Shown: positions 1-64,000 of the stretch, one piece after another
How the letters are laid out: every line of letters begins with the position of its first letter
Numbering within the stretch: position 1 is the first letter of the stretch
NCBI RefSeq assembly: GCF_023806635.1
Contig: NZ_JAMTDQ010000029.1
Span: forward strand, 1-64,000
Reading direction: 5' to 3'
Source of the DNA: Accumulibacter sp.
GTDB lineage: Bacteria > Pseudomonadota > Gammaproteobacteria > Burkholderiales > Rhodocyclaceae
Length of the DNA stretch: 64,000 nucleotides
Translations under genes and position numbers: made by a program
The notes under the pieces: model-generated
What the model was told of the DNA's origin: nothing
The model's database searches: none
The model's input: only the letters and a program-made list of their open reading frames with translations

Positions 1-78
1 GGTTCGGTCGGCCTTAGCTTATCCGACTGTCCGAAAAACCGGAACCGCCGCAGTTTCGGGAGAAGTGAGCGGAAATAT

Positions 79-774
79 ATGAACGAAATCTTCGTATTTA
101 CAAAGGGGCCGCCGTCTTGGCAAAAACTGCTCGCGAAGCCTGATCTTCATTGGAAGGTTGGGCGCTCAGCCCGAACTTTGGCTCACTGCTGGGAGGCCGC
201 GGATGGATTTCCGCCAGAGGTTTTCGCAGCGTTCGAGAGTGCCAACCATCCACTACTTGCCAAAACCGAACCGCTGATCGCAATCCCAGAGTGCAAGGTC
301 AGTCTTCCGGGCGAAGCGCGGGCTTCACAGAACGATATCTTCGTTCTATCGAGGTCCAGGAAAGGACCAGTGGCTATAATGGTAGAGGGCAAGGTAACGG
401 AGACCTTCGACGACACCGTAGAAGTGTGGAGGTCAAAGGCAACCAAGGCCGAAGTCTCGGGAAAGGAAGAGCGTCTCGCTTATCTGCGAAGAGAACTGGG
501 TTTATCCGGTGAGATGCCCGGCAACATTCGATATCAACTCTTGCATCGCGCCGTGTCCGCCATCATTGTCGGTGAACAGTATCGCGCCGCGGCCGCAGTT
601 CTACTTGTCCACTCATTCTGCCCGAAGCAGTCGGGATGGGGCGACTTCCAGGCCTTCGCGCGGCTCTTCGGAGTGGAGGCTGAGGTCAACGTGTTGCGTC
701 TTCTAGGCTCAGCATGCAGGGTGCCGCTGTTCGCGGTTTGGGTCACTGGAAACCAAGAGTTTCTGAGGGCCTGA
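79..774 (+). CDS. DUF6946-like hypothetical protein, possible PD-(D/E)XK fold
   Basis: The 231-residue protein resembles, from memory, the uncharacterised DUF6946 family; I know of no assigned function. An N-terminal block (about residues 1-55) has the family look (TKGPPSWQKLLA, AADGFPPEV). The centre has SQNDIFVLSR followed by IMVEGKV (about residues 83-105). A Asp, then Glu-x-Lys on adjacent strands is the pattern of PD-(D/E)XK nucleases, so a nuclease-like core is possible but is inference. It is a single gene followed about 10 bases later by an attC-like hairpin, as expected for an integron cassette. No signal peptide or membrane segment is seen. The start is the first ATG after a weak purine-rich stretch (ggaaat). 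Confidence 0.6.
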   Translation: MNEIFVFTKGPPSWQKLLAKPDLHWKVGRSARTLAHCWEAADGFPPEVFAAFESANHPLLAKTEPLIAIPECKVSLPGEARASQNDIFVLSRSRKGPVAIMVEGKVTETFDDTVEVWRSKATKAEVSGKEERLAYLRRELGLSGEMPGNIRYQLLHRAVSAIIVGEQYRAAAAVLLVHSFCPKQSGWGDFQAFARLFGVEAEVNVLRLLGSACRVPLFAVWVTGNQEFLRA

Positions 775-783
775 TGCGCCGGG

Positions 784-850
784 GCCTGACAACACGCTGC
801 ACCCGACGTCCACGCCTCCGTTTCGCTCCCGCGTGGCCGCGGGTGAGTAG
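784..850 (+). other. degenerate attC-like integron recombination site
   Basis: Just after the first gene lies GCCTGACAACACGCTGCACC followed by a long imperfect palindrome: CACCCGACGTCCACGC pairs with GCGTGGCCGCGGGTG across a 14-base loop. GCCTGAC is close to the R'' consensus of attC (GCCTAAC). The expected R' end (GTTAGGC) is not seen; instead the sequence runs into GGGGACAGACCAC (868-880), a motif I associate loosely with REP-type mobile repeats. I read it as a cassette attC whose right side has been lost. Confidence 0.45.
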
Positions 851-933
851 TGGCAATAGCGGCAATAGGGGACAGACCACAATTTTCGCCGTCCCGCCAG
901 TGCGAACTGTTTCCCAAAGTGAAATGATGCAGC

Positions 934-1206
934 ATGGAATTCGAAGCTGATCCGGTCAAGGCCGCGCAAAACCTCAAGAAACACAAAGTGAGCTTCGAGG
1001 AGGCCGCATCTGTATTCGGTGACCCGATGGCTTATACCTTTCGTGATCCTGATCATTCGGTTGGCGAACATCGGTGGCTCACTTTCGGCATGTCGGGAGT
1101 GGGCCGGTTTCTCGCGGTTATCTATACGGAGCGTCGAGGAAAATTGCGCTTGATCAGTGCGCGAGCAGCCACGAAACAAGAGCGGAGCATATATGAAGAA
1201 ACTTGA
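934..1206 (+). CDS. brnT: BrnT family toxin (type II toxin-antitoxin)
   Basis: This 90-residue protein has the full DUF497/BrnT pattern: an N-terminal FEADPVKAAQNLKKHKVSF block, then EAASVFGDP, GEHRWLTFGMS, a central strand pair (FLAVIYTER) and the C-terminal RLISARAATKQERSIYEE. BrnT toxins are small RelE-like ribonucleases that stop translation and are neutralised by the partner encoded directly downstream. Here the downstream gene overlaps by 14 bases, the usual toxin-first order of brnTA. The gene sits between two attC-like sites, so it probably arrived as an integron cassette; toxin-antitoxin cassettes are thought to stabilise such arrays. Length is normal for the family. Confidence 0.85.
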   Translation: MEFEADPVKAAQNLKKHKVSFEEAASVFGDPMAYTFRDPDHSVGEHRWLTFGMSGVGRFLAVIYTERRGKLRLISARAATKQERSIYEET

Positions 1207-1441
1207 TGAAATGCGAGAGGAATATCGGCGCGAAGACCTTGGCAAAGGGGTGCGTGGAAAACACTACGCAGAGTACCAAAAGGGTTCCAACCTGGTTCTG
1301 CTGACCCCCGAACTTGCGAAGATATTTCCGACCACTGAAGCGGTTAATACAGCGCTTCAGTCACTTGTAGGGATTGCCAAATCCGCCACAGGCCTAACCC
1401 GGCGCTCAACACGGACGCCCCGCAAGCGGGTCGCCGGCTAG
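1193..1441 (+). CDS. putative antitoxin partner of BrnT
   Basis: The 82-residue protein begins MKKLDEMREEYRREDLGKG and contains VRGKHYAEYQKGSN and PELAKIFPTTEAVNTAL, a pattern I recognise from small proteins encoded directly after BrnT-type toxins. It is not a typical ribbon-helix-helix BrnA, so the antitoxin role rests mainly on position. I chose the ATG at 1193, which overlaps the toxin stop codon; a longer upstream start would read deep into brnT. The last 16 residues or so, rich in Arg and Thr, are the translation of the attC site that begins at 1392, so the C-terminus is cassette-end sequence rather than conserved domain. Confidence 0.65.
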   Translation: MKKLDEMREEYRREDLGKGVRGKHYAEYQKGSNLVLLTPELAKIFPTTEAVNTALQSLVGIAKSATGLTRRSTRTPRKRVAG

Positions 1442-1450
1442 GTCCACGTG
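1392..1450 (+). other. attC-like site at end of toxin-antitoxin cassette
   Basis: GCCTAACCCGGCGCTC at 1392 is a standard attC R''/L'' start, followed by a GC-rich palindrome (CCCCGC-AA-GCGGG) and TAGGTCCACG on the right. In an intact attC this would continue into TTAGGC; here a group II intron 5' end (GTGCGCC) takes over instead. The site therefore appears split by the intron. The 3' part of the antitoxin gene lies inside it, which is common for integron cassettes. Confidence 0.55.
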
Positions 1451-1930
1451 TGCGCCGGGCATGGTGCGTTACTTCATAGGTGCAAGTCCTATGGCCAGGT
1501 TTTGCCGCACCTGCGGTGAGAACCCGATATGAGGCGTGATGCATCCGGGGCGAGCGGGCACGTGACCGCGAAGCCCTCCATCTGCGGCTGGGGTGCATTT
1601 TGTAAATCCGGCGCCTATGCAGCGAAGGTAACGAGTCTTACCCCGGGAGGTCTCCCCGGTGCCTCAGAGCAACGAGGCTGGGCGTTGGGTGACTGGCGCT
1701 GAATACCGTGGAGAAGTCAGCAGAGGGCATAGTAGGTGGCGCTTCCCACCGAAGGCCCGAACGATGAAAGACGAAGGACCGTGACGAAGAGAGACGGGAT
1801 CGCATCTGACCACCTGCCCCTGCAGGCTGCGGCAACCCCGCAGGATGAACTCGCCGCTGGTTTGTCAGGGAAACCGGAGTCGATTCCTTCCCAAGCGTTG
1901 CTGGCCCAAGTGCTGGACCGGACTACCTGA
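1450..1930 (+). mobile_element. group II intron, 5' ribozyme part only
   Basis: From GTGCGCCGGGCATGGTGCG the sequence matches the 5' end of bacterial group II introns: a GUGYG boundary, AGGTGCAAGTCCTAT (domain I), several paired segments, and GTGGAGAAGTCAGCAGAGG-type sequence just before the maturase reading frame. The exact 5' boundary could be 1448 or 1450. The intron-encoded protein is cut off after about 62 codons and domains IV to VI are absent, so it cannot splice or move. It directly abuts an attC-like site; group IIC-attC introns are known to target attC, although their usual orientation relative to the cassette genes was not confirmed here. Confidence 0.7.
1736..1930 (+). pseudogene. 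truncated group II intron reverse transcriptase/maturase, N-terminal fragment
   Basis: In the frame starting with GTG at 1736 the translation contains KRDGIASDHLPLQAA and ELAAGLSGKPESIPSQ, resembling the variable N-terminal lead of bacterial group II intron-encoded proteins. After about residue 62 the frame leaves the family: no RT motifs, maturase X domain or endonuclease domain follow. The break falls at about 1920, where a different gene fragment begins. It is dead as a protein. The real start codon may differ, since the N-terminus of these proteins is poorly conserved. Confidence 0.55.
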
Positions 1931-2061
1931 CCGGCGGCAGTTTCGGCGTCGAGTCCTCGGTGCTGGCGCTCGTGCTGTGCACCGCCACCGGAATCGTGAT
2001 GCTGGTCATGGCGCATCGGCGGGGACTGGTCGTGCCGCCGATCTGGAAGCGCACCGGTTGA
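1921..2061 (+). pseudogene. C-terminal fragment of a membrane protein (CPBP/CAAX-protease-like)
   Basis: The frame gac-tac-ctg from 1921 reads DYLTGGSFGVESS, a hydrophobic helix (VLALVLCTATGIVMLVMA) and HRRGLVVPPIWKRTG before TGA at 2059-2061. One membrane segment followed by a short basic tail looks like the last part of an integral membrane protease of the CPBP (CAAX protease-related) type that occurs with exosortase/exopolysaccharide loci. That assignment is from memory of the tail and is weak. The 5' part is missing and is replaced by the truncated intron, so a deletion or recombination joined the two. Confidence 0.4.
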
Positions 2062-2200
2062 TCTGGCGCTACTCGCTTGCAGCCTGCAAGTCCTCTGGCC
2101 AGGTTTCGCGGAACCGAAGGCAAGGAGAAGGGCAAGTGCGTCGCCGCGACGTGCGGTGCGGGGGAGACACGATCGAGAGCTGCGGGGCGATGCGCGGAGT

Positions 2201-2950
2201 TCACTCCACTGCGCCCTTGCTGCCGAGGTATTCGGCCAGCTCGGCGTAGCGGTTGCCGCTCACCCAGCGGTTCTTCCGGTGCAACTGGCGGGCGAGCGAG
2301 ACGGGTGTCGCGCTGGCGGGCACACGGCTCTCCATTCCCTGCGCGTCCCAGCCGACGAAGGACGGCTTGTACGAGTAGTCGGCGACCGTCCGCGCGTTGA
2401 CGTCGGCGCCCAGGGCGACGAGTTCTTCGGCGACCTGCGTCTTGCCGGCCAGTACGGCGAAATGCAGGGCGGTGAGGCCGGACGCGTTGCGGGCGTTCAC
2501 CGGCACGCCGGCCTCGACGAGCAGTCGGCACATTCGCCGGCTGTCTTCAGCCGCGACATGCAGCGCGCTGTTGCCCTGGCGGTCGGTGAGACTTGCGTCT
2601 GCCCGGTGGCGCAGGAGAATCGCCGCCGATGTCTGGTTGGCGAGATGCAGCGGCGTTCGCCCGTCGCCATCGCGCGCGTCCGGGTTGGCGCCGTGCGCCA
2701 GCAGCCATTCGAGGAGGGGCGTGTCCACACCCTTGACGGCCGCGTGCAGCGGCGTGCGCTGGAACGGCCCGGCGGCGTTGAGGTCGGCGCCGCGCGCCAC
2801 CGCCGCACGCGCCGCTTCGAGGTCACCCGTGGCGATCGCCTCGAGGAGGGACTGCTGCGGCATGCTCGTCTCAGCCGCCAGTGCCGCCACCGCGGCCATC
2901 CACAGCGCCACCGCCGCCATCCAGCGGCGTCGCCGATCGCCGTTCCGCAT
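2201..2950 (-). CDS. exported ankyrin-repeat protein
   Basis: The 249-residue protein starts (ATG at 2950) with MRNGDRRRRWMAAVALWM and a hydrophobic stretch ending AALAAE, a plausible signal peptide, so it probably acts in the periplasm. About five ankyrin repeats follow: LLEAIATGDLEAARAAVARG, TPLHAAVKGVDTPLLEWLL, TPLHLANQTSAAILL, SALHVAAEDSRRMCRLLVE and TALHFAVLAGKTQVAEELV. The last third (YSYKPSFVGWDAQGMES and on) looks like a degenerate or capping repeat. Ankyrin repeats bind partner proteins; the partner is unknown. The gene stands alone between an unknown membrane protein upstream and the cassette debris downstream. A start at 2998 would place extra charged residues before the signal and is less likely. 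Confidence 0.75.
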   Translation of the reverse strand: MRNGDRRRRWMAAVALWMAAVAALAAETSMPQQSLLEAIATGDLEAARAAVARGADLNAAGPFQRTPLHAAVKGVDTPLLEWLLAHGANPDARDGDGRTPLHLANQTSAAILLRHRADASLTDRQGNSALHVAAEDSRRMCRLLVEAGVPVNARNASGLTALHFAVLAGKTQVAEELVALGADVNARTVADYSYKPSFVGWDAQGMESRVPASATPVSLARQLHRKNRWVSGNRYAELAEYLGSKGAVE

Positions 2951-3029
2951 GTCTCGCCAATGCCGCAGCCCCGCTGCCCACATCGCCTCGCCCTCCATCC
3001 CTCGCCCGCTCGTCCGCTGGCATGATCGC

Positions 3030-3626
3030 CTACGGAAAGAGTCCTGCCGGCAGCTGCCAGCGCGCCCGCAGCCCGGCCAGCCGGCGCTCGAACTCGTGCA
3101 GGGGCAGGCGCTCGTTGCCGGGCAGGGTCCACAGCGCGCGCACCCGCCAGCGCCCGTCTTTCTCGTGCAGCAGCGCCTTCACCGTCAGATCGGTTTCCTG
3201 CCACTGCCGGCCCTCGACGTGCACGATTTCGTTGCCTTCGAAGTAGGCCCAGGCGCCGGCGGTCTTCAGGTGGAAGACCTTGAAGCGGCTGCCGCCGCCG
3301 GCGATCCCCAGTTCGCCGCGCAGCGCGTCGAGGATCGCGCTGCGCGCCGGGCTGCCCACCGCCGGCACCGAGGCGCCGGCCGCTGCCGGCTGGGCGAAGG
3401 CGGCCAGGGGCGAGAGGGCGAGGCTGGCGGGCAACGCGACCGCGGCGCCCACCACCCACAGCACGCCGAGGACCAGCGGCGTGCCGCCGGGCCTGGCGAG
3501 CGGCAGGTTCGCCAGTTCGTCGACCCGCAAGGTCCTCCTGCGCAGGCGGCTGATCCCCTTCGGCAGCGCTACCGTTGCCACGAGCATCAGGGGCAGGGTG
3601 AGGAACAACAGGCTCTTGTCCAGCAT
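3030..3626 (-). CDS. hypothetical membrane-anchored protein
   Basis: I do not recognise this 198-residue protein. From the ATG at 3626 it has a first hydrophobic helix (SLLFLTLPLMLVATVAL), a short basic cytoplasmic loop (RLRRRTLR), a second helix (LVLGVLWVVGAAVALPASLAL) and an Ala/Pro-rich linker. The soluble domain (about residues 85-198) has mixed strand pattern (FKVFHLKTAGAWAYFEGNEIV, KALLHEKDGRWRVRALWTLPG), which looks like a SnoaL/NTF2-like fold; this is inference. An alternative ATG lies at 3638. It is downstream of a 432-base gap and upstream of the ankyrin gene on the same strand. Confidence 0.6.
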   Translation of the reverse strand: MLDKSLLFLTLPLMLVATVALPKGISRLRRRTLRVDELANLPLARPGGTPLVLGVLWVVGAAVALPASLALSPLAAFAQPAAAGASVPAVGSPARSAILDALRGELGIAGGGSRFKVFHLKTAGAWAYFEGNEIVHVEGRQWQETDLTVKALLHEKDGRWRVRALWTLPGNERLPLHEFERRLAGLRARWQLPAGLFP

Positions 3627-4058
3627 GGCGTCTCCCATCGTCCGAGAGGAGTGGTTCGCGTATCGTTCACTGGCGGCGGGCGATCGGATCGTGCCTCGTG
3701 CCGGCGGAGCCACTGCCGGCACCTGGCGCGGTGCCGGCGGGCACTGTCCGTCGAGACGGGCCGTTCGCAGGCGGCCGAAGCCGGAACGGTCCGCGACATT
3801 ATCCGCCGTTCGATGGCAGTGGCGAAAGGCGTGCCGACCTCCTCGCCGTAACCGCCGTTCGGCGGCGCCGACACGGAACGGCGAGGCTCGATGAATGAAC
3901 TGCGTGGCGGCAGGGCGTCCGTCCTGGCATTCGCTTGCCCGGCAAGGCGCCGTTTTCCTGCGCTGTGGCGAGCGGACGCGGCGAACGATCGTCTCCACGC
4001 TCGCCGACGCTGACGAGGGCCGCGGCGACGGAGGCGCCGGACCAGCGTCGGGACTGGC
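3627..4058. other. intergenic region with no recognised gene
   Basis: This 432-base stretch separates two minus-strand genes. Open frames cross it on both strands but none has a homologue I know or a convincing start. It contains short GC-rich inverted repeats (for example CCGCCGTTCGGCGG near 3850) that may be a terminator-like or REP-like hairpin for the nucleotidyltransferase gene upstream. No sigma-54 element, tRNA or riboswitch was seen. Confidence 0.4.
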
Positions 4059-5165
4059 TCAGGCAGCGCCGTCCTGCCGCGCCGGGCGCCGGCGCACCGC
4101 CTGCGCGCTCTTGTGGGCCAGGTGGCGCAGCAGCAGTCCGGGCGGCATGCGCAGCCACTGGTAGCGGGCGGCGCCGAGGCGTACGGCGATGCTGCGTGCG
4201 AGCGGCGGTGGCTCGTCGGGAAGTCGCGGCAGGGTGCAGCGCGGATAGAGCCAGTCCATCGCCCGCACCATGGTTTTTGGCGGCGGGGGCAGCGGCAGCC
4301 CGTCGGGCACGGGCGTCGCCAGCCAGCGGCGGCAGTAGTGCAGGGCATACCACAGGGGACGCTCGACACCATGACGGCGGGCACGCATGCTCAGTGTCCG
4401 CCAGTCTTCTGGCGACCGCAGATGGATGCGCAGGAGGCTGTCGATGTCGACCAGGTCGCGCAGGTTGTCGGCCAGCTCGGAGTCCTGGAAGAGATGGATG
4501 ACGGCATGCAGGATCTGGTCGAGCGGATGCAGCACCAGGAAGCGCTGCCCGGCAAGCTCCTGCAGGTCGGCGAAGAGCAGCGCCCGGTCTGGTTGCAGAC
4601 GACCGGTCACCGGGCTGATGGTGTGATGGACATCGACTTCCATCGGCTGGCCGGGAAAGCGCAGGGGCGGCAGCTCATGACTCCATTCCCGGTAGTAGCG
4701 GTCGGCGTAGTCATCGACGGCCTGTGCCTCCCAGCCAGCGGCCAGCAGGGCAGCTTCGGTCTGCCGCAGGTCTTCGCGGTTGACCAGCAGGTCGACGTCG
4801 TTCGGCAGGCGGCCGCGTGCCGTCGCCAGGTCCTGGATGATGTAGGCGCCCCCCTTGAGAACGGCGACGCGCACTTCGCCAGGCAGCACGCTGGCCAGCG
4901 CTGCCAGTTCCATGCGCAAGAGGTGGACGCGATGCGCCGAATAGGTGGTCGCCGAATCGAGATGGCCGCGGACACAGTCCGGGATCGCAGCGAGGTACTC
5001 GGCCTGCGAGCGGATGCGGTGGGCGAGCACGCCCAGCAGCCGGGCGCGCCGTGCGAGGCGGATCAGCGTGTCCCAGTCGCGCAAGTGCAGGTCGCGCACC
5101 CGTCCGGGGTCGCACAGCAGTTGCAGCAGCCGGAACGGGTCGGCGGCAGGCTGGTGGTCGATCAT
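4059..5165 (-). CDS. uncharacterised nucleotidyltransferase family protein (NTP_transf_5)
   Basis: The 368-residue protein has the marks of the minimal nucleotidyltransferase family PF14907: VAVLKGGAYI (about residues 99-108) and, 10-15 residues later, LPNDVDLLV, giving the two metal-binding Asp residues of the beta-polymerase fold. EVDVHHTI (about 175-182) would supply the third acidic residue. The C-terminal half is helical. Members occur in exosortase/PEP-CTERM and HPr-rel-A loci; the substrate is unknown. It overlaps the HprK-related kinase gene by 4 bases (ATGA), so the two are translationally coupled. The start codon is fixed by that overlap. Confidence 0.8.
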   Translation of the reverse strand: MIDHQPAADPFRLLQLLCDPGRVRDLHLRDWDTLIRLARRARLLGVLAHRIRSQAEYLAAIPDCVRGHLDSATTYSAHRVHLLRMELAALASVLPGEVRVAVLKGGAYIIQDLATARGRLPNDVDLLVNREDLRQTEAALLAAGWEAQAVDDYADRYYREWSHELPPLRFPGQPMEVDVHHTISPVTGRLQPDRALLFADLQELAGQRFLVLHPLDQILHAVIHLFQDSELADNLRDLVDIDSLLRIHLRSPEDWRTLSMRARRHGVERPLWYALHYCRRWLATPVPDGLPLPPPPKTMVRAMDWLYPRCTLPRLPDEPPPLARSIAVRLGAARYQWLRMPPGLLLRHLAHKSAQAVRRRPARQDGAA

Positions 5166-6106
5166 GCGCGGTCGCTCGCAGCGCTCGAGTCGGCGAGCAG
5201 CGCGCGGACCGACTCGATCGCTTCATCCAGATGGCTGTACTCGAGCGCGAACGCGGGGCAATGCTCGATGACGTCCGCCACAGCGTTGAACGAGATGGCG
5301 CCGAGGACCTCGTAGTTGAAGCTGTTGAAGGCGAGGTGCGCGAAGGCCTCCTCGGCCGGCAGGCGGCGGGTGCTCAACGCCGCACCCTGGCGAAAGCTGG
5401 GAAAGATGACCAGCCGCGGGCGTGCCGGCAGCCGGCGGGCGTCGACGCTGGTCTCGCCGGGAGCGAGGTGTGCCACGTCGCCCTTGCGGGTGCCCTTGTA
5501 GACCGGGCCGAGAATCACGTCGTCGGCATAGTCGCGAATGACGTCGATCGAACGGTTCTTCAGTGCCAGCGGCTTGAGCATCGGCCACAACTGGCCGCTG
5601 CGCGGACAGAGGACGCCGAACTCGTCGGACAGCAGGCGGAATCCACGCAGCATCATCGCCGCCGTCAGCGTGCTCTTGCCGGAACCAGGCGGCGCCGCCA
5701 TGATGACGCCGTGGTCGGCGAGCGCAAGGGCGCCGGCGTGCAGCAGGACGTGCTGGTTGAAGCGCTGCGCAAAGCACCAGTTGACGCCCCATTCGAAGTG
5801 CGCCAGTGCCTGCTCCTGGGGAAAGGGGTCGAAGGGCTGCACGCCGTCGATCAGGAAGCGGGACTGCGGGCGCAGCCAGGCGCGCAATCCCCGGCCGCGG
5901 CGGATTTGCGTATGGAAGTCGGCGAAGGCCGGTTCGACCACGGCAAAGGCGCCGTAAACGCGCTGCAGGTCGGCAACGAAGCCCGCGAGGTCGGAGGCCA
6001 CGCGCACGACGGCAGCACCATAGTCGAGCGTCAGCGAAGCACTGGCAAGACGCTGGCGGAGAATGAGGGGAGAGAGGTTGCGCAGGCGGAGCGGCTCGGC
6101 AGTCAT
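5162..6106 (-). CDS. HprK-related kinase A
   Basis: This 314-residue protein matches the HPr-rel-A kinase family. A Walker A loop, APPGSGKST, lies at residues 138-146, preceded by QHVLLHAGALALADHGVIM, and an acidic pair follows in LLSDEFGVL (161-162). These are the core features of HPr kinase/phosphorylase-like P-loop enzymes. True HprK phosphorylates a serine of HPr; related kinases in lasso-peptide clusters phosphorylate a peptide serine. The target here is unknown, and no HPr gene is in the window. It is coupled by ATGA overlaps to the PqqD-like gene upstream and the nucleotidyltransferase gene downstream, which indicates one functional unit. Confidence 0.85.
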   Translation of the reverse strand: MTAEPLRLRNLSPLILRQRLASASLTLDYGAAVVRVASDLAGFVADLQRVYGAFAVVEPAFADFHTQIRRGRGLRAWLRPQSRFLIDGVQPFDPFPQEQALAHFEWGVNWCFAQRFNQHVLLHAGALALADHGVIMAAPPGSGKSTLTAAMMLRGFRLLSDEFGVLCPRSGQLWPMLKPLALKNRSIDVIRDYADDVILGPVYKGTRKGDVAHLAPGETSVDARRLPARPRLVIFPSFRQGAALSTRRLPAEEAFAHLAFNSFNYEVLGAISFNAVADVIEHCPAFALEYSHLDEAIESVRALLADSSAASDRA

Positions 6107-6354
6107 CCGCCAAGCATGCCCATCTCCTGCAGTGAACGCAACACCTGACGGAGTTCGTCGGTGTCGGTATCGAGTTCGAGTTCGTCGCGCAGAAAGCGCA
6201 GCGCCCGATCCAGAGGCAGCGGCTGCTGGCCGTCGCCGATTTCGCTCAGTGCTTCGAAGATGATCGTGGCGGCCGGCGTGAGGATGTGCGTCTGCCAGTT
6301 TTTCTGATCGAATGCGACGCCACCTTCCCCCAGCCGGCGGTAAAGGGGGCGCAT
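6103..6354 (-). CDS. HPr-rel-A system PqqD-like peptide chaperone
   Basis: The 83-residue product (start ATG at 6354) has the PqqD-like winged-helix pattern: a short N-terminal strand region (YRRLGEGGVAFDQKNWQTHIL), a segment with FEALSEIGDG, and helices RALRFLRDELELD and LRQVLRSLQEMGML. PqqD-like proteins bind leader peptides of ribosomally made, modified peptides and present them to enzymes. A longer frame upstream encodes low-complexity Arg-rich residues and is unlikely to be translated. Its stop overlaps the kinase start by 4 bases. The short distance (49 bases) from the small exported-protein gene upstream fits a substrate-chaperone-kinase order. Confidence 0.75.
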   Translation of the reverse strand: MRPLYRRLGEGGVAFDQKNWQTHILTPAATIIFEALSEIGDGQQPLPLDRALRFLRDELELDTDTDELRQVLRSLQEMGMLGG

Positions 6355-6403
6355 CAGACTGCGGGCGGGGGTGCGTGCCCCGGAACGGACTGCCGCCGAT
6401 CGG

Positions 6404-6787
6404 TCACGAGATGAGGTTGGTATCCGGGTTGGCGTACGGTACACCCGAATTGATCGAGTTCCAGCACGACGCGTGTGCCACCGGCCGGGGTGCCGTGCCC
6501 GTGTTTTCGTAAACCAGGACATTCCCCTCTATGACATCGTCGGGGCCGCCCCCGTTGTTGACCGCCGGCTGGTACTCCCGCACCCAATCGTCATTCTGAT
6601 CCTTGGGAATAATGTACGGGATCGGGTTGCTGCCGTTCGCCTGCAGACCCCTCTCGACACATGCGTGCAGGCTGCTCGACGACACGGCCCTGCCGGTGGA
6701 AGGCAGAACGAAGATCGCCGGCACGGCCGCGGCCTTCTTCAGCAGCTTGCGCCGCTGCTCGGTTCTATCGTTTGAGGTCTCTGACAT
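6404..6787 (-). CDS. small exported protein, candidate substrate of the HPr-rel-A cassette
   Basis: I do not recognise this 127-residue protein by family. It starts MSETSNDRTEQRRKLLKKAA, where the Arg pair followed by a hydrophobic segment (AVPAIFVLPSTGRAVSSSS) resembles a Tat-type or atypical signal. The remainder is Asn-, Pro- and Gly-rich with two Cys residues (HACVERG, ASCWNS) and ends PDTNLIS, so the last residue is Ser. It is the first gene after a strong sigma-54 promoter and is followed by the PqqD-like protein and kinase, which makes it the natural candidate for their target. That role is inference. Confidence 0.6.
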   Translation of the reverse strand: MSETSNDRTEQRRKLLKKAAAVPAIFVLPSTGRAVSSSSLHACVERGLQANGSNPIPYIIPKDQNDDWVREYQPAVNNGGGPDDVIEGNVLVYENTGTAPRPVAHASCWNSINSGVPYANPDTNLIS

Positions 6788-6946
6788 GTGCTTTCCTTGG
6801 TATCGATTGCGGCCTGAGCAGAATCATTTTAGACGTTCCAGCCTGCGGATGTTTGCCTACTACATCACGCTCTGCCGAGAAAGCCTGCCATGACAGTCAC
6901 GGGGGCTTGCCACCCGGTGACCTCGTGCCTTGCTTTCCCCATTCAA

Positions 6947-6961
6947 GCAAGTTATGTGCCA
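6947..6961 (-). promoter_or_regulatory. sigma-54 promoter of the HPr-rel-A cassette
   Basis: On the minus strand the sequence is TGGCAC-ATAAC-TTGC, an exact match to the -24/-12 consensus with the required spacing. Transcription would start near 6935 and read into the small exported-protein gene. Sigma-54 promoters need an enhancer-binding activator; the operator at 7047-7063 is suitably placed about 120 bases upstream. The NifA motif TGT-N10-ACA is not present here, so a different activator is implied. Confidence 0.75.
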
Positions 6962-7046
6962 TACGGATTGAGAGGATGCAATCCTTCAGTAAATCATTGC
7001 CGTAGCATGTGATTCCACGGCTGCAGGAGGATTCGGTGGCGGGAAG

Positions 7047-7063
7047 TGTAAAAAAAATCGACA
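7047..7063. promoter_or_regulatory. candidate activator operator upstream of the sigma-54 promoter
   Basis: TGTAAAAAAAATCGACA is an AT-rich TGT...ACA element standing out from GC-rich surroundings, about 120 bases upstream of the predicted transcription start. From established knowledge, PEP-CTERM and exopolysaccharide genes in related floc-forming bacteria are driven by sigma-54 with the PrsK/PrsR two-component system, and similar AT-rich operators occur there. Assignment to PrsR is inference; the regulator gene is not in the window. Confidence 0.45.
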
Positions 7064-7189
7064 CCTGTCGCAGTCGCGGGGCTTGTGAACGCGGCTTTCG
7101 CCAGCAGGCCGGGAGGGCGGCCTCGAGCGCATCGGAGCCGCAAGCGAGGGCAGCGGCGGGCAGATCAGCCGACCACCGCCGTGTCGGCT

Positions 7190-9772
7190 TCACAGCTTCA
7201 GACGTTCGATCAGCTCGGTTTCCAGCCTGATGCGATTGGCGGTTTCGCCAAGATCGCCGCCGCTGATCAGGAAGGTGTCTTCGACGCGCTCGCCAAGGGT
7301 GGAGATCTTCGCCGTGTGCAGGTTGGCGCCATGTGCCGCCAGCGTCAGGGCGATCGTGTACAGCAGCCCGGGACGATCCGTCGCGCTGACCGAGAGGACG
7401 TAATGGGCGCCCTTCTCGTCTTCTTCGATGGTCACCAGTGGCGGTACCGGAAAGTTCCTCACCTGTCGCGACAGCCGTCCGCTGCCCGGCCCTTCGGGCG
7501 GCCCCTGGCGGCGCAGGCGGTCAGTCAGTTCGTGTTCGACGTAGCCGATCATGTCGCGGTCGTCGCCGCGCTCGCCGAGGTCGAGCAGCATGAAGGTGTC
7601 CAGCGCGTAGTGGTCGCGCGTGGTATGGATCTTGGCGTCCACGATGGTGTAGCCGGCGCGACTGAAGAAGCCGACCAGTCGCGCAAACAGGTCGCGCTGG
7701 TCGCGGGTGTAGACCAGCACTTCGAGACCTTCACCCTGCGGGTTGAGGCGTGCCCTGACCAGAGGCTCGTCGCGACGGATGCGGTAGTGCAGGGCACGCG
7801 CGTGCCAGGCGATCTCTTCCGCCGAATGGCGCATGAAGTACACCGTGTCGAGATGCTTCCACAGCCGCTGGTGAACCGAGTCGGGCAGGGCGAAGTAGCG
7901 CAGCAGCCGCACGGCGTGCTGCTGTCGTTCTTCGATCAGGCCTTGCCGGACCGGTGCCTGGCCGCCATCGAGCAGGGTGCGGCAGGTACTCCTGAATAGC
8001 TGCTCGAGCAACTGGCCCTTCCAGGTGTTCCAGACCTTCGGACTGGTGCCACGGATGTCGGCGACCGTAAACAGATAGAGGGCGATCAGTTTCCTTTCGT
8101 CGCCGACGGTCCGGGCGAAGGAGCTGACCACCTCAGGGTCGGCGATGTCCTGCTTCTGGGCGACGCTCGACATCAGCAGGTGGTGCCGTACCAACCAGAC
8201 GACCAGCTCGCTGTCCTCGGCAGCGACGGCGTGCGCCGCGCAGAACTCGGCGGCGTCGACCGCGCCGAGCTCAGAGTGGTCGCCACCGCGCCCCTTGGCG
8301 ATGTCGTGGAACAGGGCGGCGACATAGAGCACCCACTGGCGGGGGAAATCACTCATCAGCTCACTGCACAGCGGATACTCGTGGGTGAACTCATCGGAGA
8401 GGAAACGGCGCAGGTTGCGCAGCACGTGCAGGGTGTGCTGGTCAACCGTGTAGACGTGGAACAGATCGTGCTGCATCTGGCCGACGATCTTGCCGAAGTT
8501 CGGCAGGTAGCGACCGAGCAGGCCGAACTGGTTCATCCGCCGCAGTTCGTGCAGCACGCCGCGCGGTTGCTGCAGGATGGCGAGGAAGCAGCGGCGATTG
8601 TCGGCGTCGCGGCGGAAGGCGTCATCGATCAGCGTCCGCGCATGCCACAGGGCGCGCAGCGTGCGTGCCGTCATTCCCTGCAGATCGGCATGCTGCTGCA
8701 TCAGCAGGAAGGCTTCCAGCAGCGCCGCCGGCGTCTTCTGGAAGACGTCGTCGGCGGCGACGTCGAGCAGTTCGTGTGTCTTCCGGAAGCGCTCATTGAT
8801 CGGCGATGGCTCCTGCTCCGCCGGCGGCGAGATCGCTGCGCCGATGTTCTGCAGCAGGATGGTGTTCAGCTGCGTCACCATCTTCGCCGTCCGGTAGTAC
8901 TGCTGCATCAGCCGCTCGCTGGCGAGACGGGTCGCGGTCGCGACGCAACCCATGCGGCCGGCGAGCGCCGTCTGGTGGTCGAAGAGCAGCCGGTCCTCGC
9001 GCCTGCCGACGTGCAGGTGCAGGTGGCAGCGCAGACGCTGCAGGAAAGCCAGGCTGCGCAGCAGTTGCTCCTCCTCGTCGCGGGTGATGAAGGCGTGCCG
9101 GGCGAGATCCTCCCAGGAGTCGCCGAGGCCGGCGGCGCGCGTGATCCAGAGAATCGTCTGCAGATCGCGCAAGCCGCCGGGGGCTTCCTTGCAGTTGGGT
9201 TCCAGGGCGTAGGGCGAATCCTGGTAGCGGCGGTGGCGCTCCTCTTGCTCCATCCGCTTGGCGTCGAAGAAGGTCCCACGATCGAGCCCGTCACGAAGCT
9301 GCCGGCAAGCTTCCGCGAACAGCGTGCCGTCGCCGGTGAGCGGCCGCGCTTCGAGCAGGGCGGTGCAGATCGTCAGATCGTCGGCAGCGGCCTGCGAACA
9401 CTCGGCGACCGTGCGCACGCTGGGTGCGATCTCGAGACCGATGTCGTAGAACAGCGCGACGGCGAACTCGACGCGGCTGGTCAGCTCCGGGCCCGCTACC
9501 GCCGGCAGCAGGAGCAGGACATCGACGTCGGAGGCGGGGTAGAGTTCACCGCGGCCATAGCCGCCGACGGCCAGCAGTGCCATTTCCGGCGGCAGGGACA
9601 GCGCCTGCCAGAGGTCGCGCAGCACTTCGTCGACCAGGGCGCAGCGCGCCTGCAGCAGGTACGGCGCGTCGTCGTCGTCGAGAAAGCGCTGTCGCAATTC
9701 CGACTGGCCTGTCCGCAGCCGCGAGCGAGAACGCTCGACCAGAGACTGGCGACCGGTCTCGCCCATGATCAT
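7190..9772 (-). CDS. glnD: [protein-PII] uridylyltransferase/uridylyl-removing enzyme
   Basis: The 860-residue enzyme senses glutamine and adds or removes UMP on PII proteins (GlnB/GlnK), so it controls nitrogen assimilation and, through GlnK, often NifL. Domains in order: nucleotidyltransferase with [15 protein letters not shown] (about residues 60-160), a helical linker, an HD domain with [17 protein letters not shown] (about 430-520), and two C-terminal ACT domains ([16 protein letters not shown] and [18 protein letters not shown]) that bind glutamine. Length is normal. I start at 9772, where ATG overlaps the map stop (ATGA); a second ATG lies at 9766. It is translationally coupled to map upstream, an order common in betaproteobacteria. 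Confidence 0.97.
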
Positions 9773-10578
9773 CCGGCGTCGCCGATCCAGCCGGGTCGCG
9801 GCGGTGTGGCCGAGGAAACGGTGAGGACCTCGTAGCCGCCGTCGGTGACCAGGACGGTGTGCTCCCACTGCGCGGACAGGCTGTGGTCCTTGGTGACGAT
9901 GGTCCAGCCATCGGCCATCGTCTTGACGGCCGCCCTGCCGGCATTGATCATCGGCTCGATGGTGAAGATCATGCCTGCTTCAAGGGTGATGCCGGTGTGC
10001 GGCCGGCCGTAGTGCAGGACCTGTGGTTCCTCGTGAAACCTGGCGCCGATGCCGTGGCCGCAGAACTCGCGCACCACCGAGTAGCCGCACTGCTCGGCAT
10101 GCTTCTGGATCGCGTGGCCGATGTCACCGAGATGGGCGCCGGCGCGTACCTGGACGATGCCCAGCCACAGGCACTCGAAACTGACCTCGCACAGGCGCCG
10201 GGCCTGCAGCGAGGTTTCGCCGATCTGGAACATGCGGCTGCTGTCGCCGTGGTAGCCGTCACTGATCACCGTGATGTCGAGATTGACGATGTCGCCGTTG
10301 CGCAGCGGGCGGTCGCCAGGCACCCCGTGGCAGACCTGATGGTTGATCGAGGCGCAGATCGAATTGGGATAGGGCCGGTAGCCGGGCGGCGCGTAGTTGA
10401 GGGGCGCAGGAATGCACTTCTGGACGCCGACGATGTAGTCGTGACAGAGCCGGTCGAGTTCGCTGGTGGTGACGCCGGCCCGCACGTGTGGCGTGATGTA
10501 GTCGAGGACTTCCGCCGTGAGACGCCCGGCGACACGCATCCTGGCTATTTCCTGTGGGGTCTTGCGGCTGATGCTCAT
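9769..10578 (-). CDS. map: type I methionine aminopeptidase
   Basis: This 269-residue enzyme removes the initiator methionine from new proteins. It starts [20 protein letters not shown], close to the E. coli protein, which fixes the ATG at 10578. Metal ligands are visible in order: Asp in VNLDITV, Asp in YHGDSSRMF, His in [13 protein letters not shown], and Glu in IFTIEPM and [10 protein letters not shown]. It is transcribed away from rpsB, and the two genes share a 348-base divergent region, a widespread arrangement. glnD follows with an overlap of 4 bases. Confidence 0.97.
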
Positions 10579-10706
10579 GCTGGGCGCTCGGCGGCGGGAT
10601 CGGGAGGAGCGAAGGATAAAGGAAGCGGCCGGCTTAGGCAATTTGCCCGCACAGCCGGCGATCGACGCCGGCGATGCAGAAAAACCGGCTTTCGCTGCGC
10701 CCGGAA

Positions 10707-10736
10707 TTGAAATCATCCTTGTCTTGGTGGTACCAT
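10707..10736 (+). promoter_or_regulatory. sigma-70 promoter of rpsB
   Basis: TTGAAA (10707-10712) and TACCAT (10731-10736) are separated by 18 bases, and TGG directly before the -10 gives an extended -10 element. It lies about 190 bases ahead of rpsB in the map-rpsB divergent region, which leaves a long leader as is usual for this ribosomal-protein operon. This is a sequence call only. Confidence 0.5.
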
Positions 10737-10742
10737 CCTCGG

Positions 10743-10926
10743 CCTTTGCTGGCCGGTGCCGGCAATGAAGGAAGTGCGTGCCGTTCCGGCCACGCCGGGC
10801 TGGTCGAGGTGGCCGGTCCCAATACGCACATCCGCCTGTTCAAGGGTGTCTGCCGCGCAGCTGGTGCAAGGGCAGGCTGTAGCTGGGCGGATGGTGGTCC
10901 AACCCTGATGGAGAAAGCCAAGATCC
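10743..10926 (+). promoter_or_regulatory. rpsB 5' leader, possible S2 autoregulatory RNA
   Basis: Between the predicted promoter and the rpsB start lies a transcribed leader of about 185 bases with several GC-rich self-complementary segments (for example GGCCGGTGCCGGC near 10752). In many proteobacteria this leader folds into a structure (Rfam t44) through which ribosomal protein S2 represses its own translation. Position and self-complementarity agree; I could not confirm the fold. Confidence 0.35.
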
Positions 10927-11670
10927 ATGTCTACAACGATGCGCCAGATGCTGGAGGCCGGTGTTCACTTCGGTCATCAGACACGCTTCTGGAACCCCAA
11001 GATGGCGCCGTACATTTTCGGCGCGCGCAACAAGATTCACATCGTCAACCTCGAGCAGACACTGGCGAAATACAACGAAGCGATGAGCTTCGTGCGCAAG
11101 CTGTCGGCAAACAAGGGAACGATCCTGTTCGTCGGCACCAAGCGCCAGGCGCGCGAAATCATGGCCGAAGAGGCGACCCGCTGTGCTTCGCCGTTCGTCG
11201 ACCAGCGCTGGCTGGGCGGCATGCTGACCAACTTCAAGACCATCAAGCAATCGCTCAAGCGCCTGAAGGAACTCGAGCTGATGTGCGAGGACGGCTCCCT
11301 CGACCGGCTCGGCAAGAAGGAAGCGCTGATGCTGACGCGCGAGCTGGACAAGATGCACAAGTCGATCGGCGGCATCAAGGAGATGGGTTCGCTGCCCGAC
11401 GCGCTGTTCGTCATCGATGTCGGTTACCACAAGATCGCCATCACCGAGGCCGTCAAGCTGGGGATTCCGGTGGTCGCCGTGGTCGACACCAACCACTCTC
11501 CCGATGGCGTGGACTACGTCATTCCGGGTAACGACGACTCGTCGCGTGCCATCCGACTCTACGCGCGTGGCGTTGCGGACGCGGTCCTCGAAGGTCGCAG
11601 CCAGTTCGTCGAGGAACTCCTCGATGTCGTCGCCGGTGACGAGTTCTTCGAGGAAGAGGCGGGCGAGTGA
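10927..11670 (+). CDS. rpsB: 30S ribosomal protein S2
   Basis: The 247-residue protein is a full-length S2: [18 protein letters not shown] at the start, [36 protein letters not shown], and [23 protein letters not shown]2 binds the head-body junction of the small subunit together with S1. The acidic tail ([10 protein letters not shown]) is normal. The start is the first ATG of the conserved N-terminus. It heads the rpsB-tsf-pyrH-frr group; a strong hairpin lies between it and tsf. Confidence 0.98.
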
Positions 11671-11676
11671 TCTGAG

Positions 11677-11702
11677 CGCTGCGTCCCGGCCGGGGCGCAG
11701 CG
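11677..11702 (+). terminator. strong hairpin in the rpsB-tsf gap (attenuator or processing site)
   Basis: CGCTGCGTCCCGG followed at once by CCGGGGCGCAGCG forms a 26-base inverted repeat with a single T-G wobble, six bases after the rpsB stop codon. There is no T run after it, so it is not a standard intrinsic terminator. A partial terminator or RNA-stabilising hairpin is known at this place in E. coli, where it sets the S2 to EF-Ts ratio. Confidence 0.5.
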
Positions 11703-11815
11703 TGCCGGCGACGTGGCCGCCTCTGGTGGCCGGCGCGCATGGCGCCAGGGTCTGCGCATGTACTGGATGACGGGCGCCCCGATCGACGGGCCGGCGCCTG
11801 CAAGTGGAGAATGAA

Positions 11816-12712
11816 ATGGCGGAAATAACCGCAAGCATGGTGAAAGAGTTGCGCGAGAGGACCGACGCGCCGATGATGGAGTGCAAGAGGGCGCTGACCG
11901 AAGCCGGGGGCGACATTGGCAAGGCAGAGGAGATCCTCCGTGTCAAGCTCGGATCGAAGGCGAGCAAGGCAGCCAGCCGCATCACTGCGGAAGGTGTCGT
12001 GGCCATCCAGCGGACCGCCGATGGCCTGTTCGGGGCCATCGTCGAGATCAACTGCGAAACCGACTTCGTCGCCAAGAACGACGAGTTCCTCAAGCTGGCC
12101 AGCGATTGTGCCGGCCTCGTCCTGAGCGAGAACCCGGCCGACGTCGCCGCCCTCTCGTCGCTGCCCATGGGAGATGGCACCGTCGAATCGACGCGCACGG
12201 CGCTGGTCGGCAAGATCGGCGAGAACATGTCGCTTCGTCGCTTCGTGCGCACCGCCGCCAGCGGCCGGCTGGCGTCGTACGTCCATGGCGGCGCGAAAAT
12301 CGGCGTTCTGGTCGATTACAGCGGTGGCGACGATCAACTCGGCAGGGACCTGGCGATGCACATCGCAGCGTCGAAACCGAAGGCCCTCGATGCATCGGGC
12401 ATCGACGCCGAACTGATCGACAGCGAGCGCCGCATCGCGGCGGAGAAGGCGCGCGAGGCGAACAAGCCGGAAGCGATGATCGAGAAGATCGTCGAGGGCT
12501 CGGTGCAGAAGTTCCTGAACGAGGTGACCCTGCTCGGGCAGGTCTTCGTCAAGGCCGAGGACGGCAAGCAGACGATTGCCCAGTTGCTGAAGAGCAAGGG
12601 TGCGTCGATCGCCGGCTTCACGCTGTTCGTCGTTGGCGAGGGCCTGGCCAAACGTTCGAACGACTTTGCCGCCGAGGTGGCGGCGCAGGCTGCCGCTGCC
12701 GCCCAGAGATGA
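11816..12712 (+). CDS. tsf: translation elongation factor Ts
   Basis: The 298-residue protein exchanges GDP for GTP on EF-Tu. The N-terminal UBA-like module ([20 protein letters not shown], residues 5-24) and the conserved CETDFVAKN segment (about residues 81-89), which inserts into EF-Tu, are intact. The ATG at 11816 follows GGAGA at good spacing; an in-frame GTG at 11804 lies too close to the ribosome-binding site. It is the second gene of the operon, 145 bases after rpsB. Confidence 0.98.
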
Positions 12713-12739
12713 GCGCCTGATCGAGGGAGCCAGAAGCCG

Positions 12740-13462
12740 ATGTCCGCCCCGTCACCGAGATACCGACGCATCCTCCTCAAACTCTCCGGCGAAGCACTCA
12801 TGGGCGGCGACGCCTACGGCATCAATCGGCAGACGATCACCGGCATCGTTGCCGAGATCAAGGCGATCGTCGACCTCGGTGTGCAGGTCGGTGTGGTCAT
12901 CGGCGGCGGCAACATCTTTCGCGGGGTCGCCCCGGCTGCGCGCGGCATGGACCGCGCGCAGGCCGACTACATGGGCATGCTGGCGACGGTGATGAACGGC
13001 CTCGCGCTGCACGATGCGATGCGGGCGGCAGGGATGGTATCGCGCGTGCAGTCGGCGCTGAACATCGAACAGGTGGTCGAGCCGTACATCCGGGCGAAGG
13101 CGATCCGCTACCTCGAGCAGGGGCGGACGGTGATCTTTTCCGGTGGAACGGGCAATCCCTTCTTCACCACCGACACCGCGGCGGCTTTGCGCGGTGCCGA
13201 GATCGGTGCCGAGATCGTCCTCAAGGCGACCAAGGTGGACGGCATCTACACGGCCGACCCGAAAAAGGATCCGCAGGCGACCCGTTACGACCGCATCAGT
13301 TTCGATGACGCGATCGCCCGCAATCTGGCGGTGATGGATGCCACGGCATTCGCCCTCTGTCGTGACCAGAAACTGCCGATCAATGTCTTCTCGATATTCA
13401 ACCCGGGGGCGCTGCAGCGGGTCACGATGGGCGACAACGAAGGCACCCTGGTCCATTGCTGA
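12740..13462 (+). CDS. pyrH: UMP kinase
   Basis: The 240-residue bacterial UMP kinase phosphorylates UMP to UDP for nucleotide and cell-wall precursor synthesis. It belongs to the amino-acid kinase fold: [13 protein letters not shown] at the N-terminus, [11 protein letters not shown] (phosphate-binding glycines), [47 protein letters not shown] and the C-terminal [11 protein letters not shown]. Length and order are normal. It lies 27 bases after tsf and 12 bases before frr, within the translation operon. Confidence 0.98.
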
Positions 13463-13474
13463 CGGGAGCAACAG

Positions 13475-14035
13475 ATGGCGATAGCAGAAGTCAAGAAGAC
13501 GGCTGAGCACAAGATGCAGAGATCGGTCGAGACACTCAAGACGGACCTGGCAAAGGTCCGTACCGGGCGCGCCCATACCGGCCTGCTCGACCACGTGCAT
13601 GTCGAGTATTACGGCTCATCGGTGCCGATCAATACGGTGGCCAACGTGACCGTGATCGATGCCCGGACGCTCGGCGTCCAGCCGTGGGAGAAGAACATGC
13701 TGGCCAAGCTGGAGAAGGCAGTGCGCGACAGCGACCTCGGCCTCAATCCGTCGGCACAGGGGGATTTGATCCGCGTGCCGATGCCGCCGTTGACCGAGGC
13801 GCGTCGTCGCGAACTGATCAAGGTCGTCAAGGGCGAGGGCGAGGCAGCCAAGGTGGCGGTGCGCAACCTTCGCCGGGACGCGATCGCGACGCTGAAGGAG
13901 ATGCTGAAGCACAAGGAGTGTTCCGAGGACGACGAGCATCGCGCTCAGGACGACATCCAGAAGCTGACTGACCGTTACGTGGCGGAGATCGAGAAGCTCC
14001 TCAGCCACAAGGAAACCGAGCTGATGGCGATCTGA
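13475..14035 (+). CDS. frr: ribosome recycling factor
   Basis: The 186-residue protein splits the post-termination ribosome together with EF-G. Family marks are [75 protein letters not shown] and the C-terminal helix ending in KETELMAI. It mimics tRNA in shape: a three-helix bundle with a beta domain. The start follows GGGAGCA 12 bases after pyrH. Full length, no anomalies. Confidence 0.98.
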
Positions 14036-14058
14036 GCGCTGTCTACGAGGGGATCAGG

Positions 14059-14845
<787 letters not shown>

Positions 14846-14853
<8 letters not shown>

Positions 14854-15682
14854 GACGCGGGTACTCACCGCGGTCGTCCTGCTTGCGGTCTTCCTTCTGG
14901 CCCTGTTCCTTCTGCCGCCGCTCGGCTGGTTGCTTTTCGTCACCGCCGTCGCTGCCGTTGCGGCCTGGGAGTGGGGCGCGTTGATGTGTCTTGCCGGCGC
15001 GTCGAGGATCGCGCTCGGCGTCGCCCTGGTGACGATCTGCCTGCTGCTGGCGATCGCGGAGCCGGCGGCAGTCGGTCTGGCGGCGGGTTTCGCCGATTCG
15101 GCGTGGCGGCTGGGCGCCTGCATCTACCTGCCGGCGGCGGTCTTCTGGTTGCTGCTGGCACCGATCTGGCTGCGGCGGCGGTGGCCCCTTGGCAGCATGG
15201 TCCCGGCGCTGGCAACCGGAGCCGTCCTGCTGCTGCCGCTCTGGCTGGCGCTGGTCCAGTTGCGGCAGGCCGGCCCGCTGGCGGTGCTGGCGATCATGGC
15301 CGTGGTCTGGCTGGCGGACATCGGCGCCTACTTCAGCGGCCGCCGCTTCGGCAAGCACAAGCTGGCGCCGGCGATCAGTCCCGGGAAGACCTGGGAAGGG
15401 GCGATCGGCGGCTCCCTGCTGGTGATCGCCTATGGCCTGCTGCTCTCGTCGCGCCTGCCGGCGGCGCTCGCCGGCAATCCGTTGCTCCTGTTGCCCGTCC
15501 TGTTGCTGCTGACGGCGATCAGCGTCGTCGGCGACCTGTTCGAGTCGCTGCTCAAGCGGCAGGCGGGCCTCAAGGACAGCAGCAACGTGTTGCCGGGGCA
15601 CGGCGGGGTGCTCGACAGGATCGACAGCCTGACCTCGACCCTGCCGCTGGTGGCACTCGTGTGGCTGGTGACCGGCGCTTGA
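14846..15682 (+). CDS. cdsA: phosphatidate cytidylyltransferase (CDP-diacylglycerol synthase)
   Basis: This 278-residue integral membrane enzyme makes CDP-diacylglycerol from phosphatidic acid and CTP, the branch point of phospholipid synthesis. About seven to eight hydrophobic helices are visible from residue 5 onward. Family marks are [21 protein letters not shown] and the C-terminal signature [20 protein letters not shown] followed by LDRIDSL. The start overlaps the end of uppS, as is usual for the pair. It lies 17 bases ahead of dxr. Confidence 0.96.
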
Positions 15683-15699
15683 GCAGCATCGCCACCAGC

Positions 15700-16887
15700 A
15701 TGCAGAGGCTGACGATTCTCGGCTCGACCGGTTCGATCGGGGTCAACACCCTTGACGTGGTACGACGTCATCCCGATCTCTACCGCGTCGTCGCGCTCTG
15801 CGCGCACCGGCAGAGCGAGCGCCTTTTCGAGCAGTGTCTCGAGTTCAGGCCGCAGTACGCGGTGGTCGGTGACGAAGCCGTGGCGGTCGAACTGTCCGGC
15901 CGCCTCGATGATGCGGGCTGTGCGACCGCCGTCAGCCACGGGCCCGACGCGCTGCTGCGCATGGCACAGTTGCCCGAGGTCGATGCCGTCATGGCGGCGA
16001 TCGTTGGTGCCGCGGGGTTGCCGCCGACGCTGGCGGCTGCGGTTGCCGGCAAGAAGGTCCTGCTCGCCAACAAGGAGGCGCTGGTGATGGCCGGTGCGGT
16101 CTTCATGCGGGCGGTTCGCGACAACCATGCCACGCTGCTGCCGATCGACAGCGAGCACAATGCGATCTTCCAGTCGCTGCCGAGCGATTATGCCGGCGAT
16201 CCGCAGGCGAGCGGCGTGCTCGGCCTGTGCCTGACCGCCTCGGGCGGGCCGTTTCGTGGTCGGTCTCTGGCCGACCTCGAGTCCGTCGGTCCGGAAGAAG
16301 CCTGTTCGCACCCGAACTGGGTCATGGGTCGGAAGATTTCCGTCGATTCGGCGACGATGATGAACAAGGGGCTGGAGGTGATCGAGGCCCGCTGGTTGTT
16401 CAACGTGCCGCCGGAGCGAATCCAGGTCCTCATCCATCCGCAGAGCATCGTCCATTCTCTGGTCCAGTATGCCGACGGGTCGGTGATTGCTGAACTCGGC
16501 AATCCGGACATGCGGACGCCGATCGCGCATGCTCTGGCCTATCCGCGCCGCACCACCGCCGGGGTCGCACCGCTCGACCTTGGCGCCATCGCCAGCCTGC
16601 ATTTCGAGCGTCCCGATGTCGAGCTGTTCCCCTGTCTGGCGCTGGCCTACCGCGCCCTGTGCGCGGGAGGAACGGCGTCGGCGACGCTCAACGCGGCGAA
16701 CGAGGTCGCGGTGGAAGCCTTCCTGGAGGGGCGCATCGGCTTCACGGCGATTCCCCGCCTGATCGAGGAAGTGATGGACCGCATGCCTCCAGGCGGTGAG
16801 CCCGTTTCCCTGGCCGAGGTGCTGGCCGCCGACCGGGCGGCGCGCGAGGTCGCCGAGCAATGTCTGCTCACCGGTGTCTGCACATGA
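15700..16887 (+). CDS. dxr: 1-deoxy-D-xylulose 5-phosphate reductoisomerase
   Basis: The 395-residue enzyme catalyses the second step of the MEP isoprenoid pathway with NADPH. The N-terminal [15 protein letters not shown] binds the nucleotide. [13 protein letters not shown] holds the metal-binding Asp and Glu, and [19 protein letters not shown] and [16 protein letters not shown] form the active site. I chose the ATG at 15700; an in-frame TTG at 15679, directly at the cdsA end, would add seven residues and cannot be excluded. The stop overlaps the rseP start (ATGA). Confidence 0.97.
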
Positions 16888-18251
16888 GCGGGTTCCTCTA
16901 CTATCTCGTGGCGTTCGCCGTCGTGCTCGGCATCCTGGTCGTCGTGCACGAGTTCGGGCACTACCTTGCTGCGCGCTGGGCCGGGGTCAAGGTCCTGCGA
17001 TTTTCGGTCGGATTCGGGCGGCCTCTGGTCACGCGACGCTGCGGGCGTGATGGCACCGAGTGGGCCCTGGCCGCCTTCCCGCTCGGTGGCTATGTCAAGA
17101 TGCTCGACGAACGCGAAGGTGAAGTAGCGGCCGACGAACTGCACCGCAGCTTCAATCGGCAACCGGTTGCGCGCCGGATAGCGATCGTCGCGGCCGGACC
17201 GGCGGCAAATTTCGTCCTCGCCATCCTGCTCTATTGGGGCCTGTTCTGGTACGGCAGCGAGGAATTCAGGCCGATCCTCGGTCCGCCCGTGATGTCGAGT
17301 CCAGCCGCTGCGGCCGGGTTCGACAATGGCGAACTGGTTCTGCAGGTGGCGGGTGAAAAGGTGCAGACCTGGCAGGAGATGCGCTGGCTGCTGCTGCAAA
17401 AGGCGGTCGATCACGACGCGGTCGACCTCGAACTGCTCAACCCGCGACAGGAGGTCGTCGTCCGCCGCCTCGATCTGTCGGTCGTCCGGCAATCGGGCTG
17501 GGAGGGTGATGCGCTAGAGAGGCTGGGCTTGCGGCTTTACCGGCCGCGTCTGCCGCCGATCATCGGCAGCGTCAGCGTCCGGAGCGCGGCCGAGGCTGCC
17601 GGGCTGCGGGCCGGCGACGAGATTCTGGAGATCGATGGCGAGCCGATCGAGAGCTGGGCGGATCTGGTCCGTGTGGTTCGCCAGTCGGCGGGTCGGACGC
17701 TGCAGTTGGACGTGCTCCGCGAGGGGCTGCGGCAAAGGTTGAGCGTGCAACCGTCTGCGGTCGAGGAACAGGGAAAGGAGGTCGGCCGCATCGGTGCCTC
17801 GGTGCGCGACGCTGGACAGGCACGCGAGCAACTGATGGTCACCGTGCGTTACGATCCGCTCTCGGCGTTGGGCAAGGCGCTTGTCGAGACCTGGGACAAG
17901 TCCACCTTCACCCTGGTGATGATCGGTCGCATGATCACCGGCGAGGTCTCGTGGCGCAACCTGAGTGGGCCCGTGACCATTGCCGACTATGCCGGCCAGT
18001 CGGCAAAGCTGGGTGTCGACTACTACCTGAAGTTTCTGGCACTGGTGAGCATCAGCCTCGGCGTCCTCAACCTGTTGCCCATCCCGATTCTGGACGGTGG
18101 GCATTTGCTGTATTATCTGGTGGAAATAATCAAGCGCGGGCCGGTTTCCGAGCGCACGATGGAGATAGGTCAGCAGATCGGCCTGACCTTCCTGATCATG
18201 CTCATGGCTTTCGCTTTCTACAACGATATCAACCGCTTGTTCTCCGGCTGA
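16884..18251 (+). CDS. rseP: site-2 zinc protease RseP
   Basis: The 455-residue inner-membrane protease cuts the anti-sigma factor RseA to release sigma-E, and clears signal peptides. [11 protein letters not shown] in the first membrane helix (about residues 22-32) is the zinc site; [17 protein letters not shown] near the C-terminus (about 400) gives the third ligand. Two PDZ domains lie between (about residues 120-210 and 215-300; the second has [18 protein letters not shown]). The start is the ATG overlapping the dxr stop; a start at 16860 would only read back into dxr. bamA follows after 4 bases. Confidence 0.97.
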
Positions 18252-18255
18252 GCCT

Positions 18256-20541
18256 ATGAAGAAGAGCCTGCTTGCAGGTCTGGTGGCCTCCCTCCTTGCC
18301 TCCGCCGCGGCGGCCATCGAGCCGTTCACCGTGCGTGACATCCGCCTCGAAGGAATCCAGCGCGTCGAGGCCGGTACGGTCTTCAGCTACCTGCCAGTCA
18401 AGGTCGGTGACACGATGACCGACGAGATGGCGGCGCAGGCGATCAAGGCCCTGTTCGCCACCGGGTTTTTCAAGGATGTCCGCATCGAGATGGATGGCGG
18501 GGTCGTGGTCGTCGTCGTCGAGGAGCGGCCGGCGATCGCGCAGATCGATTTCATCGGTCTCAAGGAGTTCGACAAGGAGCAGTTGACCAAGGGTCTGAAG
18601 GAAGTGGGCGTCGCCGTGGCGCGGACCTTCGACCGGGCAACGCTGGAGAAGGCCGAGCAGGAACTGAAACGCCAGTACCTGACACGCGGCAGGTACGCTG
18701 TGGCGATCACGACGACCGTCACGCCGCTGGAGCGCAACCGGGTGGCGATCAACTTCACCATCGACGAGGGTGAGCCGGCAACCATCCGGCAGATCAACAT
18801 CGTCGGCGCCAATGCCATTCGCGAGAAGGACCTTCTGTCCGCGATGCAACAGAAGACGGGCGGCTGGCTCAGCTGGTACACCAAGGACGACCAGTACTCG
18901 CGGCAGAAGCTGTCGGCGGACCTCGAGACGCTGCGCTCGTACTATCTCGATCGTGGCTATCTGGAGTTCAGCGTCGAGTCGACGCAGGTGTCGATCACGC
19001 CGGACAAGAAAGAGATCTACATCACGATCAGCATCAACGAAGGCGAGCGTTACCTCGTCTCCTCGGTGAAGCTTGCGGGCGACCTGACGTTGCCGGAAGA
19101 GGAGTTCAGGAAGCTGGTGAAGATCAGGGCGGGCGAGGTGTTCTCGCGCGAGCGGCTGAACGAGACCACCAAGGCGATCACCGACAAGCTTGGCCACCAG
19201 GGCTACGCCTTTGCCAACGTCAATGCGGCGCCGGAACTCGACAAGGAGAAGCGGCAGGTGGCTTTCACCATCTTCGTCGATCCAGGAAAGCGGACCTACG
19301 TCCGCCGCATCAATGTCACCGGCAATACCAAGACCCGCGACGAGGTGATCCGGCAGGAGATGCGCCAGATGGAGGGTGCCTGGTACGATGCCGACCGCGT
19401 CAACAAGTCACGCGAGCGGATCGACCGTACTGGCTACTTCAACGAAGTCACCGTCGAGACACCGCCGGTACCGGGAAGCATCGACCAGGTCGACGTCAAC
19501 GTCAACGTGGCCGAGAAGTCGACCGGCAACATCTCGATCGGTGCCGGCTACTCGACGGCCGAGAAGGTGATCCTCTCGGGCTCGATCTCGCAGTCGAACA
19601 TCTTTGGCAGCGGCAAGTTCCTCGCCCTGCAGGTGAACACCGGCAAGCTGAACCGCACACTGGGGATCAACTACACCAATCCCTATTTCACCGTTGACGG
19701 CATCAGCCAAGGCTTCGACCTGTATTACCGGACGCTCAATCCGACCTCGCTCGGCTATGCCTTCCAGTCCACATCCTGGGGCGGCGGCATCCGCTTCGGC
19801 TTTCCGCTGGACGAGAAGGACATGCTCAACGTCGGCTTGGCGATCGACCAGACGACGATCGACATCACGCCGATCACCATCGCGACACCGATTCAGTACA
19901 TCCAGTTCCAGAGGGAGCATGGGGATTCCAACATCACCCTGCCGGCGACGGTGTCGTGGGTTCGTGACACGCGCAACAGCGCGATCAACACCACCAGCGG
20001 TGGCGTGCAGAAGGCGGGGGTCGAGGTGGCCATCCCGGGTGTCGACCTTTCCTTCTACCGCCTGACCTATTCCAATCAGCAGTATTTCTCGCTGACGAAG
20101 GACCTGATCCTGATGCTCTACGGCGAGGTGGGCTACGCGAACGGGCTCGAGGGACAGACGCTGCCGTTCTACAAGAACTTCTACGCCGGCGGTGTCGGCT
20201 CGGTGCGCGGCTTCGAGACGGCGAGTCTGGGGCCGGTGGACCCACTCTATCCGGATACCCGCCTGGGCGGTACGCGCAAGATCGTTCTCAACGCCGAAGT
20301 GCTGATGCCTGTCCCGGGTTTCGACAAGGCACTGCGTCTCGGACCCTTCATCGACGCCGGCAACGTCTTCAACGAAACCGGCTATACGATCTCCGAAGGC
20401 GGACTGCGCTGGTCCGTAGGACTGACGGCGGCGTGGATTTCTCCGCTTGGACCGTTGAAATTCAGTTTTGGGCAGCCTATCGGCATCGAGAAGAATGATA
20501 AGATCCAGAAGTTTCAGTTTCAGATGGGAACGACCTTTTGA
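18256..20541 (+). CDS. bamA: outer membrane protein assembly factor BamA
   Basis: This 761-residue protein is the core of the machine that folds outer-membrane beta-barrels. A signal peptide (MKKSLLAGLVASLLASAAAA) is followed by five POTRA repeats (about residues 22-420, the first beginning FTVRDIRLEGIQRVEAGTVF) and a 16-stranded C-terminal barrel. Barrel marks include the VRGF motif (GSVRGFETASLGP, about residue 650) and the terminal aromatic TTF needed for recognition. Context is classical: rseP upstream, skp and lpxD downstream. Confidence 0.98.
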   Translation: MKKSLLAGLVASLLASAAAAIEPFTVRDIRLEGIQRVEAGTVFSYLPVKVGDTMTDEMAAQAIKALFATGFFKDVRIEMDGGVVVVVVEERPAIAQIDFIGLKEFDKEQLTKGLKEVGVAVARTFDRATLEKAEQELKRQYLTRGRYAVAITTTVTPLERNRVAINFTIDEGEPATIRQINIVGANAIREKDLLSAMQQKTGGWLSWYTKDDQYSRQKLSADLETLRSYYLDRGYLEFSVESTQVSITPDKKEIYITISINEGERYLVSSVKLAGDLTLPEEEFRKLVKIRAGEVFSRERLNETTKAITDKLGHQGYAFANVNAAPELDKEKRQVAFTIFVDPGKRTYVRRINVTGNTKTRDEVIRQEMRQMEGAWYDADRVNKSRERIDRTGYFNEVTVETPPVPGSIDQVDVNVNVAEKSTGNISIGAGYSTAEKVILSGSISQSNIFGSGKFLALQVNTGKLNRTLGINYTNPYFTVDGISQGFDLYYRTLNPTSLGYAFQSTSWGGGIRFGFPLDEKDMLNVGLAIDQTTIDITPITIATPIQYIQFQREHGDSNITLPATVSWVRDTRNSAINTTSGGVQKAGVEVAIPGVDLSFYRLTYSNQQYFSLTKDLILMLYGEVGYANGLEGQTLPFYKNFYAGGVGSVRGFETASLGPVDPLYPDTRLGGTRKIVLNAEVLMPVPGFDKALRLGPFIDAGNVFNETGYTISEGGLRWSVGLTAAWISPLGPLKFSFGQPIGIEKNDKIQKFQFQMGTTF

Positions 20542-20556
20542 TGCGGGAGAATTAGC

Positions 20557-21075
20557 TTGAATAGAACGATTGCCACGCTGCTCGGAGTCCTGCTTGCGAC
20601 GCTGCCCATGGCCGGAACCGCGGCGGCCGATCTGAAGGTTGGGTACGTGAATACGCAGCGGCTGTTCCGCGATGCGCCGGCGGCCGTCAAGGCGGCGAAG
20701 AAGATCGAACAGGAATTCTCCAAGCGGGACCAGGACCTGCAGCGTCTGGCGAAGCAGGTTCAGGGCCTGCAGGAATCGCTGGAGAAGGGCGGCCTGACCA
20801 TGTCCGAGCCGGAAAGACGCGCCAAGGAGAAGGATCTCGCCGAATTGTCACGCGAGTTCCAGCGCAAGCAGCGCGAGTTCCGCGAGGATCTCAACCTGCG
20901 GCAGAATGAGGAAAACGCTGCCATCATCGAGAAGGCGAACAAGGCGATCAAGCAGCTTGCCGACAGCGAGAAGTACGACCTGATCGTGCAGGATGTGGTC
21001 TGGGTCAGCCCGCGGCTCGACATCACGGACAAGGTCATCAAGGCACTGTCGGAATCCAGGGACCCGGCGAAGTAG
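20557..21075 (+). CDS. skp: periplasmic chaperone Skp/OmpH
   Basis: The 172-residue protein carries unfolded outer-membrane proteins across the periplasm to BamA. A signal peptide (about residues 1-25, ending GTAAA) is followed by a short beta segment (LKVGYVNTQRLFRDAPA) and a long, highly charged coiled coil (about 45-140) forming the tentacles of the trimer. The end returns to beta structure (YDLIVQDVVWVSPRLDIT). The start codon is TTG at 20557, preceded by GGGAG at suitable spacing. It lies 15 bases after bamA. Confidence 0.95.
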   Translation: MNRTIATLLGVLLATLPMAGTAAADLKVGYVNTQRLFRDAPAAVKAAKKIEQEFSKRDQDLQRLAKQVQGLQESLEKGGLTMSEPERRAKEKDLAELSREFQRKQREFREDLNLRQNEENAAIIEKANKAIKQLADSEKYDLIVQDVVWVSPRLDITDKVIKALSESRDPAK

Positions 21076-21093
21076 TCCACACCAGCGCCACCG

Positions 21094-22125
21094 ATGGCGG
21101 CCGGTTTGCGACTGGACGAGATCGTCGCCCGTCTTGGCGGTGTGCTGCAGGGCGACGGGTCGCTCGTCGTGTCGCAGGTCGGCACGCTGCAGTCGGCGCG
21201 GGCGGGCGAGATTGCCTTCCTCGCCAATCCGAAGTACCGCGCGCAGCTGCAGACGACGCTGGCATCGGCGGTCATCGTGCCGCCGCAGTTTGCCGCCGAG
21301 ACCGAACTGCCGCGGATCGTGCACCAGAATTCGTACGCCTACTACGCGCGCGTCGTTGGCCTGCTGAATCCGCCGGCAGCCCGCCGGCCGGGTGTCCATC
21401 GCGGTGCCGTGGTGCACTCGCCGGTGCCGGCATCGGCCTGCATCGGCGAGAATGTCGTCGTCGGCAGGGGGGTGCAGCTCGGCGACAACGTGACGCTGCA
21501 GCCCGGTTGCGTGATTGGCGACGGGGTGGCGATCGGCGACGATTCGCTGCTGCATCCGAACGTCGTCGTCTATGATCGCTGCGTGATCGGCAGGCGGGCG
21601 ATCATCCACTCGGGGGCGGTGATCGGCTCCGACGGCTTCGGTTTTGCCAGGGAGGGCGAGCGCTGGATCAAGATTCCGCAGATCGGCCGGGTGGTGATCG
21701 GCGATGATGTCGAGATCGGAGCCAACACCTCGATCGACCGTGGCGCGCTCGACGACACGCTGATTGCCGACGGAGTCAAGCTCGACAACCAGATTCAGGT
21801 CGGTCACAACTGCAGCATCGGCGAGAACGCCGCGATGGCCGGCTGCGTCGGCATCGCCGGCAGCACGCGTATCGGTCGGCGGTGCACCATTGGCGGCGCC
21901 GGCATGATCAGCGGCCACCTGGAACTCGGCGACGACGTGCACATTTCCGGCGGCACCCTGGTCGCCCGCAGTCTGAGCCGCCCGGGGCAGTACACCGGGG
22001 TCTTCCCGCTCGATGAACATGCCGACTGGTTGCACAATGCGGCGCAGCTCAGACGCCTGGCCAGGCTCGTCGAACGGGTCGCCGAACTTGAGAAGAAGAT
22101 CAAACTGATGGAGACAACGTCTTGA
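21094..22125 (+). CDS. lpxD: UDP-3-O-acylglucosamine N-acyltransferase
   Basis: The 343-residue trimeric acyltransferase adds the second hydroxyacyl chain in lipid A synthesis. An N-terminal uridine-binding domain ([18 protein letters not shown]) precedes a left-handed beta-helix of hexapeptide repeats (about residues 105-310). [20 protein letters not shown] carries the catalytic His. The C-terminal helices (about 315-343) are present. Its stop overlaps the fabZ TTG start. Full length. Confidence 0.97.
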
Positions 22126-22568
22126 ACGCTATGGATATCAAGGAAGTCCTCGAGCACCTGCCGCATCGCTATCCGTTCCTGCTGGTGGATCGTGTCCTCG
22201 ATTGCCAGCCCGGCCGGTCGATCCATGCCTACAAGAACGTGACGATCAACGAACCGTTCTTTCCCGGGCACTTCCCGCATCACCCGGTGATGCCGGGCGT
22301 GCTGATCACCGAGGCGCTGGCACAGGCCGCCGGCATCCTGTCGTTCCGCAGTCTCGGCGAGAAGCCTGACCTGCACTCGCTCTTCTTCTTCGTCGGCATC
22401 GACAAGGCGCGCTTCAAGAAGACGGTGACCGCGGGCGACCAGCTCCATCTGCACGTCAGCATCCAGCGCCAGTTTCGCAACATCTGGAAGTTCGAGGCGC
22501 GGGCGGTGGTCGATGGCGAGACGGTCGCCGAAGCCGAGCTGATGTGCGCCAAGAGCAACATCGCCTGA
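22122..22568 (+). CDS. fabZ: 3-hydroxyacyl-ACP dehydratase FabZ
   Basis: The 148-residue hot-dog-fold enzyme dehydrates 3-hydroxyacyl-ACP in fatty acid synthesis and competes with lipid A synthesis for substrate. [13 protein letters not shown] opens the fold; His50 in [14 protein letters not shown] and Glu64 in [11 protein letters not shown] are the catalytic pair. I use TTG at 22122 because GGAGA at 22110 is spaced correctly for it; the ATG at 22131 (MDIKEVL) is the alternative and would give 145 residues. The TTG overlaps the lpxD stop. Confidence 0.95.
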
Positions 22569-22587
22569 GATTCCGGAAGCGGCCGCC

Positions 22588-23358
22588 ATGATCCACCAGA
22601 CAGCCATCATCCATGCCGGTGCGCGACTCGGGACGAACGTGACGGTCGGTGCCTATTCGATCATCGGCGAGGACGTCGAGATTGGCGACAACACGACCAT
22701 CGGGCCGCACGTCGTCGTCACCGGGCGGACGCGCATCGGTTGCGACAACCGCATCTACCAGTTCGTGTCACTCGGCGAGGTGCCGCAGGACAAGAAGTAC
22801 GGCGGCGAGCCGACGTGCCTCGAGATCGGTGACCGCAACACGATCCGCGAGTTCTGCACCTTCAACATCGGCACGGCGCAGGATGTCGGCATCACCCGTG
22901 TCGGTGACGACAACTGGATCATGGCCTACGTGCATATCGCGCATGACTGCCAGGTCGGCAGCCGCACGATCTTTGCCAACAACGCGCAACTCGCCGGTCA
23001 CGTCCATATCGGGGACTGGGCGATCCTTGGCGGTTTCGCCGGCGTGCACCAGTTCTGCCGCGTTGGCGCGCACAGCATGATCGCTGCCGGATCGGTCGTC
23101 ATCCAGGACGTTCCGCCCTATGTCATGGCTGCCGGCAACAGCGCCGGCCCCTACGGCATCAACGCCGAGGGCCTGAAACGGCGAGGCTTCTCGCCGGAGG
23201 CGCTGCTGACGCTGAAACGTGCCTACCGCACCATCTACAAGTCGGGCCTGATGCTCGAGGAAGCGCGCGCCAAGCTGCAGGATGAGGTCAAGGCTCATCC
23301 CGAGATACAGCCGTTGCTCGACTTCCTCGCCGTTTCGAGGCGCGGCATCATCCGATGA
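22588..23358 (+). CDS. lpxA: UDP-N-acetylglucosamine acyltransferase
   Basis: The 256-residue trimeric enzyme catalyses the first step of lipid A synthesis. Hexapeptide repeats run from [17 protein letters not shown] to about residue 185, and [12 protein letters not shown] contains His119, the equivalent of the catalytic His125 of E. coli. The C-terminal helical domain (about 195-256, [20 protein letters not shown]) is typical. Its stop overlaps the lpxB start by 4 bases. Full length. Confidence 0.97.
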
Positions 23359-24542
23359 CCGCTGGCGTGGTCCGGATCGCGCTGGTGGCCGGTGAGGCAT
23401 CGGGCGACCTCCTGGCCAGCCAGCTCATCGAGGCCATCCGCCGCCGGCTGCCGCAGGCGGTGTTCTTCGGCATCGGCGGTCCGCGGATGCTGGGCAAGGG
23501 CTTCGACTCCTGGTACCCGCTCGAGAAGCTGGCGGTGCGCGGCTACGCCGAGGTCCTGCGCCACTTTCGCGAGATCGTTGCCATCCGTCGCGGTCTGCGA
23601 CGGCGCCTGCTGGCCGACCCGCCGGACGTTTTCATCGGCGTCGATGCGCCCGACTTCAACCTTGGTCTGGAGCGGGCACTGAAGCGGCACGGCGTGACGA
23701 CCGTCCATTACGTCAGTCCGTCGATCTGGGCCTGGCGTGGCGAGCGCATTCACAGGATCGGCGCGGCAGTCTCGCGTGTCCTCGCACTGTTCCCCTTCGA
23801 ACCGGCGATCTACGAGCGGCAGGGGATTCCCGTCAGCTACGTCGGCCATCCGCTCGCCGACATGCTGCCGCTCGACGATGAGCGTGACGCGACGCGTGAG
23901 CTCCTGGGCTTTCCCGAACAGCAGGCCGTTTTTGCCCTTTTGCCGGGCAGTCGGCAGTCGGAGTTGCAGTACATGGCCGATACCTTCATCGAGACCGCGC
24001 GCCGGATTCACCGGGCGATCCCCGATGCGGCCTTCGTCGTGCCGCTGGCGACGCGCGAGACGCGCGGCATGTTCGAGGCCGCGCGGCAGCGATGCGCCGC
24101 CGACGACCTGCCACTGCGTCTTCTGTTCGGCCACGCGCACCAGGCGATGATGGCTGCCGACGTCGTTCTCGTCGCCAGCGGGACGGCCACGCTCGAAGCG
24201 GCTCTGCTCAAGCGACCGATGGTCATCGCATACAGGATGGCGCCGTTCTCCGCCTGGCTGATGCGCCGCATCGGCGGCTACCTGCCCTATGTTGGCCTGC
24301 CGAACGTTCTCGCCGGCAGGTTCGTCGTCCCCGAGTTCCTGCAGGACGACGCGACGCCGGCGAACCTCGCCCAGGCCGTCCTCAACCTGTACGCAGACCG
24401 GGGCGTGCGCGCCGGTCTGCAGACGCTCTTTCATTCACTGCATCTGCAGTTGCGGCAGAACGCCGCCGAGAAAGCCGCCCAGGCCGTCATCGGCTGCCTG
24501 CCGGCTGCGATCCGCGAGCATGCCGGCGCTGCTGCAGGCTGA
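23355..24542 (+). CDS. lpxB: lipid-A-disaccharide synthase
   Basis: The 395-residue GT-B glycosyltransferase (family GT19) joins UDP-2,3-diacylglucosamine and lipid X into the lipid A disaccharide. Marks include [83 protein letters not shown] and [34 protein letters not shown] forms the nucleotide site. It is translationally coupled to lpxA and overlaps rnhB by 23 bases. Confidence 0.97.
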
Positions 24543-25119
24543 GGGGCTCGCCTGCGGCGTCGATGAGGCAGGGCGTGGCCCGCTGGCCGGCCCGGTTGTG
24601 GCTGCAGCGGTAATCCTCGATCCGCGGCGGCCGATTGCCGATCTCGATGATTCGAAGAAGCTCGGCGCTGCGCGGCGGCTGCGGCTCGCCGACGAGATCC
24701 GCAGCCAGGCCCTCGCCTGGGCCGTCGCCGAGGCGTCGGTCGACGAGATCGACCGCCTCAACATCCTGCAGGCGAGCCTGCTCGCCATGCAGCGTGCGGT
24801 CAGCGGGCTGATCGATCGCTACGGCGTGCTGCCAGCGCAGATTCTCGTCGACGGTGCGCATTGCCCGGGTTTCGCCGTTCCCGCGCAGGCGGTGATCGGC
24901 GGCGATGGCCGCATCGGCCAGATCGCTGCCGCGTCGATCCTGGCGAAGACGGTGCGCGATGCCGGCATGCAGGCGTTGCACGCCGCCCATCCGCAGTATG
25001 GATTCGACCGCCACAAGGGCTACCCGACGCCAGCTCACCTGCGTGCCCTGCTGGCGTACGGGCCGTGCCCCGCGCACCGGCGCAGCTTTGCCCCGGTTGC
25101 CCGCCTGCTGCCGCCATGA
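24520..25119 (+). CDS. rnhB: ribonuclease HII
   Basis: The 199-residue nuclease removes RNA from RNA-DNA hybrids and misincorporated ribonucleotides. [21 protein letters not shown] gives the first Asp-Glu pair; LVDGAHCPG and [13 protein letters not shown] give the other acidic and conserved residues, and [18 protein letters not shown] closes the fold. I start at the ATG at 24520 inside the end of lpxB; the conserved region begins about 12 residues later, so longer starts are unlikely. The stop overlaps the next start (ATGA). Confidence 0.96.
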
Positions 25120-25916
25120 AGCGGATCAGTTCGCGCGACAATGCGCACTACCGCGAGCTGAAGCGCCTGCACGCAAGCGCCCGCGAGAGGCGTCGCAGTG
25201 GCCGCCTGCTGCTCGACGGCATGCATCTGATCACTGCCTACCAGCAGCGCTGTGGCAGCCCCCTCGAGATCGTCATCAGCGACAGCGCTGCCGGGCGGAG
25301 GGAGGTCGTCGACCATCTGGCGAACTGCCCGCCCGCCATTCCGGTCACGCAGTTGCCGGATGCACTGTGGGGCGAACTGGCTCTGGTCGATACGCCGAGC
25401 GGCATCATGGCCGTTGCCGCCTGGCCGCAGCCGGCCACGACGATCGACCTGGCGGCCGATACGGTCGTGCTCGATGGCGTCCAGGATCCCGGCAACGTCG
25501 GCTCGATCCTGCGCAGCGCAGCGGCGGCCGGGTTTCAGCAGATCCTGCTGTCGGCGGACTGCGCCCAGGCCTGGTCGCCGAAGACGCTGCGTGCCGGCAT
25601 GGGAGCCCATTTCCAGCTCGCCATCCACGAGGGCGGCGACCTGCCCGCGTTTCTCACCTCCTACCATGGCCAGAGCATCGCGACCGCCGTCGGCGCGGCC
25701 GCCGACCTCTACTCGGCCGGACTGGCGCCAGCGGTCGCCTGGGTCTTCGGCAGCGAAGGGCAGGGCTTGCGCGCGGCGGTGCTGGCGGCGACGCAACTGC
25801 AGGTGAGCATCCCGATGCCCGGCGACTGTGAGTCGCTGAACGTCGCCGCTGCCGCCGCCGTCTGCCTGTTCGAGACGGTCAGGAGAAGGCATCCGGCGGC
25901 AGACGGCGGCGGCTGA
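25116..25916 (+). CDS. SpoU/TrmH-family RNA 2'-O-methyltransferase
   Basis: The 266-residue protein is a knotted (SPOUT) methyltransferase. An N-terminal substrate-binding domain (about 1-105, [18 protein letters not shown]) precedes the SpoU domain with its three motifs: [30 protein letters not shown] and [20 protein letters not shown]. The target, probably 23S rRNA, cannot be told from sequence; RlmB-like or YsgA-like are both possible. It ends the long plus-strand core operon, facing nifS convergently across a 102-base gap with no clear terminator. Confidence 0.9.
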
Positions 25917-26018
25917 CTGCGACGCCGTCGGTGGGCCAGCAGCATCGGTCGCGCGCGATATCCGCGGTCGCCGAGTCGACCTTGCCGGCGTCGGTGGGCG
26001 TGCCATCGTTCGGCGGGC

Positions 26019-27227
26019 TCATGCGTAGTCCGGCCGGAAGGCTTCCTCCGGACGGGCCAGCGGTGCGTCACCGCTCCAGTACGGAGAGAGCTTTCGCAAC
26101 TTCGCGATCACCGGCGGGACGGCGGCGATGACTTGCTCCACTTCCTGTGCCGTGTTGTAGCGTGAGAGCGAAAAGCGTATCGTCCCGTGCGCGGCTGTAT
26201 AGGGGATCGCCATCGCCCGCAGGACATGCGACGGCTCGAGTGAGCCCGAGGTGCAGGCCGATCCCGAGGAAGCTGCAATGCCCTGCTGGTTCAGGAGCAG
26301 CAGGATGCCTTCGCCCTCGACATACTCAAAGGCGATGCTCGTGGTGTTCGGCAGACGGTAGAGCGTGTCGCCATTGACGAAGGCGTTCCTGACGCTGCCG
26401 AGAATGCCCCGTTCGAGGCGGTCACGCAGGCGCTTGACGGTCGTGTTCTCTTCCCTCATGTACTGCTGGGCGAGTCCGCAAGCAACGCCCAGGCCGACGA
26501 TCGACGCCGAGTTCTCGGTACCGGCGCGTCGCCCGCGCTCCTGGTGACCGCCGCGCAGGAGTGGGCGGAAACGGGTGTTGCGGCGGACATACAACACCCC
26601 GATACCCTTCGGTGCATGCAGCTTGTGGCCGGAGAGCGAGAGCATGTCGATCTTCGTCTTCTTCAGGTCGATGGCAACCTTGCCGACGGCCTGTACGGCG
26701 TCGGTGTGAAAGGGAATGCCCTGCGCGTGCGCCATCTCCGCCATCTCCTCGACCGGAAACAGCGTACCCGTTTCATTGTTCGCCCACATCGCCGAAACGA
26801 TTGCCACGCGATCGTTGAGCAGCGAAGCATACTCGTCGAGATCGAGCCGCCCCTTGCCGTCGACGCGCAGGCGATGCACGACGCAGTCCTCCTTCTCGAG
26901 CCACTGGCACAGGCTGAGGATCGCCGGGTGCTCGACCGTCGTGGTGATCACCGTCCGTCGTTCCGGATTGGCTTTCAACGCGGAGAGGATGGCGGTCGCG
27001 TCGGCCTCGGTCCCACAGGAATTGAACACGATCTCGCTGTCGTGCGCTGCGCCGAGCAGCGACTGGACCTGCCCGCGCGCCTCCTTGAGCGCCTTGCCGA
27101 CGCGCGATCCAAAGCTGTGGATTGAGGAAGCATTGCCGAACTGCTCGGTAAAGTAGGGCAGCATCGCTGCCACGACGGCTGGATCACAGGCGGTGGTGGC
27201 ATTGTTGTCCATGTAGATCGGTTGCAT
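26019..27227 (-). CDS. nifS: cysteine desulfurase NifS
   Basis: The 402-residue PLP enzyme takes sulfur from cysteine for nitrogenase Fe-S clusters. Lys202 in LSGHKLHAPKGIG binds PLP, and Cys325 in SSGSACTSG is the persulfide residue; both numbers equal those of Azotobacter NifS, which supports the ATG at 27227 (GGAGAA is spaced six bases before it). NETGTLFPVEEMAE and HTDAVQAVGK complete the PLP site. Last gene of the iscA-nifU-nifS operon, 24 bases after nifU. Confidence 0.97.
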   Translation of the reverse strand: MQPIYMDNNATTACDPAVVAAMLPYFTEQFGNASSIHSFGSRVGKALKEARGQVQSLLGAAHDSEIVFNSCGTEADATAILSALKANPERRTVITTTVEHPAILSLCQWLEKEDCVVHRLRVDGKGRLDLDEYASLLNDRVAIVSAMWANNETGTLFPVEEMAEMAHAQGIPFHTDAVQAVGKVAIDLKKTKIDMLSLSGHKLHAPKGIGVLYVRRNTRFRPLLRGGHQERGRRAGTENSASIVGLGVACGLAQQYMREENTTVKRLRDRLERGILGSVRNAFVNGDTLYRLPNTTSIAFEYVEGEGILLLLNQQGIAASSGSACTSGSLEPSHVLRAMAIPYTAAHGTIRFSLSRYNTAQEVEQVIAAVPPVIAKLRKLSPYWSGDAPLARPEEAFRPDYA

Positions 27228-27251
27228 GGCTTCTCCCATGGAATGACTCAG

Positions 27252-28136
27252 CTACGCGCGGACCAGTGGGGCGATCGGCAGCACCTGCACCAGTTCGCCC
27301 AGCGTTTCGCTGAGCTTCTGTTGTACGCCGCCGAGCGTGGCGGCTTGCATCGCGCATCCCTGGCAGGCACCGCTGAGTTCGACGTAGATGTTCCTGCCAT
27401 CGATCTCGACCAGGGTGACATCGCCGTGCTCACGTTGCAGCAGAGGTCGGATCTCCTCCAGGGTCTCCTCGATCCTGCGGATTCGCTGGTAATTGGTCAG
27501 TTTGGGCATGTCGGGCGTGCCGCTGCTCGCCACAGGCGCCCGCGTCGGCTTCACCTCCCTGGCGTAAAGCCGGCCATTGACGGCAATCAGGATGTCCTCG
27601 ATCTTCTCGTGACACGCCGAGCAGCCACCACCGGCCTTGGTGTAGTTGGCCACTTCCTCGATCGTCCGCAAGCTGTTGGCGCGGACCGTGTCTTCGATCA
27701 TCACGGTATCGATGGCGAAGCACTTGCAGATCAGTTCGCCCTCCTCGTGATCATCCTTCCAGCTCTCACCGCGATAGTCGGCAACCGCAGCCTGCAGCGC
27801 CTCACGCCCCATCACCGAGCAGTGCATCTTTTCCGGCGGCAGTCCATCGAGATAATCGGCGATGTCCTGATTGCTGACCCGCAGCGCTTCATCCAGCGTC
27901 TTTCCCTTGATGATCTCGGTCAGTGCCGACGACGAGGCGATTGCCGAGCCGCAGCCGAAAGTCTGGAAGCGCGCGTCGTCGATGACCTCGGTCTCCGGAT
28001 TGACCCGCAGCATCAGGCGGAGCGCGTCACCGCACTTGATCGAACCGAAGTCACCTGTGCCATTCGCGCCGTCGAGGGGCCCCGAGTTTCTCGGGTTGAA
28101 GAAATGCTCCCGCACCTTGTCGGAGTAGTCCCACAT
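27252..28136 (-). CDS. nifU: Fe-S cluster scaffold NifU
   Basis: The 294-residue modular scaffold builds Fe-S clusters for nitrogenase. An IscU-like domain has the transient-cluster cysteines Cys35, Cys62 and Cys106. A central [2Fe-2S] domain has Cys137, Cys139, Cys172 and Cys175. A C-terminal Nfu domain has Cys258 and Cys261 (ACQGCAMQ). The first seven positions match Azotobacter NifU exactly, which supports the ATG at 28136. It is cotranscribed with iscA and nifS; NifS delivers the sulfur. Confidence 0.98.
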
Positions 28137-28146
28137 GGCGGTCTCC

Positions 28147-28473
28147 TCAGGCGGTGAACGACTGCCCGCAGGCGCAGGCGCCGGCAACGTTCGGATTGGT
28201 GAACCGGAAGCCGGTGCGGGTGAGGCTGTCGACGAAATCGACACTCAGGCCGTCGAGCAGCGAGTGGCTCAGCGGATCAACCAGCAGGGGGGCCGCGGCA
28301 CCAACGTCGAGTGCCAGGTCATCAGCGGCCTTGTCCTGCTCGAGGCGAAGACCGTACTGCAGGCCGGCGCAACCGCCGCCGGAGACAAAAATGCGCAGGC
28401 CGGCAACCGGCGCCTCGGTGGCCTTGACGAAGCGGATGATGGCCTTCAGCGCCGCAGGGGTCAGGTGGATCAT
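28147..28473 (-). CDS. nif-associated HesB/IscA A-type carrier protein
   Basis: The 108-residue protein is an A-type Fe-S carrier. Its three cysteines are in place: [12 protein letters not shown] and the C-terminal [10 protein letters not shown]-type carriers pass clusters from NifU to target proteins. It is the first gene of the minus-strand operon with nifU and nifS and directly follows a sigma-54 promoter with a NifA site, so it is nitrogen-fixation specific (iscA-nif) rather than housekeeping. Confidence 0.93.
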
Positions 28474-28518
28474 GAGGTGCTCTCCTTGAGAAAGGGTGGG
28501 TTCCCTGAGGCGGATACC

Positions 28519-28533
28519 GCAAGCTTCGTACCA
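28519..28533 (-). promoter_or_regulatory. sigma-54 promoter of iscA-nifU-nifS
   Basis: On the minus strand the sequence is TGGTAC-GAAGC-TTGC: the invariant GG and GC are ten bases apart, with one change from the -24 consensus. The predicted start near 28507 leaves about 34 bases of leader before the iscA start. A NifA-type site lies about 100 bases upstream (28602-28617). Confidence 0.65.
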
Positions 28534-28601
28534 GGCTGGTAGAGTGCACGCAACACCATGAATTTGAACGACTACTCCGATCTCGATCGGGGCCTTGAGG
28601 A

Positions 28602-28617
28602 TGTCGTAAACCCGACA
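28602..28617. promoter_or_regulatory. NifA upstream activator sequence for iscA-nifUS
   Basis: TGTCGTAAACCCGACA is an exact TGT-N10-ACA site, the established NifA binding pattern. It is centred about 100 bases upstream of the predicted start of the iscA-nifU-nifS operon. Its inner bases resemble those of the other NifA sites in this window (TGTCG...CGACA). Confidence 0.75.
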
Positions 28618-28668
28618 CGCCGGATTGCCACACGATCGCCGGCGACCACGCCGGCGGCCGTTCCGAGT

Positions 28669-28965
28669 TCAGCCGCCTGCTGCCTCGTAGGTGTAGCAGT
28701 CCTTCGGACAGACGCGGCCGCAGGCACCACAGCCGATGCAGTCGCCGGCGTTGGCGATGGTCATCACCATCATTTCGTCATCGTCATCGGCATCATCGTC
28801 CGCCTCGGCCAGCAACTGCTCGCTGCGCTCGACCAGATCGAGAACGTTCCGTGGACAGACCTTGTAGCAGCGGCCGCAGCCAATGCACTTCTTCGGATCG
28901 AGAAAACTCACGAATTGCGGGATCCACTCGTCCCCGCCGCGGGTGCGTCCGGTGATGATGCCCAT
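28669..28965 (-). CDS. fdxB: nif-specific ferredoxin III
   Basis: The 98-residue 2[4Fe-4S] ferredoxin has two cluster motifs, CIGCGRCYKVCP (about residues 27-38) and CIGCGACGRVCP (about 77-88), separated by an acidic insert (AEADDDADDDDEMM) typical of nif ferredoxin III. It probably passes electrons in nitrogenase cofactor synthesis or to nitrogenase itself. It is the last gene of the nifENX operon, 4 bases after the DUF683 gene. The next gene downstream, iscA, has its own promoter. Confidence 0.93.
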   Translation of the reverse strand: MGIITGRTRGGDEWIPQFVSFLDPKKCIGCGRCYKVCPRNVLDLVERSEQLLAEADDDADDDDEMMVMTIANAGDCIGCGACGRVCPKDCYTYEAAGG

Positions 28966-28969
28966 GCGC

Positions 28970-29179
28970 CTATCCTTTCAGCGCCGCCTGCAGCCGGGCA
29001 TTGGCTTCCGCCCAAGACTGGCACGCGAGGATCGTTGCCTGTGAGGTTTCCGGAAGCTCCTGCCAGGCCGCAGGCAAGCCGTCCTCGACCAGATCGTGAA
29101 GCCTCGCCGCCTGCTCTGCGGCGAGGCGCTTGAGCTTCTTCACCTGCCGATCGAGTTCCCTGATTTCGTCTTCGCTCAT
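28970..29179 (-). CDS. CCE_0567/DUF683-family nif-associated protein
   Basis: The 69-residue protein begins MSEDEIRELDRQVKKLKRLA and is almost wholly helical: a coiled-coil hairpin as in PF05082, a family found next to the NifX-associated protein in diazotrophs. A cyanobacterial member binds metal. A function in nitrogen fixation is assumed from context only. I use the ATG at 29179; an upstream extension encodes unrelated sequence. Confidence 0.85.
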   Translation of the reverse strand: MSEDEIRELDRQVKKLKRLAAEQAARLHDLVEDGLPAAWQELPETSQATILACQSWAEANARLQAALKG

Positions 29180-29189
29180 CGTCCCACCC

Positions 29190-29675
29190 TCACAGACCGG
29201 CCACTTCGGGGAATCGGCCAATGACGCCGAGCGCCGCGGCGAGATGCTTGTCGGCCTCACTCTTCATTTGCCGCAGCGACTCGAAACCGAAGCGATGCAC
29301 GTCGCGCAGCGTCCGATCCATGGCCACCAGCTTGCCGACCGTGATCAGCGCGCGTCCGAAGCCTTCATGGGTGACGTGCAGGAATGGCACCGCCATCTGT
29401 CCACATTCCTTTTCGATCAACACGGCGAGGGCGTTGTGGAAGACCCTGACGCGGGCCAGCGTCGGCTCGTCGGGGTCGCCGACGGTCGGCAGCGCGCGCT
29501 TCTGCGCCTTGCTCACGACGTAGCCGGCGAGGATCGACGACGCCGGCTTGCCGTCCCACAGGCCATAGCTGTCGAGCGCCCGGGTCTGGCGCAGCATCTC
29601 CCGGATGAATTCGGTGGCATAGATTGGCGAATCAGCGGACTCGATGCCGGATACGAGGGCAACACCGGTACTCAT
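29190..29675 (-). CDS. NifX-associated nitrogen fixation protein (DUF269)
   Basis: The 161-residue protein matches the nif-specific DUF269 family: SPIYATEFIREMLRQTRALD, DGKPASSILAGYVVSKAQKR, LPTVGDPDEPTLARVRVFHN and HEGFGRALITVGKLVAMDRT. It occurs in diazotrophs downstream of nifX, where a role in cofactor metabolism is assumed but not shown. The ATG at 29675 follows GGAGA with six bases between and overlaps the stop of the RseC-like gene; the ATG at 29681 lies too close to that site. Confidence 0.9.
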   Translation of the reverse strand: MSTGVALVSGIESADSPIYATEFIREMLRQTRALDSYGLWDGKPASSILAGYVVSKAQKRALPTVGDPDEPTLARVRVFHNALAVLIEKECGQMAVPFLHVTHEGFGRALITVGKLVAMDRTLRDVHRFGFESLRQMKSEADKHLAAALGVIGRFPEVAGL

Positions 29676-30109
29676 GGGCATTCTCCGGGAAAGGGCTGGC
29701 TTGGACAGGTGACGGAAGCGGATGGCTGCAGGCGCTTGGCAAGCAGCCGGCGGTGCAGCAGTCGGACCAGCAACAGGCCGCTGACCAGGCCGATGGCGGC
29801 ACCGAGGGCGGCGGCGGCGTCGCCCGCGAAGGACGACACGGCCGCGCCGAGCAGCAGCAGCAGGGCCGGGAGGAGATAGCCGATCGCCACCCCGAGCGCG
29901 AAATTCGCCTGATCCAGTTCGAGGAGCACCGGGTCGCCGACCGAGGCGTTCGGCGGTGCGACGATGCGGATGATGCGCCCGCCACCGTCAGCGCAGACGG
30001 CGCGTGCCCTGCAGCCCTGACAGCTCGAAGCAACGGCCATGCGTACGTCGGCTGAGTCGCCGTGCAGCGCGACCAGCCGGCCGCGGGCTTCCAGAATGTC
30101 CGCCATCAT
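29672..30109 (-). CDS. SoxR-reducing-system RseC-like protein
   Basis: The 145-residue protein has the RseC layout (PF04246): an N-terminal soluble part with a four-Cys cluster (SCQGCRARAVC and the preceding strand), a beta-rich segment (VGDPVLLELDQANFA), then two membrane helices (IGYLLPALLLLLGAAVSSFA and ALGAAIGLVSGLLLVRLL). In E. coli, RseC works with the Rsx (Rnf-like) complex. It overlaps nifX and the DUF269 gene by ATGA on both sides, so it is locked into the nif operon. A link to the rnf genes at 51-56 kb is likely but is inference. Confidence 0.85.
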   Translation of the reverse strand: MMADILEARGRLVALHGDSADVRMAVASSCQGCRARAVCADGGGRIIRIVAPPNASVGDPVLLELDQANFALGVAIGYLLPALLLLLGAAVSSFAGDAAAALGAAIGLVSGLLLVRLLHRRLLAKRLQPSASVTCPSQPFPGECP

Positions 30110-30525
30110 TCCTCCCAGCCCTCGTCGAGCATGCGACCGAAGCGGGTGTCGTCGCCGTCGCGGCGGCGACTCGCCTTGTCGACCCAGTCGATGCCGCCGG
30201 CGCGGATCGCCCGGCTGAGTTGCCGCAGGAGGAGGTCGATTCCGGTCTCGTCGTCGAGCCGTACGGGTTGCACGCCAGCGGCGAGCAGCTGCTTCACCGC
30301 CGAAGCGCCGGCGGCCAGGCAGTAGACGGCACCGCAACCTGCCAGGGCAGCAACCCGTGCCGGCAGTCTGGCTTCGTTGGCATCCAGGGCAGCCGGCGGA
30401 AACTCGACAATCTCGACCAGTCGCGCCCGCTCACCGTCCACCGCATAGACGGCGAAGCCCGCGGCGGCGCCGAAGTGCTGGTTCACCGTGCTGCGGTCGC
30501 TGCTGGCGAAGGCTACCCTGAGCAT
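30106..30525 (-). CDS. nifX: FeMo-cofactor precursor carrier NifX
   Basis: The 139-residue protein has the NifX/NafY dinitrogenase-cofactor-binding fold: LRVAFASSDRSTVNQHFGAAAGFAVYAVD at the start, ARVAALAGCGAVYCLAAGASAVKQLLAAGVQPV in the middle. NifX holds NifB-co or VK-cluster in transit between NifB and NifEN. The ATG at 30525 begins exactly at the conserved strand; a longer open frame upstream is out of family. It lies 13 bases after nifN. Confidence 0.92.
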   Translation of the reverse strand: MLRVAFASSDRSTVNQHFGAAAGFAVYAVDGERARLVEIVEFPPAALDANEARLPARVAALAGCGAVYCLAAGASAVKQLLAAGVQPVRLDDETGIDLLLRQLSRAIRAGGIDWVDKASRRRDGDDTRFGRMLDEGWEE

Positions 30526-30538
30526 GTCCGGCGTCTCG

Positions 30539-31942
30539 CTAGTGGTGGGCGAGGCCAGCGCCAGACGGCGCCCGCGCCAGCGCGTCGACGTCGCCGACAC
30601 GGTAGATCGATCGGTGGACCGGAAGCTCATGGTGGTTCTCGCGAACGAGGTTGGCGATGTCGAACAAGGCCTGCCGGGCGCCGCGATAGCCGACCCACGC
30701 CCGTGCATGGCCACCGACCCAGTCATACTGGGGGAAGCCGGCGCGCAAGAGAGGTACCTGCAGGCGTTGCGCGCCGGGTGCGGCGTGCGAGTTGGCGACG
30801 AGGAGCTGGGCGCGCTGCGCCCGTGCGGCATGTTCCAGGTCCTCGAGATCGCCGATGCGCACGCAGGCTGCCGGCAGATCGGCGAGTACGTCGGCATGCG
30901 TCGACGCGACGGCGGCGACGATCTCACCGCCGACGCCAGCGAGAAGCTGCGCCAGCGCCAGCAGCAGATCGGGGTCAGCGGCGATGCCGACACGCAGGAA
31001 GCCGGTCATGAAATGGGTGTCGACCATCGCGTCCTGCAGTTGCGCGCGTTGGCGCTCGATCACCGGAGGGACTGGCTGGCCCGAGATTTCAGCAAGTGCC
31101 AGGGTGAAGGCATCGCAGGCGTCGAGGCCGAGCAGATGATCGAAACGGCAATCCGGTACGCCACTGCGGGCGCGCAGCAGGTCGGCCGCCTTGTGCAGCG
31201 AACGACCGATGACGACGGTGGCGGCAGCGCCACCGAGCGTCGCGACGGCGGCTTTCGGCGTCCCGCCCAGCGTCAGCGGGGTACTGTCCTGATCGATCAG
31301 ATGACCGTCGAGTGAATCGCCGAGGTCGGGCAGGAACACCGGCTGCAGACCGAAGGCTTCGATCCATTCCTTGATCGCTTCGACGTCGCCCGGCGTCAGC
31401 ATCGACGACGCGAGGACGTTGACCTGCCTGCTGTCGCTCGCAGCCAGTGCTGTCCCGGGGCCGGCGGGAAGCAGCGTGTCGATGATCGCCTCGACGGCGA
31501 GGGCAAAGCCGGACTCGAGGCAGCCACGGTAGTCCGGCGTGTTCACCGGTACCACGGCGGTGCTCGCAAACTCCGGATGCCGGCGGCGGAACTCGCGCAC
31601 CAGGCGTGCCACGTCGCAGCCCTGCGTCTCCGAGAGACCGGTCGTCGGCAGGCCGATGATCTCCGGCCGACTTTTCTCGCAGAGCACGCGCAGGCCCTCG
31701 ATGACGTTCTCGTCGGCGCTCATGATGGTCGACACCTGATCCATCGCCGTCGTCTGCAGCGGGATCGGCTCGCGGAAATGGCGTACCAGGAACACCTTGC
31801 CGAAGGCGGTACAGCCCTGCGAGCCGTGCAGCATCGGAATCGCCTGCCGCAGCCCGAGGAAAGCCAGGGCGGCGCCAATCGGCTGCCCGGCCTTGAGCGG
31901 ATTCACCGCCAGTGGCCTGGCGCGCTTGAGGATTTCAGGCAT
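30539..31942 (-). CDS. nifN: nitrogenase cofactor biosynthesis protein NifN
   Basis: The 467-residue protein is the beta-like subunit of the NifEN scaffold on which FeMo-co is finished. It is homologous to Nif[41 protein letters not shown] (cluster Cys), [34 protein letters not shown], and the C-terminal [15 protein letters not shown]. Length is normal for NifN. It overlaps nifE by 8 bases, so the two subunits are made together. Confidence 0.97.
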
Positions 31943-33359
31943 CGGCCGCTCCGGCAGCCGGCAGCGCGTCGCCCACGGCCGCCGCGGCGTGCCATGGCGC
32001 CGGCGCCCGCACCTTTTGCCACACCGGCGACCCCAGCGTCAGCGCGAGCTGGCGCACCAGTTCCAGCATGCCGCCATAGCCAGCGTAGCCGAATTCCCTT
32101 TCCTGATTGATGTCGAGGAAGGGGATGCGGGCCTTCATGGCGGTGTACAGGTTGCGCCCGCCGGCGATCAGGATGTCCGCCTGATGGTCCCTGTAGGCCT
32201 GCAGCAGTGCCTTCGGGCTGCCGTCGGTGATCATCTGCGTCGCTTCGCCCATGATCTCGCGGATGCGCGCCTTGTCCTCCTCGGTCGATTTCTTGGTGCC
32301 GGTGGCGACCACGGTCATGCCGAGCTCCTGCAACGCGGACACCACCGACCAGCTCTTGACGCCGCCGGTGTAGAGCAGCACTCGCTTGCCGGCGAGCCGC
32401 GCTTGCCAGGGTTCGAGGGCGGCGCGAGCGGAGCGCTCCTCGCGGACGATCATCGCCTCGGTGCGGGCCGTGAGATCGCCGTCGCCGAGCACGTGGGCGA
32501 AGTCGCGGAAGGCCTGTGAGGTGTCGCTGATGCCATAGAAGCTGCCCTCGAAGAAGGGCACGCCGAAGTCGCTTTCGAGTTTGCGCGCGACGTTGAGCAG
32601 CGCCTTGGCGCAGACCACCATCGACGCCTCTGCGCGATGCATGGTCTGCACCTCATGGAAGCGTGCGTCGCCCGAGAGCGTGCACAGAATGCGCAGGCCC
32701 AGTTCGTCGAACAGCGGCGCGACATGCCAGAACTCGCCGGCGATGTTGTATTCGCCGATGAGATTCACATCGTGCACCCGAATGCCGGGCCGGTGCGCCG
32801 ACGCCGCGACCGGTGCCGGCTCGCGAGTGCCGATCACGTACTTGAACATGGCTTCGCCGGCAATGCGATTGCCGAGATTCTTGGTGCCGTAGAAGCCGGC
32901 GCAGTCGACCGGTACCACCGGCACACCCCAGCGCGCGCTCGCCGCCCTGGCCACTGCCTCGAGATCGTCACCGATCAGCGCCGGAACGCAGGTGGAGTAG
33001 ACGAAGACGGCCTTTGGCGCGTAGTCGTCGATCGCCTGCTTGATGGCCAGGAACAGGCGCTTCTCGCCACGGCCCATGATCACGTCCTGCTCGGTGAGGT
33101 CGGTGGTCATGCCGATACGGTAGAGCGTCGGGCCCGACGAGCGCGCGCCGCGGTTGTCCCAGGAGGCGCCAGAGCAGCCGATCGGCCCGTGCACGATGTG
33201 GGCGACGTCGGCAATCGGCAGCAGCGCGATCTGCGCGCCGTCGAACGAGCAGCCGCCTGCGGTCGCGCCCGGTTTGGTGCGCGCGCAGCCGGATTTCTCG
33301 CTCCTGTTGTGCGCACAGGCCGGCTCGTTCAGCAGTTGGGCAATTTCGGCTGTCTTCAT
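31935..33359 (-). CDS. nifE: nitrogenase cofactor biosynthesis protein NifE
   Basis: The 474-residue alpha-like subunit of NifEN starts [18 protein letters not shown] (ATG at 33359). Marks are [15 protein letters not shown] (cluster Cys), [55 protein letters not shown] and [21 protein letters not shown] longer open frame reaching 33464 crosses the sigma-54 promoter and is not coding. It is the first gene of a seven-gene operon ending in fdxB. Confidence 0.97.
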
Positions 33360-33388
33360 GGCGTCGTTCCTCTGTCCCGGCTCATGAC

Positions 33389-33403
33389 GCAAATGCCGTG
33401 CCA
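33389..33403 (-). promoter_or_regulatory. sigma-54 promoter of nifE
   Basis: On the minus strand TGGCAC-GGCAT-TTGC matches the -24/-12 consensus exactly. The predicted start near 33377 gives a short leader to the nifE ATG at 33359. Confidence 0.8.
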
Positions 33404-33447
33404 TCGCCAACCGCCTGATTCCGCATGCTTGCCCCTGGGCGCGGCTC

Positions 33448-33463
33448 TGTCGGGTTTGCGACA
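33448..33463. promoter_or_regulatory. NifA upstream activator sequence, nifE/nifQ
   Basis: TGTCGGGTTTGCGACA is an exact TGT-N10-ACA site with a symmetrical TGTCG...CGACA core. It lies between two oppositely directed sigma-54 promoters. Confidence 0.75.
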
Positions 33464-33569
33464 TTGTCGCGTCGAACGAAGCGGCGGGCCGCCACCGGCC
33501 GGTCAGGGCACGGGACCGGCAGGCCCGCGCCCATTGAACGGGCGGGATCAGGTGCGACTGCCCGGAAGC

Positions 33570-33584
33570 CTGGCGTGGATCCTG
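33570..33584 (+). promoter_or_regulatory. weaker sigma-54 promoter candidate of nifQ
   Basis: TGGCGT-GGATC-CTGC keeps the invariant GG and GC ten bases apart but deviates at three other positions from TGGCAC-N5-TTGC. It is placed well for a transcript starting near 33596, ahead of the nifQ ATG at 33620. Confidence 0.45.
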
Positions 33585-33619
33585 CTAGAACTTCATCGTC
33601 CGCCACCAGGGAGTCCTGC

Positions 33620-34168
33620 ATGCCGATCCCGACCGACAAGCCGCCAAGCGTGCGTCGCGGCGACGAACTGCGCACACTCGCCGTGCGTGGCGTCGTCGGT
33701 GAATCGCTGAAGGCCGGCCGCCAGCCGTTGATCCGCGGCCTCCCGCAAGAGCGTCTGCAAGCGGTCCTGACGGACCTTTTCCCCGGCAAGCGGTTCGCGG
33801 CGGCTCCCGCGGTGAGGACTCCCGACGCTGGTGGCGACGAGTTTGCCGATCTCCTCGACTTGTTGCTCGAACACCTGGCGCTGCCCGACGAAGCGGGCAC
33901 CTGCCTGTGTCATGCCATCGCGACGGCGGCGATGGGCGAGAACCACCTCTGGCAGGACATGGGCCTGCCCGACCGCCGGGCGCTTTCGCAACTGCTGTGC
34001 GACAACTTCCCCGTCCTGGCGGCGAAGAACGTCGGCGACATGAAGTGGAAGAAGTTCTTCTACCGGCAGCTCTGCGAGCGCGCCGGCGTGCCGATCTGCA
34101 AGGCGCCCCACTGCGCCGAGTGCTGCGACCGCGCACTCTGCTTCGGGCCGGAGGAAGGCCAAGGGTGA
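33620..34168 (+). CDS. nifQ: molybdenum donor protein NifQ
   Basis: The 182-residue protein ends with the NifQ signature Cys-x4-Cys-x2-Cys-x5-Cys (Cys160, 165, 168 and 174; CKAPHCAECCDRALC), which binds a Mo-Fe-S cluster. It delivers molybdenum to NifEN/NifH for FeMo-co. The middle part (CLCHAIATAAMGENHLWQDMGLPDR, NFPVLAAKNVGDMKWKKFFYRQL) is also typical. I start at the ATG at 33620 after GGGAG; the open frame extends upstream into the control region. modABC follows, so molybdenum uptake and use are encoded together. Confidence 0.92.
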   Translation: MPIPTDKPPSVRRGDELRTLAVRGVVGESLKAGRQPLIRGLPQERLQAVLTDLFPGKRFAAAPAVRTPDAGGDEFADLLDLLLEHLALPDEAGTCLCHAIATAAMGENHLWQDMGLPDRRALSQLLCDNFPVLAAKNVGDMKWKKFFYRQLCERAGVPICKAPHCAECCDRALCFGPEEGQG

Positions 34169-34244
34169 TGCGGGCTTTCTTCTCAACCCCGTTCTGTAGC
34201 GGGCACAGTACCTGGCCGCTTCGACCTTGACACGAGGACTTCCG

Positions 34245-34988
34245 ATGCTCCGTCGGCCCTTCCTCGCCGTCGCCCTGCTGACTGCGGCGTCGGTCCATTC
34301 GGACGAGATCCATATCGCCGTTGCGGCAAACTTCGCCTCGCCGATGCAGAAGATCGCCGCCGAGTTCGAAAAGGAGAGCGGCCACACCATCGTTGCATCG
34401 TTCGCTTCAACCGGCAAGCTCTACGCGCAGATCAAGGCCGGCGCGCCCTTCGAAGTTCTGCTCGCCGCCGACGACGAAACCCCGGCACGCCTGGAGAAGG
34501 AAGGCGACGGCGTTGTCGGCAGCCGCTTCACCTACGCCGTCGGCAGACTCGTGCTCTGGAGCCGGAGGGAGGGCTTCGTGGACGACAGGGGGGAAGTACT
34601 CCGACGCAACGACTTCCAGCACCTCGCACTGCCCAACCCCAGGCTCGCGCCCTACGGCGCAGCCGGCATCCAGACGCTGCAGGCGCTTGCTTTGCTCGAC
34701 AGGCTTCAGTTGAAGTTCGTCACTGCCGAGAACATCAGCCAGGCCTACCAGTTCGTTGCCTCCGGCAACGCCGAACTCGGCTTTGTCGCACTGTCGCAGG
34801 TATATCGGCAGGGTCGCATCGCTGCAGGGTCGGGGTGGATCGTGCCGCCGCAGCTCCACGACCCGATCCGCCAGGACGCGCTTCTGCTCGCCAGAGGCAA
34901 AGGCAGCCCGGGTCCCGCAGCGCTACTGACGTACCTGCGTGGCGACAAGGCCCGGTCGATCATCAGGTCCTTCGGTTACGAACTGTGA
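34245..34988 (+). CDS. modA: molybdate ABC transporter, periplasmic binding protein
   Basis: The 247-residue protein has a signal peptide (MLRRPFLAVALLTAASVHS) and the ModA fold: IHIAVAANFASPMQKIAAEF, SFASTGKLYAQIKAGAPFEVLLAADDETP, PRLAPYGAAGIQTLQAL and ASGNAELGFVALSQVY. It captures molybdate in the periplasm for ModBC. The TTG at 34227 is an alternative upstream start but would place charged residues before the signal. It lies 76 bases after nifQ. Confidence 0.95.
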   Translation: MLRRPFLAVALLTAASVHSDEIHIAVAANFASPMQKIAAEFEKESGHTIVASFASTGKLYAQIKAGAPFEVLLAADDETPARLEKEGDGVVGSRFTYAVGRLVLWSRREGFVDDRGEVLRRNDFQHLALPNPRLAPYGAAGIQTLQALALLDRLQLKFVTAENISQAYQFVASGNAELGFVALSQVYRQGRIAAGSGWIVPPQLHDPIRQDALLLARGKGSPGPAALLTYLRGDKARSIIRSFGYEL

Positions 34989-35079
34989 GCATCAGGGGAG
35001 CCGCGACCGAAGCCCATCTTCCGGTGAGCACCGTGCCGCCTGACCTGCCGCGGCGCGAGGTCGCGGTGGTTCGAGAGCC

Positions 35080-35751
35080 ATGCTGAGCCCGTCCGACCTC
35101 GCTGCGGTCTGGCTGACGCTCAAGCTGGCCGGGACGGCCACGGCCGTCCTGCTCCTGCTCGGCACGCCGCTGGCCTGGTGGCTGGCGCGCACCCGGCACT
35201 GGGCGAAAGGCATGATCGGCGCCCTGGTCACGCTGCCGCTGGTGTTGCCGCCAACCGTTCTCGGCTTCTACCTGCTGGTGCTGATGGGGCCGGATGGAAT
35301 GCTCGGCCGCCTGCTCGCGGCGGGCGGGCTGCAAGCGCTGCCCTTCACCTTCGCTGGCCTCGTCGTCGCCTCGGTGATCTACTCCATGCCTTTCGTCGTG
35401 CAGCCGTTGCAGCAGGCTTTCGAAGCCATCGGCGAGCAGCCGCTGGAGGCGGCGGCGACACTGCGTGCCGATCCCTGGGATACCTTCTTCGCAGTCGTGC
35501 TGCCGCTCGCCCGACCGGGTTTCATGACCGCGGGAGTCCTCGGCTTCGCGCACACGGTGGGTGAGTTCGGTGTGGTCCTGATGATCGGCGGCAACATTCC
35601 GGGCAAGACACAGGTGCTGTCGATGGCCATCTACAACCATGTCGAAGCGCTCGAGTACGAAGCCGCGCATCGGCTGGCTGCCGGCATGCTGGCTTTCTCG
35701 TTCACCGTCCTGCTGCTGCTCAACGCGCTGAAGCCGGAGCGGATCCGTTGA
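35080..35751 (+). CDS. modB: molybdate ABC transporter, permease
   Basis: The 223-residue membrane protein has five to six hydrophobic helices and the ABC permease coupling motif ([25 protein letters not shown]). [22 protein letters not shown] and [19 protein letters not shown] are typical of ModB. It carries molybdate through the inner membrane with ModC as motor. It lies 91 bases after modA and overlaps modC by 4 bases. Confidence 0.96.
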
Positions 35752-36818
35752 GCATCCGGGCTCGCTTCCACCTGCCTTACCCGGCTTTCACGCTGGACGT
35801 CGATCTCGATCTGCCGGGACAAGGCATCACCGCCTTCTTCGGACGTTCCGGATCGGGCAAGACGACACTGTTGCGCTGCATCGCTGGACTCGAAAAAGCC
35901 GCCGCCGGCTTCCTTTCGGTCAACGGCGAAATCTGGCAGGAGGGCGCGCGCCGGCTGCCCGTGCATCGCCGCCCGCTCGGCTACGTCTTCCAGGACGCGC
36001 GATTGTTCCCGCATCTCGACGTCGCCGCCAATCTCGACTTCGGGCGCCGCCGCATCGCCACGCATCAGTGTTGCGTGTCCCTCGCGCGGGCTGTCGAACT
36101 GCTCGGCATCGGCCACCTGCTCGAAAGGCGGTGCGAACGCCTGTCGGGTGGCGAGCGTCAGCGCGTGGCGATTGCACGCGCGCTCGCTACCAGCCCACGC
36201 CTGCTGCTGATGGACGAACCGTTGGCGGCGCTCGACCATGCGCGCAAGCAGGAAATCCTGCCCTACCTCGAGCAATTGCGCGACGAGATGGAGATTCCCG
36301 TCCTCTACGTGAGTCACGCCCCCGACGAGGTGGCGCGACTCGCCGATCATATCGTGGTCATCGACGACGGTCGCGCCGTCACGCAGGGGCCACTGGCCGA
36401 GGTCCTGGCACGCGTCGACCCGCCGTTGCGCCTCGGCGACGACGCTGGTGTCGTCTTCTCCGGCACGGTGGTCGAACGGGACGCGGAGTGGCATCTCGCC
36501 CGGATTGTCTTCGCTGGCGGCGAGGTCTGGGTGCGCGACGGTGGTGCCGCCGTCGGACGTCGCGTGCGCCTGCGCATCCTGGCGCGCGATGTGAGCATCG
36601 CGCGCAGCCGTCATGACGACGCCAGCATCATGAACCTGCTGCCGGCGACGGTGGTCAGCCATGTTGCCGAAGACCATCCAGCGGTCGCCCTGCTGCAGTT
36701 GCGCGTCGGCGACACGCCCATGCTGGCACGCCTGACCCGGCACTCCGCTTCGCGCCTCGAACTCGCACCGGGGCAGCAGGTATGGGCTCAGATCAAGGCG
36801 GTGGTGCTGGTCGGCTGA
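35748..36818 (+). CDS. modC: molybdate ABC transporter, ATP-binding protein
   Basis: The 356-residue ATPase has Walker [15 protein letters not shown] (about residues 31-44), the Q-loop region ([14 protein letters not shown]), the signature [17 protein letters not shown], Walker [17 protein letters not shown] and the switch His (YVSHAPDEV). The C-terminal third is a TOBE/molybdate-binding domain (about 290-356), as in ModC proper. It drives ModB transport. The start overlaps the modB stop. Confidence 0.97.
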
Positions 36819-36866
36819 GCGCTCGGCAGCCGCCGTCCGCATCGCCGCGGCGCAAGCCGACAATTG

Positions 36867-36882
36867 CGTCGCAAACCCGACA
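36867..36882. promoter_or_regulatory. degenerate NifA site upstream of nifV
   Basis: CGTCGCAAACCCGACA differs by one base from TGT-N10-ACA, and its inner bases closely match the other NifA sites here (AAACCCGACA also occurs at 28602-28617 and 56539-56554). It is centred about 83 bases ahead of the predicted nifV start. Confidence 0.5.
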
Positions 36883-36931
36883 ATTCTCCGAGCAGAATCC
36901 TTAACACGCTGATTTGGTGCGGAATAATTGC

Positions 36932-36946
36932 TGGCACTGGAATTGC
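36932..36946 (+). promoter_or_regulatory. sigma-54 promoter of the nifV operon
   Basis: TGGCAC-TGGAA-TTGC matches the -24/-12 consensus exactly. The predicted transcription start near 36958 lies only a few bases from the nifV ATG at 36962, so either translation begins on a very short leader or the true start codon lies slightly further in. Confidence 0.8.
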
Positions 36947-36961
36947 AGGTTGATGAGGGCC

Positions 36962-38086
36962 ATGAACCACAACGCGTCGATCGATATCGTCATCAACGAC
37001 ACCACCCTGCGTGACGGGGAGCAGTCGGCAGGTGTCGCCTTCCGTCCCGGCGAGAAGATCGACATCGCGCGCCGCCTTGACGCTGTCGGCGTTCCCGAGC
37101 TGGAAATCGGCATTCCGGCGATGGGCGAGGCCGAACGCGCGAGCATCCGGGCGGTCGCCGCACTGCGACTGAAGGCGCGCCTGATGGTGTGGTCGCGGCT
37201 GGATCGTGCCGACATCGTGCTGGCGGCGAATCTCGGTGCGCACTCGATCGACATCTCCGTACCCGCCTCGGATCAGCATCTGCGCGCGAAGTTCCGACGG
37301 CATCGCCATTGGCTGCTGACGCAGATCGACGAGCACGTGCGGCTGGCGCGTGATCTCGGCTTCGGCGTCTGCGTCGGCGCCGAGGATGCATCGCGCGGTG
37401 ACCCGGATCTGCTGGTGGCGATTGCCGAAGCCGCACAGGTCGCCGGCGCGGAGCGAATCCGTTTTGCCGATACGCTGGGCGTGCTCGATCCATTCGCCAC
37501 CTGCGAGCGCATTCGTCACCTGCGTTCGCGATGCGACCTCGAAATCGAGATGCACGCCCACGACGACCTCGGGATGGCGACGGCCAACACACTGGCGGCC
37601 GTCCGCGCTGGCGCGACGCATCTCAACACGACCGTCAACGGGCTTGGTGAACGCTGTGGCAATGCGCCGCTCGAGGAAGTCGTACTGGGTCTGTATCTGT
37701 GCCAGGGAATCGAGACGGGCATCGATCTCGCCGGCTTGCCAGCGATCTCGCAGTGCGTCGCCGACGCTTCAGGGCGCCCCCTCTGCTGGCAGAAGAGCGT
37801 CGTCGGCGAAGGCGCCTTCACCCACGAAGCAGGAATTCACGTCGACGGCCTGCTCAAGGATCCGGCCAACTATCAGGGCTTCGATCCGCGCCTGGTGGGC
37901 CGGCGCCATCGTGTGGTTCTCGGCAAGCATTCCGGAGCCCGCGCCGTGCAACAGGTGATGGCGGGCCTCGGCCATGACCTGTCGGACACCTCGGCACGCG
38001 CTCTCCTGCAGCGGCTGCGAAGCTTCGTCGCCGAGCGGAAGCAAGCGCCGTCGGCGGCTGACCTCCTGGCCCTGCTGCACTCCTGA
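36962..38086 (+). CDS. nifV: homocitrate synthase
   Basis: The 374-residue enzyme condenses acetyl-CoA with 2-oxoglutarate to homocitrate, the organic ligand of FeMo-co. It is of the DRE-TIM type: [17 protein letters not shown] (residues about 11-27) and [21 protein letters not shown] hold the metal and catalytic residues; [19 protein letters not shown] and HEAGIHVDG are also typical. I use the ATG at 36962; ATG at 36953 would precede the predicted transcription start. It heads nifV-orf-nifW-nifZ-nifM. Confidence 0.96.
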
Positions 38087-38109
38087 GGCAATGGCCAAGG
38101 ACGATGACG

Positions 38110-38637
38110 ATGGCTGACCGACTCGAACTGCTGGAACCTGGCGACGACGTGCTCTATTTCGACGAGCCCTGTCCGCCGCGCGTCGCGGCCCAGATCGACG
38201 CCGCGGCGCGGGACTACGGCCAGCCGGTGGCCGAGCACCGGCTGCTCTTTGCCTATCTTCTGGCGCCCGAGCAGTTGTCGGTTCTGGTCGCGCTGTACCG
38301 CTACTATTTCTATCAGCATCGCCTCGACGATGCGCTGCTCGTCGCCGAGCGGGCGCTGGAAGTCAGTGCACGCCGCCTGCAACTGGCCGGAGGCTGGCGC
38401 AACCTCGGACCACACACGCTCGGCGAGGTGGCAATGCGCTCGATGGGCATGCTGCGTTTCCATCTGCTGGCGCTCAAGGGATCGGCGGTGATCCTGCTGC
38501 GCCTTGGGGAAATCGGCGAGGCTTGCGCGCGCCTGCGGACGATTGCCGGGGTCGACCAGCGCGATGCACTCGGCGCTCGGCCGCTGCTCGAGGTCATCGA
38601 TCGCCCCTACGCACCACTCACCGAAACCCTGGACTGA
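38110..38637 (+). CDS. uncharacterised helical protein between nifV and nifW
   Basis: I do not recognise this 175-residue protein as a named family. It appears mostly helical with TPR-like pairs (LSVLVALYRYYFYQHRLDDALLVAERALEVSAR, then SMGMLRFHLLALKGSAVILLRLGEIGEACARLRTI), so a protein-binding role is plausible. It sits 23 bases after nifV and 14 before nifW in an apparent nif operon, which suggests a nitrogenase-maturation accessory. I prefer the ATG at 38110 because AAGGA (38097) is eight bases upstream; ATG at 38104 would be too close. Confidence 0.75.
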   Translation: MADRLELLEPGDDVLYFDEPCPPRVAAQIDAAARDYGQPVAEHRLLFAYLLAPEQLSVLVALYRYYFYQHRLDDALLVAERALEVSARRLQLAGGWRNLGPHTLGEVAMRSMGMLRFHLLALKGSAVILLRLGEIGEACARLRTIAGVDQRDALGARPLLEVIDRPYAPLTETLD

Positions 38638-38651
38638 CAGAGGAGAAAGGC

Positions 38652-38966
38652 ATGGCTTGCCTCAACGACACCTTTGAAGACGAACTCGCCGAGTTGAGTT
38701 CGGCGGAGGAATTCCTCGAGTACTTCGGCATCGACTTTTCCGTGCCGGTCGTGCAGGTCAATCGCCTGCACATCCTGCAGCGCTTTCACGACTATCTGGC
38801 CACGCAGGAGGCCGGCAAGGCGCCGGGCTATCTCGCCTACCGTCACTGGCTGGCGCGCGCCTACACCGACTTCGTCGGCTCCAGCGCGCAGGCCGAAAAG
38901 GTATTCGCCGTCTTCGAGAAGGCGGCAGGGTCGTCCTTCGTTCCCCTCTCCTCGCTGACGGACTGA
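38652..38966 (+). CDS. nifW: nitrogenase-protective protein NifW
   Basis: The 104-residue protein matches NifW: LAELSSAEEFLEYFGIDFSVPVVQVNRLHILQRFHDYL, then AYRHWLARAYTDFVGSSAQAEKVFAVF. NifW is reported to bind the MoFe protein and help its maturation or protect it from oxygen. The ATG follows GGAGAAAGG. It is the third gene of the nifV operon, 4 bases before nifZ. Confidence 0.93.
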   Translation: MACLNDTFEDELAELSSAEEFLEYFGIDFSVPVVQVNRLHILQRFHDYLATQEAGKAPGYLAYRHWLARAYTDFVGSSAQAEKVFAVFEKAAGSSFVPLSSLTD

Positions 38967-38970
38967 ACCG

Positions 38971-39432
38971 GTGTTGCCGCGCTGGGACCATGGCGATGCC
39001 GTACGACTGACGCGCAACGTGCGCAACGATGGCACGTTCCCGGGCGTGCCGACTGGCGAACTGCTGGTGCGACGCGGTCGCATCGGACATGTACGCGGCG
39101 TCGGCAGCTTTCTCCAGGAGCAGATCATCTACTGCGTGCATTTCCTCGCCGAGGGGCGCCTGGTCGGCTGTCGCGAGGACGAGTTGGTCGGCGTCGACGA
39201 GGCATGGATCGAGAGTCGTTTCGAGGTTCGCGAGCGGGTGCGCGCGCTGCGCCCGCTGGCCGTCGACCGGCAGATCCGCGTGCCGGCCGGCAGTCGCGGC
39301 GAGATTCTGGCGCTCGAGAGATGCGCCACCCTGGGCGTTGTCTATCGGACCCACTTCGACTGCTTCGCGGGCATCCCGCTATGGGTACCCGAGGCGGCGC
39401 TCGGCGAGTGGCGGAGGTCGGACCATGCCTGA
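38971..39432 (+). CDS. nifZ: nitrogen fixation protein NifZ
   Basis: The 153-residue protein has the NifZ domain (about residues 6-75): GDAVRLTRNVRNDGTFPGVPTGELLVRRGRIGHV and FLQEQIIYCVHFL. NifZ takes part in forming the second P-cluster of the MoFe protein. The C-terminal half is longer than the minimal domain and I do not recognise it. The start is GTG at 38971, 4 bases after nifW; it overlaps nifM by 8 bases. Confidence 0.9.
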   Translation: MLPRWDHGDAVRLTRNVRNDGTFPGVPTGELLVRRGRIGHVRGVGSFLQEQIIYCVHFLAEGRLVGCREDELVGVDEAWIESRFEVRERVRALRPLAVDRQIRVPAGSRGEILALERCATLGVVYRTHFDCFAGIPLWVPEAALGEWRRSDHA

Positions 39433-40294
39433 GGCGGTTGGCATCTACCGCTCGATCAAACTCGCCGTGCAGTTGTTCGGCAGGCCGCTGGAGTCTCTCA
39501 CGGCCCATGAGCTGCGCCGGGTTGCCCATGTCTCTGCCCGGCAGGAGGAGATCGAGGCGCTGATCCTGGAGACCCCGGAAGCGGCTCGCGTGATGCTGCC
39601 GGCAGCCTCGATCGACGTCAACCTGATGGCGATCCGTCGTCGATACGCTGACGACGGCGAATATCGAGCCGAACTCGCGCGGTTCGGCCTCGATGTGCCG
39701 TCGTTGCGCCAGGCGGTGGTGCGTGACCTGGTGGTCGAGGCGGTGCTGGAGAACGTTGCGGCGAGGTCGGTACCGATCAGCGATACCGATGTCGAGATCT
39801 ACTGGCACCTCAACCAGCATCGCTTTCGCCAGGGTGAGACGCGCCTGCTGCGACATCTGCTGGTCACCATCAACGAGGACCTGCCGGGCAGCGGGCGGCA
39901 GGCCGCGCGCGCGCGCATCGACGCCATTCGCGCGCGCCTCCTCAGCGAGCCGCAGCGCTTCGCCGAGCAGGCACTGAAGCATTCCGAATGCCCGAGCGCG
40001 CTTCATGGTGGCCTGCTTGGCAGTGTCCTGCGTGGCCACCTCTATCCACAACTCGATGCGGCAGCCTTTGCCCTCCCCGAGGGGGGGCTCTCCGAAGTAA
40101 TCGAAAGCGAACTCGGCTACCATTTGGTCCGCTGCGACGCCATCGACAATGAACGACGGCTGAACTTCGCCGACGCGCGCCAGACGATCCGGGAACATCT
40201 CGAAAGCCGACAGCGGGCCTGCTGCCAGAGCGAGTGGATCGAGGCGCTGCGCCGGCAGGCGTGCGTACGCTCACCTGTTGCCCATCGTCGGTGA
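39425..40294 (+). CDS. nifM: NifM, parvulin-type prolyl isomerase for NifH
   Basis: The 289-residue protein helps fold the nitrogenase Fe protein. An N-terminal helical part (about 1-135) is followed by a PpiC-like rotamase domain (about 135-235): RLLRHLLVTINEDL, KHSECPSALHGGLLGSVLRGHLYPQLDAAAFAL and EGGLSEVIESELGYHLVRC. The C-terminal helix is Gln/Arg-rich. It is the last gene of the nifV operon; the next nif genes are 10 kb away across the inserted island. Confidence 0.93.
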   Translation: MPEAVGIYRSIKLAVQLFGRPLESLTAHELRRVAHVSARQEEIEALILETPEAARVMLPAASIDVNLMAIRRRYADDGEYRAELARFGLDVPSLRQAVVRDLVVEAVLENVAARSVPISDTDVEIYWHLNQHRFRQGETRLLRHLLVTINEDLPGSGRQAARARIDAIRARLLSEPQRFAEQALKHSECPSALHGGLLGSVLRGHLYPQLDAAAFALPEGGLSEVIESELGYHLVRCDAIDNERRLNFADARQTIREHLESRQRACCQSEWIEALRRQACVRSPVAHRR

Positions 40295-40482
40295 ACATCG
40301 ACGCCGGCGTCACGGGCGCCTGGCAACACAGGCTGGCATCCGTTCGAATTCGACTGCCAACCAACGGCACGGGTCCGAGCCGGCCTGCCGCTGCTCTTCC
40401 GGATCTTCTCGCAACCGGATCGCAGCTTGACCGCCATGCGCCGCGGCCCATATACTCTGATGCCGTCGTTGGATTTCCTGCC

Positions 40483-40662
40483 GTGGTGAAACCAAACTAT
40501 CAGTTCGAGAAGCGTCAGCGAGAGCTGGAGAAAAAGCGTAAACAGGAGGAGAAGCGGCTGCGCGACCTCTCTGCCAGGACTCTGCCGGACGGCTCTCCCG
40601 GGCTGGACGCAGCCGCTCCGCCCGCATCGACCGCGGACGACGACACGGGCAAACCGGGCTGA
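40483..40662 (+). CDS. small conserved-looking charged protein
   Basis: The 59-residue product begins (GTG at 40483, or 40486) VKPNYQFEKRQRELEKKRKQ and continues with a very charged helix, then a Pro/Ala/Asp-rich tail. Short proteins with this start are common in betaproteobacteria; I know no function. It lies 188 bases after nifM and 13 before the helicase gene, so it may mark the old neighbour of the insertion point. The frame is open further upstream, but that part is unlike the family. Confidence 0.6.
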   Translation: MVKPNYQFEKRQRELEKKRKQEEKRLRDLSARTLPDGSPGLDAAAPPASTADDDTGKPG

Positions 40663-40675
40663 GGGGTGGCACCGG

Positions 40676-43567
40676 GTGGTCCTGCCCGTTGAGGTTAACC
40701 CGCCAGTGCTCTCTGCCTACCACACTAAGTACTTCGCCTACGAGTTGACCCGCCGTTGCCCGGTGGGGAGCGTCGAGAAGCTGGCTGGGGCGCTCGTGGA
40801 TGCGCAGGTAGACCTGAATCCGCATCAGGTCGATGCAGCCCTGTTTGCCTTCAACTCGCCGCTTTCGAGGGGGGCTCTCCTCGCCGACGAAGTGGGCCTG
40901 GGCAAGACCATCGAGGCGGGTTTGGTGCTTTCCCAGAAGTGGGCGGAGCGCAAGCGGCGCATCCTGGTCATTACCCCGTCCAACCTGCGCAAGCAGTGGT
41001 TTCAGGAACTGGCCGATAAATTCTTCCTGCCCTGCCGCATCCTCGAAGCCAAGCTCTACAACGCCGCAATTCGGCAAGGACAGTTCCGCCCCTTCGAGGT
41101 GCCCGAAATCGTCATCTGCTCCTATCAGTTCGCCAGGAACAAGGCCGGTGACGTGCAGGCCGTGCCGTGGGACCTGGTGGTGATCGACGAGGCCCACCGG
41201 CTGCGTAACGTCTACAAACCGTCGAACGTCATCGCGAACACGCTCAAGCTGGCTTTGGCCGGCAAGCACAAGCTGCTGCTCACGGCAACGCCCTTGCAGA
41301 ATTCCTTGCTGGAATTGTTCGCTCTGGTGAGCTTCATCGACGAACATGCCTTCGGCGACTTGAAGAGCTTCCGCGAACAGTTCGCCAACCGGAATCAGGA
41401 ACAGATGTTCCAGACGCTCAAGGCTCGCCTCAAGCCTGTCTGCCACCGCACCCTGCGCCGGCAGGTCACGGCTTACATCCCCTACACCGAGCGCCTGCCG
41501 CTGCTCGAGGAGTTCACGCCCGAGGACAGCGAAGACCAGCTCTACCATCTGGTCTCCGAGTACCTGCAACGGGACAACCTCGAGGCGCTGCCGGCCAGTC
41601 AGCGCAGCCTGATGACGCTGGTGCTGCGCAAGCTGCTGGCTTCTTCGACCTTCGCCATCGCGGGCGCGCTGACCGCGATTTCCAATCGCCTCAAGACCAA
41701 GCTGCGCAAGCAGGAGCCCGCCGAATCGCTGGAAGACGAGCTGGATCAGGATTACGAAGCGCTCGACGAAACTGCCGAGGAATGGACCGACGACGAGCCC
41801 GTTGAACTGCTTACCGCAGCCGACCGCCGGGCCGTTGAGCGGGAAATCGCCGACCTCGACACCTTTGCCCGACTGGCCTCATCCATCGAGCACAACGCCA
41901 AGGGCAAGGCGCTTCTCAAGGCGCTCAACATTGCTTTCGCCAAGGCGCAGGAGATCGGTGCCGAGGCGAAGGCCATCATCTTCACCGAATCGCGCCGCAC
42001 TCAGAGCTACTTGCTGCGCGTGTTGGCGGACAGTCCGTTTCGTGACGGCATCGTTCTCTTCAACGGTTCGAATACCGACGACGGCTCCAGACTGATCTAT
42101 AGCCGGTGGCTGGAGCGCCACCACGGCAGCGACCGCGTTACCGGCTCGCGCAGTGCCGACATGCGCTCGGCCCTGGTTGATTACTTCCGCGAGCAGGGCC
42201 GCATCATGATCGCCACCGAGGCGGGAGCCGAAGGCATCAACCTCCAGTTCTGTTCGTTGGTGGTGAATTACGACCTGCCCTGGAACCCGCAGCGCATCGA
42301 GCAGCGCATCGGCCGCTGCCATCGCTACGGGCAGAAGCACGATGTGGTGGTGGTGAATTTCCTTAACCGCAAGAATGCCGCCGATCAGCGCGTCTTCGAG
42401 TTGCTGTCGGAAAAGTTCCAACTTTTCGAAGGCGTCTTCGGTGCCAGCGACGAAGTGCTCGGCGCCATCGAATCTGGCGTCGATTTCGAGAAACGCATCG
42501 CGGCGATCTACCAGAACTGCCGCAAGCCCGAGGAGATCGCGACCGCCTTCAACCAGCTCCAGCTCGAACTGAGCCTGGAGATCAACGAGTCGATGACGCG
42601 CACGCGCCAGCAACTGCTGGAAGACTTCGACGACGAGGTACGCGAAAAACTCAAGGTGCGCGACGAAGCCTCGCGGACCTATCTCAACCGCTACGAACGC
42701 CTGCTGATGCAGCTCACGCGGCATGAACTGGAAGGCCAGGCCGAATTCCTGGGTGATGCCTCGTTTCGCCTGGCGGCTAGTCCTGTCCCGCAGCACGGCG
42801 CCGCCATCCCGCTGGGCCTGTATGAACTGCCGCGCCGTTCCGGCGAAGCCCATCTCTACCGTCTCAACCATCCGCTAGCCGAAGCTCTGATTGCAAATGC
42901 CAGGAGCCGCGACTTGCCGACTGCGGAGATTCATTTCGACTACGGCCAGCATGACGGCAAGGTCTCGTCCCTAGAGCCTTTGGTCGGCAAGACGGGCTGG
43001 CTGGAGCTTTCATCCTTTAGCGTGGAAGCGCTCGACCAGGCGGAAGATCATCTGATTTTCTCGGCCGTCACCGACGACGGCCAAACATTGGATGAAGAAG
43101 TCGCGCAGCGCCTGCTAACGCTGCCTTGCGCGTCCGCTCCTCGTTCTCTTGCGGTAGAGAACAAGGTTCAGGGCGCACTTGATACCGTTACCCAACATCG
43201 TCAGGCAACCATTCAAACCGTCATTGCAGAACGCAACGCCAGCTTCTTCGTGGCCGAAGCCGACAAGCTGGACGCCTGGGCCGATGACCTGAAGGTGGGA
43301 TTGGAACGCGAAATCAGAGAAATCGACCGCCAGATCAAGGACGCCCGTCGCGCTGCCACGACCGCCCTGACGCTGGAGGAAAAGCTAGCCGGGCAAAAGC
43401 AGATCAAGGCCCTCGAAGCCCAACGCAACCAGAAACGTCGTTCCCTGTTCGATGCGCAGGATCAGGTGGACAAGCAGCGTGAAGATTTGATTGCGGTCAT
43501 CGAAGGAAAGCTCAATCAGACCGCCACTCTGCAACAGTTGTTCATGCTGCGCTGGATACTGAACTGA
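40676..43567 (+). CDS. SNF2-family helicase-like ATPase of a defence-type operon
   Basis: The 963-residue protein is a superfamily 2 ATPase of the RapA/SNF2 kind. Walker A LLADEVGLGKTIEAGLVL (about residues 69-86), DEAH in VVIDEAHRLRNVYKPSN (about 171), TLRRQVTAYIPYTERLP, and the second motor half with ATEAGAEGINLQFCSLVVNYDLPWNPQRIEQRIGR are intact. A C-terminal coiled coil (about 850-940) precedes the end LQQLFMLRWILN. I know this family from restriction and phage-defence loci, where it may translocate on DNA. The GTG start at 40676 has GAGGGG upstream; a GTG at 40706 is an alternative. Four genes follow with gaps of -4 to 4 bases. Confidence 0.88.
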   Translation: MVLPVEVNPPVLSAYHTKYFAYELTRRCPVGSVEKLAGALVDAQVDLNPHQVDAALFAFNSPLSRGALLADEVGLGKTIEAGLVLSQKWAERKRRILVITPSNLRKQWFQELADKFFLPCRILEAKLYNAAIRQGQFRPFEVPEIVICSYQFARNKAGDVQAVPWDLVVIDEAHRLRNVYKPSNVIANTLKLALAGKHKLLLTATPLQNSLLELFALVSFIDEHAFGDLKSFREQFANRNQEQMFQTLKARLKPVCHRTLRRQVTAYIPYTERLPLLEEFTPEDSEDQLYHLVSEYLQRDNLEALPASQRSLMTLVLRKLLASSTFAIAGALTAISNRLKTKLRKQEPAESLEDELDQDYEALDETAEEWTDDEPVELLTAADRRAVEREIADLDTFARLASSIEHNAKGKALLKALNIAFAKAQEIGAEAKAIIFTESRRTQSYLLRVLADSPFRDGIVLFNGSNTDDGSRLIYSRWLERHHGSDRVTGSRSADMRSALVDYFREQGRIMIATEAGAEGINLQFCSLVVNYDLPWNPQRIEQRIGRCHRYGQKHDVVVVNFLNRKNAADQRVFELLSEKFQLFEGVFGASDEVLGAIESGVDFEKRIAAIYQNCRKPEEIATAFNQLQLELSLEINESMTRTRQQLLEDFDDEVREKLKVRDEASRTYLNRYERLLMQLTRHELEGQAEFLGDASFRLAASPVPQHGAAIPLGLYELPRRSGEAHLYRLNHPLAEALIANARSRDLPTAEIHFDYGQHDGKVSSLEPLVGKTGWLELSSFSVEALDQAEDHLIFSAVTDDGQTLDEEVAQRLLTLPCASAPRSLAVENKVQGALDTVTQHRQATIQTVIAERNASFFVAEADKLDAWADDLKVGLEREIREIDRQIKDARRAATTALTLEEKLAGQKQIKALEAQRNQKRRSLFDAQDQVDKQREDLIAVIEGKLNQTATLQQLFMLRWILN

Positions 43568-43571
43568 CACC

Positions 43572-45386
43572 ATGCCGACGCGGGACGAGAAAGTCGCCCA
43601 GATCGAAGCCGCACTGCGAGGCCGCTTCTTCGCCAACGTTCCGAAGGTTGTTAAGGCAGGGCGTGAGGGCTGGACTGAAGATCAGCATGATCTTGACCGA
43701 CTTTCGCGCGCATTGGCTGCCTACGCGCTGGTAGGTCGATGCGAGATTGACGATACGACGGCGGCGGGAGCCATCACGGATGGCAGCGACGACGGTGGAA
43801 TCGACGCCTTGTATTTCGACCGCACAGGCAACCGCCTGGTCCTGGTCCAGTCCAAGTTCAAGCGCACAGGCACTGCGCCGGCACAGGAGGAAGTTCTCAA
43901 GACCATCAACGGCGTCAAGGCGCTCCGGGCGAGGCAATTCAACAACTTCAACCTGGCCATCCGCAACCGGCTGGACGAGATCGAGGAAGCATTCGATACG
44001 CCAGGCGTAAGGCTCGAAGTGCTCCTGGTTTTTCTGGGGGATGCGATCGGACCGCATGCCACGGACGACCTGAATGCCTATCGGGATGAGCTGAACCAGT
44101 TCACGCAGGTGATGGACTGGCAGGCAACTGGGCTTGAGCCGGTCTTCGGATGGCTGATTGCGGAACAAGCGCCGGCGGCGGTCGATGACCAGATCACGCT
44201 TGAAAACTGGTCCGGCATCACCACTCCGCGCAAGGCGTTCTATGGCCAGATCAGCGCGGCGGCGCTGGCCAAACTTGTCGAAGACAACGGCAAGGCATTG
44301 TTCGAGCGCAATATCCGCCACTATCTGGGATCGGTCGGCGTCAATACAGCGATCGAAAAGACGGTGCGCACCCGCCCCGGTGATTTCTTCTATCTCAACA
44401 ACGGCATCACCGCCGTGGCCGAGACCATTACGCCGGCGGCGGGGACCAGCCAGAGGTGCGCCTTCGGCTTCAAGAAACTTTCCATCGTCAATGGTGCGCA
44501 GACCGCAGGCGCGATCTTCAACGCGACATTGGCCGGAAACGTTTCCCCCGATGCCAAGTTGCTGGTGACCCTCATCGAGATCGGCAACGGTGCCGACGAC
44601 ATCGGCCTGAAGATCACCCGCGCGCGCAATCACCAGAACGTGGTGCGCGGCGTCGATTTTGCCGCTCTCGATCCGAACCAGGAGCGCCTTCGTCAGGAGT
44701 TGGCGGCGGCCGGCATCACTTATTTCTACCGGCCGTCGGCGGAAGCGCGTGCCAGGCGGGAAGATGCCTTCACGCTGGAGGAGGCAGCCGTCGCCATGGC
44801 CTGCCTGGCCTTCAAGGTCAGGAGCGCCGCCGAGTTGCTTCAGCACCCCAGGCCGATTAACGCCGTTGATTTCGTGGTTACGGCCAAGAAGGAGATCGGC
44901 AGACTCTGGGAGCAGGACGGGACGCTTTACGGCCAGTTGTTCCCGGCGACCTTGTCGGGAGTGCGCGCCTGCCGGCTGGTACGCATCTACCGCTTCATTG
45001 ACCGCATCCTGGCGGACACCGAGCGCTCAGAAAATAGTTACTACCGCCGCATGTTCTTTCGGCATGGCCGCTACTTCATCATGGCGTTCGTCGCGCTACG
45101 ATCTGGGGATGTCATGAGCAAATCTCAGCTTGAGATTACAGCGGCGGATGAGACACTCCTTTCGCAGCGCACCAACGAGCTTTCCGAGCTGATCTACTCG
45201 GCGACAGAACCGCTACAGACGCTCAAGGGATACTTGGCCATCTTCCGAAATCTCACTGACGCTCAGCCACTGGCAGCTAGCGTGCTACAACGATTGGCGG
45301 AGGACGACGCGCGGCGACTGGCCACACAGCAGCTACAAGGTGCCCCTCAAGGCGTCCAGGCAGCGGATACTGAAAAGAGAAACTGA
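43572..45386 (+). CDS. AIPR-family abortive-infection protein with nuclease motif
   Basis: The 604-residue protein carries the AIPR domain (PF10592), first noted in abortive phage infection: ALFERNIRHYLGSVGVNTAIEKTV, FFYLNNGITAVAETI, KLSIVNGAQTAGAIFN and TRARNHQNVVRGVDFAALDP. Its N-terminal region has DGSDDGGIDALYF followed by LVLVQSKFKR (Asp78, Gln93 and Lys95), the D-QxK version of the PD-(D/E)XK nuclease core. It is therefore a likely DNA-cutting effector; this is inference from motifs. It lies 4 bases after the helicase and directly abuts the methyltransferase. Confidence 0.85.
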   Translation: MPTRDEKVAQIEAALRGRFFANVPKVVKAGREGWTEDQHDLDRLSRALAAYALVGRCEIDDTTAAGAITDGSDDGGIDALYFDRTGNRLVLVQSKFKRTGTAPAQEEVLKTINGVKALRARQFNNFNLAIRNRLDEIEEAFDTPGVRLEVLLVFLGDAIGPHATDDLNAYRDELNQFTQVMDWQATGLEPVFGWLIAEQAPAAVDDQITLENWSGITTPRKAFYGQISAAALAKLVEDNGKALFERNIRHYLGSVGVNTAIEKTVRTRPGDFFYLNNGITAVAETITPAAGTSQRCAFGFKKLSIVNGAQTAGAIFNATLAGNVSPDAKLLVTLIEIGNGADDIGLKITRARNHQNVVRGVDFAALDPNQERLRQELAAAGITYFYRPSAEARARREDAFTLEEAAVAMACLAFKVRSAAELLQHPRPINAVDFVVTAKKEIGRLWEQDGTLYGQLFPATLSGVRACRLVRIYRFIDRILADTERSENSYYRRMFFRHGRYFIMAFVALRSGDVMSKSQLEITAADETLLSQRTNELSELIYSATEPLQTLKGYLAIFRNLTDAQPLAASVLQRLAEDDARRLATQQLQGAPQGVQAADTEKRN

Positions 45387-47015
45387 ATGACCTCGAAGCA
45401 AAAACTCGAACTCACCTGGATCGGTAAAGAAAACCGACCGAAGCTGGAGCCGCGCATCCTGCTGGAAGACCCGACGAAGAGTTACCACGCCAGGCACCGT
45501 GGCGCCAGCGCCGACTTGTTCGACAATCGGCTGATCTTCGGCGACAACCTGCTGGCGCTGAAGGCGCTGGAGGGGGAGTTTTCCGGCAAGGTGAAATGCG
45601 TCTTCATCGACCCGCCCTACAACACCGGCAGCGCCTTCACCCATTACGACGATGGCGTGGAGCATTCCATCTGGCTGTCGCTGATGCGCGACCGGCTGGA
45701 GATCATCCGACGGCTGCTGTCCGACGATGGTTCGCTGTGGATCACCATCGACGACAACGAGGCGCACTATCTCAAGGTGCTGTGCGATGAGATGTTTGGG
45801 CGGGCAAACTACAAAACGACTGTCACGTGGCAGCGCAAGTACAGCGTCAGCAATAACTTCCAAGGTATCGCAACAATCTGCGACTTTGTTCTCGTCTATT
45901 CCAAAAGTGAGAAGTTTCAAAATAATCTGCTTCCTCGAAGCGAAGAGTCTGCCGCGCGGTACAGCAATCCAGATAAAGATCCGCGTGGGCCATGGAAAGC
46001 TGTTGACTACTTGAACCAAGTAACGCCGGAAAAGCGTCGAAATCTTTGCTACGACATCGTCAATCCCAATACGGGTGATGTTGTGAAAAACACCAAGAAA
46101 GCTTGGAAGTACGACCCGGAGACGCATAGTCGTCATGTCGATGAGAACCGCATCTGGTGGGGGCGTGATGGACGTAATACGGTGCCAGCGCTAAAGCTGT
46201 TTCTCTCCGAGGTACGGGACGGGATGACACCGCACAACTGGTGGCCCCACGAGGAGGTTGGACACACCGACGAGGCGAAGAAGGAAATGATTGGCTTGTA
46301 TGGTGCGCGCGATGTTTTCGATACGCCCAAGCCAGAGCGATTGCTGCAACGCATACTTGAAATAGCCACCAACCCCGGCGATCTTGTCCTCGACTCTTTC
46401 GCCGGTTCCGGCACCACCGGCGCCGTCGCTCACAAGATGGGCCGGCGCTGGATCATGGTCGAACTGGGCGAGCACTGCCACACCCACATCATCCCGCGTC
46501 TGCAAAAGGTCATCGACGGCGAAGACCAGGCCGGGATCAGCAAGGCGGTGACCTGGAAGGGCGGCGGCGGCTTCCGCTACTACCGCCTGGCGCCCTCACT
46601 GCTGGAAAAGGACAAGTGGGGCAACTGGGTCATCAATCACGACTACAACGCCGCCATGCTGGCCGAGGCGCTGTGCAAGCTCGAGGGCTTCACCTATGCG
46701 CCCTCCGATGCGGTGTATTGGCAGCACGGCCGTTCCACCGAGCGCGACTTCGTGTACGTGACCACGGCCAGCCTGACCCACGAGCAATTGCAGCAGATCT
46801 CCGACGAAGTGGGGCCGGATCGCTCGCTGTTGGTCCTCTGCACTGCCTTCCGCGCCAAGGCGGATGCGTATCCCAACTTGACGGTGAAGAAGATTCCCAA
46901 GCAGGTGCTGTCGCGCTGCGAATGGGGCCATGACGATTATTCCTTGCAGGTGGAGAACCTCCCCAAGGAGCCGCCCAAGCCGGGACAACAGATGCTTTTT
47001 GGCGAGGAGGGTTGA
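45387..47015 (+). CDS. site-specific DNA methyltransferase (type III Mod-like, beta class)
   Basis: The 542-residue enzyme has motif IV DPPYNTG (residues 75-81) ahead of motif I DSFAGSGTTG (336-345), the order of beta-class N6-adenine or N4-cytosine methyltransferases such as type III Mod subunits. LIFGDNLLALKAL precedes motif IV. The stretch between (about residues 140-320) should hold the target recognition domain and is visibly richer in A/T than its flanks, hinting at domain exchange. The enzyme would mark host DNA. The start directly abuts the AIPR stop codon. Confidence 0.92.
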   Translation: MTSKQKLELTWIGKENRPKLEPRILLEDPTKSYHARHRGASADLFDNRLIFGDNLLALKALEGEFSGKVKCVFIDPPYNTGSAFTHYDDGVEHSIWLSLMRDRLEIIRRLLSDDGSLWITIDDNEAHYLKVLCDEMFGRANYKTTVTWQRKYSVSNNFQGIATICDFVLVYSKSEKFQNNLLPRSEESAARYSNPDKDPRGPWKAVDYLNQVTPEKRRNLCYDIVNPNTGDVVKNTKKAWKYDPETHSRHVDENRIWWGRDGRNTVPALKLFLSEVRDGMTPHNWWPHEEVGHTDEAKKEMIGLYGARDVFDTPKPERLLQRILEIATNPGDLVLDSFAGSGTTGAVAHKMGRRWIMVELGEHCHTHIIPRLQKVIDGEDQAGISKAVTWKGGGGFRYYRLAPSLLEKDKWGNWVINHDYNAAMLAEALCKLEGFTYAPSDAVYWQHGRSTERDFVYVTTASLTHEQLQQISDEVGPDRSLLVLCTAFRAKADAYPNLTVKKIPKQVLSRCEWGHDDYSLQVENLPKEPPKPGQQMLFGEEG

Positions 47016-47018
47016 CTC

Positions 47019-48224
47019 GTGGCTACCCCGAAGCGAACCAAGGACACGCCCAGCGCCGTGGCGAGGAACGATACGAGCACGGCTGAGCTGCTCGCGGCTA
47101 TTCGCGACATTTGGGAATCGGCGCGCTTGCAGGCAGCACGATCCGTCAATTCGGCGTTGGTGCAGGCCAACTGGCTGATCGGCCGGCAGGTCGTCGAGGC
47201 CGAACAGAAGGGAAAATCGCGCGCGGCCTACAGCAGCCGCCTGCTGAAAACATTGTCCGAAACCTTGGAGAAGGACTATGGTAATGGTTTTTCCGTCAGT
47301 TCGTTGCAATATATGCGGGCCTTTTACCTTGGCTATCCGGCATTGCTGGGTATTCAACACGCGGCGGGTGTTGGATCGGAAATACAACACGCGGTGCGTG
47401 TTGAATCGGCAGGAGGAAGCCCTGAGGCGAAAAGTCACGCACTGTGTGACCTTCCCGTGTCGGCCACTGAGGCTGACTGGCAGCCGGGCCGCCTGCATGC
47501 CGGGCTATCGTGGACCCATTACCGGACCCTGCTGAAGGTACGGCGCCAGGAAGCGCGCGACTTCTACGAAATCGAGGCAATCCGTAACGGTTGGTCGGCA
47601 CGGCAACTTGAACGGCAGATCAACACCTTCCTCTTCGATCGCCTGCTCAAGAGTCGTGACAAGGCTGGCGTCCTGGCACTGGCCAACGAGGGGCTGGTAA
47701 CAACGCGCCCAACGGACGCCATAAAGGACCCCTATGTGCTGGAGTTTCTCGACTTGCCCGAGTCGCATCGTCTCGTCGAATCCCGCGTCGAGGAAGCGTT
47801 GATTTCACGCTTGCAGGACTTCCTGCTGGAGCTGGGCAGCGGCTTCGCCTTTATTGGCCGGCAGGTGCGGCTGACGCTGGAGGGCGACCATTTCTATCCC
47901 GACCTGGTCTTCTATCACGCGAAACTGAAGTGCTACGTGGTGATCGACCTCAAGGTCGAAAAGCTGACCCACGGCGACTTGGGTCAAATGCAGATGTACG
48001 TCAACTATTACGACCGCGAGATTGCCGAGCCAGGGGATCAGCCGACCATCGGATTGATTCTCTGCGCGGACAAGAACGAGGCGATGGTGCGTTACGTGCT
48101 GGACGAAAAGGCAAAGCAGATCTTTGCCAGCCGCTACCAGTTCCAATTGCCCAGCGAAGACGTATTGCGCGCTGAAATCAAACGCGAGATGGAAGAACTC
48201 GATTCCGGGAGCGCGCAGTCATGA
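47019..48224 (+). CDS. DUF1016/YhcG-family PD-(D/E)XK nuclease-like protein
   Basis: The 401-residue protein has the DUF1016 N-terminal helical domain (ARSVNSALVQANWLIGRQVVEAEQKGKSRAAY, FSVSSLQYMRAFYLGYP), then LSWTHYRTLLKVRRQEARDFYEIEAIRNGWSARQLERQI, and a C-terminal nuclease domain: FYPDLVFYHAKLKCYVVIDLKVEKLTHGDLGQMQMYVNYYD with Asp and Asp-x-Lys. Between the domains lies an insert (about residues 111-160) encoded by palindromic DNA. YhcG-like proteins are linked with restriction loci, but their action is unclear. It starts with GTG 3 bases after the methyltransferase gene and overlaps the next gene by 4 bases. Confidence 0.88.
   Translation: MATPKRTKDTPSAVARNDTSTAELLAAIRDIWESARLQAARSVNSALVQANWLIGRQVVEAEQKGKSRAAYSSRLLKTLSETLEKDYGNGFSVSSLQYMRAFYLGYPALLGIQHAAGVGSEIQHAVRVESAGGSPEAKSHALCDLPVSATEADWQPGRLHAGLSWTHYRTLLKVRRQEARDFYEIEAIRNGWSARQLERQINTFLFDRLLKSRDKAGVLALANEGLVTTRPTDAIKDPYVLEFLDLPESHRLVESRVEEALISRLQDFLLELGSGFAFIGRQVRLTLEGDHFYPDLVFYHAKLKCYVVIDLKVEKLTHGDLGQMQMYVNYYDREIAEPGDQPTIGLILCADKNEAMVRYVLDEKAKQIFASRYQFQLPSEDVLRAEIKREMEELDSGSAQS
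47353..47450. repeat. three palindromes inside the DUF1016 gene
   Basis: Within the interdomain insert three inverted repeats follow each other: CAACAC...GTGTTG (47355-47373), CAACAC...GTGTTG (47385-47403) and GTCACGCACTGTGTGAC (47434-47450). The first two are near copies of one unit (ATTCAACACGCGG / GCGTGTTGAAT), so together they form a larger mirror. The reading frame stays open through all of them. Confidence 0.6.
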
Positions 48225-50905
48225 CCCGCCACGTCAACGCCATCGCCGGACGCCTCAGTCTGCGTCATCCGCAGCGTCGCTCGCTGGAAATCCTCGACCG
48301 CATCACCGAGATTGCCCCGCCCCGCAAGGGGACGGATGTCCCGGCAATGCTGGAAGCGATCCGCTGCGAGTTCCCCTCGGTGACGGATTTCGAGCGTGAC
48401 TTTCCCTCCTTGTGCTTCGCCCTCGCCACCGGCGTGGGCAAGACGCGGCTGATGGGCGCTTTCATCAGCTACCTGCACCTGGCGCACCGCATCGACAACT
48501 TCTTCGTGCTGGCGCCGAACCTGACCATCTACAACAAGCTGATCGCCGACTTCAGCGACCGCAACCATCCCAAGTACGTGTTCCGCGGCATCGCGGAATT
48601 CGCCATCGATGCGCCCTCGATCATCACCGGCGACAACTACGACCAGCACGACCCGCGCAGCGGCACGCTTTTCGGCGGTGTGCGGATCAACATCTTCAAC
48701 ATCGCCAAGATCAATTCCGAAGTGCGCGGTGGCAAGTCGCCGCGCATCAAACGGCTGTCGGAATACATTGGCGAGAGCTACTTCGACTATCTGGCCGGCC
48801 TGCCGGACCTGGTGATGCTGATGGACGAATCGCATCGCTACCGCGCCAGCGCCGGGATTCGCGCCATCAACGAACTGAGGCCGATCCTGGGTTTGGAGCT
48901 GACCGCCACGCCGTTTGTGGAGACTGCGCGGGGCGCGACGCCCTTCAAGAATGTGATCGTCGACTACCCGCTTGGGCAGGCGATGAAGGACGGCTTCGTC
49001 AAGGAACCGGCCGTCGTGACGCGCAAGAACTTCAACCCGGCCGGCATGTCTGCGGAGGAGGTCGAGCGCCTCAAGCTGGAAGACGGCGTCCGCCTGCACG
49101 AAAGCGTGAAGGTGGAGTTGGAGACCTACGCACGCGCAAGCGACAAGCCGATCGTCAAGCCTTTCCTGCTGGTGATTGCCCGCGACACCACCCATGCTGG
49201 GCAACTTTCCGAGCTGATCAAGTCCGGCAGCTTCTTCGAGGGGCGTTACCGCGACAAGGTCATCCAAGTGGATTCGAGCAAGACTGGCGGGGAAGAAGAA
49301 GAGATGATCGACCGCCTGCTCAAGGTGGAACACGCCGACGAGCCGACGGAGATCGTGATTCACGTCAACATGCTCAAGGAAGGTTGGGACGTAACCAATC
49401 TCTACACCATTGTGCCGCTGCGGACCGCGAATGCCCGCATCCTCATTGAGCAATCCATCGGGCGCGGGCTGCGCCTGCCCTACGGCAAGCGCACTGGCGT
49501 CACGGCCGTGGATCGGCTGAACATCGTTGCCCATGACAGGTTTCAGGAAATCATCGCCGAGGCCAACAAGCCGGAGTCGGCGATCCACTTGCAGACCCTC
49601 GTGCTGGATGCGGATGCCCTCGGGCAGAAGACGACTACGGTGGTGTCGCAGTCGCAACTGGCCACCAAGCTGGGTTTGACGCCTGCCCACGCAACAAGTA
49701 GCACGACGGTAGCTGGGCAGGATCAGGCGCCTGTCTTTACCAAAGTGGAAGAGCAGAACGTCGCGCAGATCACTTACGAGGTCATCCGCAAGCTGGAAAA
49801 TCAGCCCCAGACGCTGCCCACTATCGAGTACCTGAAGAAACCGGAGATCCAGGCTGCCATCGTCAGGGCGGTCGAGGAGCAGCACCGGCCAACCCAACTG
49901 GAACTGGACGGGGTGACGAAGAAGCCGGACTTCGTCGCTGTGGTGGCGAAAACCATCGAGTTGGTCACGCAACAGACCATCGACATTCCGCGTATTCTGG
50001 TGGTGCCCAAGGGCGAAGTGAAATCCGGCTTCAAACCGTTCACACTCGATCTCTCCACGCTCAAGTACCCGGCCGTATCCGACGAGCTTTGGATTCAGCA
50101 CCTGCGCACCAATCAACTGGAAGTGGTGTCGCTGGGCCACGGTGGCATCGAGGAAGCACGGCTGGAAGACTACGTGGTCAGCGGCTTGGTCGATTTCGAC
50201 GACGTTTCCTACGACGAAAACGCCGATCTGCTCTACGACCTGGCTGCCCAGACAGTGCAGCATTTCAAGGGCTACCTGTCCGATGAGGACACCCGCAAGG
50301 TACTGCGCTGTTACCAGCGCGACATCGCGCGGTTCATTCATATCCAGATGCAGGCGCATTACTGGGAGGACGTGGCCGGCTACGAGGTAAGAATCAGCAA
50401 GGGCTTTTCGGAGTTGAAGCAGAGCGCCTACACCCATTCCGTGCATGAACCGCCCGCCAACTACCGCGTGGAGCCGGCGGACAAGAGCAAGATGGCGAAG
50501 TACCTATTCGGCGGCTTCCACCGTTGTCTTTATCCAGTGCAGAAGTTTGATTCAGACGCGGAGCGTAAGCTGGCGGTGATTCTGGAGCGCGAGTCCAGCA
50601 AGTGGTTCAAGCCTGCCAAGGGCCAGTTTCACATTTATTACCAGAATGGCGCAGATCATCTGGAGTATCAGCCAGACTTCGTTGCTGAAGCGGCTGCAAC
50701 GATCTACATGCTGGAAGCTAAGAAGCGCACGGAGCTTGAAGACCTGATTGTCATTGCCAAGAAGGAAGCCGCCGCCAAGTGGTGCGCGAATGCCTCAGAC
50801 CATGCGGGAAGTTGCGGTGGCAAGCCTTGGCGTTACGTGCTGATCCCGCACGATGCGATCGCTGAGAACATGACGCTTGAGGGGTTTGCGGCACGGTTTG
50901 GTTGA
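48221..50905 (+). CDS. type III restriction-like helicase with C-terminal nuclease (Res-like)
   Basis: The 894-residue protein has an SF2 helicase core: Walker A FALATGVGKTRLMGAF (about residues 66-81), a DESH box in VMLMDESHRYRASAG (about 201), ELTATPFVET, and motif VI SIGRGLRLPYGKRTG. The C-terminus has YQPDFVAEA and YMLEAKKRTE (about 817-835), a PD-ExK nuclease site, as in type III Res subunits. With the Mod-like protein two genes upstream it would form a restriction-modification pair. It is the last gene of the five-gene operon and faces rnfH convergently across 83 bases. Confidence 0.92.
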   Translation: MTRHVNAIAGRLSLRHPQRRSLEILDRITEIAPPRKGTDVPAMLEAIRCEFPSVTDFERDFPSLCFALATGVGKTRLMGAFISYLHLAHRIDNFFVLAPNLTIYNKLIADFSDRNHPKYVFRGIAEFAIDAPSIITGDNYDQHDPRSGTLFGGVRINIFNIAKINSEVRGGKSPRIKRLSEYIGESYFDYLAGLPDLVMLMDESHRYRASAGIRAINELRPILGLELTATPFVETARGATPFKNVIVDYPLGQAMKDGFVKEPAVVTRKNFNPAGMSAEEVERLKLEDGVRLHESVKVELETYARASDKPIVKPFLLVIARDTTHAGQLSELIKSGSFFEGRYRDKVIQVDSSKTGGEEEEMIDRLLKVEHADEPTEIVIHVNMLKEGWDVTNLYTIVPLRTANARILIEQSIGRGLRLPYGKRTGVTAVDRLNIVAHDRFQEIIAEANKPESAIHLQTLVLDADALGQKTTTVVSQSQLATKLGLTPAHATSSTTVAGQDQAPVFTKVEEQNVAQITYEVIRKLENQPQTLPTIEYLKKPEIQAAIVRAVEEQHRPTQLELDGVTKKPDFVAVVAKTIELVTQQTIDIPRILVVPKGEVKSGFKPFTLDLSTLKYPAVSDELWIQHLRTNQLEVVSLGHGGIEEARLEDYVVSGLVDFDDVSYDENADLLYDLAAQTVQHFKGYLSDEDTRKVLRCYQRDIARFIHIQMQAHYWEDVAGYEVRISKGFSELKQSAYTHSVHEPPANYRVEPADKSKMAKYLFGGFHRCLYPVQKFDSDAERKLAVILERESSKWFKPAKGQFHIYYQNGADHLEYQPDFVAEAAATIYMLEAKKRTELEDLIVIAKKEAAAKWCANASDHAGSCGGKPWRYVLIPHDAIAENMTLEGFAARFG

Positions 50906-50988
50906 GTCTGTCCCGGTGTTCCTGCAATGGTCGCCGCGCGAGATACGGCCGCGCAAGGGCGCAAGATTGCGCAGCGGGGCGAGCCAGC

Positions 50989-51267
50989 CTACTCGTCGTC
51001 ATCGCCATCGCCATCGCGGCGCGGGACCGTTTGGGGGTCGCAGGTGATGGCGCGGTAGATCTCGACCCGGTCGCCCGGCCGAAGGGTCGTGTCGAGCTTC
51101 ACCAGGCGGCCGAAAATGCCCACCTTCTGGGTTTGCAGGTCAATCGTGGGAAAGGACCGGAGGATCCCGGAGCGGTCGATCGCCTGACGAACGGTAGATT
51201 CGTCAGGCACCTCGATCGTCATCCAGATCTGCTGCCCAACCGCGGAGTAAGCGACGCCTACCTGCAT
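50989..51267 (-). CDS. rnfH: RnfH family protein
   Basis: The 92-residue ubiquitin-like protein starts MQVGVAYSAVGQQIWMTIEV and contains RQAIDRSGILRSFPTIDL, KVGIFGRLVKLDTTLRPGDRVEIYR, the family pattern. RnfH is encoded with Rnf complexes, but its task is unknown. The acidic tail (DGDGDDDE) is specific to this copy. It is the last gene of the rnf operon, 31 bases after rnfE, and borders the defence operon. Confidence 0.9.
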   Translation of the reverse strand: MQVGVAYSAVGQQIWMTIEVPDESTVRQAIDRSGILRSFPTIDLQTQKVGIFGRLVKLDTTLRPGDRVEIYRAITCDPQTVPRRDGDGDDDE

Positions 51268-51298
51268 GAGAACACTCCTTTCGCTGCCGGCAACAGGC

Positions 51299-51973
51299 TC
51301 AGGTGAGCGCCGAAGCCGGCACCACGGCACCCTTCTCCGCTCGCGCGCGCAACTCGAACGCCCGCTTGCCGGCAAGCAACAGGCCGAGGACGAGAAAGCC
51401 GCCCGGCGGCAGGATCATCAGCAGGAAGCCGCCATAGCCGGGGATCACCGTCAGTTCGATGGCGCGGAACGTGGGTCCCAGCAGCAGGCTCGCCTGTGCG
51501 AACAGTGTGCCGTTTCCGAGCAACTCGCGGATCAGGCCGATCAACGTCAGGGCGGCCGTGAAGCCGAGACCCATGGCCAGACCGTCGGCGGCCGATGCGG
51601 CGACGCCGTTCTTCGAGGCATAGGCTTCGGCGCGGCCGAGGATGGCGCAGTTCACCACGATCAGCGCGATGAACAGGCCAAGCACCTTGTACAGGTCGTG
51701 CAGCCAGGCATTGAGCCCGAGATCGACGAGGGTCACCAGCGTCGCGATCAGGACGACGAAGATCGGGATGCGTACCTGTGGGCTCACCAGCGAGCGGATC
51801 GATGCCACCAGAACATTGGACGTGATCAGCACCGCGGTCGTCGCCAGCCCCATGCCGAGGCCGTTGGTGCCGCTGGTGGTGACGGCCATCGCCGGGCAGA
51901 GGGCGAGCATCTGGGCGAAGACGACGTTCTGCCACCAGAGGCCCTCCTTCAGGGTCTGAACGAGTCGCTTCAT
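51299..51973 (-). CDS. rnfE: Rnf electron transport complex subunit E
   Basis: The 224-residue membrane subunit has about six helices and the family marks LWWQNVVFAQMLALCPAMAVTTSGTNGLGMG near the N-terminus and LIVVNCAILGRAEAYASKN in the middle; the Cys residues in these repeats sit near the membrane cluster in Rnf/Nqr structures. Rnf uses the ion gradient to push electrons toward ferredoxin for nitrogenase. It overlaps rnfG by 4 bases. Confidence 0.95.
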   Translation of the reverse strand: MKRLVQTLKEGLWWQNVVFAQMLALCPAMAVTTSGTNGLGMGLATTAVLITSNVLVASIRSLVSPQVRIPIFVVLIATLVTLVDLGLNAWLHDLYKVLGLFIALIVVNCAILGRAEAYASKNGVAASAADGLAMGLGFTAALTLIGLIRELLGNGTLFAQASLLLGPTFRAIELTVIPGYGGFLLMILPPGGFLVLGLLLAGKRAFELRARAEKGAVVPASALT

Positions 51974-52599
51974 GGGGTCCTGCCTCCACGCAGGATTTCC
52001 GCGCGGTGCGCGGCGAAGAAATCCAGTCCTTCCTTGACCGCCTTGACGACGGCGCGCGGCGTGATGGTGGCGCCGGCCATCTGGTCGAAGACGCCGCCAT
52101 CCTTCTTCACCGCCCACTGCGCTGCCGGCAGCGTCGCCAGCGACAGGCCGTTGAACGACAGGATCCACGGTGACTTCGCGAGATCGATCTTGTCGCCCAG
52201 ACCGGGGGTTTCGTTGTGCTTGAGGACACGTGCGCCGAGCAGCATGCCAGTGCGGTCGATGCCGACCAGCACCAGCACATCGCCGGCGTAGCCGCGCGCC
52301 GAGGTCTGGAAGATGGCCGCGGCGACCTCGCCCTGGCGGCGTGCGAGGTAAACCCGCTTGCTGGTCCCGTCGCCGTTGCCGATCTCCAGCGTGTCTGCCA
52401 GCAGGTCATTGTCGGCGAATCGCTCCGGCAGAACCTGCGCCAGGGACGCCTGTAGATCTCTCGCCTCGGCGGCGACGATCCGCTCCTGCGTCGCGCTGAC
52501 GGCGAAGGCCAGGGCTGCGCTGGCGAGCAGCGCGATCACCCCGAGCGAAATCCCCTGATAGGCCAGGCGGTCGCGCAGCGCGGCTATGGCAAGCTTCAC
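51970..52599 (-). CDS. rnfG: Rnf complex subunit G (FMN-binding)
   Basis: The 209-residue protein has one N-terminal membrane helix (ISLGVIALLASAALAFAVSA) and a periplasmic FMN-binding domain. MAGATITPRAVVKAVKEG contains the Thr of the S/AGATxT motif that carries covalent FMN. HNETPGLGDKIDLAKSPW is also typical. The start is GTG at 52599, overlapping the rnfD stop (GTGA). Confidence 0.93.
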   Translation of the reverse strand: MKLAIAALRDRLAYQGISLGVIALLASAALAFAVSATQERIVAAEARDLQASLAQVLPERFADNDLLADTLEIGNGDGTSKRVYLARRQGEVAAAIFQTSARGYAGDVLVLVGIDRTGMLLGARVLKHNETPGLGDKIDLAKSPWILSFNGLSLATLPAAQWAVKKDGGVFDQMAGATITPRAVVKAVKEGLDFFAAHRAEILRGGRTP

Positions 52600-53678
52600 G
52601 ACTCGATCTCCAGCGGTCTGCCGTGGCGGTCGCGACCATAGATACGCGGCTTGACATAGCGGTCGATCACCGGTGTCAGCGCGTTCATCAGCAGCACGGC
52701 GAAGGCGACGCCTTCCGGGTAGCCGCCCCAGGTACGAATGACGTAGGTCAGGAAGCCGACGCCGGCACCGAAGATGAACTGGCCAAGTGACGTGTTGGGC
52801 GATGTCACGTAGTCGGTGGCAATGAAGAAGGCGCCCAGCATGGCTCCGCCGGACAGCAGGTGGGTGCCGGCCGACAGGTAGCGAGCCGGGTCGCTGCCGT
52901 GCATCAGCGAGGCGAGCAGGGCAAGCGTCGCCAGCATGGCGAACGGGATGTGCCAGGTGATGAGGCGCAAGCCGAGCAACAGCAGGCCGCCGGCAGCAAG
53001 CAGCAGCGACGCCGTCTCGCCCATGCTGCCGGCGCGCTCGCCGACGAGGCTGAGCGGCGGTGCCTGCGTCGCCGCCAGCGACTGCAACAGATCGACGCCA
53101 CGCGACAGTTCGCTGCGGGCGTAGCCAAAGAGGGTCGCGCTGCTCATCGCGTCGAGCGCTGCCGGCAGGGTGCCGAAGGTGATCCGCAGGCCATCGACGA
53201 ATCCCGGGGCGTTCGCCGAGAGCAGCGGGATCGGCGCCGTCCACAGGGTCATCGGCACCGGGAAGGAGATCAGGAGCATCACCCGCGCCACCATCGCCGG
53301 ATTGAAGAGGTTCTGCCCGAGGCCGCCAAAGACCTGCTTGCCGATCACGGTGGCGAACAGCCCGCCGACGACGCCGATCCACCATGGCGCCCAGGGTGGC
53401 AGCGAGAGCGCCAGCAACCAGCCGGTGAGCAGGGCCGAAGCATCACGCAGTGACGCCCGGACCGGTTGCCGTCGCAGGCGCAGGCATAACGCCTCACCGA
53501 GGATCGCCGAAGCGGTGGTGATCCACCACAGGTGCAGGGCAGGCCAGCCGTACAGCCAGAAACCGAAGAGCGTCGCCGGGAGCAGGGCGGCAGCGACCCA
53601 CAACATGACCCGGGCGACGCTGTTGGCGCCAGCGGCATGCGGCGCCGCGACCGGAGCGACGTGGCGCGGCGTGATCAT
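52596..53678 (-). CDS. rnfD: Rnf complex subunit D
   Basis: The 360-residue membrane subunit has eight to ten helices. DAMSSATLFGYARSEL carries the SxAT-type Thr expected to hold covalent FMN, and FGGLGQNLFNPAMVARVML and FFIATDYVTSPNTSLGQFIFG are family marks. The start MITPRHVAPV at 53678 overlaps the rnfC stop by 4 bases. The open frame continues upstream through rnfC and rnfB but that part is out of frame with them and not coding. Confidence 0.95.
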   Translation of the reverse strand: MITPRHVAPVAAPHAAGANSVARVMLWVAAALLPATLFGFWLYGWPALHLWWITTASAILGEALCLRLRRQPVRASLRDASALLTGWLLALSLPPWAPWWIGVVGGLFATVIGKQVFGGLGQNLFNPAMVARVMLLISFPVPMTLWTAPIPLLSANAPGFVDGLRITFGTLPAALDAMSSATLFGYARSELSRGVDLLQSLAATQAPPLSLVGERAGSMGETASLLLAAGGLLLLGLRLITWHIPFAMLATLALLASLMHGSDPARYLSAGTHLLSGGAMLGAFFIATDYVTSPNTSLGQFIFGAGVGFLTYVIRTWGGYPEGVAFAVLLMNALTPVIDRYVKPRIYGRDRHGRPLEIES

Positions 53679-55204
53679 GTCGCTGTCTCGCTGGTGGGCG
53701 TGACGACGACGCGTTCCCGCAGCGGCGGCACTCCGGCACCGGCGGCGGCCTTGGTGGCGGCTCGCTCCGCCTTGCGTCTGGCGGCGGCAACTGCCTTCTC
53801 GCGCGCCTCGCGCTGCAGCCGCGCGGCACGCTCTTCGGCAAGACGGCGCGTCGCGGCCTCGCGCAGCCTGTTCCGCTCGCGCGTCGACAATTCGCCCTTG
53901 GCGTAGCTGAAATACTGCACCAGTGGAATGTGCGAGGGACAGACGTAGGTACAGCAGCCGCAGCCGATGCAGTCGGACAGAGCGAGGCCCGCTGCGCCGT
54001 CGAGATCGTCGGCGTCGATGCGACTGGCCATCTCCAGCGGCAGGAGGCCCATCGGGCACGCCCGCGTGCAACTGCCGCAACGGATGCAGGGTCCGGCAGC
54101 CGGCGTCCGCGCTTCGGCGGCGTCGAAGGCGAGGACGCCCGACGCCCCCTTGACGATGGGTACCCGGGCGTGCGGCAGGACGATGCCCATCATCGGTCCG
54201 CCCAGTATCAGCCGCGCCGGCCGCTCGCGGATGCCGGCAAAGCGCAGGAGATCGACCACCGGCGTGCCGATCGGTGCCAGCACATTGCCGGGTCGCGTCA
54301 GGGCGCCGCCGTTCAGCGTGACGATGCGCTCGACGAGCGGCTCGCCGTGGCGCAGCGCGCGGTGCACCGCGGCACAGGTCGACACGTTGTGCACCAGCAC
54401 GCCCACCTCGGCGGCACGCGCATCGGCCGGGACCTCCTTGCCGGTCAGGGTCTGGATCAATTGCTTGTCCGATCCCATCGGATAGCGCGCTGGCACCACC
54501 CGCACCTGCACGTGGCCGAAAGCGGCGGCCGCCGCCCGCATGGCGGTGATCGCCTGCGGCTTGTTGTCCTCGATGCCAACCAGCGCTTCGCGGGCGCCGA
54601 TGGCGTGCATGACGATGCGCAGACCGTCGACCACTTCGGTGGCACGGTCGCGCATGATGCGATCGTCCGCTGACAGGTAAGGCTCGCATTCGCCGCCGTT
54701 GACGATCAGCGTGCCGACCCGCAGGCGGCGGCCGAGGTTGAACTTGACCGCCGCCGGGAAGGTGGCGCCACCGAGTCCGACGACACCGGCTGCCGCCGTT
54801 CGCCGGGAGATTTCCTCGGGTGCCAGCGCGAGCGGGTCGGCCACCGGCTGGCGTTCGCACCAGGTGTCGGCGCCGTCGGCGGTGATCGTGATCGCCAGTT
54901 GCGGCAGGCCGGAAGGATGGGGTGCGGTGATCTCGCCGATCGCGCTGATCCGGCCCGAGGTGGGCGCATGCACCGGCGCCGAGATGTTGCCGTTCGGTTC
55001 GGCAATCAGGTCGCCCTTCAAGACACGCTCGCCGACCAGCACCACCGGCCGCGCGGGACTTCCCACGTGCTGCTGCAGCGGCACGCGGAGCACCTCCGGC
55101 AACGGCAGCGAGCGCAGCGGCGCGTCTGCCGCAGGCCGCTTGTGGTCGTCCGGATGGACACCCCAATGCGGGTGGCGGCCGAGAATCTTTTCCAGGATGC
55201 CCAC
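53675..55204 (-). CDS. rnfC: Rnf complex subunit C
   Basis: The 509-residue peripheral subunit has an N-terminal barrel-like part, an FMN/NADH-binding Rossmann region (VVGLGGATFPAAVKFNLGR, NGGECEPYLSADDRIM) and two [4Fe-4S] motifs, CIRCGSCTRACP (about 374) and CIGCGCCTYVCP (about 413). It exchanges electrons with NADH. The C-terminus is a charged Arg/Ala-rich coiled coil (about 435-500). It lies 39 bases after rnfB. Confidence 0.96.
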   Translation of the reverse strand: MGILEKILGRHPHWGVHPDDHKRPAADAPLRSLPLPEVLRVPLQQHVGSPARPVVLVGERVLKGDLIAEPNGNISAPVHAPTSGRISAIGEITAPHPSGLPQLAITITADGADTWCERQPVADPLALAPEEISRRTAAAGVVGLGGATFPAAVKFNLGRRLRVGTLIVNGGECEPYLSADDRIMRDRATEVVDGLRIVMHAIGAREALVGIEDNKPQAITAMRAAAAAFGHVQVRVVPARYPMGSDKQLIQTLTGKEVPADARAAEVGVLVHNVSTCAAVHRALRHGEPLVERIVTLNGGALTRPGNVLAPIGTPVVDLLRFAGIRERPARLILGGPMMGIVLPHARVPIVKGASGVLAFDAAEARTPAAGPCIRCGSCTRACPMGLLPLEMASRIDADDLDGAAGLALSDCIGCGCCTYVCPSHIPLVQYFSYAKGELSTRERNRLREAATRRLAEERAARLQREAREKAVAAARRKAERAATKAAAGAGVPPLRERVVVTPTSETAT

Positions 55205-55243
55205 GTCGAGCCTCGTTGTCGGTCGGTGACAGTCGATTGCCGG

Positions 55244-55789
55244 CTACGCAGCGAACGCCGCTGGCGTCGTTGCCGGCTTCGGCCAGACCCAGTGCTGCAC
55301 CGTGACCGGCAGCGTCTGCAGCAGCAGCGCCTCGGTCGGGCAGCGGTCGATGCAGTTGCCGCAGCCGGTGCAGGCTTCGCGGATCACGTTGTGGATCTGC
55401 TTCGCCGCGCCGAGGATGGCATCCGTCGGACAGACCTTGCTGCAGCGGCAGCAGCCGATGCAGATGTCTTCGGCGACATTGGCAATCTGCGGTCCGTGGT
55501 CGACGACGGCATCGAGGTCGATGCGGATCCCGAGCTTCGCCGCCAGCGCCTGTGCCAGCGCCCTGCCCCCGGGTGGGCAGAGCGTCACTGGTGCGCTTCC
55601 CTCGGCGATCGCGGCCGCCGCGCGCGGGCAGCCGGCAAAGCCGCACTGACCACAGTTCGAACCGGGCATCAGCGCTTCGATCTCGGCGACCAGCGAGTTG
55701 CCGTCGACGTGAAAGTACTTCGCCGCCACGCCGAGGGCGAGGCCAAGCAGGGTGCCGAGAACGGTCAGGGACAGAACGGCGAGCCACAT
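55244..55789 (-). CDS. rnfB: Rnf complex subunit B
   Basis: The 181-residue protein has an N-terminal membrane helix ([19 protein letters not shown]), a four-Cys cluster motif ([22 protein letters not shown] with Cys further on in VTLCPPGG) and two ferredoxin motifs, [12 protein letters not shown] and [12 protein letters not shown]. It relays electrons to ferredoxin on the cytoplasmic face. It overlaps rnfA by 25 bases. Confidence 0.95.
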
Positions 55790-56382
55790 GAGGAGGTCTC
55801 CTGTGAAAAACTGAGGCCGGCAAAGCCCATGAATGCCAGTGACAGCAGGCTGGCGAGGATGAAGCTCACTGGCGCGCCGGCAAAGGCGGCCGGCACCCGC
55901 GCCAGCGCCAGCCGCTCGCGCAGGCCGGCAAAGACCAGCAGCACCAGGGTGAAGCCGAGGGCGGAACCAAAGCCATACACGAGGCTCTGCAGGAAGCCCA
56001 TCCTTTCCTGGGCGGTGAGCAGCGCCACGCCGAGCACCGCGCAGTTGGTCGTGATCAGCGGCAGATAGATTCCCAGTGCCTGATACAGCGCCGGTGCCGA
56101 TTTCCCGACGACCATCTCGACGAACTGAACGGTCGCCGCGATGACCAGGATGAAGCTCAGGATGCGCAGGTAGCCGAGGTCAAAGGGCATCAGCAGCCAG
56201 TGCTCGAGCATCCACGTGGCGGCGCAGGCCAGGGTGATGACGAACGTCGTGGCGAGCCCCATCCCCAGCGCGCTGTCCATGTTTCGCGAGACGCCCATGA
56301 ATGGGCACAGTCCGAGAAACTTGACCAGCACCACGTTGTTGACCAGGGCGGTCGTCAGCAGCAGCAGGAAATAGGCGGTCAT
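55765..56382 (-). CDS. rnfA: Rnf complex subunit A
   Basis: The 205-residue membrane subunit starts [20 protein letters not shown], like E. coli RsxA, which fixes the ATG at 56382 over an upstream TTG at 56391. [15 protein letters not shown] and [14 protein letters not shown] hold the paired Cys motifs, mirrored in RnfE. It is the first gene of rnfABCDGEH, divergent from nifL, with NifA/sigma-54 signals between them. Confidence 0.95.
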
Positions 56383-56410
56383 TGTCGGCAAGCTCCTTGG
56401 CCATGGTCAG

Positions 56411-56425
56411 GCACGAACCGTGCCA
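56411..56425 (-). promoter_or_regulatory. sigma-54 promoter candidate of rnfABCDGEH
   Basis: On the minus strand TGGCAC-GGTTC-GTGC has a perfect -24 and one change in the -12. The predicted start near 56399 lies right at the AAGGAG ribosome-binding sequence of rnfA, leaving an unusually short leader. Confidence 0.55.
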
Positions 56426-56538
56426 CTGCTTGCGCGATGGCATGCCAGAGCCGTGCCGGCGTTGCCAAGTGCGCACCAGCATGGCGTTTTCCGGTCTCGT
56501 GCACGCCCCGGCAGGCTGCACGCGGCAGCCGCCAGCGT

Positions 56539-56554
56539 TGTCGGAAACCCGACA
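56539..56554. promoter_or_regulatory. NifA upstream activator sequence, rnfA/nifL
   Basis: TGTCGGAAACCCGACA is an exact TGT-N10-ACA site. It lies about 148 bases from the predicted rnfA start and about 76 from the predicted nifL start, so it could act in both directions. Confidence 0.75.
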
Positions 56555-56596
56555 AATCGCCACGAATACAACGAGAAATGTCAGGCGAATCAATGG

Positions 56597-56611
56597 CGGC
56601 ACGAAAAGTGC
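56597..56611 (+). promoter_or_regulatory. sigma-54 promoter candidate of nifLA
   Basis: CGGCAC-GAAAA-GTGC keeps GG and GC ten bases apart with two changes from the consensus. It sits 38 bases ahead of the nifL ATG with a GGGGAGG ribosome-binding site between, and downstream of the NifA site. If real, nifLA is autoactivated. Confidence 0.5.
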
Positions 56612-56648
56612 TCGGCATTGGCCAAACACTTCGAAGGGGAGGCACGCG

Positions 56649-58208
56649 ATGACCAGCAGCCAGTTCCAGGCAGCGACCGACGGCGCAACGCGGGTGGTCG
56701 AGGTGCTGCCGCCGAGCGTCCATCCACAGGTCTTCCAGCAGACGGTCAATCAGGCCGACATGGCGATCTCGATCACCGATGGGCGGGGCAACATCCTCTA
56801 CGTCAATCCAGCCTTCACCCGCGTCACGGGCTACGCGAGCGAGGAGGCCGTGGGCCAGAACCAGTCGATCGTCTCCAACCACAGCATGCCACGTGCCTTC
56901 TATCGCACCCTTTGGCAGACGATCTCGCATGGCGAACCCTGGAGTGGGCATCTGGTCAATCGGCGCAAGGACGGCAGCAAGTATCTTGCCGAGCTGAGCA
57001 TTTCGCCCGTGGTCAACGGCAGCGGCGAGGTACTCAACTATCTCGGGATGCATCGCGACATCACCGACCTCCACCGCCTGGAGTCCCAGGTACGGAATCA
57101 GAAGGCGCTGATCGAGTCGGTTGTCGATGCCGCACCGATGGTCATTGCGCTGCTCGACGCCGACGACCGCGTCGTCCTCGACAACCACGAGTACAAGAAG
57201 CTGCAGGCCGACCTGGGAATGGCAGAGCCGGCACCGATGCTCATGTCGGCGGTGCGCGCCAGCCTCGAACCGGAGGCGGGACGTGGCCGGCGCCCATCCG
57301 GCTATCTCTTTCTCGATCGCGAAGTGCGGCTCGATCCTGCCGGTGGTCGCCCACCGCGCTGGTTCTCGTGCTCGGGCAGCCGCGTCCGCGAGGACGACAC
57401 CTCTGCCGACGCCTTCCTCGCCGGTCAGGGGCGCGACTACGTGCTGCTTGTGGCAAAGGAGATCACGAGCCTGCGCATGCAGCAGGAGAAGGCGCGCGTC
57501 GCCGCACTGCAGGCGTTGATGGCCGACGAGGATCGCGCGTCCGGTCTGCGCGAGAGCCTCGCGGCGGCGATCTTCCGCCTCGAAGGGCCGCTCAACATGA
57601 TGGCCTCGGTGGTCGGCATGCTGGCGCGGCGCCAGGGCGGTACGGACCCGATGTCGGCCGCTCTTGCCGAGGCCATTGCCACTGGCCAGCAGGTGCTCGC
57701 GGACCTCCGTTCAATGATCCCGGCACAGACTCGCGAAGCGATTGCTGCGGTCAACCTCAACGAACTGCTGCGCGACGTGCTCGACCTGTCCACCGGCCGC
57801 CTGCTCGCCGCCGGAATTACGGTGATCTGGCAACCGCAGGCGATGCTGCCGGCGCTGCTGGGCGCGCCGAACAGGCTGCGCTCGCTGTTCAAGGCGCTGA
57901 TCGACAATGCCATCGAGGCGATGAACACCCGCGGCTGCCGTGAGCGCGAACTGACGGTGGCCAGTCGGGCGCGTCTTGGCGGCATAGAAGTCGATATCGC
58001 CGACAGCGGACCAGGTATCGACAGCGCCCAGTTGCTGAAAGTCTTCGAGCCCTTCCACACCACCAAGCGTGGCGGCGGTCATCTCGGCACCGGCCTGTCG
58101 GCAGCGCAGCAGGTCGCTGCCGAGCATGGCGGCTTCCTCGAGATCGAGCCAACGACGACTCGCGGCTGCCGCGTGCGCGTGTTGCTGCCGCTGCGCCGAC
58201 GACCATGA
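56649..58208 (+). CDS. nifL: NifL, redox- and nitrogen-sensing anti-activator of NifA
   Basis: The 519-residue protein equals Azotobacter NifL in length. The N-terminal PAS domain (about residues 28-135; QADMAISITDGRGNILYVNPAFTRVTGY) binds FAD and senses oxygen; a second PAS follows (about 150-270, starting IESVVDAAPMVIALLDADDRVVLDN). The C-terminal GHKL ATPase-like domain has DNAIEAMNTRG (N box), DSGPGIDS and GTGLSAAQQV. NifL binds NifA and blocks it when oxygen or fixed nitrogen is present, the latter via GlnK. The sequence where a sensor kinase would have its His reads FRLEGPLN, so no phosphoacceptor His is seen. Overlaps nifA by 4 bases. Confidence 0.95.
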   Translation: MTSSQFQAATDGATRVVEVLPPSVHPQVFQQTVNQADMAISITDGRGNILYVNPAFTRVTGYASEEAVGQNQSIVSNHSMPRAFYRTLWQTISHGEPWSGHLVNRRKDGSKYLAELSISPVVNGSGEVLNYLGMHRDITDLHRLESQVRNQKALIESVVDAAPMVIALLDADDRVVLDNHEYKKLQADLGMAEPAPMLMSAVRASLEPEAGRGRRPSGYLFLDREVRLDPAGGRPPRWFSCSGSRVREDDTSADAFLAGQGRDYVLLVAKEITSLRMQQEKARVAALQALMADEDRASGLRESLAAAIFRLEGPLNMMASVVGMLARRQGGTDPMSAALAEAIATGQQVLADLRSMIPAQTREAIAAVNLNELLRDVLDLSTGRLLAAGITVIWQPQAMLPALLGAPNRLRSLFKALIDNAIEAMNTRGCRERELTVASRARLGGIEVDIADSGPGIDSAQLLKVFEPFHTTKRGGGHLGTGLSAAQQVAAEHGGFLEIEPTTTRGCRVRVLLPLRRRP

Positions 58209-59815
58209 ACGATCCGTCCGCATCGCTGCTGCAGTCCCAGTTTGCGCTTCTCGCGCGCGTCGGGCAGTTGCTGGCGAGCGCGCTCGATGCGCCGCAAACC
58301 TTGCGCGAAGTGCTGCGCACACTGGAGATCAGTGGTCACTTGGGTCGCGGCCTGATCGCCGTCGCCGAGCCGGAAAGCGGTGACTTGAGTGTGCACGCGG
58401 CGCATGGTCTCGATCACGATGATTTCCAGGCCGTCTGCTACCGGGCGGGCGAGGGGCTGCTGGGCCGCATCGTCGAGAGCGGCAGGTCGTGCGCGATCGC
58501 CCAGGTGGGCGAGGATCCGTGTTTCCTCGACCGGCTCGGCCTGTATGAACGCGAGCTGCCGTTCATCGCTGTCCCGATCCGTCTTGGCGGGACGCTGCAG
58601 GGTGTGCTGGCGGTGCAGCCCGATGCACCGGACGACGGCCTGCTCGACGAGCGGGTCCGCTTCGTCGAGTTGGTCGCCGACCTGATCGCCCAGAACGTCC
58701 GGCTGTCGCTCGACGTCAGTCGGGGGGCGGGTCGTCCGCTCGACGCCGAGCGCGATGCGCAGCGCCGCGCCCTGCGCCACCGTCCCGGCTTCGGCAACCT
58801 CGTTGGCCATTCGCCGGCCATGATGCGCGTCTTTGACCAGGTGCGCATGGTTGCCAGGTGGTCGACGACGGTCCTGATCCGCGGCGAGACCGGTACGGGC
58901 AAGGAGCTGATCGCCAACGCCATCCACTACAACTCGCCACGGGCCCGCGGCCCGTACGTGCGCCTCAACTGTGCCTCCCTGCCCGAGAACCTGTTGGAGT
59001 CGGAACTCTTCGGGCATGAGAAGGGTGCCTTCACCGGCGCCGTGAGTTCGCGCAAGGGGCGCTTCGAGATGGCCGATGGCGGCACGCTGTTTCTCGACGA
59101 GATCGGTGACGTCTCGGCGGCCTTCCAGGCAAAGCTCTTGCGCGTGCTGCAGGAGGGCGAGCTCGAGCGGGTTGGCGGCGGCCGCACACTGAAGCTCGAC
59201 GTGCGGCTGCTGGCCGCCACGCATCGCGATCTCGAAGCGGCGGTCGAAAGCGGTGACTTCCGCGAGGACCTGTACTACCGCCTCAACGTGATGCCCATCC
59301 TGTTGCCGCCGCTGCGCGAACGGATCGAGGATCTGCCACGGATCGCCAGGCACCTGCTCGACCGTCTTGGCGGCCTGCAGCGCCGGCCGCTGCGCCTCAC
59401 CACCGGTGCGCAGCGGCGTCTGGTGCAGCACCACTGGCCAGGCAACGTGCGCGAGTTGGAGAACTGCCTCGAGCGTGCGGCAGTGATGTCGGAAAGCGGC
59501 GAGATCGACGCCGAGCTGATCCGTATCGACAGGGTGCGCGAGCGGAGCAGCAGGCGCCAGCCAGGGGTGGCCCCCGGCACTCTGCCCGGCACGCCGGTTG
59601 CCACCACCGCAGTGCCGGGTGCCGGGGCCACGAGCGTGGCAGTGGACACCGGCGACGCCGGGCCGGCGGTCGAACAGGGCGAACGGCAGCGGGTGATTGC
59701 CGCCCTCGAGCGCGCCGGTTGGGTGCAGGCGCGCGCTGCCCGTCTGCTCGGCATGACGCCGCGGCAGATCGCCTACCGGGTGCAGATCCTGAACATCCCG
59801 ATGAAGCGAATCTGA
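58205..59815 (+). CDS. nifA: NifA, sigma-54-dependent nif transcription activator
   Basis: The 536-residue activator has a GAF domain (about 15-170), an AAA+ domain with Walker A GETGTGKE (227-234), the sigma-54 contact loop GAFTGA (274-279) and Walker B LFLDEIGD (about 295-302), and a C-terminal helix-turn-helix (RAARLLGMTPRQIAYRVQIL). The interdomain linker before the HTH (about 445-490) is Pro/Thr/Ala-rich and lacks the Cys pair of oxygen-sensitive NifA proteins, in keeping with control by NifL. It is coupled to nifL by ATGA. Its binding sites are seen ahead of most nif operons here. Confidence 0.97.
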   Translation: MNDPSASLLQSQFALLARVGQLLASALDAPQTLREVLRTLEISGHLGRGLIAVAEPESGDLSVHAAHGLDHDDFQAVCYRAGEGLLGRIVESGRSCAIAQVGEDPCFLDRLGLYERELPFIAVPIRLGGTLQGVLAVQPDAPDDGLLDERVRFVELVADLIAQNVRLSLDVSRGAGRPLDAERDAQRRALRHRPGFGNLVGHSPAMMRVFDQVRMVARWSTTVLIRGETGTGKELIANAIHYNSPRARGPYVRLNCASLPENLLESELFGHEKGAFTGAVSSRKGRFEMADGGTLFLDEIGDVSAAFQAKLLRVLQEGELERVGGGRTLKLDVRLLAATHRDLEAAVESGDFREDLYYRLNVMPILLPPLRERIEDLPRIARHLLDRLGGLQRRPLRLTTGAQRRLVQHHWPGNVRELENCLERAAVMSESGEIDAELIRIDRVRERSSRRQPGVAPGTLPGTPVATTAVPGAGATSVAVDTGDAGPAVEQGERQRVIAALERAGWVQARAARLLGMTPRQIAYRVQILNIPMKRI

Positions 59816-59974
59816 TCTCCTGCCGATGGCCGCGGGCCTGCTCCTGGCCAACGGGAGCGAGCACCAGGAGGGCGCGGGGTGGCGGACCGTCCAGCAGCGG
59901 GACCCGCTTCAGCGCTGGTCGCGGGCTGCCGCGGTCGCGCCGAGGGCGCTTGCGTGTGTTCGTCAGTCGGTACT

Positions 59975-59990
59975 TGTCGCCTTTGCGACA
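59975..59990. promoter_or_regulatory. NifA upstream activator sequence of nifB
   Basis: TGTCGCCTTTGCGACA is an exact TGT-N10-ACA site about 90 bases ahead of the predicted nifB start, in the nifA-nifB gap. Confidence 0.75.
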
Positions 59991-60046
59991 TCAGCGACAA
60001 GTTGGACAAATGCCGATTGGTCAATGACTTGAGCCAATCGAAGAGC

Positions 60047-60061
60047 TGGCACGACAGTTGC
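60047..60061 (+). promoter_or_regulatory. sigma-54 promoter of the nifB operon
   Basis: TGGCAC-GACAG-TTGC matches the consensus exactly. The predicted start near 60073 is followed by AAAGGAA and the nifB ATG at 60102. Confidence 0.82.
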
Positions 60062-60101
60062 TGCATTGCTGATGCCTCCAGCCTGAAAGGAACCGCCTGC
60101 C

Positions 60102-61634
60102 ATGGACCTGCCTGTGAATGAACCCTCGCCGCGCGTCGTCGCGGGTGGTGGAGCCGGCAGTTGCGGTGCCAGACCCGGGCAGAGCGGCGGTCTGACGGAC
60201 GCCATCCGGGCGAGGATCGAGGATCATCCCTGCTATTCGGAGGATGCCCACCACCATTTCGCGCGCATGCATGTCGCCGTCGCGCCCGCCTGCAACATCC
60301 AGTGCCACTACTGCAATCGCAAGTACGATTGTGCGAACGAGTCACGACCCGGTGTCGTTTCCGAACTCCTGACCGCGGACCAGGCGGTTCGCAAGACACT
60401 CGCGGTAGCGACCAGGATTCCCCAGATGAGCGTGCTCGGCATCGCCGGTCCGGGCGATCCGCTGGCGAATCCGGAGCGGACCTTCGAAGTCTTCCGCCAG
60501 TTGGCGCAGAAGGCGCCCGACATCAAGCTCTGCGTCTCCACCAACGGCCTGATGCTGCCCAGGCATGTCGAGGACCTGTGCCGGTACCACATCGACCACG
60601 TGACGATCACCATCAACTGCGTAGACCCGGATGTCGGTGCCCGGATCCATCCGTGGATCTTCTGGCAGAACCGGCGCGTCCGCGGACGGCAGGCGGCGGC
60701 GATTCTCGTCGAGCAACAGCAACTCGGTCTGGAGATGCTCAGTGCGCGCGGCATCCTAGTGAAGGTGAACTCGGTGCTGATCCCCGGCGTCAATGATGCG
60801 CACCTGCCGGAAGTATCCCGCGTCGTCAGGGCCAGGGGGGCCTTCCTGCACAACGTCATGCCGTTGATCGCCCGCCCCGAGCACGGCACGTTCTATGGCG
60901 TGATGGGCCAGAGGAGTCCGCAGCCGGTCGAACTCCAGGCCGTCCAGGATGCCTGCTCCGGCGACATGAAGATGATGCGTCACTGCCGCCAGTGCCGGGC
61001 GGACGCGGTCGGCATGCTCGGCGAGGATCGTGGCGCCGAGTTCACGCTCGACAGGATCGAGACCATGGACGTCGATTACGAGGCAGCGATGGCCGTCCGC
61101 CGGGAGGTGCGCGCGGAGATTGCCGCCAGGCTGGCGGCAAGGCGTGCCAGCGGCCCGACGCCGGCAGTGTCATCGGCTGTGTTGCGGGCGAACCCGCAGG
61201 TCGTCCGCTTCCATTCCCGCGCGACGAAGCCTGCGGCCCCGGCCGGCCGACCGGTGCTGATGGCGGTGGCGGCGAGAAACGGCGTCGTCGCCGTTCATTT
61301 CGGCCATGCCCGCGAGTTCCTCATCTACGAGGCCTCGGCTGCCGGCTGCCGCCTGATCGGCCACCGCAGGGTGGAGTCCCATTGCGCGGGTGCCGAGAGC
61401 TGCGGTGAAGCCGAGTCGGTGCTGGCGCGAACGATCGAGCTTCTGGTCGACTGCGAGGTGCTGTTGTGCGCGCGCATCGGCTACGAACCCTGGGGGCAAC
61501 TCGCCGCGGCCGGCATCCAGCCGAATGGCGAGCATGCCATGCAGGCGGTCGAGGAGGCGGTGATGGCCGTCTGGCAGCAGATGCTCGCTGCCGGCAAGCT
61601 GACCGTCGCCAGAACCGGCGCCAGGCGCGCCTGA
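60102..61634 (+). CDS. nifB: FeMo-co biosynthesis radical SAM enzyme NifB
   Basis: The 510-residue enzyme makes NifB-co, the 8Fe-9S-C core of FeMo-co. The radical SAM motif is Cys64, Cys68 and Cys71 (CNIQCHYC); further marks are IAGPGDPLANPERTFE, VSTNGLMLP, VNSVLIPGVND and RHCRQCRADAVGMLGEDRG. A C-terminal NifX/NafY-like domain (about 385-500; VAARNGVVAVHFGHAREFLIYE) is fused, as in other proteobacterial NifB. It heads nifB-fdxN-nifO-flavodiiron-ferredoxin. Confidence 0.97.
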   Translation: MDLPVNEPSPRVVAGGGAGSCGARPGQSGGLTDAIRARIEDHPCYSEDAHHHFARMHVAVAPACNIQCHYCNRKYDCANESRPGVVSELLTADQAVRKTLAVATRIPQMSVLGIAGPGDPLANPERTFEVFRQLAQKAPDIKLCVSTNGLMLPRHVEDLCRYHIDHVTITINCVDPDVGARIHPWIFWQNRRVRGRQAAAILVEQQQLGLEMLSARGILVKVNSVLIPGVNDAHLPEVSRVVRARGAFLHNVMPLIARPEHGTFYGVMGQRSPQPVELQAVQDACSGDMKMMRHCRQCRADAVGMLGEDRGAEFTLDRIETMDVDYEAAMAVRREVRAEIAARLAARRASGPTPAVSSAVLRANPQVVRFHSRATKPAAPAGRPVLMAVAARNGVVAVHFGHAREFLIYEASAAGCRLIGHRRVESHCAGAESCGEAESVLARTIELLVDCEVLLCARIGYEPWGQLAAAGIQPNGEHAMQAVEEAVMAVWQQMLAAGKLTVARTGARRA

Positions 61635-61644
61635 GGAGCATGGC

Positions 61645-61923
61645 ATGGCCTTCACCATCGTCGCCAGCTGCGTAAACTGCTGGGCCTGCGTGCCGCTGTG
61701 TCCAAACCAGGCGATTCAGGTGGAGCAGCCGCATTTCGTCATCAGGGCCGGGAGCTGTACCGAGTGCGTCGGCGACTTTGCCGCCGCGCAGTGCGCCAGC
61801 ATCTGCCCGATCGAGGGGGCGATCATCGACGAGCTCGGCAAGGCACTCAATCCGCCGGGGTCGCTGAGTGGCGTTCCACCCGAGCGCTGGGCACTGGCGC
61901 AGGCCGAGATCGCGGCGCGCTGA
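61645..61923 (+). CDS. fdxN: nif-associated 4Fe-4S ferredoxin FdxN-like
   Basis: The 92-residue protein has two cluster motifs: CVNCWACVPLCP (about residues 9-20) and CTECVGDFAAAQCASICP, with a longer spacing in the second motif as in FdxN-type ferredoxins beside nifB. FdxN supplies electrons for NifB-co synthesis in Azotobacter. It lies 10 bases after nifB and 3 before nifO. Confidence 0.92.
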   Translation: MAFTIVASCVNCWACVPLCPNQAIQVEQPHFVIRAGSCTECVGDFAAAQCASICPIEGAIIDELGKALNPPGSLSGVPPERWALAQAEIAAR

Positions 61924-61926
61924 GCC

Positions 61927-62412
61927 ATGGCTCTGGTGACCTTCTTCGAGAAGAGCGGGTGCGCCGCCAATGCGCGCCAGAAGGCCCTGCTGCTTGCAGC
62001 CGGTCACGAGCTGGACGTTCGCGATCTGCGTCGCCATTACTGGAGCAATCTCCGCCTGCTCGAGTTCTTCGCCGACCTGCCCGTGGCACAGTGGTTCAAC
62101 CCGGCAGCACCGGCCGTGCGGTCGGGGGTGATCGTGCCGCAGGAGCTGGACGAGGCGACTGCGCTCGTCCTCCTGCGCAACAATCCGCTGCTGATCCGCA
62201 GGCCGCTGCTGCAGGTCGGGGACGAACGCAGGGTCGGCTTCGAGGCCGCGACGATCGACAGCTGGATCGGCCTGCGGCAAGTCCCGCCCGATGAACTTGA
62301 AAGCTGCCGTTCGCGGCGTTTCGCGGATGACAGCTCTGCCGTGGCAGAGGCCGATGGCGGCGAAGCTCCCTGCCGCCGGCCGAGCGCCGATGACAGCCGC
62401 GGCCACCCCTGA
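61927..62412 (+). CDS. nifO: ArsC/Spx-like nitrogenase-associated protein NifO-like
   Basis: The 161-residue protein has the thioredoxin-like ArsC fold: FFEKSGCAANARQKALLLAAGH at the N-terminus with one active-site-like Cys12, RHYWSNLRLLEFFADLPVAQWFNPAAP, and PLLIRRPLLQVGDERRVGF. Such proteins are encoded after nifB-fdxN in Azotobacter (nifO), where they affect molybdenum use for nitrogenase versus nitrate reductase. The last 25 residues or so are low complexity and overlap the next gene by 23 bases. Confidence 0.88.
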   Translation: MALVTFFEKSGCAANARQKALLLAAGHELDVRDLRRHYWSNLRLLEFFADLPVAQWFNPAAPAVRSGVIVPQELDEATALVLLRNNPLLIRRPLLQVGDERRVGFEAATIDSWIGLRQVPPDELESCRSRRFADDSSAVAEADGGEAPCRRPSADDSRGHP

Positions 62413-63664
62413 CGGCGCCGTGCCCGTCGCCCCGCGAGTGCACTGGATCGGCGCCCTCGATCCCGACCTGCGGCGCTTCGACATCATCCTGCGCAGCGCC
62501 AACGGCACCAGCTACAACGCCTATGCGGTGCGCGGCAGCCAGGGCGTGGCCATCATCGATACGGTCAAGAGCGGCTTCTCGGAAACCTTTTTTCGCCGTC
62601 TGGAGTCGATCGCCAGCTACGACGAAATCACCACCGTCGTTCTCAATCACCTTGAGCCGGATCACTCCGGCGCCCTGCCGGAGCTGCTGCGGCGCGCCCG
62701 GCGCGCGACGCTGCTGGTCTCGCCGCAGGCGCGCCTGATGCTGCAGGGGCTTTTCGACCCGGCAGACCTGGCGGGCCGGGTCGCTTTCGTCGGCAGCGGC
62801 GACCACGCCGATCTCGGCGATCGACAACTGCAGTTCCTCAACACGCCGTACCTGCACTGGCCGGATACCCAATGCACCTGGCTGGCGGCCGAAGGGATCC
62901 TGTTCTCGGCCGACTTCCTGGGTTGCCACTATTGCGACAGCCGCTTGTTCAACGACGCGGTCGGCGATTTCCGCTTCTCCTTCGACTACTACTACCGACA
63001 CATCATGCGCCCGTTCGGCAGCTACGTGCGCGACGCGCTGGACCTGATCGAAGCATTGCCGTTGCGCGTCGTCGCTCCCGCGCACGGCCCGATTCTGCGG
63101 CGCGATCCGCACGAGTACGTCGCCCGCTACCGTGCGCTTGCCGCTCGCACCGTGTACGGAGCTGCGACCAAAACCCTGGCGGTCTTCTATGTCTCGGCCT
63201 ACGGTGCCACGCGCCGCATGGCGGAAGCCGTCGTCGCCGGAGCCGAGTCCGCGTCGACTGCTGCCAGCGAAGTTCGCATCTCGCTGCATGACCTGGAAGG
63301 TGGCGAAGCAGCGGCCTTCGTCGACCTCATCGAGGAAGCCGCCGCACTCGTCTTCGGCAGTCCGACGATCAACGGCGATGCGGTGAAACCGGTGTGGGAT
63401 CTTCTCTCCTCGCTGACCGTCGTGGACCTCAAGGGCAAGCTGGGCGCGGCCTTTGGCTCGTACGGCTGGAGCGGCGAGGCGGTACCGATGATCGAAGAGC
63501 GCCTGCGCCGCCTGAAGCTGCGCGTTCCCCTGCCGGGTGTCCGGGCGCGCCTGGCGCCGACCGGCGACGACTTTGCCGCTTGCCATGATCTTGGCCGGGA
63601 GATTGCGCTTCACCTGCTCGGTCGCCCGACGCCACGTACGCTCGATCTCGCACAGATCTCCTGA
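62390..63664 (+). CDS. A-type flavodiiron protein (FprA-like)
   Basis: The 424-residue protein has a metallo-beta-lactamase domain with a full set of di-iron ligands: His87, Glu89, Asp91 and His92 (LNHLEPDHSG), His156 (YLHWPDT), Asp175 (FSADFLGC) and His232 (APAHGP). A flavodoxin domain follows (from about 267; FYVSAYGATRRMAEAVVAG, FGSPTINGDAVKPVW, FGSYGWSGEA). Such enzymes reduce O2 to water or NO to N2O. In a nifB operon it probably scavenges oxygen near nitrogenase; that is inference. The start could be any of several ATGs inside nifO; I chose 62390. Confidence 0.92.
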   Translation: MTAAATPDGAVPVAPRVHWIGALDPDLRRFDIILRSANGTSYNAYAVRGSQGVAIIDTVKSGFSETFFRRLESIASYDEITTVVLNHLEPDHSGALPELLRRARRATLLVSPQARLMLQGLFDPADLAGRVAFVGSGDHADLGDRQLQFLNTPYLHWPDTQCTWLAAEGILFSADFLGCHYCDSRLFNDAVGDFRFSFDYYYRHIMRPFGSYVRDALDLIEALPLRVVAPAHGPILRRDPHEYVARYRALAARTVYGAATKTLAVFYVSAYGATRRMAEAVVAGAESASTAASEVRISLHDLEGGEAAAFVDLIEEAAALVFGSPTINGDAVKPVWDLLSSLTVVDLKGKLGAAFGSYGWSGEAVPMIEERLRRLKLRVPLPGVRARLAPTGDDFAACHDLGREIALHLLGRPTPRTLDLAQIS

Positions 63665-63695
63665 TTCCCCTTTCAACCCAGCGGAGAAGAACCAC

Positions 63696-63983
63696 ATGCC
63701 CAAAGCCAGCATCACCTTTCAGGATATCGGCGTCACCATCACCGTGCCCGCGGGCACCCGCCTGATCGAGGTGTCGGAAAAAGTTGGCGCAGGCATCGTT
63801 TACGGCTGCCGCGAGGGAGAGTGCTGTACCTGCCTGACCAGGATCGTTTCCGGTCATGAACACCTCGCTGCCCCCTCGGTCCTCGAGCAGCAGGTGCTCA
63901 GGGACAACCTGGCGCCGCGCCGCCACCGCCTCGCCTGTCAGGCGCAGGTGCTGGGCGGTTGCCTGGTCGTCCAGCCCGCTTGA
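63696..63983 (+). CDS. plant-type [2Fe-2S] ferredoxin
   Basis: The 95-residue protein has ligands Cys38, Cys43, Cys46 and Cys81 (GCREGECCTC and RLACQ). The ATG at 63696 follows GCGGAGAAG. It may donate electrons to the flavodiiron protein 31 bases upstream, or shield nitrogenase as the FeSII (Shethna) protein does in Azotobacter, to which it is a distant relative in fold; both are inference. It ends 17 bases before the window edge, so further nif genes may follow. Confidence 0.9.
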   Translation: MPKASITFQDIGVTITVPAGTRLIEVSEKVGAGIVYGCREGECCTCLTRIVSGHEHLAAPSVLEQQVLRDNLAPRRHRLACQAQVLGGCLVVQPA

Positions 63984-64000
63984 GCTTTCGTCGCACCCTT

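Follow-up and report, generated by a model that had tools for sequence, protein, structure and literature searches.

A type III-class restriction-modification locus of Accumulibacter sp. with an SNF2-family gene and two putative inner slots for exchangeable defence genes

The locus analyzed here lies in a window of 64,000 nucleotides (positions 1 to 64,000 of contig NZ_JAMTDQ010000029.1) from Accumulibacter sp. It consists of five intact open reading frames on one strand, with intergenic gaps of 4, 0, 3 and -4 bases, that probably share one transcript. The features are:

40427..40456, forward strand: candidate sigma-70-like promoter, about 220 bases 5' of the first start codon, 10 of 12 consensus matches
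40676..43567, forward strand: SNF2-family (RapA/DrmD-like) protein, 963 amino acids, GTG start; predicted first core gene
43572..45386, forward strand: AIPR protein, 604 amino acids, N-terminal D-G-x-D / QxK nuclease-like motif; putative cargo of slot A
45387..47015, forward strand: Mod, type III-class adenine methyltransferase, 542 amino acids (PADLOC MTase_III)
45807..46346, forward strand: target-recognition region of Mod, approximately residues 141-320, swapped among loci separately from the remainder of the protein
47019..48224, forward strand: DUF1016 protein (YhcG-type PD-(D/E)XK nuclease), 401 amino acids, GTG start; putative cargo of slot B
48221..50905, forward strand: Res, type III-class restriction subunit, 894 amino acids, SF2 ATPase and C-terminal PD-ExK motif

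The promoter candidate is weak because such sites are no more frequent here than in shuffled sequences. A preliminary description of this DNA, made by reading the sequence, had proposed five gapless genes of named families that form a defence-type locus, very likely with a single transcript; the ORF coordinates and Pfam matches agree with the genes, and the defence type and a probable single transcript are supported as well.

The SNF2-family protein matches Pfam SNF2-rel_dom (3.6e-35) and Helicase_C and retains the Walker A motif in 41 of 42, and the DEAH motif in all 42, aligned relatives, window included. The closest solved structure by sequence is RapA. The best PADLOC match is DrmD (PDLC02619, 681.6 bits), and the score against the NCBIfam model DISARM_DrmD_b is 687.8 bits, compared to the equivalog cut-off of 950.

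The Mod protein (Pfam N6_N4_Mtase, 3.2e-47; PADLOC MTase_III, PDLC03636, 732.6 bits) is closest by sequence to the solved structures of the Mod protein 6k0w and EcoP15I Mod (4zcf), and its DPPY and FxGxG positions are kept in 75 to 79 of 79 aligned relatives. At the level of sequence, the recognition region is swapped independently of the core: the mean identity of its 20-residue blocks is 29-55% vs 60-97% in the flanking blocks (last two residues excluded), its distances correlate with those of SNF2, the Mod core and Res at -0.08 to -0.02, and in 36 of the 42 locus pairs with Res identity above 85% the recognition regions are less than 60% identical. A common recognition region is found in the Mods of L001-L004 and L015 but not in those of L007-L010. 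The Res protein matches Pfam ResIII (6.3e-19), PADLOC REase_III (PDLC03648, 693.4 bits) and EcoP15I Res (4zcf_C, E-value 1.3e-6, 29.9 bits), with conserved TGVGKT, DESH and PD..ExK motifs (P818 and D819 in 64 of 65, E832 and K834 in 65 of 65 aligned relatives). It follows Mod in every one of the 61 loci that extend 4 kb or more downstream (among the best 80 of 565 matches); together with the PADLOC assignments, this supports the type III-like Mod and Res of the preliminary description.

The AIPR protein (Pfam, 2.3e-36) retains D74, D78, Q93 and K95 in all 18 aligned relatives, window included; PADLOC scores it at 111.2 bits against AbiU and 35 bits against MzaE, and the score against the NCBIfam MzaE model is 43.5 bits, with a cut-off of 1050. 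The DUF1016 protein matches Pfam YhcG_C (8.2e-59) and DUF1016_N (1.7e-38) and, in PADLOC, the single-gene candidate PDC-S02 (454.2 bits), which covers one gene of the locus. The nuclease motifs initially read in AIPR, DUF1016 and Res are present and conserved in the aligned relatives; in DUF1016, D295 and K312 are found in 17 of 17 relatives but D310 in only 11.

The relatives of this locus share the frame SNF2 - [slot A] - Mod - [slot B] - Res. The order of the core is found again across many phyla, and also when the search is begun with either of two other queries, a recurrence that exceeds chance; the full five-gene set, the order of which had been proposed for comparison across genomes, does not recur in this manner. 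The Mod-anchored set comprises the top 80 of at least 565 confirmed matches, all with at least 63% identity (L005 and L006 are near-copies), and therefore the counts describe this subfamily. Among these best 80 of 565, AIPR is encoded 5' of Mod in 13 of 48 loci, with other genes filling slot A elsewhere, DUF1016 is present in 15 of 61, and both occur together in 3 of 80. Other slot genes encode RhuM, Fic, zeta toxin, HepT, DUF2130, SMC/AAA ATPases, GmrSD, KwaB and Abi_2; slot labels come from BLAST clusters, with one representative per cluster scanned with Pfam (L063, where slot B holds DUF1016 and RhuM, is labelled DUF1016), and in one scan of 10 slot proteins, 5 show no Pfam family, or none at E <= 0.01. 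On the Res tree, slot B undergoes at least 27 changes across 59 labelled loci (6 of the 65 rows are unlabelled and excluded; the tree was built by a quick method and leaves 18 of its 61 inner branches open), compared to a shuffled mean of 30.4 and a least possible number of 9; with 9 of 200 shuffles equally low, this turnover falls slightly short of the random expectation. Loci in the state 'no cargo' cluster on the tree (12 changes vs 19.5, 0 of 500 shuffles). The distances of SNF2 and AIPR are uncorrelated (0.02, 10 loci), those of AIPR track the Mod core (0.52) and Res (0.50), and those of DUF1016 track the core at about 0.4. Eight cyanobacterial loci (L025, L027, L028, which is partial, L030, L032, L038, L040 and L041) have the arrangement AIPR-Mod-Res with no SNF2 observed upstream, and AIPR therefore seems steadier there than plain cargo; the cyanobacterial locus L051 has neither AIPR nor SNF2. 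L032 also contains a distant SNF2-type gene downstream, on the opposite strand. By their patterns of presence, AIPR and DUF1016 behave like exchangeable cargo of two inner slots.

Of the 48 Mod-anchored loci that offer 9 kb or more of upstream sequence (best 80 of 565 matches), 34 encode SNF2 5' of Mod (fragments counted), the same order and strand being required. A search with Res as the query identifies matches in 21 of 398 Pseudomonadota genomes, own included; 17 of the 20 others were read with flanks, followed by G061, with G136 and G266 left out as their contigs end just upstream of Res. Twelve Res-anchored loci other than our own offer 4 kb or more of sequence upstream of Mod, and SNF2 is located there in the same order in 10 of them. 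Conversely, a search started with SNF2 yields 20 places in 19 of 398 genomes, own included, and a type III-class Mod follows at all 17 places with enough contig (12 of this subtype, 2 canonical and 3 of a larger type III family), the 3 places where the contig ends being left out. SNF2 and Res co-occur in 13 genomes vs 1.0 expected (p 6e-15, kinship uncorrected), and this SNF2 subfamily is found at 10 of the 12 Res-anchored loci vs 2 of 43 canonical ones (Fisher p 1.4e-7, the 43 judged by positions, not flanks). The distance correlations (rho) are 0.85 for SNF2 and Res, 0.73 for the Mod core and Res, and 0.68 for SNF2 and the Mod core. The upstream SNF2 gene is absent in 14 of the 48 loci (best 80 of 565 matches), and therefore Mod and Res can exist without SNF2; a search of those 14 genomes, in a set without a positive control, finds SNF2 elsewhere in none at E <= 1e-60. 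Thus, of the three parts that the preliminary description placed beside Mod and Res, SNF2 belongs with the pair, whereas AIPR and DUF1016 are usually absent next to it.

Taken together, these observations are best explained, with a probability of about 0.6, by a type III-class restriction-modification locus in which an SNF2 translocase is the usual third core gene and two inner slots accommodate exchangeable defence genes. From the comparison of loci, the anatomy of a core plus slots is very probable; a role of SNF2 as a working part of the restriction-modification machinery is favored only slightly, and the idea that the slot cargo provides a second line of defence is tentative. The steady core and the varied inner genes suggest a plug-in immune platform, not a fixed five-part machine. 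Mechanistically, Mod would bind an asymmetric site and methylate an adenine there; at an unmethylated site, the Mod-bound Res, an ATPase and nuclease, would be activated, travel along the DNA and cut. The SNF2 motor might move on duplex DNA and aid Res, e.g., by clearing bound proteins or through long-range communication, and the slot genes, here the nuclease-like AIPR and DUF1016, could come into play when phage DNA has been engaged or when restriction is blocked, by analogy with PrrC beside EcoprrI.

The two-gene picture of type III restriction is drawn from EcoP1I and EcoP15I; these systems methylate one strand of an asymmetric site, and ATP-dependent cleavage requires two oppositely oriented sites. 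The present locus resembles them in possessing an adenine methylase whose recognition region is central and exchangeable and an adjoining SF2 ATPase with a C-terminal PD-(D/E)XK motif, but differs from EcoP15I in the weak similarity of Res, the SNF2 gene in front and the two inner cargo slots; the second motor gene, which the two-gene picture lacks, is present both here and in the 34 loci counted above. The locus thus appears to be a variant of type III restriction-modification unlike the known forms, with its function deduced from sequence. In the portions of the open-access literature searched, SNF2, Mod and Res were not found described as a unit. The Prevotella intermedia system Pin17FIII, in which an SNF2 helicase is likewise encoded upstream, was set aside because the accessible portion of its report describes a type IIG enzyme (PMC5608340).

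The same genes could instead represent a compact defence island in which an ordinary two-gene type III pair has been joined by unrelated defence genes, SNF2 included. The 14 loci without upstream SNF2 and the typical defence or toxin families in the slots are compatible with this reading, and restriction-modification genes split by toxin or Abi-type genes, namely the rlo genes in type I loci and prrC beside EcoprrI, are already described in the available text of PMC2610378 and PMC3710099. Several insert families, RhuM and Fic/Doc among them, are shared with those loci as presented there; the present locus differs in its type III-class core, the SNF2 gene, the two slots and the turnover measured on a tree. 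However, wherever SNF2 was counted its order and strand are constant (as the count required; L032 has the opposite-strand gene noted above), SNF2 and Res co-diverge, and every testable SNF2 gene of the subfamily precedes a type III-class Mod, so that the island reading appears unlikely.

A single dedicated machine, with all five proteins in one complex or pathway, was the preliminary interpretation. It fits the gapless junctions, locus L066, which carries the same five genes in identical order, and L008 and L010, in which Mod lies between an upstream AIPR and a downstream DUF1016. Nevertheless, AIPR and DUF1016 co-occur in only the 3 loci mentioned, slot B turns over fast on the Res tree, SNF2 and AIPR distances are uncorrelated, and L010, a near relative in Res (93%) and DUF1016 (96%), has an AIPR of only 33% identity, which extra genes separate from SNF2. 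Given the exchange of AIPR and DUF1016, a fixed five-gene system is rejected as the main reading and considered improbable.

No single PADLOC or NCBIfam model spans the five genes, as initially suspected. Class 1 DISARM pairs DrmD with an adenine methylase. The SNF2 protein of the present locus, for which DrmD models give the top scores, may be of the DrmD kind and likewise lies beside an adenine methylase, but DISARM or a derivative is extremely improbable given the sub-equivalog score, the type III class of Mod and Res, and the lack of drmA and drmB, which rules out DISARM at this locus (on the contig, the only match to a DrmA model is SNF2 itself, and nothing matches MZB/DUF1998). Within the 25 top-ranked families per protein, the hallmarks of BREX, Zorya and Hma are represented only by cross-matches of SNF2 (BrxHI/BrxHII, 243.8 bits; HmaA, 171.4 bits; ZorD, 121.6 bits); Hma was rejected because, in the accessible part of PMC8565338, it carries an m5C methyltransferase.

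Returning to the reading as a type III-class core with slots, a similar arrangement is encoded in C59 and C113, two canonical type III loci that the host also carries: an SNF2-type helicase first, one gene before Mod, then Mod, optional cargo (DarT and macro genes inside one of them) and Res. They differ from the present locus in that the helicase matches PADLOC C3a139 (labelled HKD+Snf2, although Pfam shows no phospholipase-D domain), slot A holds DUF4391, identified in these two host loci only, and Res belongs to PDLC03647. An SNF2-type helicase is encoded 5' of Mod in 14 of 18 canonical type III loci, which were chosen for upstream room out of 43 genomes; therefore, 'two genes, no second motor' becomes doubtful as a defining feature of type III. 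Should SNF2 prove to be a genuine third component, the two-gene picture would cover only one form of type III restriction. That most type III loci are SNF2-translocase/Mod/Res platforms with exchange sites, in which the core gates plugged-in effectors and can be equipped anew with nucleases, toxins or proteases, is a speculative generalization that may well fail.

The slots amount to a natural experimental series: since near-identical restriction cores carry different cargo, one can measure directly what each cargo does and how far it depends on the core. New defence genes could also be sought in the slots, given the slot proteins without a recognized Pfam family. Phase variation by simple repeats was discounted, the repeats being only short, low-scoring and of about two to four copies. 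A phage origin was rejected because Res has no match among 50,697 phage records at E <= 1e-20; it matches 33 of 72,556 plasmid records at E <= 1e-40.

The operon at 40676..50905 consists of five intact genes on one strand, separated by 4, 0, 3 and -4 bases:

40676-43567, forward strand, SNF2 helicase (RapA/DrmD-like)
43572-45386, forward strand, AIPR nuclease
45387-47015, forward strand, Mod methylase
47019-48224, forward strand, DUF1016 nuclease
48221-50905, forward strand, Res enzyme

The near-gapless arrangement in the preliminary description is confirmed; the family names it assigned are reproduced by Pfam, PADLOC and NCBIfam scans, and the catalytic motifs it named are kept in relatives. 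The claim that the five genes constitute one defined system did not hold up: among the best 80 of 565 matches obtained with Mod as the query against genome contigs, AIPR and DUF1016 occur together in 3 loci (L008, L010 and L066; L066 contains all five genes in the order seen here). With a probability of about 85%, sequence comparison points instead to a core of type III class that usually comprises three genes (SNF2, Mod and Res) and has two exchange slots, slot A between SNF2 and Mod and slot B between Mod and Res.

The record titles of these best 80 of 565 loci include Pseudomonadota, cyanobacteria, Planctomycetota, Akkermansia, Kiritimatiellota, Acidobacteriia, Nitrospira, Desulfobacteraceae, Armatimonadota and Anaerolineae, among others. 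In the same set, Res lies downstream of Mod in all 61 loci that have 4 kb or more of downstream sequence, DUF1016 in 15 of these 61, and, upstream of Mod, SNF2 (fragments counted) and AIPR are found in 34 and 13, respectively, of the 48 loci with at least 9 kb. A search at E <= 1e-60 in the genomes of the 14 loci lacking SNF2 found it in none. One locus without an upstream SNF2, L001, has immediately 5' of Mod a 1903-aa ORF (4277-9988) with no Pfam match at E <= 0.001. AIPR is steady in the cyanobacterial lineage that has the order AIPR-Mod-Res. In cyanobacterial loci L025, L027, L028 (AIPR partial), L030, L032, L038, L040 and L041, which have this order, no SNF2 was seen upstream; at L051, neither AIPR nor SNF2 was seen.

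A search with Res matches 21 of 398 Pseudomonadota genomes at E <= 1e-60, the host included, and SNF2 is located upstream in 10 of the 12 other loci in which 4 kb or more precede Mod; the remaining two, L121 and L123, have no SNF2 there, the next upstream gene in L123 encoding a class I tRNA synthetase. The SNF2 query (E <= 1e-150) matches 20 places in 19 of 398 genomes, again including the host. Twelve places have a Mod of the operon's subtype behind SNF2, 11 of them also with the matching Res (the G061 contig breaks off within Mod); two (G289 and G304) have canonical type III genes, and three (L171 in G138, L176 in G341 and L177 on contig C9 of G394) the larger methylase/Res family PDLC03646/PDLC03654. 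Apart from three places where the contig stops too early to tell (G030, G100 and G001), every SNF2 gene of this subfamily, 17 in all, thus lies ahead of a type III-class Mod. Of the 398 genomes, 43 have the canonical Res family, and among these only G289 and G304 have, by position, an operon-type SNF2 beside it. At L171, Gabija gajA and gajB genes lie 3' of Res.

The slot genes were clustered and cluster representatives scanned with Pfam. Slot A holds AIPR, DUF2130, SMC/AAA ATPases, AAA with subtilase, M78-HTH, KilA-N, Bro-N, KwaB, GMT-wHTH with DUF5131, GmrSD, SIR2 and Schlafen AlbA; slot B holds DUF1016, RhuM, Fic, zeta toxin, PDDEXK_3, HepT and Abi_2. Most clusters of at least three genes are confined to one slot, the exceptions being HepT, Schlafen and SMC-like clusters, one DUF1016 fragment and, in L128, a slot A copy of RhuM. 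On the Res tree (65 rows, 59 labelled for slot B), no fewer than 27 changes are needed to explain slot B content; the lowest number conceivable is 9, shuffled labels average 30.4, and 9 of 200 shuffles reach so low a value. Absence of cargo is clustered (12 changes vs 19.5), DUF1016 hardly so (11 vs 12.8; 58 of 500 shuffles), and a starred set of seven rows that includes the window has DUF1016 in four rows, Fic in two and PDDEXK_3 in one. For the presence of AIPR in slot A, the unshuffled count is 9 or more changes across 37 labelled rows.

Pairwise distances correlate within the core: 0.85 for SNF2-Res (36 loci), 0.73 for Mod core-Res (64 loci) and 0.68 for SNF2-Mod core (41 loci). For DUF1016 against the three, the values are 0.39 to 0.42; AIPR correlates with Mod core (0.52, 18 loci) and Res (0.50, 17 loci) and not with SNF2 (0.02, 10 loci). 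The Mod recognition region is uncorrelated with SNF2, Mod core and Res (-0.08 to -0.02) and weakly correlated with AIPR (0.23). The variable block of Mod spans residues 141-320; in 45-residue segments it is 82-98% identical between the window and L001-L004 and L015, and 27-55% between the window and L007-L010, the flanks of which are 82-100% identical (last two residues left out).

An operon-like layout was also found, unexpectedly, in canonical type III loci. Two of these are in the host genome, ordered helicase-DUF4391-Mod-DarT-macro-Res (L181, contig C59) and helicase-DUF4391-Mod-Res (L182, contig C113). Their helicases score 352 and 394 bits against PADLOC model C3a139, which bears the label HKD+Snf2; Pfam recognises SNF2 and Helicase_C in them but no phospholipase-D domain. 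A relative of these helicases lies upstream of Mod in 14 of 18 canonical loci sampled from other genomes, L185, L186, L201 and L202 having none there. A candidate for another defence locus of the host is L184 (contig C57, 4101-12245), where a DpdE-like helicase (729.5 bits) adjoins a 1770-aa ORF with an MZB (DUF1998) domain.

In type III enzymes, Mod marks one adenine and, at unmarked sites, ATP switches on Res, which cuts. By extension, Mod of the operon would mark one adenine, and Res, activated by ATP at unmarked sites, would cut DNA; given its RapA/DrmD kinship, SNF2 may be a duplex-DNA motor assisting Res. By analogy with PrrC beside EcoprrI (PMC2610378, PMC3710099), AIPR and DUF1016 could provide a second line of defence; PMC2610378 also records rlo genes inserted into type I loci and, for 8 of 73 cases, a linkage of RloC with a type I or III system. 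Families, motifs, gene order, co-divergence and exchange are established as far as sequence comparison goes, and the operon probably represents a variant of type III restriction-modification. Searches of an open-access library found no description of a SNF2-Mod-Res unit with slots, though it may have been described elsewhere.

The G+C content of the operon region is 59-63% (2-kb steps, 40 to 52 kb), and that of the surroundings is higher, 65-70% (6 kb before, 12 kb after). On one side lies what we take, from translations, to be a nif cluster running from nifV to nifM, and on the other, presumably, an rnf cluster on the opposite strand. Within the genus, nifM of G416 is ~35 bases from rnfH, as expected of a site without the operon; in G407 (L146) a decayed copy, with SNF2 fragmented, Mod and DUF1016 incomplete, a full-length Res (93.6% identity) and no AIPR match, ends at the same rnfH junction; and in G412 (L137) SNF2 pieces (residues 75-215) remain 3' of nifM. 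These sites suggest that the genus has carried the operon at the nif-rnf position for a while and that it is decaying in some of its members. Between the operon and the gene presumed to be nifM is the tail of an ORF rich in lysine and glutamate (40485-40662), and a similar ORF occupies the same place in G412 (L137, 17710-18138).

Res also matches 33 of 72,556 plasmid records at E <= 1e-40, e.g., in the orders SNF2-AIPR-HTH-small ORF-VapC-Mod-small ORF-Res (Deinococcus), SNF2-unannotated 362-aa ORF-Mod-Res (Roseomonas) and SNF2-AAA-DUF4276-Mod-transposase (other strand)-Res (Aeromonas).
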